A program made the position numbers and the translations under genes. 64,000 nt of DNA from Ligustrum vulgare (lineage: Eukaryota > Streptophyta > Magnoliopsida > Lamiales > Oleaceae), in the NCBI GenBank assembly GCA_963555705.1, contig OY743172.1, positions 67,476,602 through 67,540,601 on the forward strand. Direction: 5' to 3'. Under the pieces are notes generated by a model that had not been told where the DNA came from, ran no database searches, and saw nothing but the letters and a program-made list of their open reading frames with translations. Shown here piece after piece: positions 1 through 64,000 of the stretch (positions are counted from its first letter, which is position 1; each line of letters begins with the position of its first letter).

Positions 1-1647
1 CACAAGGATGAGCGAGTTGATGATGGTGAAATGAGGCATCCAGCAGAAACAATTGCATGGAAGGAGTTTGATAAGATATATCCTGCTTTTGCAGCAGATA
101 CACGAAATGTAAGATTGGGCCTTGCAACTGATGGTTTTAATCCATTTAGTGATATGAACAAACCATATAGTATGTGGCCTGTGGTGGTCATTCCTTATAA
201 TTTACCCCCATGGATGTGCATGAAGAAAGAATTCACCATGTTAACCTTGTTAATTCCCGGGAAGCATGAACCTGGTAACGATATTGATGTTTATTTGCGC
301 CCACTAATTGATGAGCTAAAAGAGTTATGGGAAATTGGTGTGCATACATATGATAAAGGGACTAATTCAACATTTAACTTGCGTGCTGCAGTGATGTGGA
401 CAATTAATGATTTGCCTGCTTATGGGAATTTATCTGGATGGAGTACTAAGGGTTATAATGCATGTCCGGGATGTAATGACGACGGAACATCCGAATGGTT
501 TAGTGACAAGGTATGTTATATGGGACATCGTAGATGGCTACCATGTGATCACGTGTGGCGCACAATCACAGAGTCCTTTGATGGAAAAACTGAGTTCCGT
601 GCCAAGCCTAGACAATTATCTGGTGATGAAATTTTGTCTCAAGTACAGGATATAAACTTTGGTCAGATTGGTAAACATCCTAATAACTTAAGCAAAAAAA
701 GGAAGAGGACACTTGAAGAACGAAATTGGACGAAAAAGAGTATTTTCTTTGAGTTAGAGTATTGGTCAAAGTTAAAAATTAGGCATAATCTAGATGTAAT
801 GCACATTGAGAAGAACGTTTGTGATATTATTATTGGGACAATAATGGGTATAGAGGGAAAATCTAAGGATACAGTCAAGGCTCGCCAAGATCTGGAAGCA
901 CTTGGGATAAAAAAATCTTTGTGGTTAGCATGGAATGGGGAAAAGTGGGTTAAGAGTCATCCATTTTTCACAATGAAGCCAAACTTAAAGAAAGAATTCC
1001 TTCAATTTTTAAAATCTATTAAATATCCAGATGATTATGCTGCTAATATTTCAAGGAACGTGTCTGTTGAAACCGGAAAAATTACTGGATTGAAGAGCCA
1101 TGATCACCATGTATTGTTCCAGCGACTACTTCCAGTAGGTATTCGAAAATATCTACCGAAGGAAGTGGTTGAGCCGATTGTTCAATTATCTAGATTCTTT
1201 CAACAATTATGCGCAAAAAGCTTACGTATGGAAGATATTGAGAGGTTGGAGGATGATATTGTGTACATACTGTGCAAGTTCGAACAAATTTTTCCACCGG
1301 CTTTCTTTGTATCTATGATTCATTTAATGGTGTATTTACCCGAAGAGGCAAAACTTGCAGGGCCTGTGAATTACCGATGGATGTACCCAATAGAAAGGTA
1401 CAATTTTATTAATCTTCTTGAATTTTAATTTCCTAGTTAAACTTACTCAAATAAGTAACATATATCATAGCATTTATTTATATGTAGAATGTTGGGCACA
1501 TATAAAAAGTATGTGCGAAATCGTGCTCGGCCCGAGGGATCCATTGCAGAGGCGTATGTTGCACATGAATCTCTCAATATTTGTGCCATGTACCTTCAAA
1601 ATGTGGGGACTCCTTTCAATCGAACTGAAAGAAACTTTGAATGTTGA
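1..1647 (+). pseudogene. CACTA transposase TnpD (Transposase_21 + DUF4218), C-terminally truncated
   Basis: This is the catalytic protein of a CACTA transposon. The frame is open from base 1. Exon 1 (1-1397) holds a tnp2/Transposase_21 region: LATDGFNPF near residue 38, the YNLPPW and LIPGKHEPGNDIDVYL stretches, and a CPGC pair. A DUF4218-type segment follows from about 1090 (KSHDHHVL to PVNYRWMYPIER). An intron at 1398-1487 (GT...AG) joins in phase to exon 2 (1488-1647), which reads YKKYVRNRARPEGSIAEAY, a typical continuation. The frame then ends at TGA 1645-1647, and I see no convincing DUF4216-like C-terminus before the next gene. It is therefore truncated and probably inactive. The family call is firm; activity is inferred. 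Confidence 0.88.
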
Positions 1648-1791
1648 ATGAGTTGTGGTTTTATGCTTTAAAATAGTTGTGATGTTTCTCTACAGGTTGG
1701 CTAAGTCCAATTTATAGGGGAGGTGCTGCCGAAATCTCTTTAGACTTATGACTTGATATATAATTTGATTATTACTTTGGGTTTTGTGCAG

Positions 1792-4259
1792 ATGCATCTA
1801 ATTTCTCACAAGAAATGCCCTAATAGCTCACATGTACCTTTAACCTCGAAGATGTCTCGAATGATTAACATGGATGTGCCTTCGCTCCCTCAAACGTCGC
1901 GATCTGCCACATCCACTAATAGATTTGTACCTCCTCTTTCGTTGCGACAATCATTACAAACCAATAGATTAGTACCTCCTATGTTTCAGTCATCTCAATC
2001 CTTCAACACTTCTCTACCATCCAACCGCAAAATTGGGACTCGATCAACCACTGAAACTATTCCCACTTGCTCTGATCCTTCGATTAAGGCTATGTTTACT
2101 GCTGCACACACTAGGACACCTACTCAGACTCTTCTTAATTCAAGTGCAGAAAATGATACCTCTAGGAATATTCCTGATGAGCCAGATTCTCGTCCTATAA
2201 GTACTATCCGTCATCATCTAGGTGGTAAAAAAGGCCCAGGTACTATGCAATTTTTTAATTTTTTTCCCTGATCTATAATAAGCAATGTATATGTTGATAT
2301 GGTCAAATTTTGGTTACGAGCCGGATTATTATTTTTCTATTGGTTCTGTTAATGAGGTTTTTTTTGACGGCATTTGAAACATTGTTAATGAGGTTTATGT
2401 GCAAATATATGCGTAATGATTAGCGTACCCACTGAACCACATTATTATTGATTTTGACAGAAACTGAAGGGACATTGGATGATGAAATAGAAGAGGTTGG
2501 AGGTAGGATGCTTATTTTTTTAATAGTTAATTTTTGTACCAAATAAAGTATCATATATGTGTTTGAGGAATTACTATTATTGTCATTGAATGTGCAGGTG
2601 TCGGACACTTGCCACAGACTCCTGATGATACTCCTACTTGAGGGGCATGCAAACAAATTAAGACTTCTCGTATAGTGCGTACAACTCGAGAAAAAATTCG
2701 AGTTTTATACAACCCATTGAGCAGACGAGCAACATGTTCTAAAATTCATAGTTTGTTAGTTCATGATATTGGAGCCATCATTCGATCACATTGCCCGATG
2801 AATACGGGATATTGGCCGGCCATTCCTCCAAGTGGGAAGAAGGATCTTATGGATGAAATCACGGTAATCATATATGTTGGATATATGTTATGTGATTATT
2901 GACTTTTGCTTAGTTTTTAATTTTTTTTTGGTAATTGTGTGAAATCAATAGCTAAGTGAAACCTATATATATGTGAATCATTCAAATTCACATTAGTCAT
3001 TTTTTTCTTTTTGTCATTTTGTTTCATTTTAATTATGTCAATGATAGACGAACTTCGAGATAGATTTGAAAGACTCGAGATTGACAAATTATGTTAGTAG
3101 ACTATACAATGGGAGATATAGGGAGTTCAAGGCTGAGTTGAGTACATACTATAAGTTGCGGAAGACACATGAGGATGCCTTAGCCAACCCTCCTTTGGAG
3201 ATGCTTGATAGAAGTGTAGATCAATGGGTAGAACTGTGTAATCATTTCAACTCCGAGAAGTTCAAGGTATTTTGTAGTCTCTTTTCATTGCATTTACTCT
3301 TAATTTTGTTATGTAATATGTATATTCTCCCGTAACAGAAGGCTTCATTAGCAAACGTAGAAAATCGATCAAAGAAGAGGTACAATCATCGCACCGGTTC
3401 GCATCCTCTCTCATACATAGTGGAGGAGATGACAGAGGTAATGAACATTATAGTATGACATATACTTTTTTTCAATATTAGGACGGTTCAAAATTCCCTG
3501 AAGTAGATGCATTTGAGTTCGCTTATGCGGGAAAGAACAAGTGTTGGAATGATAGTGCAGCTAAGGCTCAACATGTAAGAAAGTCCTACTTTGCAATTTT
3601 TGTTTAATTTCATCATGCTAGTTTTGAACATGTGAAAACTCTGAAATTTTCTTTCAATATATATGAATTTTTCCCCAAATTTTAATGTGCAACTTACCTT
3701 TCTCTACTTATTGTTTATATAATGTTTCATAGATTGTGTTGATTTTTTGTAGGATGAGATGCTTTCTAAAGCTGGTGAATATCTTACAGAGAGGGCAAAG
3801 GAGCAACAACTTCCAGAGGATATTCCTTTAGAGCAGATCCCTGTTGATGATCCAGATGCCGGACTTAAAATTATGACGTCCGTTCTAGGTGTGAAGCCCG
3901 GACGTCAAATTCGTGGATTGGGTGATGGTCGTCTTCGAGATATTGGGAGTTCTTCCAATGTGGGTCGTATGGAGAAGGAGTTGGAAGAAGAACGTGCTGC
4001 TCGAAAGGCTGCTGATGCTGCTCGAATTGAGACAGAGCAAAGAATGCAAAAGAAATTGAAGGTTGTTGGGAATCAATTTAATTCTACACTGCAAACTTGG
4101 TACAATTCTATGCAACAACTTTGTAGTCATGTTCCTGGCTTTGTTCTACCACCATTTACTCCATTATCAGTAGATGATGATATTAATGAGGAAAATGATG
4201 ATATTGGGGACGAAGAGAACGACTTGGATGAGGAGGATTACTTCGGTGACGATGAGTAA
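1792..4259 (+). pseudogene. CACTA TnpA-like protein (Transposase_24, Ptta/En/Spm type), seven exons, one nonsense codon
   Basis: This is the accessory DNA-binding protein of the element; TnpA-type proteins bind the subterminal repeats. I can place seven exons with GT...AG borders in consistent phase: 1792-2239, 2461-2502, 2598-2863, 3048-3266, 3339-3437, 3482-3574 and 3753-4259, totalling 1674 nt or exactly 558 codons. The N-terminal part is Ser/Thr/Pro-rich. The middle (LYNGRYREFKAELSTYY, then a KKRYNHRTGSHPLSYIVEEM segment) matches the Ptta/En/Spm family. The C-terminus has a coiled coil (KELEEERAARKAADAARIE) and a very acidic tail. One in-frame TGA at 2639-2641 precedes GACK; CGA (Arg) would fit there, so a C-to-T change at a CpG is likely. 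Everything else is open. Confidence 0.8.
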
Positions 4260-4528
4260 CACATCTAATTTGTAATGATGAATGATTTTTTTTTTTTTTT
4301 AAATATTGGATTGAAAAAGTTAGAAAGAATGTTTGCTAGCTATATTAGATGATTTTTATTTACATTTTGGTGCATTGTTATTTCAGGTTCGAATATTGAT
4401 TGACATTAATTAAATGTTTAATTAGTTTAATTAATTAGTTTTTTTTTTTTGTATTTTTGTTTTATTTTCTATAATTATAACAAAAATTATATAATAAAAA
4501 TAAAAAATTTAAAAGCATTTAATTTCTC

Positions 4529-4965
4529 CCTACAAATTAAATTATTGTTGGGATAAATATGTTTTGCCCAAAAAAATTGCCTCCCCCACAAATCTTTTTT
4601 GGTAGGGAAATGTAGGATTAAGCCTACAAATATTTTTTGACACAAAATAGTTTTGTAGGGAAATGCACGGTTTTATTTTTATCTTGTGCCTACAAAATCT
4701 ATGTTGTAGGTCAAATTCATTTTAGTAGACAAATAATTTTGTAGGGAAATCACTTCGGCCAAAAATTTTATTTGTCTCCAAAGGATTTGTAGGGAGAGAC
4801 TTTAGCCTACGAAATTTCGATCTTTGTCTTCTAATACCTTTCCCCACGATGTTTGCGCTACAAATGTCGCTACAAATTTTTTTTGTCTCGAAAAGTCTTT
4901 CCCTACAAATAACTACCTTCCCCTACAAATTTAATTTGTATGCGGAATGTAAAATTCTTGTAGTG
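4529..4965 (+). repeat. CACTA 3' subterminal repeats and terminal inverted repeat
   Basis: At least eight copies of CCTACAAA or its complement TTTGTAGG lie here in both orientations (4529, 4623, 4652, 4689, 4738, 4786, 4902, 4922), with several one-mismatch versions between. In En/Spm elements such subterminal words are the TnpA binding sites. The region ends in TTCTTGTAGTG at 4955-4965, the element terminus. Confidence 0.85.
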
Positions 4966-5567
4966 ACGTGGTGATAAAGCCAATTGCTTATCAAGATAAG
5001 AAGGATATTTGAATCACAACCTAAACTTCATGGCAACCATATTTACTTTGAAAGTATAGAGGTATTACAAATATGAAATAACTACGAGGCCAATACATGC
5101 AACAATGGTTTGAAGTGTGGGTCTATCTGAAAAAGATCACTACAAAAGACTACATGGATGACTAGAACTCGATTACGATTAAGTTATCACCTATGATGGT
5201 TTTACATTGTTGCTAACACATATTACTGTAAGTTGTACATGATGACGTATTAGAGGAATTTTATTGAAACCATGTTTACCTACCAGTATAACGTCTAAAT
5301 ACGGAAGGGAAGAACATCAACTCATAAGATGGACAGCTCCATAAAACCTATGAGAAAGAGAATATGTGATAGAAGCCCTATTGATTATAATAATTGAATT
5401 ATACACGATGCTAATAGTGTATAGAATATGATTTAAGCAATAATGGGATTAACTCTTGCAAATACACGAGTTTCCAGTTTGAAGGTAGAAGAATACAAAC
5501 AAAAGACAATGAGTGATATAACTAAACGATTAAATTTCAAAGATGAAAATTATTTAAGGAGGAAAAA
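4966..5567. other. Flanking AT-rich sequence, no gene seen
   Basis: This is the target sequence beyond the CACTA terminus. I find no domain, RNA gene or clear repeat; short open frames lack recognisable content. Confidence 0.5.
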
Positions 5568-6388
5568 TGTTACGCCCCTAAAATTCGTCTTATTACTATA
5601 TTCAATTAATCACATTGAATGGGAGCCACTTAAAGTCAAATATAAATTTTAATTTATTTGACATAATTAAGATGCGACTTATTGATATTAAATAAGACTT
5701 TTAATTTAGTTGACGTAATATCAATGAAAAAGAAATAAGAATAATAAATATTATATCAAGTAATTTTATCAATTTAATAAAATGACTATTGGTTCCATAA
5801 TTGGGAAGATATGGATTGCAGTATATGGGTTGTACTTCAAAGTGAAACTTAGAATTTGTCTCAACATTCAATTGACGTACATGCCCAAAAATTTTAATAA
5901 AGAAGGTTGACAATTCGAAATGTTAGTTTTAAACAGTCCATTTAGATGAATCATAACTCTTGCTACAGTTAACCTTATTGCATTTTGACAGGGATACGAG
6001 AAACTAGATCGTGAGTATTTCAAAATGGTATATTGGGAATCTATTTTTGATTATAGTAAGAGTACCTATAATTAAGAAATAAGTAGCCACTTGAAAAGAA
6101 ATTGAAAAAGATAAAGGAAAATAGTTCTAAGTGGTAAATCTTGACAAACGATAAATTTACTTCGGTTATCGATTTTAGGATCTGAGAATATCATTATAAA
6201 GTACTCATTGAGAACTTCATATTGGCCCCAAGAACCCTCTATTATGAATTCATATGACCCTATAATTTTTAGAGTCATCTTGATATTCTTAATAATTATT
6301 GTGACTAAGATATAAGTTTTATATTTTATGGGACTAGAAGAGAAAGTAATCTAATTTATCTAATTGCACCTTAATCCCTCATAAAAAC

Positions 6389-6397
6389 TATAAATAG
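6389..6397 (+). promoter_or_regulatory. TATA box of the putative LTR remnant
   Basis: TATAAATAG followed by GGGCAC, a good plant TATA box, placed as expected for a U3/R boundary in a 1-2 kb LTR. Confidence 0.45.
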
Positions 6398-6424
6398 GGG
6401 CACTTAGTTGAAACATAAATTAAA

Positions 6425-6545
6425 AAAGGGTTGAAAACCCCGTGTATAAGAAGGGATCGATCCCCTTATTTTTAGGGGTTGGCCCCATTTTAAGTGGGGC
6501 ATCAATCCCCAATAAAAAAGAGGGGGGATCCATCCCCCTCTTTAA
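6425..6545. repeat. Cluster of G-run/C-run palindromes
   Basis: Within otherwise AT-rich DNA there are four successive imperfect palindromes built from G and C runs: GGGATCGATCCCC near 6453, GGGGTTGGCCCC near 6475, GTGGGGCATCAATCCCC near 6495 and GAGGGGGGATCCATCCCCCTC near 6521. They could form hairpins downstream of the TATA box. Function unknown. Confidence 0.6.
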
Positions 6546-7177
6546 GGTAAATAGTTTTTTTATTATTATAATATTAATATATTAATAATATAATATATTT
6601 ACATTTATTATTAATGGTATAATTATTATTTCAATAAAATGTCTTACAATTAGATGACCCACTTCAACTCCATATTATTTATTGGACCCTAAGTTATACA
6701 TTATTAGTTGAAATATAATATAGTATCACGTGACTAAATTATAGTTTATATATATGGTAGGCAAGGAGTGATGATCAATCTAGTTTGATTCCAAGTGAAT
6801 TTGGAGGGCTAATATTGAAAAGAAAATGTGCGAACTCTAGGATAACAAAGAAGTGAGGTAAATAACAATTCAACTACAATGCAAAATAATAATATTTACA
6901 TTATTATGTACTCTTATGTGATAATGTGAGATATATTATTGGTGCAATATTCGTGGAATATGATGTGAAAAATATCTATAAATGGTGAAAGCATGCGAGA
7001 CATGATTTGATGATATGACATGTTATTAATGCACAAGGATATCATTGGAATGCCATGTCATGTGATTACATGACAAATAATTGGTGCATGAAATATTATT
7101 TGGCATTCATGGGCATGTGCATTATGTGGACTTTGTAGAAATTCTTCATAAATGGATGATAATGAATAAAGGTGTTA

Positions 7178-9140
7178 TCAGTTGGCTAGGGATAGAGTAA
7201 GAAGAAATATTAGGGAACCACAAAATTCTAAGTATGCTGATAATATTACCTTTGTTTTCCTGAATTTTCAAGGCCTATGTGAGTCTGAACCAAAAACCTA
7301 TGAGGAGGCTGTAGCTATTAAATATTCTAACGAGTGGAACAAGTTTATGAGTGAAGAAATGAAATCCTTAAGATTTAATAATACCTGGGCCTTAGTTCCT
7401 AAACTTGAAGGGAAGTCTATATTGGGCAATAAGTAGATTTACAAAGTCAAAGAAGGGGTGGCTGAAATTTAACCTATAAGATTTAAGGCTAGGTTTGTTG
7501 CTAAAGGGTATCACACAAAAATGTGTAAATTACAATGAAATATTTTATCCTATAGTTAAATATACTACCATTAGAGTTATGTTAGCTTTTGTTACTCATT
7601 TTGATAGGGAATTAGATCAGTTAGATGTCAAAACTACTTTTTTGCATGAAATTTAGAAGAGAAAATATATATGAACCAGCCTTTTTGAGATTTGTTGAAA
7701 AAGGAAAATATGACTGTGCTTCTTAAAGAAATCAGTTTTAGTTTGTGACTTGTAGTACAAAATGAAACTGATGCAAGTGTGTTTCTTTAATTACATGTTG
7801 ATGATATACTATTATAAGTTCCTGTAGTAAACAGATTAAACATGTAAAGAATGCCTTATTTTCTGAATTTTAAATGAAAGATTTAGGAAGTGCGAAAAGA
7901 ATCTAAGCACGGAAATCATAAGAAATAGACCAAAACATTTGCTTAGATGGATCCAAACTTCTTATATTTTGAAGATTGTTTACAAGTTTTCCATATCATC
8001 TACTAAAACTTGAAATGTTGCATTAGTTAATTGTTTTGTTTTAAGTAAAAATAAATGTTTAGAAAATCAAAAATCAATTCGAACTGGAAAAGGCAACAGG
8101 TCAAAGGTTAGAAGGTCCGACTGGTCGAACTGGTTTCAATTAAAAAAAAATTATTTCAAAAATCACATGATTTCTAAAAAAAAAGTTATTTTACAAATAA
8201 ATCAATATTTACTCATTTAAAAAATAAAATCATACACAAAAGTAGCTTAAAAACTAGAGGAAAAAATAGGAAAATCGAGTTTAAAACCCGAACCGATTCC
8301 CAGTTGAACTGAGAAAAATCCTGATTTTTTAATCCCCTATTTCTAGTGTTGACTGGACCAATTTTTTGGTTGATCCTCGGTTAAACCAGTCAGTTTGGTC
8401 GAATTTTCTATACACTGGTAAAATGATTGCCCTAAATCTAAAGAAGAATTTGAATATATGAAAAAGGTGTCGTATTCAAAAGTTGTGGGATCTATTATGT
8501 ATATTATGGTTTGTACGAGAGTTGACATTGCTCTTTCTGTTAGTCTATTCAGTAGATATATGTCCAATCCTAGACCAAACCATTGGAAAGCCTTAAATGG
8601 TTAATTAGATACTTAAATGGATCGACAGAGATAGGTTTAACCTATAGAAAAAGTTTTGAAGGTATATAATTGAAAGGCTATGTGATGCAGATAATGCTAA
8701 TAATAGGGATAATATAAATTTTATTACATCTTACGTATTTACTATCTATGATGCATGTGTTAGATGGAAATCCCAATTGCAACATGTTGTTGCTCTTTCA
8801 ACTACTGAATCTAATACATTGTCATGACTGAAGCTATTAAAGAATTACTTTGGTTGAAAGATTTGCTACTTTGCTTAATGAATTAGAATATTATTGCGAA
8901 TCTCCTATTTTGTATTCAGATAGTCAATATGCAATTGCTCTATATCAAAACCCTTTTTTTCATGATAGAACAAAATATAATAATGTGAAGTTGCATTTTA
9001 TTAGAGATATAATTTGTAGGAACTAATTTATCCTTAAGAAAATACATTCTCAGTTCAATCCCACAGATATGTGTACAAAGATTCTACAGGTACGAAAGTT
9101 TGCTAGCTGCTCGAGTCTTTTAAACATAGACAAATGGTAA
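7178..9140 (+). pseudogene. Ty1/copia pol remnant (reverse transcriptase to RNase H)
   Basis: This is a decayed copia polyprotein fragment. It opens with YQLARDRVRRNIREP and TYEEAVAIKYSNEWNKFM, then NNTWALVPKLEGKSILGNK, the usual start of the RVT_2 domain. After many stops and frameshifts, recognisable blocks return: KSKEEFEYMKKVSYSKVVGS around 8430, SRYMSNPRPNHWKALKW around 8550, and the RNase H end (CESPILYSDSQYAIALYQ, HFIRDI) around 8900-9010, ending in a WKV-like DKW stop at 9138-9140. The first conserved YVDD region is barely legible near 7790. An unrelated 370-bp piece interrupts it. Clearly dead; the superfamily is certain, the lineage is not. Confidence 0.85.
8056..8424. mobile_element. 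Small non-coding insertion in copia pol, possible MITE
   Basis: The copia reading breaks after a VLSKNKC-like block and resumes at DCPKSKEE near 8425. The intervening DNA has imperfect inverted end regions made of ACTGGT/ACCAGT words (GACTGGTCGAACTGGTTT near 8110; AACCAGTCAGTTTGGTCGA near 8384). Such ends are common in plant non-autonomous hAT-like elements. I could not define a clean target duplication, so limits are approximate. Confidence 0.4.
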
Positions 9141-9252
9141 GTTGATTTCCGATTACTTTGTCTTTTACTTTATGCATATTTTTTAACATTATTTTTTTTT
9201 TTTAGGTACTAGAAGTGGGTGGAGTTTGCTGATATTATTATAATACTTGTAT

Positions 9253-9467
9253 CAAGGTGGAGATCGTGATATAATGTGATATAAGTCTCCTCAAATTTGG
9301 CAAAATCGTGTTACTAAAACATGCTTTCTCCTTTTATTAAAAAGAGCATGATCCTTTGTTGGCTTTATCTAAACCATTGCTTGATCTACACCATTGATTT
9401 GCAAGATGAATCATGGCCATTGGATTGCCGTATAGATACATATCAAGCGTACTGCTTAGGGTTATAA
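9253..9467 (+). repeat. Copia polypurine tract and start of 3' LTR, truncated
   Basis: After the copia stop, the tract CAAGGTGGAGAT at 9254-9265 resembles the usual copia polypurine tract and is followed at 9267 by TGATATAATG, a plausible LTR start. No 5' LTR partner is present in the window and the end is not identifiable. Confidence 0.4.
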
Positions 9468-9819
9468 TGTAATGATCCAACTTTTGACATCATTTATTGC
9501 CCAATATGATGTAATAAAAGTATTTTAGAATTTATTTAAGAATCTTGGAGTGTAAATAAAGAAAAACGGGATTTAACGAAAGAAAAATGAAAAATATTAA
9601 ATAATGAAAAATTACGGCAAAAACGTGTTTAAGTGCCTCTCTTCTCGAGACTTTTTCGATCACTTCCGACCTTATTTTAATACATGTGATATATGTATGG
9701 ACAAGTTTCTCAGAACAATCTTTGAGAATGTGATTTTTTTTATGTTCGATCAACGAATAGTCCCTGGTTAATTTTTAAAGTTAACACTTCATCGAACAGT
9801 TAGTAAAAACAGTTCTGAG

Positions 9820-9839
9820 TGGCCTACTATAGTAGGCCA
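9820..9839. repeat. Perfect 20-bp palindrome
   Basis: TGGCCTACTATAGTAGGCCA is perfectly self-complementary over 20 bases with no spacer. It lies in non-coding AT-rich sequence. Function unknown. Confidence 0.8.
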
Positions 9840-10493
9840 TAAATTTCTCCTCAATTATCCATTTCTTGCGTCATAAAATGTAAGAGAAGTTACTCCATGA
9901 GTATTTTGAAATGGAACCAAGAACTCAAGATTTCAACTTCATTTGATACTTCGAATCATTGCTTAAATATTGCTTAGAAACTGAGTTTTTGTGGAAATTC
10001 TAAGCATGAAGTGGCCTTCTATCACTCTATTGCATACTTTTGGCCTTAATACTCATCATCTATCTCCAAGAAACAGCTCATGCTTGCATGTTAGACATCC
10101 ACCTCCTCCTTAGACTTCATTAGTCATGCTTACAAGAGGAATAACTTGTTTTAAAGAAAATCTTCCATCTCCTACTTGCCACCTCCAGCCATTTTGGAAT
10201 TAAATCCCCTATGGTCAATAGTTTTTCAGTTCCATGAAGCCATTAGAATTTATAAATCCCTCATTTGAATAGAAATATTACAGCAAACGTTGGCAAAGAA
10301 AAACCATGAGTAAAATAATGGTTTTCTTCCTCCAAAATTCTAGATTCAAAGTTAGTATTATGTTTGAATCTTTGTTATGATCAAGACATGTTTATATAAT
10401 AACATGATCTTGATAATGTTCTACATCTTCAAAATATAGTAGAACATTGAAGAAATCCTAGAGACTAAGATTGGCAGTTCTGAACCGACTGCT

Positions 10494-10549
10494 TGTATCG
10501 ATACCATATATTGATACTTGAAGCACGAATATGAGCATGTATCGATACA
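10494..10549. repeat. Pair of TGTATCGATACA-type palindromes
   Basis: TGTATCGATACC at 10494 and the perfect palindrome TGTATCGATACA at 10538 lie 44 bp apart, with a degenerate TATTGATAC between them. Further copies or near copies lie at 11053, around 12764-12790, 35260, 35306, 35329, 36016, 36029, 36175, 37831, 37844, 63088, 63884 and 63918. Confidence 0.8.
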
Positions 10550-10714
10550 TGTTCATGAAATATCGGTACCTGTATAAACAAAATGTACAGAACTTCTTTT
10601 AGGTACTCTTAGATCAAGGTGAGTGAAATATATTTATTTGGTTATTTGATATACATTGGGAATATTTACGTGAGTTATGTGATTTCATTGAGTATTACTT
10701 AAATAAATTCAAAG

Positions 10715-10880
10715 TTGTTAGTATATCATCGCTAACATTATCTTGACACTAACTTCTATTCAATTGTGTAAAATAAAAGAGATTATCAAAGTTATCATCG
10801 CTAACATTATCTTGGTGTTAACATTTATCAGCTTGTTTAACCTAAAGGATGACTAACAAAATTTATCATCGCTAAATCAA
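10715..10880. repeat. Three-copy imperfect tandem repeat, about 70 bp
   Basis: TATCATCGCTAA recurs at 10724, 10793 and 10864, the first two followed by CATTATCTTG and a degenerate remainder. Period 69-71 bp. Non-coding. Confidence 0.6.
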
Positions 10881-11484
10881 TATTATTTGGATACCTTGAA
10901 TAATCCTTGTCCTTATATATGTGATCTTAAATTCATTAACTTGTACTAAAAATGATAATCTAACTTTAACAGTTCTTTACATGTCATCTACTTGTAAAAG
11001 ACTAACTTTATGTACGACATTGAAGTCTAGAAAAGTTTCTGCTTTCTTTAGGTATCGATACATTTAAAATTATTTCGTCACATGTTAAGATTTTAATCAA
11101 TATTATTTAAATAAACCTTTGTTCCTGTTCTTGTTATTTGAACATAAAGATATTGTGAGTAACATTTGTACTTGTTTGTGATTTAACACTTGTACTTGAT
11201 TATGTGATCTTAAATGCTACTTCATGACACGTTTAAAGTTATTTCATAGTTTTAAAAAATATTCATGCTTTTTTCGTATGGATGACATTCAAAATATATT
11301 CTTACATGATATTACAGTTATACTGCCATTTGTCCTGCATGAATTACACATCTTCATGCAGGGAGGCACCTCTTGCTTAGTAGCTTAGGTGACTCCATCA
11401 AGATAGGGGAGGTAATGATTGGTTAGGAAAGATTATTTTAATTGCAAATTGTTCTTTCTTGGTTTGTTCTTGGATTTTTGACAC

Positions 11485-11597
11485 TATAAATACTGCACAT
11501 TTTACTGAACGTTAGAGGGAATTAAAACACTTACATATCAGGTAAAAAAACATGGCTAAATCACAGGATCAACCTTCACACTTTTCCAACTTGATAG
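11485..11597 (+). other. Possible promoter and short first exon
   Basis: TATAAATA at 11485-11492 is followed 60 bases later by an ATG (11552) in an AAACATGGC context, a short open stretch MAKSQDQPSHFSNL and a GT donor at 11598. The pieces fit a small first exon, but no downstream exon could be identified with confidence, so this is only a candidate. Confidence 0.2.
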
Positions 11598-13112
11598 GTA
11601 TTTTACCTTTTTAATGTTCAGTTTAAATTCAATCATGTTATAATCACGTTATGATCCTAATATGTTTCTATTAACTTCCTACAATGATCCTAGATAATTT
11701 ATACAAGTATCTGAATATGTATCAATACTTAACATAATTTCATATAGATGGAAGTTTAATTTTTTATTTTTGTTATTTTTTGAGGTCTTGGTAATTGTAA
11801 GTACCAATTACATCTTGTCTACTTGATCTTAAATGTTACATTGTGCAAATATTACTTTATTTTATCTTTTGTATTAATGTTAAAAGTTTCTTACATATTG
11901 TTACAATCAATACGCTATCTCGCTTGTTATTACGTCTTTCGGTGCTTGTCTTGATATACCTGCCATATTATGGTTACACTTGAACTATGGGAAATACTCC
12001 CCGCTTGATTAATTGCGTGCACGGAATAAAATTTTATTTGTAATACGGGCCCTATTGAAATCATAATTTTGAAAAACTTGTTACTTATTGAATACATTGT
12101 ATTCACATTTTCCATCCCACCTCGACCGGATGGAAAATTTTGGTTGATGGTTCAACGTATGTGTACGTTGAAGAAACCGAAATCTAGAGTCACCCGCCTA
12201 AGTTCTCCATGTTGTATTGATATGAGTTTACTAAAGTAAAGATCGAGTACTATGACTCTGAAACTTTTGAGCTACTACATATGGATAATTAAAATTTTAC
12301 TAATGTTTAGTGTGTTGTAACGATAGTAACATCACGTGTTTGTGGGATTCTTTTGCTATTTGAAATCCCAATATATAATACTTTTGTAATAGAATATGTA
12401 TGTGGATATTTAAGTTTTATGAAATATGGGAGTTCTATGCGATTTCTTATCTTAAGTATCAATACCTGTATTTTAAAATATCTTTATATAGATTTAATGA
12501 ACGTTGACACCAATTTCAAGAAAACTAGTTTAAACTCTGCCTTGCACGTATGATACTATGTAGCACAAAAATAACTTGTTATAATTCGGTTTCAAATTAC
12601 CAAGGTTCCAATTTATCATTTAACCTATTTTATTGAAGCAATACTGATATCCTCATATCATTGATCTTGTTAGGCTTGATTTAAAAGTTAGTAAATCTTA
12701 AATAAATTATATATGTCAACCTTTTTAAATATCATCGTAGTTTTTGGCAGTTAAACTACATATATTGATACACATGTATCAATACATACAATAGCAAAAA
12801 ATGTAAAGTAATTATGGTTTATGCCAAGTTTTATTCCGTTATATAATTCTTTAATAGTTTAAATGAAAAGTTTTATACATGAAATCAAATGCCACAAGCA
12901 ATGGTATCATAGTTTCGGTTTTGCAGATTCTATAGAAACCATCACATACATATATGTTGCTATCTTGTTCCATCTTCTAGAGATAATGTTTCAAGTTACT
13001 AGTTTTGCATTTATTGCCTTAAAAAATACGAATATACATATTAGAATTGAAAACTTGAAAAAATATCTCATCACTAGTAAAATAAAAGAGTTGATATTGA
13101 AAATAAGTTTTT

Positions 13113-13234
13113 AAATCCATAAACTTATGGGATACATGATGTGGGATGGAATAAACCAAGACTCAGGATCTAAAGGATCGACAGGAACATCAGTAGTCTT
13201 GGGAACAGAAGCCTCGGGTACTATGTGATCCCAG
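13113..13234 (-). pseudogene. Putative plant transposon protein-like pseudogene, C-terminal segment
   Basis: This is the third piece of the minus-strand gene that starts at 35123. Once element A and its duplicated target are set aside, one frame here reads PEASVPKTTDVPVDPLDPES followed by WFIPSHIMYPIS and a stop. Proline/acid-rich tails are usual for this family. The assignment depends on collinearity across the insertion, so it is tentative. Confidence 0.4.
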
Positions 13235-15593
13235 TGTAGCGATCAAGAATTTTCGTAGCTTATTTAAATAAATATTTTTTTTTTTTAAAAAGTGTCGCTA
13301 CGACTTTGCCCATTTATTTTAAAAACACGTGTTCATCTAGCCATTTAAGTGAAATTAAATTTATTTAAAAACCTTAGTTCGGTTTCAATTTTACTGAAAG
13401 TATCTTATTTTCATTCTTTATTTTTAAAGTCCAATTTTTTATTATTTTAAGTCCAAACTTTAACTACTTTGAGTCCAAACCATTTTAATCCAATCCAATT
13501 CCTTAAGTCCAAATATTATTACCAATCATTCGAGCACATTTAAAACCCAGTCAATTATTTCTTGCCCCAAAATCTTGACAGCATCATTCACGTTTCCTTT
13601 GTTTAACAAATCCTATTTCCAAAATTATTCCATAGTATTTCCAATCTTCGTCACACCTTTCATCCCACAATCGACTCAGAATTTTCACTAATTTCCTCCA
13701 TCACGGAATTTTAACCAAAGTTACCATGTCAACACCACAATCAACCATAGTATAATCCTCATCCCTTCCTCCTCACAAATTCATGCAGAGCATACAACTC
13801 CTCCACACTCACTACCTTCTTTCATTATAATCTTCTCTTCCCGTAACTCCCACAATCTTCCCCAAATCAAAGATTTATACAACGTCTACTATCACAATCC
13901 CTAATTCAACACCATGTCATCATCCGAACCCAATTTCGAACCGTCCATAACCAGCAGCCACTGCCTTTGCCCAAACCAAACCTCTAACTACCATAGCCGA
14001 ACTCCATTGCAAACTGCAAATCTCCGATTCACAACCTACTACCCATTTCAACTGTGAGCAACAACTGGCCAAACACAAACCACCGGTACTTTGCTTCCCA
14101 CATTACTAGTCAAAAGCCACCAACTCGAACACCACCAATTCATCACCCAACCGAACCTAGTTTCACAACCACCCACATCGCCACCACACCATCGCCTAGA
14201 CTTTGCGACCACCACTGCCTGCCTCACCTTTCCTCCAACAAATCCACAACTTAAACCCAAATTAAAACCCAAACCTAAGAATAAACTTTACCCAATAACT
14301 TACCTCGACTATCGCCTATTTTGGTCGAAAAAAAACCATAACCCCATATTCGAACTACCAACGTTGGATTGGCTTTGATTTTTACACCAAATTAGCCCCC
14401 AAATCTTTTTCATTAACCACCCCTCTACCCATCTACGTTGCCGCCATTTGATGGCGGCATCTCCATCGGCATAACGCCGGTGAAAGGGCTGGCAGCTCCT
14501 GTACCGAGAGGGTTGTTGTTCACCCCCTCTCTTCTCTTCTCTCCTCTCTCTAGCGGTTTTAGAGAGAGAGAGAGAAATGAGGTATATAGATATATTTTTA
14601 TAATTTTAACTTTTGAAAAATTATCCTTTAGTCCCTGTGTTTTGAAAAGTATTTATTTCAGTCCTTTTCGTTTTAAATGTCTAGTTCCAAAAGATTGAGC
14701 CTTCTAACATATCAACCCCTGGATTCTTTAACTACTACAAGTCAGCCAAATATTTTCGAAAGGTGTCATTTAAGCCCCTAGACTTTTAAATCCCAGCTTT
14801 CTTTAAAAGTTCAATTTAGTCCCTAAACTTTATTTTGTCACGTTATTCTTTAAATTTCAAAAATACTGAATTAGGTTAATTTTCTTTTGGCTTGACCAGA
14901 CATTCGGTGATTCAGAAGATTGACGTGACATTTTGCTCTATTTTTCAAACTCGTGATTCGAGGTAGACTCACCCCCACTAATTAGTTTAAATTATAATAA
15001 CATGTATTATGTAAATTTACGTGATTAATATGCTTTGATGCATAAGACGAGACGACAATATCTCTTATGAGATAAAATGAGAAGTGATGATGTTATGCAT
15101 AACTTACATGCTTTAATGCATGAGACAAGACTATCCACACCTGTGATTTTTAAAAAGCCTATTATATGATGATGATATCACTGTATGATTGCACAAGTAT
15201 GTGTTCAATTATTCTGTAAATTAATTATTGGCGACGAGTCTATTAAGTGTTTCTTCAAAATACTCATTCTATTATTTTTAACAGCTTTTGCAGATTTTGT
15301 AGATGTTGGCGAATGAAGGGCAGCGATGGCATATTAATAATGATGCTATTTTTTTAAAGTCAAGTTTTATGAATATTTCCAATTTAATTATTTATCGTTA
15401 CTTTCCTTTGAAAATTTGAGATTTAAAGTTTTAGGAATGTGCTGGAATTCATATGATTTAATTTCCGTTGTATTTTTCAAATAATAAATGTGATGTTTAC
15501 AAATTTGGTGATTTCCCGCAACAATTCTTTGTAAAAAAGCTAGCTTTAAAGGACGAAGTGGGTCCCTGATTTTATGGAATTTGGGGCGTTACA
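13235..15593 (+). repeat. 5' LTR of element A
   Basis: It runs TGTAGCGATC...GGGGCGTTACA, 2359 bp. GTAGCGAT at 13236 has a near-inverted partner GTCGCTAC at 13294. The modules GAGGTAGACTC (near 14957) and GACGAGTCTATTAAGTGTTTC (near 15233) recur in LTRs C and D. Several Pro/His/Thr-rich open frames around 14050-14380 are low-complexity LTR sequence and not genes. Confidence 0.88.
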
Positions 15594-15596
15594 GCA

Positions 15597-15608
15597 TGGT
15601 ATCAGAGC
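15597..15608 (+). promoter_or_regulatory. Primer binding site of element A (initiator tRNA-Met)
   Basis: TGGTATCAGAGC lies three bases after the 5' LTR end and is complementary to the 3' end of plant initiator tRNA-Met, the usual primer of chromoviruses. The leader 15609-15833 that follows is non-coding. Confidence 0.9.
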
Positions 15609-15833
15609 GGGTCTATGTTTCTGTGGACTTGCAAAAAAAATTTAAGAGACTTTTCTAAAATAATAATAAATAATGTTTTGACAACTTTTGCCGCTGCCAT
15701 CGTTCGCTCCACCAACTCCGAAGGTAATAATTTTATCATGATGTTATTTTATTTTAATTTCGGATACATGAGAACTGAAATATTTTGAGATTTAGAAGAG
15801 AAAGAATGAGAAATTTCTGTATCCAAAATAAGA

Positions 15834-16715
15834 TGATGTGATCCAGACCACGAATGCAAGCCCGCACAAAGATCCGTTGATGATCAAAGGAGGACCGATG
15901 ACCCGATTGCAAACAAAAAATGCCAACGAAGCAATGGACAAACTAGTGCAAGAAACAATGGCAAAAACAATGTTCATGTCATCAAAAGAAGCAAGTTCCA
16001 TGATGGGGCCGAGCCAAAACGACGAGTGGATCAACCTCATTCAAGCCGTCGAAGAAAATTGTAAAGTTTCGAAATTCACGGCCGTAACCTATAAGTCTTA
16101 CGGCTGTGAAGAGCCCACTGCTGAAAATTGAGAATTTGAAGGAAGTTGGACTTACGGCCGTAAACCTCATTGTCACGGCCGAAATGAAGCCTCGGGCTGA
16201 AAACAAGAATTTCAGAAATTAAGACTTATGGCCGTAAAAATATGTCTCACGGCCGTAATGGTTAAGCAGTAAGGTATTTACGGCCATAAATAAAGTAGTT
16301 ACGGCCGTAATGGCTAAAACGCGTAAATATTAATTTTTATTTCTTTCCTTAGTTTTAGGTATTTGTTTCCTAGTATAATTAAAACTCTTTAGTCAGGTTT
16401 TGGCCCTATTTATAGGGATGTAATTTTCATTATTCGACACACAACTTTGATATTATAATTGAGAGGCTATTTTGCTTTTACAATCTTATTCTTCATTGAA
16501 TAAAATCCGAACTTGCGAGTTATTCTTGTTTGTTCAAATCTCGGTGAGAATTATTATTGCTTATAATCAAGAGGTCAATATATCCCAGTGATTGTATTGG
16601 TTGCTTGGTTCAATTAATTTTAATTGGATCCATAAATCGTGGTTTCTTGGCGTTCTTGGGTCGATTTCAATATTTTGTGGGTTGCGTAGCTACAATTGCT
16701 ACGTGGTTTGCATCA
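15834..16715 (+). repeat. 5' LTR of element B
   Basis: It runs TGATGTGATCC...TTTGCATCA. The first 290 bases are an open frame that duplicates the integrase C-terminal tail encoded in the 3' LTR. An array of eight TTACGGCCGTAA-type sites follows (16076-16310), then a TATTTATAG TATA-like box near 16405. Confidence 0.92.
16076..16310. repeat. Phased palindrome array in the 5' LTR of B
   Basis: Eight sites close to TTACGGCCGTAA start at 16076, 16098, 16152, 16173, 16226, 16247, 16278 and 16299. Spacings are 22, 54, 21, 53, 21, 31 and 21 bp. Some carry one or two substitutions at the CpG positions (for example ATGG for ACGG). Confidence 0.9.
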
Positions 16716-16717
16716 TT

Positions 16718-16729
16718 TGGTATCAGAGC
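16718..16729 (+). promoter_or_regulatory. Primer binding site of element B (initiator tRNA-Met)
   Basis: TGGTATCAGAGC starts two bases after the 5' LTR. The 16730-17285 leader is non-coding. Confidence 0.92.
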
Positions 16730-17285
16730 TTTGGCTCCAAAAATCAAGGTTATATCTTTGTTTTGTTTTCTTGAGTCTTCTTTAATCTTGTTCCTCGTGT
16801 TCTTCCAGTTCTTGAGTCTTTAATCCAAAAAGTGTCACAAAAAAATTCAATAGTCGTTATTTTCTTCGTTTGTTATCAAAATTAAATTTCGTTTGTTTCG
16901 TTATTCTCGTAGTTGAATTTTCGAGAAAAAAAAAACGAAAAATTCCAACAGCAAAAGAAAAAAAAAATTGTTATTTGATTTCAAGAATCACTTTCTTGAA
17001 ACAATTTTATTTCCCATAAAAGTATCAAGTCCTATATAGAGTCGAATTCCATTCTCTAAAGGTCTTCTTCGAGATTTCCAACAAGTTGATAACTTCTCAC
17101 TCGCATTCGGTTTGGGCCATTCGGGTTTTAAACTTGTTTGAGTTCGGATTCGTTCTTTGAAGCAATTGGGGTGAAATCCATTGAGTGGAAAAAGGCTAGA
17201 GAGGTGAGATCAATAGAGGGAAAAAGCCAAATTTGAGTAATACACGAACGAAATACACGTGAGGCATATAATATTTAGTTTTAGG

Positions 17286-18347
17286 ATGTCTGAACAATCT
17301 TCTACTACAAAAAACAACGATCGAGCCAACATGATGGAGGAGATGGTACAACGGTTTGAGCGGTTGTTTGGGGATGTGTTAGGTAGGTTAGAAAGGCTTG
17401 AGCAACCTCGGGAAGTGCCTAATGCCCGAAGGCAAGGTCGGCGAGGTCGTAGAGTAGAGGGGGTTGATGAGAATGAAGAAGATAGTGATTTTGACGATGG
17501 GGCAATTGTGGATAGAGTTAGACATGGAAGAAGGGATAGAGATCTTGGTGGCGATAGAATGGATGGTAGTATGAGCAACATCAAAATGACAATTCCGTCA
17601 TTCAAGGGTAGGAGTGATCCGGAATCATACCTGGAATGGGAAAAGAAGATGGAACTGATTTTCAATTGCTACACTTATTCGGAAGATAAAAAGGTTAAGG
17701 TAGCTGTACTTGAATTCTCTGATTATGCTATTACTTGGTGGGATCAATTGGTGACTTCTAGGAGGAGGAATCGCGAGAGGCCCATTAGTACTTGGGATGA
17801 ATTAAAAGCTATCACGAGAAAGAGGTTTGTTCCTAGTCATTACCATCGGGAGCTTCATCAAAAATTACAAAGTCTATACCAAGGATCAAAGAGTGTGGAG
17901 GATTATCATAAGGAGATGGAGATGTTGATGATTAGAGCTAATGTAGATGAGGATAGGGAGGCTACGATGGCTCGGTTTTTGAATGGGTTGAATAGGGATA
18001 TAGCTAATGTGGTTGAACTACAACATTATTTGGAGATGGAAGATATGTTGCACATGGCTATAAAGGTGGAGAAGCAATTAAAGAAAAAGGGAACAGCAAG
18101 GTATCAATCAGGTTCTAATTCTTCTTGGAAACCGAAGTGGGAAAATAAAGGAGATGGGGTTGTTTCTAAAGGGAAGTTTGAGGCACCAAAGGGGAAGTTT
18201 GAGGCACCAAAAGGGAAAGAGGAACATGCTAGCAAAATCGCACCTAAAGGGGAACCTCAACCATCTAGGAGTAGAGATTATTCAATGCTTCAAATGTTTA
18301 GGGAGAGGACATGTGGCATCTCAATGTCCTAATAGGCGAGTGATACT
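17286..18347 (+). pseudogene. Element B gag, N-terminal part, frameshifted
   Basis: This is the Gag capsid protein. ATG at 17286 (MSEQSSTTKNND) is followed by a coiled coil (MVQRFERLFGDVLGRLERL), an acidic/Arg-rich linker, and the Retrotrans_gag core from about 17590 (PSFKGRSDPESYLEWEKKME to AMKVEKQLKKKG-like end). A one-base insertion near 18279 shifts the frame just before the zinc knuckle CFKCLGRGHVASQC, which is intact in the neighbouring frame (CX2CX4HX4C). The frame is then cut by solo LTR D at 18348. GKFEAPK is directly repeated near 18170. Confidence 0.88.
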
Positions 18348-21300
18348 TGTAGCGACCAAGAATTTTTACGCAATTGAATAATTATTTTATATTTAGAAAA
18401 TCGTGTCGCTACTATCTCACATATTATTTTGAAGTAACGCCGCGACGTGTTCGTCTAGCCAAGTCGAGAAAATATCAAGTATGTTCGATTTTGAATTAAA
18501 TGTCCGAATTTCTAAAAGTATATTATTTTATTCATAGTATTATTTTCAAAATCATTTTAGATTCCAATTTTCCTTATTGAATTATTTTAGTCCAAAATCT
18601 CAACATTTATTTATTCTCAAACTTATTATTTTCAGTCCAAAATATATCTGTTTTCAATACGTTTCTTGATCGAAATTAGTCAAATTTGTAGTGATTTATC
18701 TTAAATTAATCCTATAATTTTCTAAACAATCCAACACTCCCACGTTTTTATCAACCTTCCATCTACTTTACAACCCATCTGCACTCATCATCCTATAGCC
18801 GAAAGTGATAGCTATACCCACTCCTTCAATTATTTTTCCTTTCTTTCTCTTTCAGTATATCATCCACGAGCAGCCTATTTCATCAACTCTACCACCAACC
18901 ATATTCATCATCATCAATCAGGCCAGTTTCCTCCATTTCAACTCCATCCAATTCAATTTCCATTTTGAGCAAGTCTCATTTGCAAGATCAACAATCTCAG
19001 CCATTATCATCAATTCTGATTTCCTGCAAGCATCTTCAACATGGACACCACTAAACACCATCATTATTTATCCAACCTCTCTATTTCATTTCTGAATCGA
19101 ATCTAAACATCACAACTGCTATATTGAATTCCCTCTACAAGCATCACACATCTATTATGCAAATTCCAAATACATCCATATCAGCTCCATTACTATCCAA
19201 CCAACCCAATTGATCAACACACTGAAACCAATCTACCATCATCACCACAGCCTTCCTTCCACTGAATCAATACAGAACCAAGCAGCCACCATTGTCAACC
19301 ACTCAACACCACAGTCCCAACACCAATCCAATCACCAGTCCTCAGCCATCAATCCAAGATCAATCACCGCCTAGACCACCTCTGCCCATCATCCACAATT
19401 CCAGCAATTACACCAAAATCACCGGTCACCACTACTATCAAAACCACCACATGCCGGCAACCAACTCCCAATACCAAGTATACCATCAAGCAGCCACATG
19501 AAATCACTCACTGCCCAACTCCAAATACCCAAATCAAACCTCAAGAAGTTTATTTCTTACCTCAACCACCATCTCTCGCCGGAAATCGCCTCTTCAAGCC
19601 CCGACCCTTGCTTCGATTTCACGCCCTTTCCTCGCACAATAAATACACCAATCAACCCAGAAACTTAGTCTTCTACAACCCAACATGATCACCACTCATC
19701 GCCGCACTTGGCGCCGGTACTGCGCCGGCTTAGCACCGGTAGTGTTCCGCCTTTCCACCGCCGGTCGCTTCCCTGTCTTCTCCTCTGTTGGTCGTGAGAG
19801 AGAGTGTTGAGAGAGAATGAGTTGAGTGGTGAGAGAGAGTTAGATCTGAGGATATATTTTAATATATTTCGAAAATTACAGTTTAGCCCCAAGTTTGAAA
19901 AGTGATCATTTCAGTCCCTGAAGTTTTAAAATGTTTTAAATCAGTCCTTTTAGTTTTAAACTTATCGATTTCAACCCTTAAGTTTTAAATGAGTTTTAAT
20001 CAGCCTTTCATTTTCAAAATATATTATTTCAGCACTATAATAATATTTATTTGAGCTTCGACCCAACTTTTGGAAAAATTGCATTTTAGTCCCTCAACTT
20101 CCAAAAATGTTCAATTTGGTCCCTCATCTTCCAAAACGTTATTTTTGTCCCTAACTATCAAACTCATTTTATTTCAGTCCCGGTAAATTAATTTATTTGA
20201 TTTTAAGCCAAGTTTCAAAGATTTACATTTTAGTCCCTGAACTATCAAAAATATTCATTTCAGTCCCTCAACTTTCAAAACATCAATTTCAATCCTCAAA
20301 GTATAAATTATCATTTTAAACTATATATTTCAAAAGACTAAGTGACTTATTGGCTAAGACGAAGCGTACGGAGAATTTAAAGAATAGAGGTCATTTCCCG
20401 CTCAACTTTGCACTCGTCGGATGTGAGGTAGGCTCTCACCTATTAATTGATTTAAATTATGATTGCATATGAATGTTATGTGATTTGTGAAGAGTTATTT
20501 TTATGAAAGGAAATGAAAATGTATTTTCGTAGAAAGAACAATGGGTAGACTCGCCCCTATTAATTGATTTAAATTATGATTGCATATGAATGTTAAGTGA
20601 CTTGTGGAAGTCAATTTTATGAAAAGAAAACTTGGAAAGTCCAATGAGTAGAGGGCTGTATCCCATGAGGAACGGGAACGCTACAAAAAGTGGAAAGACC
20701 ATGAGTATGTTTTTGAAGAATATGAAAAGAAAGAGAATGTATTTCCTTTTTTTGGAAAAGATTTTTAGTAGACGGCCGTATCCCTTGAGGACCGGGAACG
20801 CTACAAAAGTAGAAAGATTTTGAGTAAGTGGGCGGGGGTGATACCGTGAAGGAACCCTGGCGAGCTACTACAATTATGAGTAAGTGGGCGGGGGTGATAC
20901 CGTGAAGGAACCCTGGCGAGCAACTACAATTATGAGTATGCGGGCAAGATTGGGACAAGGCCCCAGCGAGGGAGCCCAATCCGCTACCCCATACAATGTT
21001 TTTAAAGAGTATATGATTTATGAAAAGAAGAGACTATCCACACTCTATGTTTTTATGTTTTTAAAGAGCCTGCATTTATGTGTTCAATTATCTTGTAAGT
21101 TAATTAATTGGCGATGAGTCTACTGAGTATTTCCCCCATGAAATGCTCACCCCTACTTTTCAACAGTTTTGCAGATTCCGGAGATGGTGGCAAGCGATGA
21201 ATGATGGTGGCAATAAATGTTAAATGGTTGAAAGTATGATTTTAATGGTTTCCGTATTTCCAAACATTGAATAATTTGAGAAGTTCAATTTTATGAGAAA

Positions 21301-21512
21301 TTATGACATTGTCAACTGCTTTATAATATTAATGGTTCGATTTACTATTTCGAGTTGTTTTTCATAAAGGTTTTAAATTTTATCCGCCATTACAGTTTAT
21401 TTAATGTTGGCAAAAATGAATTTCAATTATTTCTTCCGCAAAAATATTAATTGAAATTTTAGAAAAGATTAGAAAGGTGGTGAACTGGGTATACGGAACT
21501 CGGGGCGCTACA
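18348..21512 (+). repeat. Solo LTR D (Tekay-like family, same as C)
   Basis: It runs TGTAGCGACC...CGGGGCGCTACA, 3165 bp, with a perfect ATACT duplication (18343-18347 and 21513-21517) and no internal region. It sits inside B gag-pol, so it is younger than B. It shares both ends and most modules with C. GTAGCGAC at 18349 has an inverted partner GTCGCTAC at 18405. Open frames near 18805 and 19292 are low-complexity LTR sequence. Confidence 0.93.
20822..20933. repeat. 56-bp tandem duplication in LTR D
   Basis: Two adjacent 56-bp units (20822-20877, 20878-20933) differ at one base and contain GTGGGCGGGGGTGATACCGTG. They lie in a GC-richer variable block (20640-20990) that also has two diverged copies of an AACGCTACAAAA-containing unit. 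Confidence 0.85.
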
Positions 21513-22291
21513 ATACTTGTGCGGAAGGATGGAATCATGGAGAGTGATAGTGAGGAAGAGGATTATAGCGATATGCCAGCGTTAGAGGAAGTATGTGATG
21601 ATGAGGATGTGTTATCCGCGGAGCATGGTGAGTTATTAGTGGCAAGGCGAGCTCTTAGTGCTCAAATCAACACGGATGATTTGGAACAACAACGGGAGAA
21701 CATATTCCATACACGATGTCGCATTAATAACAAGGTATGTAGTATGATTATTGATGGTGGTAGTTGCACTAACGTCGCTAGTACTACGCTTGTTGAAAAA
21801 TTAGGATTACCTTTGTTAAAACATCCTAAACCTTATAGGCTTCAATGGTTAAATGATAGTGGAGAAATTAAGGTGAATAGGAGGGTGTTGGTAAGTTTTT
21901 CTATTGGTAGCTATGTGGATGATGTTCTGTGTGATGTGGTTCCTATGCATGCCAGCCACATTTTGTTGGGCAGGCCTTGACAATATGATAGGAAGGTGAT
22001 GCATGATGGGTATAAAAATAGGTATAGCTTTACCAAAGGGGGAAAAACCATTACACTTGCACCATTGACGCCGTCACAAGTGTATGAAGATCAAATAAAG
22101 TTGAAAAATGATGGAAAAAAAACAGTGAGGGAAAATGAGAGGAAGAGAGTTGAGGCCACGACCTCAGAAAAAGGAGAGGAAAAGAGAGTTGGAGCCACGA
22201 CTCCAGAAAAAGGAGAGGCGAGAGAAAAAAGGAGTGTTGGGGTACATACCTCAGAAAAAGGAGAGGGAGCGAAGAGTGCCAGAAAAAAAAA
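21513..22291 (+). pseudogene. Element B gag end, protease and repeat linker
   Basis: The frame resumes after D with an acidic stretch (MESDSEEEDYSDMPALEEV) and a retropepsin-like protease: CSMIIDGGSCTNVAS, where D-G-G replaces the usual D-S/T-G, and the ILLGRP motif near 21960. A TGG-to-TGA change at 21978-21980 ends the frame at GRP-W. Beyond it, a linker has three imperfect copies of a [11 protein letters not shown] unit. The frame is lost again at a nine-A run (22283-22291), the likely slippage site. Confidence 0.85.
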
Positions 22292-23724
22292 TGAGTTTTT
22301 ACACAAAAAGTAGTGAAGTCAAGAAAGCATTTATGGAAAAACGACCAATGGTCCTTTTATTGTACAAGGAATCATTCCTTGCATTTGATGAAATTAACAA
22401 ATCCCTCCCTAGTTTGGCTATTTCTTTATTGCAGGAGTTCGAGGATGTGTTTCCAGATGACATACCTAGTGGGTTACCACCCATTCGAGGTATTGAGCAT
22501 CAGATTGATTTTGTACCTGGAGCAGTCATTCCAAACCGTCCAGCTTATAGGAGTAATCCCGAGGAGACGAAGGAGCTTCAAAGGCAAGTGGAGGAATTAA
22601 TGAGTAAGGGGTACATAAGGGAGAGCATGAGTCCATGTGTCGTACCTGTGTTACTTGTACCTAAAAAGGACGGGACTTGGAGAATGTGTGTTGATTGTAG
22701 GGCCATCAACAACATAACGGTAAAGTATCGTCATCCTATTCCTAGGTTAGATGATATGTTGGATGAATTGCATGGCTCTAGCATATTTAGTAAAATTGAC
22801 CTTAAGAGTGGTTATCATCAAATTCGAATGAAAGAAGGAGATGAGTGGAAAACTGCTTTTAAAACTAAGTATGGCCTGTATGAATGGTTAGTAATGCCTT
22901 TTGGACTTACTAATGCACCTAGCACATTTATGCCTTTAATGAATCATGTTTTACGTGCATTTATAGGTAAATTCGTTGTAGTTTACTTCGATGATATCTT
23001 GATATATAGTAAAACTTTGAATGAGCATGTGGAGCATGTTAGGTGTGTGCTTGTGGTTTTGAGGCAAGAACAACTTTTTGCTAATTTTAAAAAGTGTAAT
23101 TTTTGCATGGAAAAAGTTGTGTTTCTTGGCTATGTGGTTAGTGCTAAGAGAATAGAAGTAGATGAAGAGAAAGTCAAAGCTATTAAAGAATGGCCAACAC
23201 CTAAAAGCATAACTGAGGTTAGAAGTTTTCATGGCTTGGCTAGTTTTTATAGGCGCTTTGTTAAAGATTTTAGCACGATTTCCGCACCACTCACAGAAAT
23301 TGTCAAAAAAAGTGTAAGGTTTAAATGGGGAGTAGAACAGGAGCATGCATTTGAGACTATTAAAAATATGTTGTGTAAAGCACCGGTTTTATCACTTCCT
23401 AACTTTGACAAGGCATTTGAGATTGAATGTGATGCCTCAGGGCTAGGCATTGGAGCTGTTTTAATGCAGGATCGGAGGCCAATAGCCTATTTTAGCGAAA
23501 AGCTAAAGGGGGCTGCTCTTAATTACCCCACATATGATAAGGAGTTATACTCACTTGTGTGCGCTTTGGAGACATGGCAACATTACTTGTGGCCACGGGA
23601 GTTCGTGATTCACACCGATCATGAGTCCTTGAAGCATTTGAGGGGTCAAGCTAAGTTGAGTAAGAGACGTGCAAGGTGGGTAGAGTTCATCGAAACATTT
23701 CCCTATGTCATTCGGTACAAATAA
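22292..23724 (+). pseudogene. Element B reverse transcriptase and RNase H
   Basis: This is the core of pol: it makes DNA from element RNA and removes the RNA strand. RT blocks are complete: [55 protein letters not shown] with the first catalytic Asp, [11 protein letters not shown] and [11 protein letters not shown] with the FDD pair near 22986. RNase H follows ([42 protein letters not shown]). A CAA-to-TAA change at 23722-23724 interrupts the usual [17 protein letters not shown] stretch. It is open apart from this stop. Confidence 0.92.
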
Positions 23725-25215
23725 GGTAAGGAAAATGTGGTGGCAGATGCATTGTCTCGAAGGTATGTTCTTTTAAATTCTTTAAATTCTAAATTGCTTG
23801 GATTTGAATACATTAAAGACATGTATGCTAATGATCTGGACTTTTCTAATATTTATGAATCATGTGGTAAAGGGGCTGTGGATAGGTTCTTTAAACATGA
23901 TGATTATTTATTTCGAGAAAATAAATTGTGCGTCCCTAGGTGTTCAATGAGAGAGTTACTTGTGAGAGAGGCTCATAGTGGAGGCTTAATGGGTCATTTT
24001 GGGGTTAAAAAGACTATCGAAATCCTAAGCGAACATTTCTATTGGCCTAAGATGAAGATTGATGTGGTTCGGGTTTGTAATAGATGCATTACTTGCAAGA
24101 AGGCTAAATCTAGGATTAAACCCCATGGATTATATATGCCTTTACCTGTACCTAGTGAACCTTGGGTCGATATCTCTATAGATTTTGTTTTGGGATTACC
24201 TAGAACTAAGAGGGGAAGAGATTCTATCTTTGTGGTAGTAGATCGCTTTAGCAAAATGGCACATTTCATACCATGCCACAAAACTGATGATGCTACAAAC
24301 ATAGTTGAAATTTTCTTTAGGGAAGTCGTGCGCTTACATGAGATTCCTAAAAGTATCGTATGTTAAATTCCTTAGTCATTTTTGGAGAGTCTTGTGGAAC
24401 AAGCTAGGAACAAAACTAATTTTCTCTACAACTTGTCACCCACAGACCGATGGACAGACCAAGGTAGTAATAGGACAATGATTCAATTATTGCGCACAAT
24501 AATCAATAAAAATTTGAAAAATTGGGAAGAGTGTTTACCATTTATTGAATTTGCATTTAATAGGGCTATACATTCTACTACTTCTTGTTCACCATTTGAA
24601 ATCGTTCATGGTTTTAATCCGCTAACACCATTGGATTTAATTCCTTTACCTGTGAATGAACGTAGTAGTTTAGATGGAAAGAAAAAGACTGAGATGGTTA
24701 AATCACTCCACGAAAAGGTGAGGTTGGCGATTGAAAAGAAAAATGAACATTATGCATCGCAGGCTAACAAAGGGAGAAAATGCGTCATATTTGAACCCGG
24801 TGATTGGGTTTGGGTACACTTGAGGAAGGAGCGGTTTCCAGAACAACGCAAATCAAAGTTACAACCGCGAGGGGATGGTCCATTCCAAGTGATTGAAAGG
24901 ATCAACAACAATGCCTATAAACTCGATCTTCCTGATGAGTATAATGTGTCGGCTTCATTTAATGTTTCTGATCTATCTCCATTTGATGCAGGTACAGATT
25001 CGAGGTCGAATCCTTTCAAAGAGGGAGGGGATGATGTGATCCAGACCACGAATGCAAGCCCACACAAAGATCCGTTGATGATCAAAGGAGGACCGATGAC
25101 CCGATTGCAAACAAAAAGGTCCAACGAAGCAATGGACAAACTAGTGCAAGAAACAATGGCAAAAACAATGTTCGTGTCATCAAAAGAAGCAAGTCCCATG
25201 TTGGGGCCGAGCTAA
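23725..25215 (+). pseudogene. Element B integrase, with C-terminal tail extending into the 3' LTR
   Basis: The frame continues with VVADALSRR, then the HHCC zinc-binding region ([26 protein letters not shown]) and the catalytic core start ([18 protein letters not shown]). Near 24360 a small deletion plus frameshifts remove the SDRD block that carries the second catalytic Asp. The core then resumes (INKNLKNWEECLPFIEFAFN), followed by the GPY/F-like segment (RGDGPFQVIERINNNAYKLD). The last 61 codons lie in the 3' LTR and include GGPMTRLQTKRSNEAMDKLV. There is no classical chromodomain; the tail resembles CRM-clade proteins by recollection. Confidence 0.87.
25018..25031 (+). promoter_or_regulatory. 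Polypurine tract of element B
   Basis: AAAGAGGGAGGGGA directly precedes the 3' LTR and lies inside the integrase frame. Confidence 0.85.
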
Positions 25216-25911
25216 AACGACGAGTGGATCAACCTCATTCAAGCCGTCGAAGAAAATTGTAAAGTTTCGAAATTCACGGCCGTAACCTATAAGTCTTATG
25301 GCCGTATAGAGCCCACTGCTGAAAATTGAGAATTTGAAGGAAGTTGGACTTACGGCCGTAAACCTCATTGTCACGGCCGTAATGAAGCCTCGGGCTGAAA
25401 ACAAGAATTTCAGAAATTAAGACTTACGGCCGTAAAATATGTCTCATGGCCGTAATGGTTAAGCAGTAAGGTATTTACGGCCGTAAATAAAGTAGTTACG
25501 GCCGTAACGGCTAAAATGCATAAATATTAATTTTTATTTCTTTCCTTATTTTTAGGTATTTGTTTCCTAGTATAATTAAAACTCTTTAGTCAGGTTTTGA
25601 CCCTATTTATAGGATGTAATTTTCATTATTCGACACACAACTTTGATATTATAACTGAGAGGCTATTTTGCTTTTACAATCTTATTCTTTATTGAATGAA
25701 ATCCGAACTTGCGAGTTATTCTTATTTGTTCAAATCTCGGTGAGAATTATTATTGCTTGTGATCAAGAGGTCAATATATCCTAGTGATTGTATTGGTTGC
25801 TTGGTTCAATTAATTTTAATTGGATCCATAAATCGTGGTTTCTTGGCGTTCTTGGGTCGATTTCAATATTGTGTGGGTTGCGTAGCTACAATTGCTACGT
25901 GGTTTGCATCA
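25032..25911 (+). repeat. 3' LTR of element B
   Basis: 880 bp, TGATGTGATCC...GCATCA, collinear with the 5' copy. Its palindrome array lies at 25274-25507. Several sites that are mutated in one LTR are intact in the other (for example site 4 GAAATG versus GTAATG), so the ancestral array was close to perfect. Confidence 0.92.
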
Positions 25912-26032
25912 TAAGAAAACGAGTTTGATCATAATTTGAAACAGTTTTTTTAAATTTTTATGTCCTCGTAATTTTTAACTAAGAGAGAGGATAAACCCCA
26001 CCTAATTGGACTTTGCATAATTAGTTTAGGAC

Positions 26033-27290
26033 ATGGCGTCCATTAGTAGAAATGCACTTAGTGACGTAGAACAAGCCATTAGAGATTATGATCGTTTCAA
26101 GCCTAGACCTGAATGGACTGTAGCCCAACATGTTAGGCAACTGAATTATTTACATGAACTGGCCTTACAACGTGGCTACGTGACCAACGATTACCAATCA
26201 ATCAACCATATGATCTCATCCTTTCCAAATGATACACGAGACGTGGCTCGCATGATATACATGGATGTGAATACATCCATTAATGTGGACCTCGAATAGA
26301 ACTCCTTCTACGGGAGACTTGTGGCGTATTGGACCATGTACCACAAGGACATCCTTGGGTTTACATCTGGTGAGGCTCCAACACTCGAGCTAGAGTCAGG
26401 GCAAGCGAATTAATTGGTACTTGAGGGAGATCCGGAGGAAGAACCTGAAGAAGACTCGAAAGAAGAAGAACTCGAAAAAGACCTAGAAGAAGAAGAACCT
26501 GAGGAAAGACTAGAGGAAGATGTTGATTCTGTACCAAGAGAGATCTCGGATTCTAGGTCAGGCATTTACCCATTGGAGTAATAGAGAGTTAGGTATAGAC
26601 TAAGCCTTTAATTTTGATTCAGCGTCACGAACCAGGACTCCAGCTCAACAGGAGGCTGTAACATGGGCTGATTTCTAAGAATAGATCAGAGATAAGTTCT
26701 TTCCTCAAGCTCTTTGGGATGCTAAGGAGACGGAATTCCTTCGCCTTGGTCAGGGAGAAATGGATATTTTGGAGTATGAGAGAAAGTTCGAGGAGTTATC
26801 CCGCTATGCTCCTCATCTGGTTAAAACATAAGAGAAGAAAGCTTGTCGCTTCGAGCGGGGGTTACGCTCAAATATTCATCAGATTGTTAACTCCCAACGA
26901 GCTCCCTACCTATATGGAGGTAGTGAAGAAAGCTCAAGCCGTGGCGTATGCTGGTGTTGGATATGAAGGACAGGGTTCTCAGAATGAGTAGGGAAAAAGG
27001 TATTGGCATGGTTCAAATCATAATCAGAACATAAATCAAACATCCAACAAGAGGCAGAACACAAGGCTGGCCAAAGGTCAAGTGATTAACTACATGCCAC
27101 CATGTCCCAAGTGCCAGAAGATGCATAAAAGAGAATGACTTTTGGGCAAAGGAGTCTATTTTAAGTGTGGTCAGCCGAACCACTTTGCATATGATTGTCG
27201 TGCTACACCAGCTGAAGGTTCCTACTAGAAGAGGAAAGTAGATTAGAACAAAAAAGGGAATGCTAGAGCATTCTCCATGACACATGAGGA
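26033..27290 (+). pseudogene. Element A gag remnant
   Basis: ATG 26033 opens MASISRNALSDVEQAIRDYD. A stop at 26297 and later stops break the frame. A Glu-rich run (26430-26530) precedes the Retrotrans_gag core in another frame (FFPQALWDAKETEFLRLGQG, EYERKFEELSRYAPHL) near 26700-26830. The zinc knuckle near 27150 reads YFKCGQPNHFAYDC, so its first Cys is now Tyr (a G-to-A change). At 27340-27370 a VLID-like protease start appears and then breaks off into the pol deletion. Confidence 0.8.
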
Positions 27291-27420
27291 CGCCAATCTA
27301 GATTCTGATGGGAACACGGGTATGCTATTGCTTGTACTATTGTATGTGTTTTAATCGACTTCAACTCGTAGATAGAATGGAACTAGTGACTATTAGGAAA
27401 TTGACCTTGATGATTTAGTT

Positions 27421-27690
27421 TTGGAAACATATTTTTGGTCCATTCGAGATACTGGAAAAAACGGAGAATGTGACTTATTATTTAGACCGAACCATGTGTT
27501 GAAACTTCAATCATTTAGCACTCGACCAGACTTGACATATGATGTGGCACATGTGTGTACCCTAGAGAGAGAAGTCTATGTCTTTAGAAACCAAAAAGTT
27601 CCTTTAGTCAAAGTCCAATACGGAAGACACTATAGTAGTGAAGCTACCTGGGAAAATGAAAAATTCTTGCCAAGTATCCAGATATTATAG
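27421..27690 (+). pseudogene. Element A integrase C-terminus with chromodomain
   Basis: The pol deletion ends here. The remaining frame reads PNHVLKLQSFSTRPDLTYD and then VFRNQKVPLVKVQYGRHYSS with EATWENEKFL, a chromodomain-like end typical of Tekay/Del chromoviruses. After the stop, a KVQNFEDEII-like stretch runs to the polypurine tract, as is usual at the pol end of this clade. Chromodomains guide integration to methylated histone H3; here it is only a relic. Confidence 0.8.
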
Positions 27691-27727
27691 ACCAAGAAAG
27701 TTCAAAATTTCGAGGACGAAATTATTT

Positions 27728-27740
27728 GAAGGGGGTAGGG
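27728..27740 (+). promoter_or_regulatory. Polypurine tract of element A
   Basis: GAAGGGGGTAGGG, one base before the TG of the 3' LTR. Confidence 0.8.
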
Positions 27741-28367
27741 TTGTAGCGACCGAGAATTTTCGTGACTTATTTAAATAAATATTATTTAAAATGTGTCACT
27801 ACGACTTTGCCCATTCAGTTTAAAAACACTTATTCATCTAGCCATTTAAGTGAAATTAAATTTATTTAAAAACCTTAGTCCGGTTTCAATTTTATTGAAA
27901 GTACCCTATTTTCATTATTTATTTTTAAAGTCCAAAATTTAACTAATTTGAGTCCAAACCATTTTAATCCAATCCAATTCCTTATGCCCAAATATTATTA
28001 CCAATCATTCAAGCCCATTTAAAACCCAATCAATTATTTCTTGGCCTAAAACCTTGACAGCATCATTCACGTTTCCTTTGTTTGACAAGTCCTATTTCCA
28101 AAATTATTTCACCAATCTTCACCCCACCTTCCATCCTACAATTGACTCAGAATTTCAACTGATTTCCTCCATCACAGAATTTTAACCAAAGTTACCATGT
28201 CAACACCACAATCAACCATAATATAATCCTTATCCCTTCCGCCTCACAAATTCACGCAGAGCATATAGCTCCTCCACACTCACCACCTTCTTTCATTATA
28301 ATCTTCTCTTCCCATAACTCTCACAATCTTCCCCAAATCAAAGATTTATACAATGTCTACTATCACA

Positions 28368-28555
28368 ACTCAAACATATTACACCTCTTTACCTCACATT
28401 CATGCACAGACACCACAAAGAAATTCAGCAATTAAATTCTAGTAAGAACTCAGGCTCTCTAACTAGTTATCTTCAAGTTTAAAATTCACATATTGATGTT
28501 AGAATATAAATTTCTAATCGTCAATAATGTGAGAATGCACACAAACAAAATCACA
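28368..28555. repeat. 188-bp insertion present only in the 3' LTR of A
   Basis: The 5' LTR reads CTACTATCACAATCCC where the 3' LTR has ATCACA at both edges of an extra segment (28362-28367 and 28550-28555). That pattern fits an insertion with a 6-bp duplication. No terminal inverted repeats or coding capacity are seen. Confidence 0.6.
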
Positions 28556-29818
28556 ATCCCCAATTCAACACCACATCATCAGCCGAACCCAATTTCGAAC
28601 CGTCCATAACCAGTAGCCACTGTGTTTGCCCAAACCAGAACTCAAACTCCCATAGCCGAACCCCTTGCTGACTACAAATAGCTAATTCACCACCTACTGC
28701 CCGTTTGAACCGTAAGCAACCACTAGCCAAACACTAACCACCCCCACATTGCCTCCCACATTACTAATCAAATGCCACCAACTCGAACACCACCAAATTA
28801 ATTACCCAACTGAACCCAATTTCACAACCACTCAAGTCGCAACCACGTCGTCTCCTAAACCCCGCGACCACCACTTCCTGCCTCACCTTTCCTCCAAAAA
28901 ATCCCCAACTTAAAACCAAATTGAACCCAAAACCAAGAATAAACTTTACCTAATAAATTACCTCAACTTCCTCCTATTTTGGTTGGAAAAAACCACAACC
29001 CCAAACTCGAACTACTTGCCTCGGATTGCCTTAGGTCTTAACACCAAATTAGCCCCCAAATCTTTTTCAGTCGTCATCCCTTTACCCATCTTCGTAGGCT
29101 CCACGTGATGGCTGCATCTCCACCACGTAACGACGGCGAAAGGGCTAGCAGTACCTGTACCAAGAGGGCTATTGTTCCCCCTCTCTTCTCTCCTCCTCTA
29201 TCGGTTTTAGAGAGAAAGAAATGAGGTATATAGATATATTTTTATAATTTTAATTTTTGAAATATTATCCTTTAGTCCCTGTGTTTTGAAAAGTATTTAT
29301 TTCAATCCTTTTCGTTTTAAACGTTTTAATTCCAGTTCCAAAAGATTGAGCCTTCTAACATATCAGCTACTAAATTCTTTAACTCTTACAAGTCAGCCAA
29401 ATATTTTCGAAAGGTGTCATTTCAGCCCCTAGACTTTTAAATCCCAGCTTTCTTTAAAATTTCAATTTAGTCTCTAAACTTCATTTTGTCAATTTAATCT
29501 TTAAATTTCAAAAGTACTAAATTAGTTTAATTTTCTTTTTGCTTGACGAAACATTCAATGATTTAGAAGATTGACATTACATTTCCTCTCTATTTTTCCA
29601 AAACGTGATTCGAGGTAGACTCATCCCTACTAATTAGTTTAAATTTTAATTGCATGTATTATGTAAATTTACGAGATTTATATGCTTTGATGCATGAGAC
29701 GAGACGAGAATATCTCTTATGAGATAAAATGAGAAATGATGTTGTTATGCATAACTTACATGCTTTAATGCATGAGGCGGGACTACCCACACCCTGTGAT
29801 TTTTAAAAAACCTATTAT

Positions 29819-29820
<2 letters not shown>

Positions 29821-29850
<30 letters not shown>
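29821..29850. repeat. (GAT)10 microsatellite in LTR A
   Basis: Ten uninterrupted GAT units; the 5' LTR has only a short GATGATGAT at the same place. It occupies the same relative position as the larger tandem arrays in LTRs C and D. Confidence 0.9.
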
Positions 29851-29851
<1 letters not shown>

Positions 29852-30263
29852 TCACTAAATGATTGCATAAGTATGTGTTCAATTATTCTGTAAATTAATT
29901 ATTGGGGACGAGTCTACTAAGTGTTTCTTCGAAATATTCATTCCGTTATTATTAACAGCTTTTGTAGATTTTGAAGATGTTAGCGAATGAAGGGCAGTGA
30001 TTAGAAATTAATAATGATGCTATTTTTTGTCAAGTTTTATGAATATTTCCAATTTAATTATTTATTGTTCCTTTCCTTTGAAAAATTGAGATTTAAAGTT
30101 TTATGAATGCTCCAGAATTCATATGATTTAGTTTTCGCTGTAGTTTTCAAATAATAAATGTGATGTTTACAAATTTAGTTATTTTCCGCAACTATTTTTG
30201 TTAAAAAGTTAGCTTTAAAGGATGAAGTGGTGTCCTAAGTTTTACGGAATCCAGGGCGTTACA

Positions 30264-30605
30264 CCTAGCCTCAGTAGTTTGATGCCCAACTCATGCACCC
30301 TCTCCCACCTTAGCATGTACACCCTCATCCTCAGTACCACCACCACCAACCCCTGGTGCATGTCTACCTACTGCTGCTGGATCCTTAAGTACCCGTATTC
30401 CTGGACGAGTCACAACATACCCTATCTTGGCCAAAGTGGCAACCCCAAAGTCTGGTTAGAGTGAACTGACTAAAGAAATTCGCCCTCAAAACCCATACCC
30501 TTGTGGCTAAGGATCGCCATAACCACTCTCCTGTAAAGTAACCTACTACTACGGGTCCTTGCACTCTCCAAAAAACCCTCCAAAATAAGGTTTATCAAGT
30601 GAACC
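30264..30605 (-). pseudogene. Putative plant transposon protein-like pseudogene, middle segment
   Basis: This segment lies between elements A and C. Read on the minus strand across the GAACC target of C, the frame continues directly from the 34187-34477 segment as VHLINLILEGFLESARTRSS and then VVMAILSHKGMGFEGEF, which matches the family pattern. Two stops (one just at the junction, one after EFL) show decay. The remainder is Gly/Glu-rich. Confidence 0.5.
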
Positions 30606-33600
30606 TATAGCGACCCAGAATTTTTACGCAAAATTAATAATTATTTTAATATTTAGAAAATTGTGTCGCTACTATTTCACCCATTGTTTTGAAGTTAACG
30701 CCGCGACGAATTCGTCTAGCCAAGTCAAGAAATATCGAATTTGTTCGATTTTAAATTAAAATTCGAATTTCTAAAATTATGTTATTTTAATTATTTATTC
30801 AAAGTATTATTTTCAAAATCATTTTTGAATTCCAAATTTATTAAAATATCTCAATTTTCCTTATTCAAATTATTTCAAGTCCAAATACGTAATTCAATTT
30901 TTATCTCAATTTTCAAATTTATTTTCAGTCCAAAATATATCAGTTTTAAATACAATTTCAAATCAAAGTTAGTCAAATTTTTAGTTAAATTAATTCTATT
31001 TAACTAAACCAAATTTTCCCCACATGTTTTCTTCTTTACACCAAAACATCATCATTTTCTAAAGAATCTTACACAATTGTCCATTTCATATTCCACCTAA
31101 TTCTACACTATCCTATTCTATAATACCTAATCAATACATATATTTCTCTTATCCCCCATCACAACTCACGTTGTCCACATTTTGTTTCCTTCTTAATTAT
31201 TCTTTCTATCTCATTGTGTACAATCAACAAGCATCTCCACACATGGACAATTGGAACACCTCAAAGCATCATCATTATCATCACCAATTCCACTCAATGA
31301 TTCCCTCCACTTTCCACCCCATCTCATACCTAACTCTCCACTATACTTTCTTCAATTTAAGTCACTTTCTCCAGCTTTCCTCCATCAACATCATCACACA
31401 CACGTATTATTTTCAATACCATCACTGCCATTGTTCCACTTTCACAAATCAAACCACCAAGCTTTATCTAATTCAAGCCACAACCAATTCCATTTTATCA
31501 ATATGCACAACCCAATATCATCACCACAATTCAGCCACCACTAGAATTCACATCTCGATCCATTTCAGCCTCCTCCCTACACCACTGCAGTATACCTCCG
31601 CCCCAAAGCAGCCACTGATCAACCATAGCCCAATTATCCACAACCAAGAACCACCACCCAACCAGCCTGATCAAGAACAGCCCTCACCATCACTCTGTTA
31701 AACACTCAATTCACCAAAGCTGTCGATCCACCATCATCGTATTGGCATCAACCTGCAGCTCCATCACCCAAGAAATCTGTATCATCACCTTCACTGCCAT
31801 TCTTGCTCACTGCACAAAACCAAGAACCTCATGAATGCCAAATTTAATACCCAAATCACCACCACCCCGGCCAAGATCAAACACCCTGCATCATCTTCAT
31901 CAATCAACCACAATGCCATTTCTTTCAACATCCACCACTGCCTCATTCAAATTTAATTCACCACCTCCTCAATCCAGCCACCACCGTACCTAGCTACAAC
32001 CATCAGACGACATCACCACCTCCGACCACCACTACTCAACTCTAAATCACCAAATGAACAACACCACAGCCCATAATCGCCAACCACCGGAGCCACTTCC
32101 ACTGCCAATCTCAAAATCCCCATCAATCGAACCTCAAATCAAACCAAAAACCAAGAAATAAACCAAGCCCAAGACTTACCTTCGAACGCCGTTTCTCCGA
32201 CCGGAGTATCATCGCGAACCCAGTTTCGTTTTTGACCACGGTTTTGCACCCAACCTCGCATATGAACCCCAAATCAGAACTCCCACACTTTGCCCGTCCT
32301 TCGCCTCACCTAGCGCCGGCGAATCGCCGGTTAGAAACCGGATTTCCCTCTCTTTGTCGCCTCCGTCTCTCGCCTCTTTCGCCTGTCTCTCTCTCTGTTT
32401 AAAATCTACAGACGAAATAATAGAGAGATAAAAGAAATCTGATTTAATAACTTTTCGAAGTTTCAGCTTAGTCCCTGAAGTTTTAAACTTATCAATTCAG
32501 TCCCTACTGTTTTAAAATGATTTACTTCAGCCCTTTAACTTTAAACTCTTTTATTTCAGTACCTGCTGATTTATTTTAAGCCCAAGTTTTAAAAATATTC
32601 ATTTTAGTCCCTGAACTTTGAAAATATTCATTTTAGTCCCTCAACTTTCAAAACATCAATTTTAGTCCTCAAATTATAATTTATCATTTTGAACTATATA
32701 TTCGATATACTAAAGTGACTTATTGGCTAAGACGAAGCGTACGGAGAATTTAAAGAAATTGAAGTCATTCCCGCTCAACTTTGCACTCGTCGGATTTGAG
32801 GTAGACTCGCACTTATTAATTGATTTAAATTATGATTTCATATAAATGTCATGTGACTTGTGAAGAGTTATTTTTATGAAAGGAAATGAAAATGTATTTT
32901 CATGGAAAGAACAATGTGTAGACTCGCACTTATTAATTGATTTAAATTATGATTTCATATAAATGTCATGTGACTTGTGAAAGTCAATTTTCAAGAGAAT
33001 TAAGTATGTTTTATGAAAGGTAAATATACCTTATGTTTTTATGAAAAGTAAGTATACCCTATGTTTTTACGATAATGTTTTATATGTTTTGGATCATTGC
33101 TATGCACATAAGAATTCTTGCCACGAAGTTCGGTAAAATTCTTGTGTCTCCATAAGTTTATGAGGATTTACCACCTAAGTTCGGTAAAGTTCCTGTCTTT
33201 CCATATGTTTATGAGGATTTACCACCTAAGTTCGGTAAAATTCCTGTCTCATATGTTTATGAGGATTTCGATCCTATCTTATGTTATGATGGAAATGATC
33301 CCTATGAATTTCAAGAATTATGTTTTGGTATACTTACTGTTATTATGATTTTACTACATAAGAATTCTTGCCACCTAAGTTCGGTAAAATTCTTATGTTT
33401 ATGAGGATTTCGATCTTATCCTATGTTATGATGAAAACTTACTGTTATTATGATTTTACTGCATAAGAATTCTTGCCACCTAAGTTCGGTAAAGTTCTTG
33501 TGTCTCCCTATGTTTATGAGGATTTCAATCCTATCTTATGTTATACTTTCAAAAGAAATTATGCTTGGCATAGTTAAAATGTTTTTATAAGTATATGGTT

Positions 33601-34182
33601 TTCAAAGAGCTGTTTTCAAAGAGCTATTTTCAAAGAGCCTATGATTTGCAAAATATGTTCCGTGCTGTAATGCACAATATGAGTTTTATCAAGAGCAGTT
33701 TTATAAAGAAGCTCTATCAATGCCCGTTTTATAAAGAGCCGGGATTTATGTGTTTAAATCATCTTATAAATTAAATTAATTTGCGATGAGTCTACTGAGT
33801 ATTTCCCCCATGAAATACTCACCCTACTTTTTAACAGTTTTGCAGATTTCGGAGACGGTGGTGAGCGATGAATGATGGTGGCAATAATTGTTAAACGGTA
33901 GAAAGTTTGACGTTAATGGTTTCCGTATTTTCCAAACAATCGAATAATTTAGAGAAGTTCATTTATTGAGAAATTATGACATTGACAATTTCTTTACAAT
34001 ATTAATGGTTCGATTTACTATTTCAAATGGTTTCATAAATGTTTTCGATTTTATCGGCCATTACAGTTTATTTAATGTTGCCAAAAATGAATTTCAATTA
34101 TTTCTTCCGCAAAAATATTATTCGAAAAATTTAGACAGAAAATGACGTAGTGAATCGGGTATACGGAACTCGGGGCGCTACA
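30606..34182 (+). repeat. Solo LTR C (Tekay-like family, same as D)
   Basis: 3577 bp from TATAGCGACC (TG start changed to TA) to CGGGGCGCTACA, with a perfect GAACC duplication (30601-30605 and 34183-34187). No internal region remains, so it is the product of LTR-LTR recombination. It interrupts the minus-strand pseudogene. GTCGCTAC at 30665 is the inverted partner of the start. Open frames near 31171-31700 are His/Thr-rich low-complexity LTR sequence. Confidence 0.93.
33107..33545. repeat. Minisatellite in LTR C
   Basis: The word CCACCTAAGTTCGGTAAA recurs about five times (with CCACGAAG in the first copy), alternating with ATGTTTATGAGGATTT and CGATCCTATCTTATGTTATG. Unit lengths vary from about 57 to 110 bp. 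D carries an unrelated tandem array at the same LTR position. Confidence 0.8.
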
Positions 34183-35123
34183 GAACCTACCTCTCCTTAC
34201 AAACTTTCTCTAAAAGACAAAAATCCTCAGCCTGAAGTGTCGTGTGCTTATAACCATGAGGCTTAATCAAATGAGTAAACATGAGGTGTAAGAGCCTCCT
34301 ATGAAAATAGAGTTCCGATGCAAGTTCAAAAATATCCTTAAGTGTTGGATTCTCTAACACATGCCGACATACCTTAACCTTATCAAAGGAAGGATCATAA
34401 ATCTCACCACCTTCCTCCATCCCAAATACCTTCCTAATCTTCAAGGCACCAACCCAAAAAGTTTTCCATTTCACCATTGTTTTAAAAACTCATCACCTCG
34501 AGCCACTCGCTCACCCTTGATCTCATCATCTCATCCACTTTTCACCTTAGCATTCGCATAAAACATTTGAATCAACCTATCACACACCTTCTCCCCATTC
34601 TCCAAGAACTTAAACTAATTAAAATGTTCAAAATATGATAAATACTCAAATTGAAATGAACGAAGGAAATAAATTTTAACACTCTCCCCTGCACAAATGA
34701 TAACTTCTTGAGTACAAGAGATTGAGATTGACACTCGACACTTAGAAAGAAAGTATTAGGAAAGTGGTTAATTAATCAAGTTCACTATCACTCAAATCAT
34801 TAAGTTCCACAACTTTTCCCTTGCCTCTACCTCTACCCCAACTCCTAGAAAAGGAAGCAGAAGCCCTACCTTTAGAAATCGCTCACCTTGCACGTTGTGG
34901 AGGCCTCAGGTTTGGAGGCAATGTTTGGTCCTCGGTTTCAAAGATGGAATTTTCTCTTCTGTGGACTAAGAATCAACAGAAGAGTTGTCGTTTTTCTCTA
35001 TTGATTTGACAATAGACTCAGATATTTCAGTAGATTTAGATGAAGATTCAAAACTACTAAGAGATTCCTCAAGATAAATTCTTTTCCTCTAGTTTTACTA
35101 GTAGCTGCCTGCTTGATTCTCAT
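34183..35123 (-). pseudogene. Putative plant transposon protein-like pseudogene (PF20167-like), N-terminal part
   Basis: On the minus strand an ATG at 35123 opens MRIKQAATSKTRGKEF. A Ser-rich segment (SSFESSSKSTEISESIVKS) and then LIQMFYANAKVKSG and KVCRHVLENPTLKDIFELAS with RRLLHLMFTHLIKPHGYKHT follow in shifting frames. This order fits the putative plant transposon protein family found in many plant genomes near retroelements. Frameshifts near 34480 and 35070 and internal stops mark it as dead. C (GAACC) and A (CCCAG/CCTAG) split it into three parts. The family call rests on memory of its pattern. Confidence 0.5.
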
Positions 35124-35259
35124 TTTGATGAAATTCTAAGGGAAAAACATTGAAATCAAAGTTTGAATAAGTTTGGGAGCGTTTTGGAGAAAATAAATTT
35201 AATGAGGATGCGTGAAAGTGTTATAAAATAATGGATGAAACCTTATAAATTTGTGATCA

Positions 35260-35340
35260 TGTATCGATACACTGAAATCATGAAAAGTTTCTTCTTACCT
35301 CTACGCATCGATACATTAAGTGTATATTTATCGATACATT
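35260..35340. repeat. Cluster of TGTATCGATACA palindromes
   Basis: A perfect TGTATCGATACA at 35260-35271, CATCGATACA at 35306 and TTATCGATACAT at 35329. This lies just upstream (in minus-strand sense) of the pseudogene start at 35123. Confidence 0.8.
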
Positions 35341-35551
35341 AAGCAGTTTACTATCAAAATTTAATTTTTATATTTGTCTTAAAAGAAATTAATCTCATGT
35401 TTTTGTATAAAGGTTAATGGTCAAGTCTCACATGAGTTCATCCTGACCCATAAAATCAACTATCTCCATAAATCGATTAACTTGATTGGTACGACATCAA
35501 GCTCATCAAATCCCTTTTGATGGTAGAGTGCTTATAGAAAGATTTTGATCC

Positions 35552-35917
35552 TTGAAACCTCCGCTATTCGAAGATACTAAAGCTTCGATTGAAGCTGAAA
35601 ATTGGATCAGAACAATTGAACAAATGTTTATGTATGCACATACGCCTAATGAAGAAAAGTTGAATTATGCTACATTCATGTTAAGAGGAAGTGTTGGTTA
35701 TTGGTGGGATACTTTAACTCCACTAGAAGGAGCTGGGACTTTTAGTTGGGAACAATTCTGTGAAAAGTTTTGCAATAAATATTTTCCAGCTTCAGTGCAA
35801 AACCAGAAACTCAATGAAGTTATTAAACTCAAGCAAGGATATATGACGACGATTGAGTATATGAAGAAATTTGAAGAATTTCCCAGATTCACTGAGCATA
35901 TGGTTAATCAACCTTGA
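35552..35917 (+). pseudogene. Ty3/gypsy gag fragment
   Basis: A single open stretch reads MKPPLFEDTKASIEAENWIR, then the Retrotrans_gag core YWWDTLTPLEGAGTFSWEQF and FCNKYFPASVQNQKLNEVIK, ending at TGA 35915-35917. It covers only the N-terminal capsid region and has no LTR, protease or pol beside it. It differs from the Gag of A, B, F, G and H, so it is a relic of another, older element. Confidence 0.8.
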
Positions 35918-36015
35918 CAAAAAATTTGTTGGACAATAGATTTTTCCGTAAATTGTATATATTCGAAACAACTTGATAACTAATAGAAGTTCAAAAATAA
36001 ACTTCTGAATCTGTA

Positions 36016-36040
36016 TGTATTGATACAATGTATCGATACA
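36016..36040. repeat. TGTATTGATACA / TGTATCGATACA pair
   Basis: A one-mismatch copy at 36016 abuts a perfect copy at 36029, 13 bp apart. TATCGATACATG follows at 36175, immediately before the insertion site of K. Confidence 0.85.
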
Positions 36041-36196
36041 TGTAGGAGTGCCTTTAAAGACTAATTTACAATCTACATATTTGTACCTTGTTTTAATATT
36101 CAAGATTTTCTCTTTAAATAAAAGATACCTTCCGAAATTCTACAATATGCAAGGTTGACTATACCTTCTGTGTATATCGATACATGTATACATACC

Positions 36197-37602
36197 TGAT
36201 AAGTGTATTTTATACTCTTATTTCTATCCTAAAAGTAGGATTTTATATGTTCATTTTAGAATAATTGCTATATATTTTGTTATTATTTGTTTGTATTTCA
36301 GAAATATCCCAAAGTCAAGATATCAAATGATTTGAAGCCAAAATTAAGTCAATCGGATGATAAAAGTGCTAAACTGTGCAAATGAAGAGTTGGTGATGTC
36401 AATTGAGGGGAAAACTAGAAGAAAGAATCAAATTGAAAGAAATAAAAAATTCAGGGACTTAATTGCATCAATTGGAAGATGGAGGACTTGTTGTGCAATA
36501 AAACTATGAGGGCCAACTTAAATGAAATAAAAAGATGAAAATTGCACGTCACTCGGACAATTGAGTGATCGCATGAAGTTGAGGTGCGCAATCGCGTGAA
36601 CATGTTAGTAATAGGCAGAACTAAAAAGCAACAACCGCGTGATCGCATAAAATTCTACCGCACGATCGCATGGTCAAAATCCGGGCCGCGCAGCTGGGCT
36701 TTTTAGTGAATTTCAACAGAATATTCATCTCTTTTGACCTAAATTTAGAGACACGTTATAAATACCAAACATAAAGCACTTTGTTTTTTTTTTGGGGGGG
36801 GGGTTCCAACATGTTGAATTCATACCAAAACGAATTTTTGAGGGATTCATGCGATGCCAAGATTATGGTTTTGAGGAATTCATACCAAAATGAATTTACT
36901 GTCATGTATTTAGGCTAAGTTCTTAGTGTTAGAATTGTGATGAAGTTTTGACTTTCTGCATCCATGTTTTAATCAATTATTCATTTTATGCAATTTATGG
37001 TTTTAATGCAATTGACATGTGCTTTAAATTATCATGCAATATTTTGGCCAATTATTGTTTGACTGTGGTGATAGTTTTCTATGTTGGAAAGAGTAGGAGA
37101 TTATTAGACTTTTGTTAATTGCTGCAAAGTTCAATAGGGGATAGAAATATAACCATATGCTATGTATAATCCTTGAAAGTGTTTATAAAATTTAATGTTT
37201 TTCTAATGTTTGATTTTTCATAGAAATATAGTCAATTCACATTTAGGAAAAGGTTTTTATGCATCGCTCGGAAGAAAACTTAAGTAACTTTAGGAACAAG
37301 AATTTTCAATACCATGAATTGTATTTAAATAATTTGGTTAAAATATGGATGATGGAGTCAAAATGGATTCATAATTCTAACGCACTTGTTTTTCATAGTT
37401 TTTAAATCCAAACTTTTCATTTATTTTTAGTTTAATCATTAGTTTAATTTTTCAATAAAGATTCTCAAACCAAAGCAAATTTTCTAGTTCCAGTTAAGGT
37501 TTTTAGTCTAAAATACAATTTACTCAATTCCTGTGGGTACGATATCACAACTCAAAGTCCACTTTATTACTTGTGCGATCTACACACTTGCGGTCAGCAA
37601 CA
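36197..37602 (+). repeat. Solo LTR K
   Basis: 1406 bp, TGATAAGTGT...CAGCAACA, with a perfect ATACC duplication (36192-36196 and 37603-37607). It has a TATA box (TATAAATA, 36757-36764), a T10G10-like homopolymer junction near 36783-36802 and the TCCTGTGGGTACGATATC block near its end that is common in Athila/Tat-type LTRs. Two copies of a GAATTCATACCAAAA word lie near 36817 and 36878. No internal region. Confidence 0.88.
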
Positions 37603-37877
37603 ATACCTATTTCTAAACAGAGAACTGAGGCTATATGTGTATGTAGATATTGTTTTGGATCCACCTTCCTTTTTGAAAAAGAATAGCTTCTGTTAGAACT
37701 TTCTACTTTAGTAAGTATTTCTGAAGCGTTAACTTTGGAATTTAAACTTATCACAAACCATCCCACTAGTGAATAGCTGTTGAATTACATTCCTATTCTG
37801 AAGAATTGATTTTGATCATTGCATCTACTTGTATCGATACTTTGTATCGATATCAGCAAAATGTAGTTAATTCTTGC
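37603..37877. other. Short old spacer between K and H
   Basis: No gene is seen. It contains two TGTATCGATA-type palindromes at 37831 and 37844, 34 bp before the insertion point of H. Confidence 0.6.
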
Positions 37878-38538
37878 TGTTGACCACAAAATCTGGTAGG
37901 TCCTTGGATCAACACGTCTCAGCTCCTCCCTCTTGAACACGTGGATCTCCTACGCACTAGGACAAACAATCAACTTGCAAAGGGGGCTGAGGTGGCTCCC
38001 GTTTGCACTCCGATGCCTAAGTCAATACTCATTTCAAGTAAATACAAATTGGGTGCGGGAAATATAAGTGTGTAAAAGAGAGAAAAGGGAGTGAGATGTT
38101 ATATATCAATTTTCTAGCCTTTTTCTTGGAGACAAATGTGTTCTATTTATATCTAAAAATCATATGTTGGGATCACGACATGTGTTAGACTTTACATGTG
38201 GCTTCACCCTAACCGCTGGTCAGGTTAACCATTTAATTGGTCATAATCATTACATCCTATTATAGGGTTACGGCTGACATCCCATCCATGGTAAAGGCAG
38301 TGTCCCATCTAGTTGCAACTTGTTTCCAATTCCTACTTTGCTGACATTATTTTCCAACGAACAGCCAATTCTAGGAACATATTTCGGATGTCACCGCCTA
38401 GAAAAAGTGGTTTGGCTAGAGGGGTTCGGCTTTCAGTCTTCCTCGACCGTGCAATAACTTGTAAGGTTGTGGGTCTACTAGGTGACTGGCAGGTCTTACT
38501 AGTAGTGTATCAAGTTTAATTTAGGCATGGTCGTAACA
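37878..38538 (-). repeat. 3' LTR of element H
   Basis: On the plus strand it reads TGTTGACCACAAAATC...GTAACA. A minus-strand TATA box (TATAAATAG) lies near 38150. It is collinear with the 62376-63036 copy, with scattered transitions. Confidence 0.9.
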
Positions 38539-39295
38539 CTAGTCCCTCAGATATGGTTGGTTCATTCATGTGCAAACCATATTTGCTGAATATTGATATG
38601 TGGATTTATCTTTGTTGGGTCAGTGCTTGAACCTTCATTCCAAAGGTTGTGTACCCCCCAAGTTCCGGGGGTGGCTCGACCGAAGCAGATGTGGTAGGGT
38701 GGCATAACTGGAGTCTCAAAATAATATAGGATATAAAGATCCTTCTGCAAATAATCGATTATTTTTAGTTTTGGGGGGTTGCCCCTTGAGTTTCTAGTAA
38801 TTATAGCGCGTGTGTTGTTCTCATGAATATAGACGATTTTCTTTCTTTCAAATTCTTACCATTTGGCGCTTCATTTAGCCTATCAATAAAGGCTCCTTGC
38901 CCAACATTCACATGTGGAGGGCCAGGGTTAATCCAGATTTTGTCATCTAACGATCAAGATCTGCAGCCTAATTTTATAAAACCCTTGTCTTCCTTTGCTT
39001 CTCCCTTTTCACCTTTTCTAATCCGAAAAAAATCTTAGAAACTTGCTTTAAATCCTTCTTTGCTTCTTCACTGCAAGCCTTTTGACATTTTGTCAAGAGT
39101 TGTTGTCCATTGCTACTCACCCTGCCACATCGCTCATTCAAAGAATTCCCGCCTCTTGACATGTAGGTAACTCCTTATTTATGTTTGTGTGCTTCTCTCC
39201 TCCTCTTTTTTTATTTTATTTTTCGGAGTGCGTAGGGTGCAATTCTTTTTGCGTGTTGCACCCGTGGGTAAGCTTGGTTTTGGGGGAAGATGGAG
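38539..39295. other. Element H internal region between the 3' LTR and F
   Basis: This is non-coding sequence of H that lies upstream of the plus-strand extra ORF and may hold its promoter. No clear TATA box is identified. It ends at the TGGAG target of F, which lies in an AAGATGGAG context, so F landed at or beside the presumed start codon of the extra ORF. Confidence 0.5.
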
Positions 39296-40176
39296 TGATG
39301 TGATCCGAAGTAGGAGACCAAAGGAGAAGTCGACCTATGGGCAATGTGACAGTGATCTACGAGGGAAACGGCACAAGTTTCATGCTGGAGTCGAGCCGAG
39401 AAGGCGAAAGGATCAAGCCGAGACAAATAATCAAGAAATTGTGCAGAAAGACACTTACGGCCGTAAGAAGAAACTTCACGGCCGTAAAACTCAAGTTCAC
39501 GACCGTAAAACTCAAATCCTCACGGCCGTAACTCCGCCTCGGGTTTGAATTCAGAATTACAACATTTTATAGTTACGGCCGTAATGAAAATGGTCACGGC
39601 CGTAAGACTTATGCAGAAGGACATTTACGGCCGTAAATCATTTCTCACGGCCGTAACATCTAATTTTCCAGATTTCGCGTATTTTAATTTAATTCCGTTT
39701 TTAAATTATTTACTTCCATATTTTGGGCCCAAATTAGCGGCTAACCCTAGTTAGGTCAATTGTTACATTATATTACCTTGTATTTCATTATGGAACAACA
39801 ACTTTTGAATTATTGAATGAATGTGAGATTTTCTCTCTCTAAAAGGAGGATTCCTTTTTTTTTCTTGTTCTTGAAGAACAATTCATAGAACTTATCAAAT
39901 ATTTTCTTGAATATTTGTGGCGTTCCAATCAGAAACTTATCAAGGAATTTGGCATCCCTTGTGGCGTCTCGAAAACCTCGGTTCTTCAATCCGCATCGTC
40001 AATTTATTGCGTCGTGATTGTTGGGTCCAGGTCCTATCGTCAATCTTATTTTAATTTCCGTCTATTTATTCGTGTTCTTGTTATTTTTCGTGTCAGATCT
40101 GATTTAGATCTTTCCTAGGGTTTTAAATTTCGTTATTCCGCGCGTTCGACGAGATTCCCCGACTGGGATCGCGTCA
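39296..40176 (+). repeat. 5' LTR of element F
   Basis: TGATGTGATCC...GCGTCA, 881 bp. It contains the eight-site palindrome array at 39455-39656. It is matched by the 3' LTR except for C/A at about 39384 and G/C near 40165. Confidence 0.94.
39455..39656. repeat. Phased palindrome array in the 5' LTR of F
   Basis: Eight sites of TTACGGCCGTAA or TCACGGCCGTAA start at 39455, 39476, 39497, 39520, 39573, 39594, 39625 and 39645. Spacings are 21, 21, 23, 53, 21, 31 and 20 bp. Only the third site has a core change (GACC). The array starts 159 bp into the LTR, exactly as in G. Confidence 0.93.
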
Positions 40177-40178
40177 TC

Positions 40179-40190
40179 TGGTATCAGAGC
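40179..40190 (+). promoter_or_regulatory. Primer binding site of element F (initiator tRNA-Met)
   Basis: TGGTATCAGAGC, two bases after the 5' LTR. Confidence 0.92.
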
Positions 40191-40466
40191 TTGGATCTAT
40201 TTCAGATTCTTGCGTTTCTTGATTTTTCTTGATTTTTTTCTTGTTCTTCGCGTTCTTCGTGTCAGTCATATATTTTTCCAGTTTGATCCATAAGAGTCAG
40301 TCCCAAAAATTCAAAAGTGTTATTCTTCTTCGTTTTTCGTCCAAATTCAGTTCCGTTTTTTCTGCCATACTCGTAGTCAAATTCTCTGGCAGATTATAAA
40401 AAAAAAAAATCCGAAAATTCCAAATATTTCCTAAATATTCCGAATTCGTTTCTGTAAGGACTAATA

Positions 40467-42884
40467 ATGTCTAGCAGACGGGATTCATCATCTTCATCAG
40501 TTGGGGACAACCAGGGAATTTATAAAAGGGAACCAGCAGCTCCGTCAACGAGCCACAACAAACGACCGGAAGGTATGAATAGAGTGAATAAAAATGATGT
40601 AGGTGTGATGGAGACGATACATGAGCAGTTTGAGAAGTTGATGACTAGGATGGATAGGCAGGAGGAAACTATTAACAAGTTGCGTAGGGAACAAACTCGT
40701 GCGGGTCCTAGAGTTAGGAGGGAAGACCGGAGGGATCATAGGGGGAGATATAATCAAAGGGTTGGATATGAGTTTGATGATGAAGAGTTTGCGAGTGAAG
40801 GAAGTAGTACCCAATCATCTGTGGATAGTGTAAGGAGGAGAAGGGGTAGAGGAGATAGGAATGAGAGGGCAAATAATAGAAGAGATCGTGGTGATCGGGA
40901 TGAGATAGATGATAATCTGGGTAAAATAAAAATGTCTATTCCACCTTTTCATGGGAGGAGTGATCCGGAGGCTTACCTAGATTGGGAGAAGAAGGTAGAA
41001 TTGATGTTTGATTGCCACAATTATTCTGAAGGAAAGAAGGTGAAACTAGCGGTTGTTGAGTTCACCGATTATGCCATTAATTGGTGGGATCAGTTGGTGA
41101 AGGATCGGAGGAGGAATGGTGAAGGACCGGTGGATACATGGCGTGAGATGAAAACCATCATGAGGAAGAGGTTTGTCCCAAGCCACTATCATAGGGATAT
41201 CTATCAAAGGTTGCAGGGGCTCACGCAGGGTTCTAGAAGTGTAGAGGAATATCATAGGGACATGGAGGTCGCCATGATTAGGGCCAACGTGGTGGAGGAT
41301 CGGGAAGCTACAATGGCTAGATTTTTGAGTGGGCTGAACAGGGATATTGCCAACATTGTTGAGTTACAACATTATGTGGAACTGGAAGACATGGTTCACA
41401 TGGCAATGAAGGTAGAAAGGCAATTAAGGCGGAAGGGGACATCTAAGCAATCACCAGGAACTTATCCTACATCACAACCGAGGAAGGATCACAATGATGA
41501 GCACGTCCCGAAGGGAAAGGAGGAACTTCCAACTAAAGGTAAAAATATTTCTGACTCTCAACCTACTAGGGATAGAAATATTAAGTGCTTTAAGTGTTTG
41601 GGGTCGGGCCATATAGCATCACAGTGTCCAAATAAAAAAGTAATGCTTTTGCGTGATAATGGTGAAATTAGTTCTGAGGATGAATTTAAGGGAATGCCTA
41701 AGTTAGTGGATATTGGGACTAGTAGTAGCGATGAAGAGGGGTTAACTTATGCGGTGAAAGGGTCCCTTGTGAATAGACGTGTCCTAAGTTCTCGAACTAA
41801 GATGGTTGAGATTGATGAACAGCGGGATAATCTTTTCCACACTAGGTGTTTGGTAGGGAAAAAGGTTTGTGGGATGGTAATTGACGGGGGAAGTTGTACT
41901 AATGTGGTTAGTACATTATTGGTGGAGAAGTTGGGATTGCCTAAGGTGAAACACCCCAACCCCTATAAATTACAGTGGTTAACCGAGTCGGGAGAACTTA
42001 AGGTGAACAAGCAGGTTAATATTAAATTCACCATTGGGGGTTATAGAGATGAGGTGGTGTGTGATGTGGTCCCTATGAATGTTGGGCATATTTTATTGGG
42101 AAGACCATGGCAACATGATAGGAGAGTGGTGCATGATGGGTTCAAAAATAGATATTCTTTTGTGAAGGGTGGAAAAAGGATCACTCTTGCTCCGCTAACA
42201 CCTAAAGAGGTCCAAGAGGACCAATTGAAAATAAAGAGCGAGTTTGAGGAAAAAAATAAGAGAGTTGAGGCCACGACCTCAGAAAAAGGAGAGGGTGTGA
42301 AAATTGAAAACAAGAGGGTTGAGGCCACGACCTCAGAAAAAGGTGAGCTTGAGAGTACAAAGAAAAAGAAAAGAGAGTCCACCACAAAAATGAGCTTATT
42401 TGCATTTGCTAACACATCCCTCCCTAGTTTGGCTAATTCTGTTTTGCAGGTACTACAACCAAATTACAAAACTAAGGCCAAAAGGAAAATTAATTGCCGG
42501 ACAGGACAACCCCAAGGGTTGATGTATAGCACCAAACAGGAACAGGTCCCTCGAACCAACGAAAGAAAGAGTTACATAAAGGAGAGGCCATATACGGATT
42601 CGAGGTCGAATCCTTTCCAAGAAAGGGGGGATGATGTGATCCGAAGTAGGAGACCAAAGGAGAAGTCGACCTATGGGCAATGTGACAGTGATCTACGAGG
42701 GAAACGGCACAAGTTTCATGATGGAGTCGAGCCGAGAAGGCGAAAGGATCAAGCCGAGACAAATAATCAAGAAATTGTGCAGAAAGACACTTACGGCCGT
42801 AAGAAGAAACTTCACGGCCGTAAAACTCAAGTTCACGACCGTAAAACTCAAATCCTCACGGCCGTAACTCCGCCTCGGGTTTGA
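40467..42884 (+). CDS. Gag-protease polyprotein of element F, 805 aa, no reverse transcriptase
   Basis: This is the structural and protease protein of a non-autonomous retrotransposon; it would form particles and process itself. From ATG 40467: a Ser-rich start, a coiled coil near residues 55-75, an Arg-rich linker, the Retrotrans_gag core at about 152-325 (PPFHGRSDPEAYLDWEKKVE, YAINWWDQL), a zinc knuckle CFKCLGSGHIASQC near 374, and a retropepsin site VIDGGSCTNV with Asp near 473 plus ILLGRPW near 545. Two copies of [11 protein letters not shown] follow. Where pol should begin there is a 49-residue segment, then DSRSNPFQE. The last 84 residues are encoded by the 3' LTR and contain Tyr/His-Gly-Arg-Lys heptads. 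No stop or frameshift is present. Confidence 0.92.
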   Translation: MSSRRDSSSSSVGDNQGIYKREPAAPSTSHNKRPEGMNRVNKNDVGVMETIHEQFEKLMTRMDRQEETINKLRREQTRAGPRVRREDRRDHRGRYNQRVGYEFDDEEFASEGSSTQSSVDSVRRRRGRGDRNERANNRRDRGDRDEIDDNLGKIKMSIPPFHGRSDPEAYLDWEKKVELMFDCHNYSEGKKVKLAVVEFTDYAINWWDQLVKDRRRNGEGPVDTWREMKTIMRKRFVPSHYHRDIYQRLQGLTQGSRSVEEYHRDMEVAMIRANVVEDREATMARFLSGLNRDIANIVELQHYVELEDMVHMAMKVERQLRRKGTSKQSPGTYPTSQPRKDHNDEHVPKGKEELPTKGKNISDSQPTRDRNIKCFKCLGSGHIASQCPNKKVMLLRDNGEISSEDEFKGMPKLVDIGTSSSDEEGLTYAVKGSLVNRRVLSSRTKMVEIDEQRDNLFHTRCLVGKKVCGMVIDGGSCTNVVSTLLVEKLGLPKVKHPNPYKLQWLTESGELKVNKQVNIKFTIGGYRDEVVCDVVPMNVGHILLGRPWQHDRRVVHDGFKNRYSFVKGGKRITLAPLTPKEVQEDQLKIKSEFEEKNKRVEATTSEKGEGVKIENKRVEATTSEKGELESTKKKKRESTTKMSLFAFANTSLPSLANSVLQVLQPNYKTKAKRKINCRTGQPQGLMYSTKQEQVPRTNERKSYIKERPYTDSRSNPFQERGDDVIRSRRPKEKSTYGQCDSDLRGKRHKFHDGVEPRRRKDQAETNNQEIVQKDTYGRKKKLHGRKTQVHDRKTQILTAVTPPRV
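42619..42631 (+). promoter_or_regulatory. Polypurine tract of element F
   Basis: AAGAAAGGGGGGA ending directly at the 3' LTR; it lies inside the ORF. Confidence 0.85.
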
Positions 42885-43512
42885 ATTCAGAATTACAACA
42901 TTTTATAGTTACGGCCGTAATGAAAATGGTCACGGCCGTAAGACTTATGCAGAAGGACATTTACGGCCGTAAATCATTTCTCACGGCCGTAACATCTAAT
43001 TTTCCAGATTTCGCGTATTTTAATTTAATTCCGTTTTTAAATTATTTACTTCCATATTTTGGGCCCAAATTAGCGGCTAACCCTAGTTAGGTCAATTGTT
43101 ACATTATATTACCTTGTATTTCATTATGGAACAACAACTTTTGAATTATTGAATGAATGTGAGATTTTCTCTCTCTAAAAGGAGGATTCCTTTTTTTTTC
43201 TTGTTCTTGAAGAACAATTCATAGAACTTATCAAATATTTTCTTGAATATTTGTGGCGTTCCAATCAGAAACTTATCAAGGAATTTGGCATCCCTTGTGG
43301 CGTCTCGAAAACCTCGGTTCTTCAATCCGCATCGTCAATTTATTGCGTCGTGATTGTTGGGTCCAGGTCCTATCGTCAATCTTATTTTAATTTCCGTCTA
43401 TTTATTCGTGTTCTTGTTATTTTTCGTGTCAGATCTGATTTAGATCTTTCCTAGGGTTTTAAATTTCGTTATTCCGCGCGTTCGACGAGATTCCCCGACT
43501 CGGATCGCGTCA
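42632..43512 (+). repeat. 3' LTR of element F
   Basis: 881 bp, near-identical to the 5' copy. The Gag-protease ORF ends at 42884 inside it, and its palindrome array is at 42791-42992, so the first four sites also serve as codons of the ORF. Confidence 0.94.
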
Positions 43513-43517
43513 TGGAG

Positions 43518-46168
43518 GGATCTGGGGAAATGGATCTGAAGTAGCTGATGGCGGTGGTTGACCCCATAAGGGGTTTTTGTCCTTTGTCCTGCTTAGTGTT
43601 TAGTTCCCGTCTTTTTAGGGAACGTAGGAAGAAAAGAGAACGATGGTTCTGCATTGTAATAACTTTAAGTGATTCTGACAGTGAAGAAGAGTCATCCCAA
43701 CCATACATGGCCAACTTATCAACTGAAGAAGAGGCATCATTACGTGAGATTCGTAGTAAGAAGGAAAGAGATTTGAGAGGGAAGGAGGTGGCGAGTACCT
43801 CATCCGGGGCACGAGAATCTGATTTAGGGGTGCGAGCCCCTTTTAGGGCTCACAGGGAGAAACTGACCCTAACTGGAGAGGAGATTACCTAGGTAGAGCA
43901 TTGGGTGGATTATGTTAATAAGGTTTCGGGTTACCATGTGGAACCCCAACCTCAGCCAGAGCAGTGGGAGTTGAATGAAGTTAGGACAGAGGTGAGGGGG
44001 AATGGTATTTTCGAATTGTCGTTGGTGTATAGGATGCCTCGGGAGATAAGGGTCATACACCCGAGCCCATCGTGCCGGCCTTGTTGCCCTCAGTCCGGAG
44101 CATCCAATTTCTCTTCAGATCATCCATACTCTATATGCGCTGAAGAAATCCGCCAGGAGGGAGAAAGACAAGAGATCGGACTTGAGGGATTGGTACTATT
44201 TAACTTCCCGGGTGCAATACCCTTTCATCATCACAGGACATCCGACCTTCCTCAAAAATTGGAGGACCCAGTGGTTCTGGGTGGCAGTAACTGGCAATGC
44301 ACTCCTTCGAATCCAGTTCCTGAAATAATGATTCCTCAAACCCTTTCTTTCCCTCGCAAGTCCTTATGCTTTCTTGTGGGTGTTCAACTACTCTAAACCC
44401 TGCATTCTTCTATCTCAGTTACTTATACTTCCTTTCGATTTTGCAAGTCAAACATACACCCACCAACTTCCTGACGAGGACTTTGAGGTTGTGAAAAAGC
44501 TATTCGAATACCGCAGTGATTTCCACAGAATCATAACCTCCAAGAGGCTCTTTGTAAAGCACCGTTTAATGCGAGATATGGGTATGTTTACACCTTTTTT
44601 TTTTGACTCGACGTATTCCTTAGAGGGTCGAGGGAATTTCCTAAGATATCTCTGAAGGGACTAAAGGCCAAGAGAATCCCTCCCATTTTGGCTGCAGGAA
44701 GTGAAGAGGAGAGGAAGCAAAGATATGTCTTCACGGGCTTTCATCTGGAGGTGACCAAAAAGACCGCCTAAGCCTCAACATTTGAAGACTCCTATGCTCC
44801 CAAGCCACTTGGTCCATCATCCCTTCCAGCCTCATTTGCCTCAGTACAGCTTGGATCACAACTTCTCGCTACAAAGAAGGAACATGGCCACAAATAGACT
44901 GAGGGGCAGGAGAAGAAGAAGAAAGCTAGGAAAAAGGAGCAAGTGAGGCCTCCACAGGCTTTTTCTGAAGAGGTGGGTGGTGATGAAGACGAAGTGATGG
45001 AGGTGTCCGTCGAGGAATACGCGCCTTTGAAGAGATTGAGGAGGGGTGTTAAGGTCGGCCCTAGGAAGTGGAGGTTCCTGCAGGCATTCCCTCTGTTCAC
45101 CTATCCGAATCAAACGAAGGTGCTGAGGCATTACATGTGTCCTCTCCCGGCCATGTGGAGAGGACTGACCAGGAGATTTCTTTGGAGGTGGCTCGAATAA
45201 AAGAGGGTTTGGTCCCTAGGCCATCCATTTTGGACTCTGATGGTTTGGCGTCCCTTCCGGTGTATGCCACTAAAGCAGCCATTGCAATGGATAGCTATTG
45301 GACAGAAGGGTGGTAATCATTTGCTTCCAAGAGCTCCCACAGTCAGATGCTGCTTGCCATCAAGGCCCTGAGTGCTAGGACCCTGGCCTTAGCAGATGAT
45401 ATGGATGGGCCGGTTAAGGACCTTGAACATAGGGAGGCGAGTAAAAAAATAGCTCTGCGCAATGTGGACGACATGGTGCAAGAGCTCTCTCCTCCGCCTG
45501 AAAGTCTCTCCATGAGGAGAAGAACTCATCCAGAGCTCTTAAGAAGATAACGAGCAATTGAAGGAAGACCTCCATTCCTCAGAGGCAGATGTGGCCAACC
45601 TCTGTAAAATGTATGACAACGCTTGTCGAGCCCAAGCAGTTACTGTCGAGGCCCTAGCAGAATCTAATGCTCTGAAGGGCAAGCTTTTTGATGAGGTCGC
45701 TAATCTGAAGAAGACATTGGAGAGGAAAGGGAGATACGGATAAAGGATGCAGGTTCTTTGGTCTTGTTGGAAGAAAAGCTCAGGCTTCTGGAGCACAGTG
45801 TGGAGGCCAAAGTTGCCAAGGGTATTCAGAACTTTAAGGATACCTTCAAGAATACTGAAGAGTATGGGCTCATGCAACGGATCTTTAGCAACATTGGTGC
45901 CCAGATGGCTTTAGGGGACGTAAAAGAAGAGTTTCCCTATCTGGATCTTTCCAAAATCGAGGCTTTGTATCCTGAGCCAGAAGACACTGAAGAAGGTGGT
46001 TCTATTGTTGATCCTGCCAATCCCTGCCAGGTTATGTCCGGTGGAAATGCTGGAGATGAAGCCCCGCCTTCTTTACCCTTTTTTATTTTTTTTTATTTTT
46101 TTATTTTAAACGACTTACCCTCGAATAATGTAATTTCTTTATTAATTCAAGGTTTTTGTGAAATTTAA
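43518..46168 (+). pseudogene. Antisense extra ORF of element H (putative gypsy-type transposase-like), broken
   Basis: This plus-strand coding region is opposite in sense to H pol and lies between pol and the 3' LTR, the place where Tat elements carry an antisense extra ORF. Segments: an acidic Ser/Glu region (SDSEEESSQPYMANLSTEEE), a block reading WYYLTSRVQYPFIITGHPTF and FLKNWRTQWFWVAV near 44185-44290 that resembles the putative gypsy-type transposase domain, a Lys-rich stretch near 44900, and coiled coils (VANLCKMYDNACRAQAVTVE near 45590; LLEEKLRLLEHSVEAKVAKG near 45765) ending EEFPYLDLSKIEALYPEPED. Several frameshifts and stops. Its function in living relatives is not known to me. Confidence 0.6.
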
Positions 46169-46737
46169 CATTCACCGCCTCCATTTGTATGAATTTTCAT
46201 GTACGAATTCGTATGTTTTGAATATTTTGTGAGATTCAAAATTCTCCACCTTCGTTTGTATGGATTTTCATGTATGAATTCTATGAATTCGTATGATAGT
46301 CCCTCAGAGTTAGTCAATTCAAAACATTTATGTTCACTGATTAGGTCTGACTGATAAGTGTTTGTTTTGAACTACACCACGATCCCTAGTGTGTGTCATT
46401 TTATCAAGTTAGCTCTTTTGATAGAGTGCCACAGACGTTGGTGGCTTGTCACCTTTGGCAGAGGCGCGATAAATGCTGAATAGGTTCATAAGAGTCCCTT
46501 GCGTAGAAGGTCTAAGCATAGTAATCCTATATTTCACTGTTGTTTGTTTAGCATAAGAAAATATATGTTTTACAGAAGACAAAGGCATTCGTCTTTTCAT
46601 CGAGGCGCCTTGATGCTTCGCTTTCGTTTTGGTTTTAACCAGGCAATGCCGGTGAGTCTACTTGGTTTGAATTTCAATAAGGTAGAACTTCATTACATAA
46701 TTGTCATTGAGTCATGCGAGGATATTAGGTACTAAGG
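46169..46737. other. Element H intergenic region between antisense ORF and pol end
   Basis: Convergent ends of the two coding regions meet here. Two diverged copies of a TTTGTATG(A/G)ATTTTCATGTA unit lie near 46185 and 46255. No gene is seen. Confidence 0.5.
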
Positions 46738-47795
46738 GGAAGTTTCCTTTATTGAAAATAGCGACGAAGATGATCTGTGTTCCAAGGATTAGGTATGGGA
46801 ACTCCAAATAGATCTTCTATCTTGTAAGTGCCAGGTACCACTTCATCAATGATTTTATAAGGCTCCTCCTAATTAGGGCCCAGAGTCCCCACTCTTGGTT
46901 CCTGGGTTAAAGGAAGGACCTTCTTGAGGACCAAGTCCCCGATCCTAAAGAACCGTTTCTTTACACTCTTGTTATAGTAGCAGGCCATCTTTTCTTAGTT
47001 GCGAGCAAACACAACCTGTGAGTCACTCCTTCGTTCTAGGAGAAAATTCAAGTTTGTCCTTTGAACTTCTTCATTTATCGCCTCATCATAATGAATTTGA
47101 CAAAGGGAAGGTACTCTAATTTCCAACGGGCATACTGTCTCGGATCCATACGTCATGGAGAATGAGGTTTCCCCTGTTGCAATGTGAGAGGTAGTTTAAA
47201 GTGCCCATAAGACTTGTGGGAGTTCATCTACCTATGCACCCTTCTTTTATTCCAACCTCCTTTTCAGAGTGTTTTTTATGGTTTTGTTCACAACCTCGAC
47301 CTGCCTATTTTCCCGTGGATGGTGTGGAGATGAAAATAATTTGCAGATTCCCAAATCATCACACAACACATCAATCCTTTTGTTTTTAAACTGCTTCGCA
47401 TTGTCACTCACCAAAGAGTGCGGAACCCCGAACCTACATATAATGTTCTTCCAGATGAACTTGGAAGTGTTAGCTTATGTGATCCTCATTAGGGGTTCCT
47501 CCTTAACCCATTTGGTGTAGTCTATTGCAACAATTGCGAAACAATTGTTACCAGTTCCTCAGGGCATAAGATCGATAATATCGATTCCCTGCTTCGCAAA
47601 GGGCCAGGGGCTAGTTAGCTCGTGATATGGCTGATGTGGTATGTTAGCATTCCTTTGACATTTGTCGCATCTTCGAAAAAAGTCATGAGAATATTTTTGC
47701 ATAGTTGGCCAGAAATACCCCTGTTTCAGGGCTTTCCGAGCCAAAGATAACGCTCCAGCATGGTTTCCAAAAATGCCCTCATGAATTTCCCTCAT
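46738..47795 (-). pseudogene. Element H integrase
   Basis: Integrase joins element DNA to the chromosome. On the minus strand the HHCC region reads HEGIFGNHAGALSLARKALK and ends FFRRCDKCQRN. The core begins KQGIDIIDLMP and a stop (TGA) interrupts it. Blocks then continue in shifted frames: FAIVAIDYTKWVKEEPLM, SLVSDNAKQFKN and TLGPN. The C-terminal GTYKIEDLFG and WNTDHLRRYFQ lie near 46745-46840. Many breaks; inactive. Confidence 0.75.
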
Positions 47796-47895
47796 TATAT
47801 ATTGTCCGTCCTCCGGTCCAACACGTCATAGCAAAGGAGAGGTGTAGCTCCGCTTATAGAGTAAACCATCAAGAAGGACAAGATTGGCAGCATAC

Positions 47896-48506
47896 CTATG
47901 TAGTTTTCTGAGCTTCTTCTGACTCTTCTGGTAAAGTTTGATATTTTAAGTAGGCCAGAATGGGAGTCATCCAAGAACCCTCTTCTTCTATCACCAACAC
48001 CTCTGCCCCCAGCTCAATGGAGGAGACCGATAGATGTTCAATTGGTACCATATTGAGGAGCTCAGCGTCCTTGCTGCTTGCCAGTTTAGACAAGGCATCT
48101 GCGTTAGAATTCTTAGTTCTAGGAATGTGAAGTAATTCGATCTTTTCGAAATGGGCTGCTAAATCTTTCACTTTCCTCAAGTATTCAATCATAGCTGGCT
48201 CTTTAGCAGAAAACTGCCCGTTAACTTGGCTTACAACAAGCTGCGAGTCACTGTTCACCCCAACGACTTGATTTTTAGAGCTATTGCAAGCCTTAGTCCA
48301 GCCAAGAGTACTTCGTATTCTGCTACATTGTTCGAAGCTTTAAAGTCAAAGCTAACCGCACTGTGCGACTTATGCCACTCCAGGCTTATCAATATTACTC
48401 CTGCCCCCGATCTTCCTTCAGTGGAGGACCCATCAACGAACAACCTCCACTTAAGGTTGTTACCCATGTTCTCAATAATCTCAACCTCGGGTGGATGCAT
48501 GAACAC
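47896..48506 (-). pseudogene. Element H second (archaeal-type) RNase H
   Basis: This extra RNase H domain lies between the usual RNase H and integrase and is diagnostic of the Tat lineage. The catalytic pattern is visible: LFVDGSSTEGRSGAGVIL (Asp), NNVAEYEVLLAGLRLA (Glu), NSDSQLVVSQVNG (Asp) and SNADALSKLASS (Asp). A one-base loss at about 48257 puts the third and fourth residues in another frame. The linker after it runs to 47896. Confidence 0.82.
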
Positions 48507-48545
48507 AACTATGAAATTTGCTAACGCTTGGCCCTTTACAGCTGT

Positions 48546-48938
48546 CTAAGGTACATAATGGAGGTCGTACTGACTTATTTCTATCGCCCCCTTCATTAAC
48601 CTTCTGGACACATCTGGTTTCTGTAAGAATTTTCTCATAGGGAAATATGTGAGTACTCGGATTAAGTGTGGCTGAAAGTAGGGACGGAGTTTATGAGCCG
48701 TTGTGATTAAAGCTAAACTGAGTTTTTCCATGTCTGGGTAGTGCGTTTCGGGGTCCAGCATGGCTTTAGTCACATAATATATCGAAATTTGACTCCCATT
48801 CTCTTCTCTAATCAACACAGAGCTAACAACCTCCTTGGAAATGGCTAAATAACGAAAAAGCGGTTCGTCGACCTTTGGTTTGGACAGTAGAGGGGCCCGC
48901 CCCAAGAATGCTTTCAGTTTGAAAAAAAGCTTGCTCAC
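48546..48938 (-). pseudogene. Element H first RNase H
   Basis: Minus-strand block EPLFRYLAISKEVVSSVLIR, YYVTKAMLDPETHYPDMEKL and HKLRPYFQPHLIRVLT, the standard Ty3/gypsy RNase H that follows RT. It is joined to RT by a frameshift near 48850-48930 and ends in a stop before the second RNase H. Confidence 0.82.
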
Positions 48939-50020
48939 ATTCCTTTGTCCATTGGAACCGTCTTCCTCCTTTTAAGACCTTAAAAAATTGTAAGCACTTG
49001 TCATTGGACTTGGAGACGAATCGACTTAAAGCAGCAACCCTTCCGGTTAAGCTTTGTACTTCTTTAGGGTTTTGAGGCGAGATATCAAACAAAGCTTTAA
49101 TCTTATCCAAATTGGCTTCAATTCCCCTCCTGTTCACCATGAAACTAAGAAACTTTTCAGATGCTACCCTAATGCCGCACTTCACATGATTAAGCCTCAT
49201 CTGGTATTTTCTTAATATATCGAAAGTATCTGATAAATGGTCATCATTTTCTGAGGCGACCATACTTTTGACTAGCATGTCGTCCACATATACTTCCATG
49301 GTATTTCTGAGTTGCTTTGAGAATATTTGATTCACTAACCTTTGGTAGGTGGCCCCTGCATTTTTCAACCCGAATGGCATGGCCCTATAACAATAGAGTC
49401 CCCTGTCTATAATAAACGAGGTGTGCTCCTCATCTGATTTATGCATGGGGATTTGATTGTATCCCGAGTATGCTTCCATAAAGCTCAGCATCTCATGACC
49501 CGCCGTGGAGTCAACTAATTGATCAATCCGAGGTAGCGAAAATCTTTTTTTTGGACATGCTTGGTTTAAATTTGAAAAATCAATACATACCCGCAGCTTT
49601 CCACTTTCCTTGGGGACCAAAACAGGGTTTGACACCCACTTCGGATAACGGGATTCTCTGATGAAATTATTTTTCAATAGCTTCGTCACCTCCTCTTTCA
49701 AGGCTTCATATTTCTCCGAGCTTATTGGCCTCCTCTTCTGCCTATGCCCAAGAAGTCTTGGGTCAAGTTGGAGCCTGTGACATGCTATCTTAGGGTCAAT
49801 TCCAATCATGTCTTTGTGTTTCCAAGTGAACACATCAAGGTTTTGGAGCAAAAAACTTTTCAGCTGCTCTTTGTATTGAACCGATGAATCCTGCCCAATC
49901 TGTAACTCCTTTATTGGGTCGTTTGGATCAACACAGAAGCATTCCAACCTTTCGGCAGGGGTAGAGCAACTATCGCCTGTCATTCTGGGATCTAGATCTG
50001 CCAGATCTTCCTCCTATGCC
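48823..50020 (-). pseudogene. Element H reverse transcriptase
   Basis: The frame reads DVFTWKHKDMIGIDPKIACH, NPVLVPKESGKLRVCIDFSN, ACPKKRFSLPRIDQLVD, YRAMPFGLKNAGATYQRLVN and YVDDMLVKS (49273-49290), typical of Tat RT. The motif A block reads LSFMEAYSGYNQI, where the family has Asp (SFMDAYSGYNQ), so the first catalytic residue is now Glu. This would likely disable the enzyme even without the frameshift near the end. A TAG near 50013 lies upstream. Confidence 0.85.
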
Positions 50021-50165
50021 ATTGTGACATCTTCACCTTCGGAGAGTCCTGCACCCAATTTTTCAGGGTCTAGAACAGTCTCGACCATTGCCACATTGCT
50101 ATCATATTGACGGTTCATTCTTGGAACTTTTGGATTGTGTTTGTGTAACAGGACCTTGATTCCGT

Positions 50166-50438
50166 TTAACTCCCCCTAATAGTAGCTATGCCATGTTTGA
50201 TTGGGAATTTCATGCAAATGTACTTTGTGTGAGTTACAGCCCCCAGGTCAATCAAGCCCGGCCTCCCAATTGAGCCATGGTATGAGGAGATTTTGTCCAC
50301 AATTAAAAACTCCATTGGCATCCTAGAAAGAGTCAAAGCCTGTCCTACCTCGGTCATAAGGATTATGGATCCTCTGGGAGTAATGCTATCCCCCGTGAAC
50401 CCATATATAGGATCTGGGATTGGAAAGAGCGGGGTGCT
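50166..50438 (-). pseudogene. Element H protease, C-terminal part
   Basis: The minus-strand frame reads EFLIVDKISSYHGSIGRPGL and AVTHTKYICMKFPIKHG, the second half of a Tat protease. Its first half is at 59881-60233; solo LTR I splits the domain at GTGCT. Confidence 0.75.
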
Positions 50439-52310
50439 TGTAACAACTCGAAAATTTCTTGTAACAACCTGAGAATTTCGTACCTTAGTTCATTTATTGA
50501 GGGAGTCGGAATCAAGTATTTTCTTAGAAAAGAGCCAATTTCATGTTTCATATGATGATATAGTATAGAAATTATAAGAAAAGGGGATAAATGGACCTTT
50601 ATTGTAATTATTGGAGATTAAGTTGGCATAAAAGAAAGTTATATATGAGGTTTGAGCTTAATCAGATTGATTATCATAGTTGAGGACTAGGCTGGAAATT
50701 TTAGAAATTCCTATTGATTACAGTTTTGTCATTATGATAAACACGAATTTGGGATTATTTTGTGGATTATGTAGTTATCTTTGGCCACTGTAAGTTATAC
50801 CATTTTATAGCTCATAATGAGATCTAAGTATTGATATCAAGTTTGATCGCATTTGAGTTCGGGAAGTGCCTAAAAAGTCAAGGTAAAGTAGTTGGAATGC
50901 TGAAAATCCTCAAAATTTTCCAAAGTATAAATTGGTTTTCAAGCAGTCATTTTTGGATATGTAGAATGGGCGGTATAATGATTCGCTTTCTTTGCATGTG
51001 TAACCGTTATGAAGTTTGAAGTGTGAAATTTACAACAATATAAAGATTGGGCAAAACAGAGCTCGTCTTGACCTTCAAATATTGACCCGAAAGTGGCAAC
51101 TTAAGATGGAAAAATCTAGAAATTTTATTAATAAAATAATGGAAAAATGGACACTTGGCATTCCCATATTATTACCTTGAGGGCATGTTTGGCACATCAA
51201 TTTATTTTGGTGAGAAGTAATTATTTACCAAAAGTTTTAGGGCTTGGATGATAGAAAAGAAAGCTTTGAGGACTTAGTTTCAATTTATAAGGTCTAAATT
51301 ACATAGGATAAGAAGTATGGGGGTTTATTTGACATATACATTATATATACCCAATTATATGAACTTTAGCCCCAATTCTTCTTCTTTTCTCTGTGGAGAC
51401 AAGAGAGAACCTGAGAGAGAAGCTGCTCGATGAAAAATGGGGAAGAAGATGGAAGAAGGGAAAATTTTCTGCTGGACGAGGCTATCAGAAGCCTGGACAG
51501 AGGCATAACGAGAGGTTTCTAGTAGCCTTTCGTAGTTCTGGGCAGATTGGTCTAAACTGCGAAATCCTCATTTTTGGATGGATTTTCTAGGTAAAACTTG
51601 GACTAAGAAGTAAGATTTTAGTATATTGAAATTACTCTGACACTTGATTAAATGATTCTAGGTGTATTGACTCAAAATCATCTTATCTAAGTTAGAGGTG
51701 AGTGAAACTTGATATGTGTAATATTGTGTTAAGTTTTTCGTATAGTGTTGGAGTATTATTCTTAAAATTACAGAATTTAATATGTTCTTTATTGATTATA
51801 TTGATTTGCTAAACTATGTTTCAAGATTTAATGTTAAGAACATAAATGTCTTCTAAGTGTTTGACGAAATGTGAGTAAAGCATTTATGTGTTTTCTTGCA
51901 ATTTTTGTTATGTAAAGTTTAGTTACTGCAGTAAAATAATATCCTTGACTGATTAGAGTTATATAATTATGATTATTTAATACTTAATGTTGGATTTCAT
52001 GCTTCTCCTTAACTTTTTTACTTAGTCCTAATCTAAAGTTAATTTTTGTTCAATAGCTTATGTTTCTTTTGGGATCTAAAGAGCTAATGCAATAATTTTG
52101 TGTTTTATTTAATTGCATGTTGGATCCTTGATTTCTATGAGGGTTATCATCACCAAGACAATATTGCATGTGTATAAAATGAAGTAAAACAAGCTCTAAA
52201 CTTCAAAAGTGACTTAATTTACCTTAATCTAGAATTTTCAAATTCTTGAATAATGTTAGTGATATAGTTTAAAGTTAATTTCAGATTCTTGAATTCTTGA
52301 ATAATGTTAC

Positions 52311-53926
52311 TGATGCGTGTCTAATGCACCAAAATAATAAATAATTCCTTACTCGCTAAATATTAATTAATAATGTAGTAGTGAGAGTAAGGGTCGATCC
52401 CACGAGGAACGGAAACTAATTTTAGTTGTTCGATCAATTAGAATGGAATGGGGGTTTGTTGTTTGAATTGTTTGAATGAAAAATATGCATAAAAATAAAT
52501 AATTAAATATGACTAGAGAATTAATATGAGAAGAAATCTTGTTCTCGGGTTCGGTTGTGCCCTCAATTAATGTTATATCTTTCCTTGTAACGTGTTTCTA
52601 TCCCTAATTCAATTATCAATCATAAATAATCAACAAGCTCTGATTATCTAAATTCTTCCTTATGTGTATTGATTCAAAACAAGCTCTTCGAACCAATTCT
52701 AGCCACAGACAATCCTAAACAAGCTCTTAGGATTTAATACACGACTAATATGAAAATCTAGAAGAATAGATTGAATTGGATCGTTAATTACACAAGATCG
52801 AATTAATCAATCCAAGTTGAATTATTACTAAACCTGTAAGAGATTTATTTTCTACTAAAGTAAAGATTCAATGACAATTACAGATCAAGAATCTAAACAT
52901 AGCATATTCATGAATCCAAAGATCAATAATCCAATTGGCCAAATTAAACTATTAATCAAATAAACTCAATTGAACATTCAAAACATAATAATCCAACAAT
53001 TGAAATAAAGGAATAAATTTACGCTACTAATTTGTAGGAAAATAAAATAACATAATCAAGTTAACACAACTTCCCCTCTGAACAAGATATGGAATTTAGC
53101 CTAGCATGGTTGTGGTAGATTCTTCAAGTTGTTTCATGAATTCCATTGTTGTTAATGTTCTTTGGCTTGAAAATCTCTCAAGAATGCTCTATATTTTTCT
53201 CTCAATTTTCTTCAATGTGTAGCCTCTTTCACAATATTTTTTCACCTTTAATACTCCCAAAATCGTGCCCTATCTTTATCCCAAAGATATACCAAAGATA
53301 GACCTTGAATCAGATAAGGAAATCCCTTGGAGAGCAAGTTACGGCCGTAACTTTCCTTATTACGGCCGTAATTTGGATTCTAAAAATTTTCGGAATTTGG
53401 AAGTTACGGCCGTAACTTTGTAATTTACGGCCGTAAGTGCATTTCTGCCGAGAAGCGCCTGTATTCGATGTTTTGGTCATAACTTTCCCTGCCGAAGTCC
53501 GATTGTGGTGATTCAAGTTGCGTTGAAAAGAAAACTCAAATATCTACAATTCTTATTGAAATAGCTCTTCCTAAATTCTAAAGTCTTCTATGAAAAAATT
53601 GAGCTTCAATCTATAACTAAAATTCATGATCACAATCCTAGCGGGTTTTTGATTTCTAACTTCATCCCAAACCTTCTTTGACCATAATTTTTGCATCTAA
53701 TCTTCTTCCCACATGCCATTATTGATTTGGAGCTCTTTGAATATGCCCTTGAACTTACTTCTTGATTTCTGGTATTTCTTTGGTCATGTTTCCTTTCTTT
53801 TTGTTCTTTGCGATCATGTATAACACAATAAATGAAAATGCATTAAACGATACTTCAATAGGATCAAACCAATAAAAAAAATAAGATAATAAGTGAATTA
53901 AATACGTGCTAATAAAGCACTTATCA
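52311..53926 (-). repeat. Solo LTR J (Athila/Tat-like style)
   Basis: 1616 bp with a perfect GTTAC duplication (52306-52310 and 53927-53931). On the minus strand it runs TGATAAGTGC...ACACGCATCA, like LTR K in start and in the CCTCGTGGGATCGACCC block near its end. It carries four TTACGGCCGTAA palindromes although its sequence is otherwise unrelated to the B/F/G LTRs. No coding sequence. Confidence 0.87.
53339..53436. repeat. Phased palindrome array in LTR J
   Basis: Four perfect TTACGGCCGTAA copies start at 53339, 53360, 53404 and 53425. Spacings are 21, 44 and 21 bp: two pairs with the same internal 21-bp spacing seen in B, F and G. Confidence 0.93.
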
Positions 53927-54653
53927 GTTACTTACATATTTTAAAGTTATATTCAGATTCTTGAAACTGTTTATTTAGAGTACTTTAAAGTAATGTTTTA
54001 GATTCTTAAATAATGTTGATTTGATACTTTAAAGGAGATTTTCAGATTTTTGAATGATGATATTTGGGGAATTTAAAGTTAAATTCAGATTCTTAAATGA
54101 AGATAATTGAGTATTTTAAGTTATTTTCAGACTTTGGATGAATTCATTAGCACTTTGTTACAATTACATCTTTAAGTAGATGTGTCAAAGTTTATTTTTA
54201 GATTCTTTAAATTATTTCCAGCAACTTGTAAGTTTCTTGATCTTTATAACTTGTCTAAATTTAAGTTTACTCTGATTCACTTTAAATTTAACAAGTTTTT
54301 CCAATTGAATGGTAGTTTCTATTTAATTATGTGAAGCACATGTGAGCTTAATTGATATACTTAGTAGTTAAAGCTCCTATTATGTTAAGTTCAAAGAATT
54401 CTATCTTGCATGCAAAGACTTGAGCAAGATTAATGTGCTTTCATGTTGAACAATTAAAGTAAATGGAAGTTTTGACTTCATAAGCATCAGATGTTGAGAT
54501 ATAACTCTCATGCAAAATGTATTCATATTTCACTCTCTAAGCATGCAGTTAGGTTCAAAAGTATACCAAAGAATGTGCATGAATAAGAATAGAACTCTAA
54601 GATGTTAAGTATTCACCAGTTTGGGATTCTAGATGCCCAAGGGAATGATTCCC

Positions 54654-54922
54654 GTATTGTACCAGAAGGGTAATAGATTTGTGCCGGAAGGGTATTCGAT
54701 CTTATATTTACCAGAATTGTACCGAAAGGGTACTAGATTTGTGCCGGAAGGGTATCAGATCTTATATTTATCAGAATTGTACCGAAAGGGTATCAGATCT
54801 TATATTTATCAGAATTGTACCGGAAGGGTACTAGATTTGTGCCGGAAGGGTATCAGATCTTATATTTATCATAATTGTACCGGAAAGTAGATTTGTGTCG
54901 GAAGGGTATCAAATCTTATATT
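54654..54922. repeat. Tandem repeat in LTR I
   Basis: About five units of 60-63 bp built from TTGTACCGGAAGGGTACTAG, ATTTGTGCCGGAAGGGTATC and AGATCTTATATTTATCAGAA; one unit is shortened. The frame happens to stay open, but the repeat is inside a non-coding LTR. Confidence 0.88.
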
Positions 54923-55337
54923 GAGGGCTCTGTGAATACTTACTTTTAGAGTAGGGGCCCAAAGAAATTAATAAATAAAGTTAGAGAGTCCATGCATTAC
55001 ATCATGACATGCATATTCTTTTGACTACATTATGTAATTTGAGAATGATATGTAATATGTGAATTGAAGTATTCTTATGTTGAGATTTCATGAGACAAGA
55101 TGTTTTATATGGTACAGGATACTTGAGATGATTTTGGACAGATTTATGTGAATTACTTATTCTCCTCAAAGTTAAGAGGTAAAGTGTAATTTGAGAATGA
55201 TATGTAATACCCGAATTCATGTATTCTTATGTTGAGATTTCATGAGACAAGATGTTTTATATGATAAAAGATACTTGAGATAAATTCTGGACAGATTTAT
55301 GTGAATTACTTATTCTCCTCAAAGTTAAGAGGTAAAG

Positions 55338-56292
55338 TGATGTGATCCGGACCAGGCATCGAAGGGCGAAGTCGAGCCATCGGCAATATGACAATGATCT
55401 ACGTGCAAAACGGAGTAAGTTTCATGTTGGAGTCGAGCCGAGAAGGCGAAAGGATCAGGCCGAGGCAAATAATCAAGAAATTGTGCAGAAAGACACTTAC
55501 GGCCGTACGAATAAACTTCACGGCCGTAAAACTCAAATTCACGGTCGTAAATAAAAATCCTCACGGCCGTAACTCCGCCTCGGGTTTAAATAAAGAATTG
55601 CAGAAATTGTCACTCACGGCCGCAAATCTCTCAGTCACGGCCGTAAATCAACAAAAGGGGAACACTTACGGCCGTAAGAGTTGCAACACGGCCGTAACCT
55701 GCATTCTGTTTCAGATTCACGCGTTATTTTTAAATTCCATTTTTAATTATTTATTTTCCTATTTTAGTATTTTAGGTCAATAAGGATTCTGTTTTGAGCC
55801 CAATTAGCGGCAAACCCTAGTTTAGGTTTTCTTGCTTATTTATATTTCTTTTGATCATTGTAAACATTAGACAAGTTTGAGTTGATTAATAAAAATTTGA
55901 GTTGAGAGAGTTTTCTCCAATTAAAAGGTTGAGGAGTCCCTTTTGTGTTCTTCAAGAACAAATCCGACTTATCAAATATTGTGAAAATATTTGTGGCGTT
56001 GTACTTATCAAATATTCGCGAGAATATTTGTGGCGTGTCCGATTAGAATCTTATCAAGGAAATTAACAAGTCCTTGTGGTGTTTCGAAAACCTTGGATCT
56101 CGATTCCGCATCGTCAATTTCTTGCGTCATGAATCTTGGGTCAAGGTCCTATCGTCAATCTATCTTTTAATTTCTGTTCATTTATTCGTGTTCTTGTTAT
56201 TTTCGAGTCAGATCTGATTTAGATCTTTCCTAGGGTTTTAGATTTCGTTATTCCGCGTTGTTCGACGAGATTCCCCGACCAGGATCACGTCA
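55338..56292 (+). repeat. 5' LTR of element G
   Basis: TGATGTGATCC...CACGTCA. Palindrome sites start at 55497, 55518, 55539, 55561, 55614, 55635, 55666 and 55686 (spacings 21, 21, 22, 53, 21, 31, 20). A TATTTATAT box lies near 55838. The last third, around the GTGGCGT words, is close to F. Confidence 0.93.
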
Positions 56293-56294
56293 TC

Positions 56295-56306
56295 TGGTAT
56301 CAGAGC
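56295..56306 (+). promoter_or_regulatory. Primer binding site of element G (initiator tRNA-Met)
   Basis: TGGTATCAGAGC, two bases after the 5' LTR. Confidence 0.92.
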
Positions 56307-56685
56307 TTGGATCTATTTCAGATTCTTGCGTGTCTTGATTTTCTTGATTCTTTTCGTGTTCTTCGCGTTCTTCGTGTCAGTCATATATTTTTCCAGTTTG
56401 ATCCATAAGAGTCAGTCCCAAAAATTCAAAAGTGTTTTTCTTATTCGTTTCTCGTCCAAATCCAATTCCGTTTTTTCTGCCATACTTGTAGTCAAATTTT
56501 CTGGCAGATTAAAAAAAAATCGAATTTTCCGAGAATTTTCTAATTTTTTTTACTTTTCGTATCTTCCATAAATTCCTTGATTGTTGATCCTTGGTTTGTT
56601 CTTGGGTGAAATTTGAAGGGATTAAGTGTGATACACGAGTGAAAATAAACACGTGAGGAATATTTGATTCTTTTGAGAACTAACA

Positions 56686-57575
56686 ATGTCTCGCAGGGAG
56701 AAATCTTCATCATCTTCCTCATCAGGTAACAAAAAGAATCTAAAGTTGTTGGAGGTCATGCAGGAACAAGTTGAGAAGTTAATGGCTAAGATGGATAGGA
56801 GGGAAGCAATTATTTCCCAACTACGAAAGGAGCAATCTAGGACGGATTCTAAAGCTAGAAGGCGTGAATGTCATGCTAGGTTTAGAGATGGGTGGATGAC
56901 AGGTCATTGAGGGGAAAGGAAGAAGCAAAGTCACATCGATCAAAGAGGGAGAGTAGTGATCATGTTCACAAAAGGAGGGAGGAACCGACAACCAAAGGTA
57001 AAAATAATTCTGATTCCAAGGCTCTCAAGGGTAAAAATATTAAGTGCTTTAAATGTTTGGAACGGGGTCACATTGCACTTGATTGTCCACGTAAGAAGGT
57101 TAGGTGTGATAGTGAAGGGTCGAAAAATGTTGTGGTGGGTGAGTCAATTATTGATAGGCATGTTCTTAGCGCTAAGCGTAAGGCGAATGTTTTGGAAAAT
57201 GTGGATGGGCAAAGGGATAATATTTTTCGCACTAGATGCTTAGTGGATAAAAAAGTTTGTAGCTTGGTGATTGATGGGGGAAGTTGTACTAATGTAGTTA
57301 GTACAATGTTGGTGGAAAAATTAGGCTTACCTTTAACGAAACATCCAGCGCCTTATAAATTACAATGGTTGACTGAGTCAAGGGAAGTTAAGGTGAAGAG
57401 ACAGGCCTTAGTGGCATTTTCTTTGGGTGGGTATTCGGATGAGGTAATTTGTGATGTGGTGCCAATGCAAATTAGTCATATACTGTTGGGGAGACCTTGG
57501 CAACATGAAAGGGCTGTGCTACATGATGGGTATACGAATAGATACAGCTTGGTAAAAGGGGAAAAAAGTTTACTC
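56686..57575 (+). pseudogene. Element G gag (core deleted) and protease
   Basis: ATG 56686 opens MSRREKSSSSSSSGNKKN and the coiled coil seen in F. The frame is lost near 56890, where the whole Retrotrans_gag core (about 170 residues in F) is missing. In the next frame come KCFKCLERGHIALDC (zinc knuckle), the protease site LVIDGGSCTNVVS near 57271 and ILLGRPW near 57482. A one-base loss in the G run near 57558 ends the frame at VKGEKSLL. Confidence 0.88.
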
Positions 57576-57577
57576 TA

Positions 57578-58297
57578 ATGCCACTATCTCCAACTGAAGC
57601 CCTGAAAGATCAATTGAAAGTGAAAAGTGAGTTTGAGGGGAAAAATAAGAGAGTTGAGGCCACGACCTCAGAAAAAGGAGAGGGAGTGGAAATTAAAAAT
57701 AAGAGCGTTGAGGCTACGACCTCAGAAAAAGGAGAGGGAGTGAAAAGTAAAGAAAAGAGGGTTGAGGTTCAAACCTCAGAAAAAGGAGAGACTGAGTGCA
57801 AAAATCAAAAGAAAAGAGAGTCTACCACAAAAATGAGTTTATTTGCACTTACTCACACTAACACACCCCTCCCCAGTTCTTTAAATTCTGTTTTACAGGT
57901 ACCGAAGTCAAACCATGAACTTAAGGCGGGAAAGATATCCCTTGGAAAAAATGAGCAGCCTAAAAGTCTAAAGGAGTGCACGAAATTTAAAAATGATCAT
58001 CGAGCCCAGGAAAGCAGGAGGAATTTGAAAAGCCGACCTAAAATGGATTCGAGGTCGAATCCTTTTCAAGAGAGGGAGTATGATGTGATCCGGACCAGGC
58101 ATCGAAGGGCGAAGTCGAGCCATCGGCAATATGACAATGATCTACGTGCAAAACGGAGTAAGTTTCATGTTGGAGTCGAGCCGAGAAGGCGAAAGGATCA
58201 AGCCGAGGCAAATAATCAAGAAATTGTGCAGAAAGACACTTACGGCCGTACGAATAAACTTCACGGCCGTAAAACTCAAATTCACGGCCGTAAATAA
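57578..58297 (+). pseudogene. Element G protease-to-LTR linker with three peptide repeats
   Basis: The third frame of the polyprotein. It has three copies of a unit close to [12 protein letters not shown] (near 57650, 57705 and 57760), then KKRESTTKMSLFAL, the 49-residue segment that replaces pol, DSRSNPFQE, and 72 codons inside the 3' LTR. The replacement has the same length as in F and matches it at scattered positions (for example KA, QP, RP). Confidence 0.85.
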
Positions 58298-59035
58298 AAA
58301 TCCTCACGGCCGTAACTCCGCCTCGGGTTTAAATAAAGAATTGCAGAAATTGTCACTCACGGCCGCAAATCTCTCAGTCACGGCCGTAAATCAACAAAAG
58401 GGGAACTCTTACGGTCGTAAGAGTTGCAACACGGCCGTAACCTGCATTCTGTTTCAGATTCACGCGTTATTTTTAAATTCCATTTTTAATTATTTATTTT
58501 CCTATTTTAGTATTTTAGGTCAATAAGGATTCTGTTTTGAGCCCAATTAGCGGCAAACCCTAGTTTAGGTTTTCTTGCTTATTTATATTTCTTTTGATCA
58601 TTGTAAACATTAGACAAGTTTGAGTTGATTAATAAAAATTTGAGTTGAGAGAGTTTTCTCCAATTAAAAGGTTGAGGAGTCCCTTTTGTGTTCTTCAAGA
58701 ACAAATCCGACTTATCAAATATTGTGAAAATATTTGTGGCGTTGTACTTATCAAATATTCGCGAGAATATTTGTGGCGTGTCCGATTAGAATCTTATCAA
58801 GGAAATTGACAAATCCTTGTGGTGTTTCGAAAACCTTGGATCTCGATTCCGCATCGTCAATTTCTTGCGTCGTGAATCTTGGGTCAAGGTCCTATCGTCA
58901 ATCTATCTTTTAATTTCTGTTCATTTATTCGTGTTCTTGTTATTTTCGAGTCAGATCTGATTTAGATCTTTCCTAGGGTTTTAGATTTCGTTATTCCGCG
59001 TTGTTCGACGAGATTCCCCGACCGGGATCTCATCA
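58081..59035 (+). repeat. 3' LTR of element G
   Basis: 955 bp, collinear with the 5' copy. Its palindrome array is at 58240-58440. The polypurine tract AAGAGAGGGAGTA (58068-58080) precedes it. Confidence 0.93.
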
Positions 59036-59880
59036 TAAAGTGTATGATTTATATTCATTCTTAAGTAAGTGAAAGTTTGACAAGAAAATATTGAGAATGA
59101 TATAAACTTATATGACTTTATACACTCTATGTTAAAATTAATCTCTTATTAGTATCAAGTTTTATTCACTGGACCATGCAGTTCATAGTTGTTTATTGTC
59201 TCTTTTTATAGGCACTGGAGCATTAGTTTTTATATTGTGGATTCCCTATGGAGGATGTCGTCCGAGAATCAAGAGTACTTATTGGTAACCAAAAGAGAGG
59301 AAAGATTAAGCCTTTTGTACTTAAAACTATTTTAGAATGAAATTTTATTATTTTAGTGTTTAAGAGTTAAATTCTATTTGGGGCTCGATTTTGAGATGTA
59401 TAAATAGATTCTTATGAAAAGAAATGAGCCTTGTATTTTAAAATTTCGCTTGATGTTTAAATATTATTTTTATGAAGTATTGAGATTGTTTTTAATGTTA
59501 TTGTGAAAATGAAAAAATTAAAGTAGGAATGATGATCCTAAATGTTTAACAGGGTAAACTCAATTTTTTAGAAAATTTTAAAATGGTTCTAAACAAGTTT
59601 AGAAAGAGTTTTTAGCAAATATATTAAATCTGCCTTGTTTCTGAAAATACGCTATTAGTAGCCTCCTGCAGTTATATTTTCAATACAGTATTAGACTATT
59701 AGAAGTCTCCTGCAGCTTGGTTTCTAATCCAGTGCAAGGCTATTAGAAACCTTCTGAAATCTTCTTTCTCTGTTCAAAGGCAATTGAATAAGTAAAGAGT
59801 TTATGTGTACAACTCATTGTATAAATAGTCTATGTATATATTACTTTAAAAAAAATAGCCTGAATTTTGGGGTTGTGACA

Positions 59881-60233
59881 GTGCTAATCCTCATGTCGTC
59901 AAACGTCACCTCGTAAATCACATTTACCGAGGCACCATCATCCACTAGCAACCGGGATAGACCATTCCGAGCTACCACCACCCGGATTACTAACGCATCA
60001 TTATGCGTAAAATGCACCCCAATCGTATCATCTAGGGTGAATGTGATGGGTTCTGTCTTGGAACTCCCAGCAAGCTGTGAATTGATGTGATAGTTCACAT
60101 TGGCGGGCTCTTTGGCCTCTCTGATGTATCGTTTTTGGGAGTTGTTTGTACTTCTGTCCGGATGGGGGCCTCCAAATATCTTGTCGATCTCGTAAATTGG
60201 TGGGTCATTTACAGGCAGAGGTGGCTCTCTCAT
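59881..60233 (-). pseudogene. Element H protease, N-terminal part
   Basis: The minus-strand frame includes EPITFTLDDTIGVHFTHNDA and RLLVDDGASVNVIYEVTFDD, with the protease Asp in VDDG. It is cut at GTGCT by solo LTR I; the rest is at 50166-50438. Confidence 0.8.
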
Positions 60234-60338
60234 ATTTTTATCATGCGCAAGGGGCTTATTCCGGTCACGGCTTCGATCCTTCTAATGGCTGTCATTCCTC
60301 CCTCTTGGGTGGTTCTTCCAGGGGTCTCGCCTGTCAGC

Positions 60339-61990
60339 TCACCCAAACTTTTGGTCATTTGGCCTATATGGTTTCCCTCTGTTTGGAGCAAAGTTGCCAA
60401 CCTTTCTTTCATTGGCCTTCTGGTCAGCTAGCATGTGGATTTCTTTGCAATCCTCCGTTGCATGCCCATAATGTCTATGGTAGGCGTAATATGCCCCACT
60501 CATGGGTTGTTTTCCACTTCGGCTTCCACCTACTCCTTCAAGAGCAATAGTGGGATTTGTTAAAGGTATTGCGAAGTGTAGATTGGGAATGGCTTTCGTG
60601 ATCTCAGTGGCGTAACTGGACCCAGTCCCCGAAAGTGGGCGTAGGATACCTCTATGGTGATTGCCGAACCGGTCTCTATTGCCTCCTTTTCTTTGACCAG
60701 CTCCAAGCGGGTACCCAGTATTGTATCTCTCCTGAGGATGATTATCTCTAACTCTCTCCATTTCTTCCGAGACAATTTTCTCCTTCATTAAATCTACAAG
60801 GGTGTTGTAGTCTCTTGGCTTCCTGCTTCGGACATTTCTCCAAAACATGGTGGTCATGTCTAGACCTTCTTTTAAGGCAGAAAACCTTTCCGCCTCCATG
60901 ATGTTCTCACAACTATGCATTTCTTCCGTGAATCGGGCTAAGTAGCCTTTTAAAGATTCATCCCTCCCCTGCCTCAAATCTTCAAGGCGTTGGAGGGGGA
61001 GTTGACCTGGCCTGGAGGAGACGAAGCCGTTATTGAAGGCTGTTTTCAAATCTCTCCAACTGTAGATGCTGCTAGGAGAGAGTTTTTTGTACCACCGTAT
61101 TGCACCTCCCTCAAGTGTCAAGGCAAAGGCTTTGCATTTTAGTGCTGGAGTGGCTCCGGCTATTTCCATTCTGACACGGTAGTTTAATAGGTCAGGGTCA
61201 CCTCTCCCGGAGTACTTCGTTATCTCCGACATTTCAAAGTCAGGGGGCACTGGGAACCTCCGAATGCCTTCCGTAAAATGGCTTATTTACTTGTCGTTGT
61301 CCAACTCATACGACGGTAATTCATTGTTCTCGCCATGATCGAAATCCACCGCACCATGATATCGGTCATGGGGTGGCTGAATATGACTTCGCCTCCGTGG
61401 TGATAAAACTTGGCTATAATTTGGCCTTTGATAAGTCGGTGAGTCCCCTTGGGTTCGGGAGAGAGTCGCTTCTGCTCTTCTCTCCCGCCTATTTCTAGGA
61501 TCATGTGTGGGGCACAATTCTGCCACTCCTGCTTCACACCTATCTCTAGGCATTCGGCACCGCGAAAGAACTTCTTCAACCCTTAATTCCCACCTATTTT
61601 TAGGCACTTACGTCTGATGCCGAGCTTGTTCAGCCCGGTCTCCTCATTTGCCCCTAAATAATCCCCCTATCCGGCTAAAGATGCTGCCCTACTTTGAGGG
61701 TGAGGTCTCTCCTTGATAGTTAGGTGGTCGACCTTGTTCTTCTCGTGCTGCATGCACTGGATCCTCTTCGTTGTAGCGAACAGAGTCCACCTCGACATAC
61801 ACCTGCAGTTCTTGGTAATAATACGATGCAGTGGCTGGTCAGATGGTGAGTAATGTGGTTGTGAGTTGCGGTGGCATAATTGGTTCATTTACTGCATACC
61901 ATCTAGCCATGTAGGCGTTCATCACAGTGGTTTGTTCTATTTGCTGTTTCTACATTTCCAACATCTAGGCAGCCATGTGAGTCATATATC
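60339..61990 (-). pseudogene. Element H gag
   Basis: The Tat-type Gag core is clear at 60800-61230: ALTLEGGAIRWYKKLSPSSI, LKTAFNNGFVSSRP, QGRDESLKGYLARFTEEM, then MEKE-like linker and YAYHRHYGHATEDC near 60470, where the first Cys of the usual zinc-binding pattern appears to be Tyr. A stop near 61289 separates this from the Arg/Pro-rich N-terminal region (RRERRAEATLSRTQGDSPTY), which extends in shifting frames to about 61990. Inactive. Confidence 0.8.
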
Positions 61991-62357
61991 GTAGCATGCG
62001 ACGGTTTCGGTGCCGGGGTGGAGGGTTAGGTTGGGGAACCCCCTCATTAGCGTCCTCATGAGGTCCCTGGGGGGCATTCTCGTCGCCGTGTTGTTCTTCC
62101 CTCCTTCAAGGGTTAACATCATTACCACTCTCATTCATAGCTATAGGGATTTTTGCACTGTTCTTTCTTCAAGGATAGATGAACTTATATTTCAAAGTTT
62201 TAAGTCTTTTTCAAGGTTTGTAAACTTATATTTCGAAGTTTTAAGCCTTTTTCAAGGTTTCTTGTGACTCTCCACTCTTTTTCAAGAGGTTCTTCACCTT
62301 TTTCGAGGTTTTGTGTAGCCTTTTACCATGTGATTTCGTGGCTAGAAATGTGGTTTC

Positions 62358-62375
62358 CTACAAACAGTGTCAAAA
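62358..62375 (-). promoter_or_regulatory. Decayed primer binding site of element H
   Basis: Directly inside the 5' LTR the minus strand reads TTTTGACACTGTTTGTAGGA. The usual Tat sequence there is close to TTTTGGCGCCGTCTGTGGGA; the differences are all G-to-A or C-to-T. Confidence 0.55.
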
Positions 62376-63036
62376 TGTTGACCACAAAATCTGGTAGGAC
62401 CTTGGATCAACACGTCTCAGCTCCTCCCTCTTAAACACGTAGATCTCCTGCGCACTAGGACAAACAATCAGCTTGCAAAGGGGGCCGAGGTGGGTCCCGT
62501 TTGCACTCCGTTGCTTAAGTCAATACTCATTTCAAGTAAATACAAACTAGGTGCGGGAAATATAAATATGTAAAAGGGAGAAAAGGGAGTGAGATGTTAT
62601 ATATCAGTTTTCTAGCCTTTTTCTTGGAGACAAATGTGTTCTATTTATATCTAAAAATCCTATGTTAGGATCACGACACGTGTTAGACTTTACACGTGGC
62701 TTCACCCTAACCGCTGGTCAGGTTAACAATTTAATTGGTCATAATCATTACATCCTATTATAGGGTTACGGCTGACATCCCATCCATGGTAAAGGCAGTG
62801 TCCCATCTAGTTGCAAATTGTTTCCAATTCCTACTTTGCTGACATTATTGTCCAATGAACTGCCGGTTCTAGGAACACACCTCTGATGTCACCACCTAGA
62901 AAAAGTGGTCCGGCTAGAGGGGTTCAGCTTTCAGTTTGCCTCGGCCATGCAATAACTTGTAAGCTTGTGGGTCCACTAGGCGACTGGCAAGTCTTAATAG
63001 CAGTGTATCAAGTTTAATTTAGGTGTGATCGTAACA
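62376..63036 (-). repeat. 5' LTR of element H
   Basis: 661 bp, same length as the other copy, ending at GTAACA 63036. A minus-strand TATA box (TATAAATAG) lies near 62645. Region 61991-62357 between gag and this LTR is a leader with repeated TTTTTCAAGG words and no gene. Confidence 0.9.
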
Positions 63037-64000
63037 CCTGCAATTTAAAATTTGCGCCAAAGTTCGTTAGGAAAATTTAACTATTATGTATTGATACATA
63101 TACTCAAAATGCTAAACAACGATGTACAAACAAAAGTTTATTTATATAAACTTAGTTGCCGTTTACACATTTGACACGGAACCTACGTGGACCCAAAATT
63201 GTTGTCCCGCGCCTATTTTTTTAAAAAAAAAACTTACATATTGGTTACATTATACTCATCTATATATAACAACTCGAAGGTATATGCATCATAATATTAC
63301 ACTATCACTTTAGTGCATTCATAAGGATACAGAGTTGAGAATTCCAGCAAATAACTCCGTATCTCAAGCTAGGTAGTGAAAATATGCATGGTACCGTCAA
63401 GAGTAAGCTTCCACCCTTTTAATTTTGCTTTAATTTCCATTCGTTCATGCATCTGAATTTTTTTAAAACATGGAAAATATGAATACAAAGATTATTCAGC
63501 AAGTAACAGTTTAGTTTGTGAAAACATGATTTTAGGTTGGCCCGTGTTACAAATCAAGTATTATCCCGAGCATGCTTTAGAATCACAAAGGGTACACAAC
63601 CCCAATTAAAATATTTCTCACGATATGTCATAAGGAATTGACCTTGACATTCATATATTTCCATGACACATAGCCATCACCTTTTGGTGTAAATAAGAGT
63701 AGGATAATATAATGATTGTAACAATGCAATAAAATCTTTGAATGTAACACAATCAATAACCAGTTAAGGGCACGAAGTAACATTTAAGACCAATTCAGAA
63801 TGAATGTTACTTACCTTCCTGTGAACTTGAAAATTATAACAAAGAAACCAAGATCAACTTTCTGTATTTTGAAAATAAAACAATGTATCGATACATGTTC
63901 TTTATGTACCAATACATTGTATCGATACTTAGGATACTGCTTCTGCAACACATCCTGATTCATTTAACAAATTTCTACCTTTGTGCACTTTAATACCTCA
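63037..64000. other. Old flanking sequence right of H
   Basis: AT-rich, with TGTATTGATACA at 63088 and TGTATCGATACA/TGTATCGATAC at 63884 and 63918. On the minus strand a candidate last exon (63369-63452) follows a TTCAG acceptor and reads KLKGWKLTLDGTMHIFTT then stop. No family was recognised, and the gene, if any, extends beyond the window. Confidence 0.3.

Follow-up and report, generated by a model that had tools for sequence, protein, structure and literature searches.

The LTRs of the retrotransposons in this stretch of DNA carry rows of a 12-letter palindrome, TYACGGCCGTAA, upstream of their likely promoters, and successive sites are separated by nearly integral numbers of helical turns. 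With a probability of roughly 0.6, judged from sequence, these arrays are U3 enhancer modules that would form a cooperative binding platform for a putative, probably host-encoded protein. The window, that is, the whole stretch of 64 kb that was analysed (36.9% GC), reads as plant DNA rich in transposons, and the named relatives of the gag ORF of element C (among the 120 listed of 1,202) are plants, for example Hibiscus, Fagus, Gossypium and Quercus. Three Ty3/gypsy elements (A, C and D), each with a pair of LTRs and perfect 5-bp target duplications (TSDs), were found along with a further array-bearing unit (E), and the array-bearing retrotransposons apparently belong to two unrelated families. 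The features are given below.

15834-25911, plus strand: element A, TSD TAAGA
15834-16715, plus strand: 5' LTR of A, 882 bp, with TATTTATA at 16407
16076, 16098, 16152, 16173, 16226, 16247, 16278 and 16299, plus strand: sites of the 5' array of A
17241-25215, plus strand: coding remains of A, split over several ORFs and characterised outside 18333-22128 (gag, reverse transcriptase, RNase H, integrase-type C-terminal SH3)
25032-25911, plus strand: 3' LTR of A, 880 bp, array at 25274-25507; the last pol ORF stops at 25215, ahead of the array
39296-43512, plus strand: element C, TSD TGGAG
39296-40176, plus strand: 5' LTR of C, 881 bp; primer-site motif TGGTATCAGAGC at 40179
39455-39656, plus strand: array under study, 5' LTR of C, sites at 39455, 39476, 39497, 39520, 39573, 39594, 39625 and 39645
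40458-42884, plus strand: ORF of C, 808 aa, gag with weak zinc-knuckle and protease matches and without a reverse transcriptase match; enters the 3' LTR across its first four sites
42632-43512, plus strand: 3' LTR of C, 881 bp, array at 42791-42992
52311-53926, minus strand: E, 1,616 bp, TG...CA ends, TSD GTTAC at 52306-52310 and 53927-53931
53339-53436, minus strand: array in E, four perfect 12-bp palindromes at 53339, 53360, 53404 and 53425 (LTR sense positions 491-588)
55338-59035, plus strand: element D, TSD TAAAG
55338-56292, plus strand: 5' LTR of D, 955 bp, array at 55497-55697, TATTTATA at 55837
58081-59035, plus strand: 3' LTR of D, 955 bp, array at 58240-58440; an ORF at 57542-58297 crosses its first three sites

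The placement of A, C and D in Ty3/gypsy is based on paired LTRs with TG...CA ends, 5-bp TSDs, a primer-binding site and a purine tract. The motif TGGTATCAGAGC, which we take to be the complement of initiator tRNA-Met, lies 2 bases beyond each 5' LTR, and a purine-rich stretch is visible by eye ahead of each 3' LTR. The domains of element A follow the order of this superfamily, with gag and reverse transcriptase-RNase H before integrase (gag; reverse transcriptase and RNase H, then SH3_Tf2-1). Of the two ORFs tested in D, one matches a protease and, weakly, a zinc knuckle, and the other matches nothing; because reverse transcriptase was seen neither in these nor in C, both elements are taken as non-autonomous. 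The 5' and 3' LTRs differ at 29/880 compared columns in A, 2/881 in C and 10/955 in D, and C, with the fewest differences, is therefore the youngest. Scans of viral contigs returned no relative of the A reverse transcriptase or of a piece of the C gag. Separately, a 662-bp pair (37878-38539 and 62376-63037) is 93% identical across 24.5 kb and encloses minus-strand ORFs at 60339-61286 and 48823-50013 that appear gypsy gag- and reverse transcriptase-like by eye; these repeats are possibly the LTRs of a large element that received the C, D and E insertions. Two tandem arrays (54656-54922 and 55033-55339), with an GTACCGGAAGGGTA-type unit at periods of ~22, 38 and 60 bp and a 152-bp unit, immediately precede element D.

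Each LTR of A, C and D contains eight 12-bp sites, and E contributes the seventh array of the window; the six large arrays are LTR pairs of three related elements and count as three samples, not six. On the plus strand, all 50 matches to TYACGGCCGTAA with at most 1 mismatch fall within the seven arrays, compared to a mean expectation of 0.15 (20 Markov simulations), and 2 of the 52 array sites exceed 1 mismatch. For TTACGGCCGTAA with at most 3 mismatches, 64 matches (52 inside the arrays, 12 outside) were obtained against 14.1 expected, and none of 100 shuffles gave as many. The hexamer CGGCCG occurs 44 times in the window, once outside the arrays, relative to a mean of 1.66 (50 Markov simulations). 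Elsewhere, a scan of genome contigs gave at least 120 stretches, with only bacterial and archaeal titles among the 80 matches listed, and a scan of viral contigs gave 8 contigs; these matches are taken as chance or unrelated. A second palindrome, TGTATCGATACA, which contains TATCGATA, has 21 occurrences with at most 2 mismatches against 2.2 expected (10494-10549, 11051, 12761-12786, 35260-35338, 36016-36184, 37830-37854 and 63884-63929). It is several times paired at 13, 21-23 or 44 bp, and its surroundings are unalike by eye.

Across 24 sites (one LTR each of A, C and D), information drops at the edges of the 12 bp. Outside these edges, more than 0.5 bit is found only at positions -9 (A in 19/24) and -3 (A in 16/24), and the A at -9 is mostly the end of the preceding site. 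Within the site, position 2 is T or C and position 11 is always A, and many sites are therefore not strict palindromes, although the four in E are. The preliminary description had the second base alternating between T and C, which does not hold strictly (element C reads T C C C T C T C), and its most constant half, CCGTAA, is so only slightly, by a small margin over ACGG. The pattern fits recognition of double-stranded DNA by a protein. Pairing of the self-complementary sites as RNA, within or between transcripts, is very improbable: the RNA of LTR elements has U3 at its 3' end and the sites are palindromic, but the combination of C at position 2 (14/24) with A at position 11 (24/24) breaks a pair, and DNA helical spacing would be meaningless for RNA.

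The arrays in C have spacings of 21, 21, 23, 53, 21, 31 and 20 bp in both LTRs (39455-39656 and 42791-42992), and those in D have 21, 21, 22, 53, 21, 31 and 20 bp (at 55497 and 58240). In A, the values are 22, 54, 21, 53, 21, 31 and 21 bp in the 5' LTR (at 16076) and 22, 54, 21, 53, 20, 31 and 21 bp in the 3' LTR (at 25274). The order of the sites is the same in the three elements, and so is the spacing with one exception, a step of 54 bp in A that measures 21 bp in C and D, a difference of 33 bp. In agreement with the preliminary description, all eight sites at 39455-39656 are present, its spacings for three arrays are the values measured at 39455, 55497 and 16076, and every spacing lies within about 2 bp of a multiple of 10.5 bp (greatest deviation, 2.0 bp). 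Its further statement that all sites face one side of the helix is roughly correct; at 10.5 bp the sites drift by up to 3 bp cumulatively, and 10.6 bp gives a better fit for A and C. Among tested periods of 6.0 to 39.9 bp, the best are 10.6 (A), 10.6 (C) and 10.5 bp (D). Under random placement with fixed ends, the strength at 10.5 bp corresponds to p values of 0.0003 (A), 0.003 (C) and 0.00001 (D), which exaggerate the significance, as the lineages share ancestry and the 21-bp steps may stem from duplication; the basis for phase is three related samples plus E.

Since the 21-bp steps may in part be old tandem duplications, independent support for helical phase comes mainly from the 31-, 53- and 54-bp steps. 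It is also conceivable, though unlikely, that the site alone is selected and that the regular spacing is a mere trace of 21-bp tandem duplication with no role for phase. At 39447-39531, Tandem Repeats Finder detects arrays with a 21-bp period and 3.5-4 copies, the spacers between sites 2-3 and 3-4 of element C are similar (AACTCAAGT, AACTCAAATCC), and by chance a step would come this close to a multiple of 10.5 with a probability of 12.5% each for 53 and 31 and 29% for 54. In contrast, 53, 31 and 54 are not multiples of 21 and yet fall within 1.5 bp of a multiple of 10.5, most spacers within one array are unalike by eye, and the spacing of sites 5-8 survived complete spacer turnover between C and D.

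This turnover is part of a wider contrast between sites and spacers. Between lineages, sites are 85-94% identical and spacers 47-59%, which bears out the variable sequence between sites in the preliminary description. Sites differ at 12/96 (A-C), 14/95 (A-D) and 6/95 (C-D) columns and spacers at 51/104, 55/104 and 43/106, respectively (Fisher p about 1e-8 for each pair), with a bias in favour of the sites, because the C motif served to define them and they fix the alignment. For sites 5-8 of C and D, the spacers agree at 9/36 columns, the chance level, and the sites at 45/48 (p 3e-11), whereas the 74 bp just downstream agree at 48/73 (p 9e-5). Despite the spacer mismatch, the steps of 53, 21, 31 and 20 bp are identical in C and D. 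Either the spacers turn over faster than other U3 sequence or one array arrived from another lineage by template switching; in either case, spacing outlasted the replacement of spacer sequence. When the site mask was shifted circularly over the stretch of sites 4-8, 1 of 137 shifts (shift 0 included) reached the observed contrast. The expected depletion of indels within sites 4-8 is not significant (2 vs 3.0, 2 vs 3.3 and 0 vs 2.4 expected).

After insertion, the sites decay. Between the 5' and 3' LTRs of the same element, 9/286 site columns changed relative to 32/2,430 other columns (p 0.03), with 7 of the 9 changes in A, and the between-lineage and within-element patterns differ at p 1.0e-4 to 1.7e-4 for the three lineage pairs. 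The sites are thus unprotected once inserted, and their conservation therefore arose before insertion, imposed on active lineages: they are mutable and yet were retained in lines that kept transposing. Eight of the nine changes are transitions, and five of the nine lie at CpG and two at the outer C of CCG, the pattern that methylation of plant DNA would produce. This signature and the CpG-rich palindromes would also fit recognition by a host repressor or the host methylation machinery. However, a silencing target should be lost in lineages still transposing, and such recognition is improbable as the function of the arrays. The silencing platform named in the preliminary description is a less likely reason for conservation, because selection acting at the level of the element would not preserve sites that shut it down.

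The position of the arrays is consistent with enhancer modules. A TATA-like motif follows the last site after 96 bp in A, 111 bp in C (TTATATT at 39768) and 139 bp in D; it was chosen from several matches, and A has another at 16374. The last pol ORF of A terminates 59 bp short of the first site, and the array lies between this stop and the TATA-like motif. The arrays, being upstream of the TATA-like motif and in A beyond the end of pol, are therefore in U3, with the transcription start presumed to follow. The LTR pairs and TSDs of A, C and D likewise agree with the earlier assignment of the sites to retrotransposon LTRs. A scan for sigma-70-type promoters and terminators is uninformative for plant DNA. 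In the C LTR at 39723-39755, upstream of the TATA-like motif, GGGCCCAAA and CTAACCCTAG are found, candidate counterparts of two elements known from growth-gene promoters in plants, site II and the telobox, and a similar pair is seen in D at ~55795-55830.

In C, an ORF from the internal region runs across the first four sites of the 3' LTR, and in D another crosses the first three, as would be seen if the sites encoded a 7-residue repeat tail of a gag or pol protein. The preliminary description had read the first four sites as codons with this period; in the C ORF only the first three share a reading frame, because 23 is not a multiple of three, and its conclusion that coding alone does not explain the sites is upheld by the stop of the A pol ORF before the array. 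In addition, sites 5-8 lie beyond the listed ORFs of at least 200 aa, clustered repeats of such a kind are absent among the 120 listed relatives of 1,202, and a search with the D tail found no protein relative (one candidate, none scored). The A stop and the position of sites 5-8 outside the listed ORFs refute a coding role in A and at sites 5-8, and as a general explanation coding is hardly credible. The arrays of A are non-coding, and the ORFs that cross the first sites of C and D appear to be incidental. Of the 120 relatives scanned, 35 have a pol tail of the type NPFEE...GPITRSRAKK, and its counterpart in A, GGPMTRLQTKR, is encoded in a stretch of the A LTR that is absent from the C and D LTRs (an 83-column gap).

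The motif recurs in E with unrelated flanks. Based on its TG...CA ends, its target duplication and the lack of an internal region, E is best read as a solo LTR of another family with its sense on the minus strand. The window contains no second copy of E of at least 150 bp, and its family is therefore putative. The 910 bp around its array (53051-53960, sites masked) gave no match to the A, C or D LTRs, and yet E shares with them both the motif and the 21-bp pairs: its spacings of 21, 44 and 21 bp amount to two such pairs 65 bp apart. Its best period is 21.6 bp, and on its own E falls short of significance for phase (p 0.07). Tandem-repeat units of the TTCAGATTCTTGAATAATG type flank E on both sides (52255-52288 and 53927-54131), and E seems to have inserted into such a repeat.

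Several known systems resemble these arrays. Tnt1 and Tto1 are Ty1/copia elements with U3 motifs that differ from this palindrome, that of Tto1 reportedly being a 13-bp element. As in their tandem U3 enhancer repeats, short motifs lie in U3 upstream of a TATA box; here, however, each Ty3/gypsy LTR repeats a palindrome with a GC core eight times at close to helical phase, and the palindrome recurs in an apparently unrelated solo LTR. What was found is thus a repeated motif in U3 upstream of a core promoter, of the Tnt1/Tto1 kind, with a presumed start site. CACTA (En/Spm) elements, which have terminal inverted repeats and 3-bp target duplications, carry subterminal arrays of ~12-bp sites near the promoter that are bound by TNPA, whereas the present arrays are in LTRs with 5-bp duplications and not at CACTA termini. 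To our knowledge, no transcription factor family has this site. Whole-word literature searches, which reach few subscription papers and miss motifs inside longer strings, returned one unrelated paper each for the palindrome and its 8-bp core and nothing for the half site or CGGCCG, and a search for helical turn with LTR found nothing. Regulation of transcription by repeated U3 motifs is already known (PMC3601003), and U3 is variable and regulatory according to PMC12786077 and PMC1838419; the palindrome, its phasing and its recurrence look new.

Two further systems link such sites to host control. In ONSEN (ATCOPIA78), a heat response element in the LTR is bound by HSFA2, which couples the element to a host programme (PMC3907296, available portion). 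The reading proposed here is alike in placing a host factor site within an LTR. The ONSEN motif differs (nTTCnnGAAn), no long phased array is mentioned in the available part of that source, and the LTRs of ONSEN 1 and 2 are, in the same part, without CG sites, whereas the sites here are CpG-rich. The VANC target arrays of VANDAL transposons share a short motif in one orientation at high density, tandem turnover and a mainly non-coding location, and differ in belonging to transposons with a TE-encoded VANC protein and a YAGTATTAY motif (PMC5735166, as far as its available text goes). By analogy, the palindromes could be an anti-silencing platform read by a demethylating or methylation-sensitive protein encoded by the element or the host. 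The two CpGs per site, the orientation and density of short motifs as reported for VANC21 targets in the accessible text of PMC5735166, and the observed/expected CpG ratio of the LTRs without sites (0.88-1.23 vs 0.69 for the window) favour this possibility. Nevertheless, it is quite unlikely: among the listed ORFs of 200 aa or more in the three elements (the broken A being characterised outside 18333-22128), no extra ORF and no candidate for a VANC-like gene was seen, and recurrence of the motif in a second LTR family argues for a factor of the host.

For U3 enhancer modules, the following mechanism is proposed, in which we infer protein binding, a host origin of the protein, cooperativity and activation. 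A sequence-specific protein would occupy each TYACGGCCGTAA site as one dimer or one molecule. Occupancy of one helix face at steps of 21, 31 and 53 bp would allow neighbouring proteins to touch or to jointly contact the transcription machinery, predicted to be at the TATA-like motif 96-139 bp downstream. A more speculative and rather unlikely extension is that one host protein, possibly methylation-sensitive, reads TYACGGCCGTAA and that unrelated LTR families each built phased arrays for it; an element would then preserve its sites and their phase while spacer sequence changes more quickly than other parts of the LTR, perhaps escaping LTR-directed small RNAs.

If the enhancer reading is right, the arrays would point to a new plant factor on which retrotransposons depend and would supply a ready probe for it. 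Because spacers were replaced while spacing was kept, they would also provide a natural test of the helical-phase rules of plant enhancers. Finally, unrelated parasites would be shown to converge on one host site.
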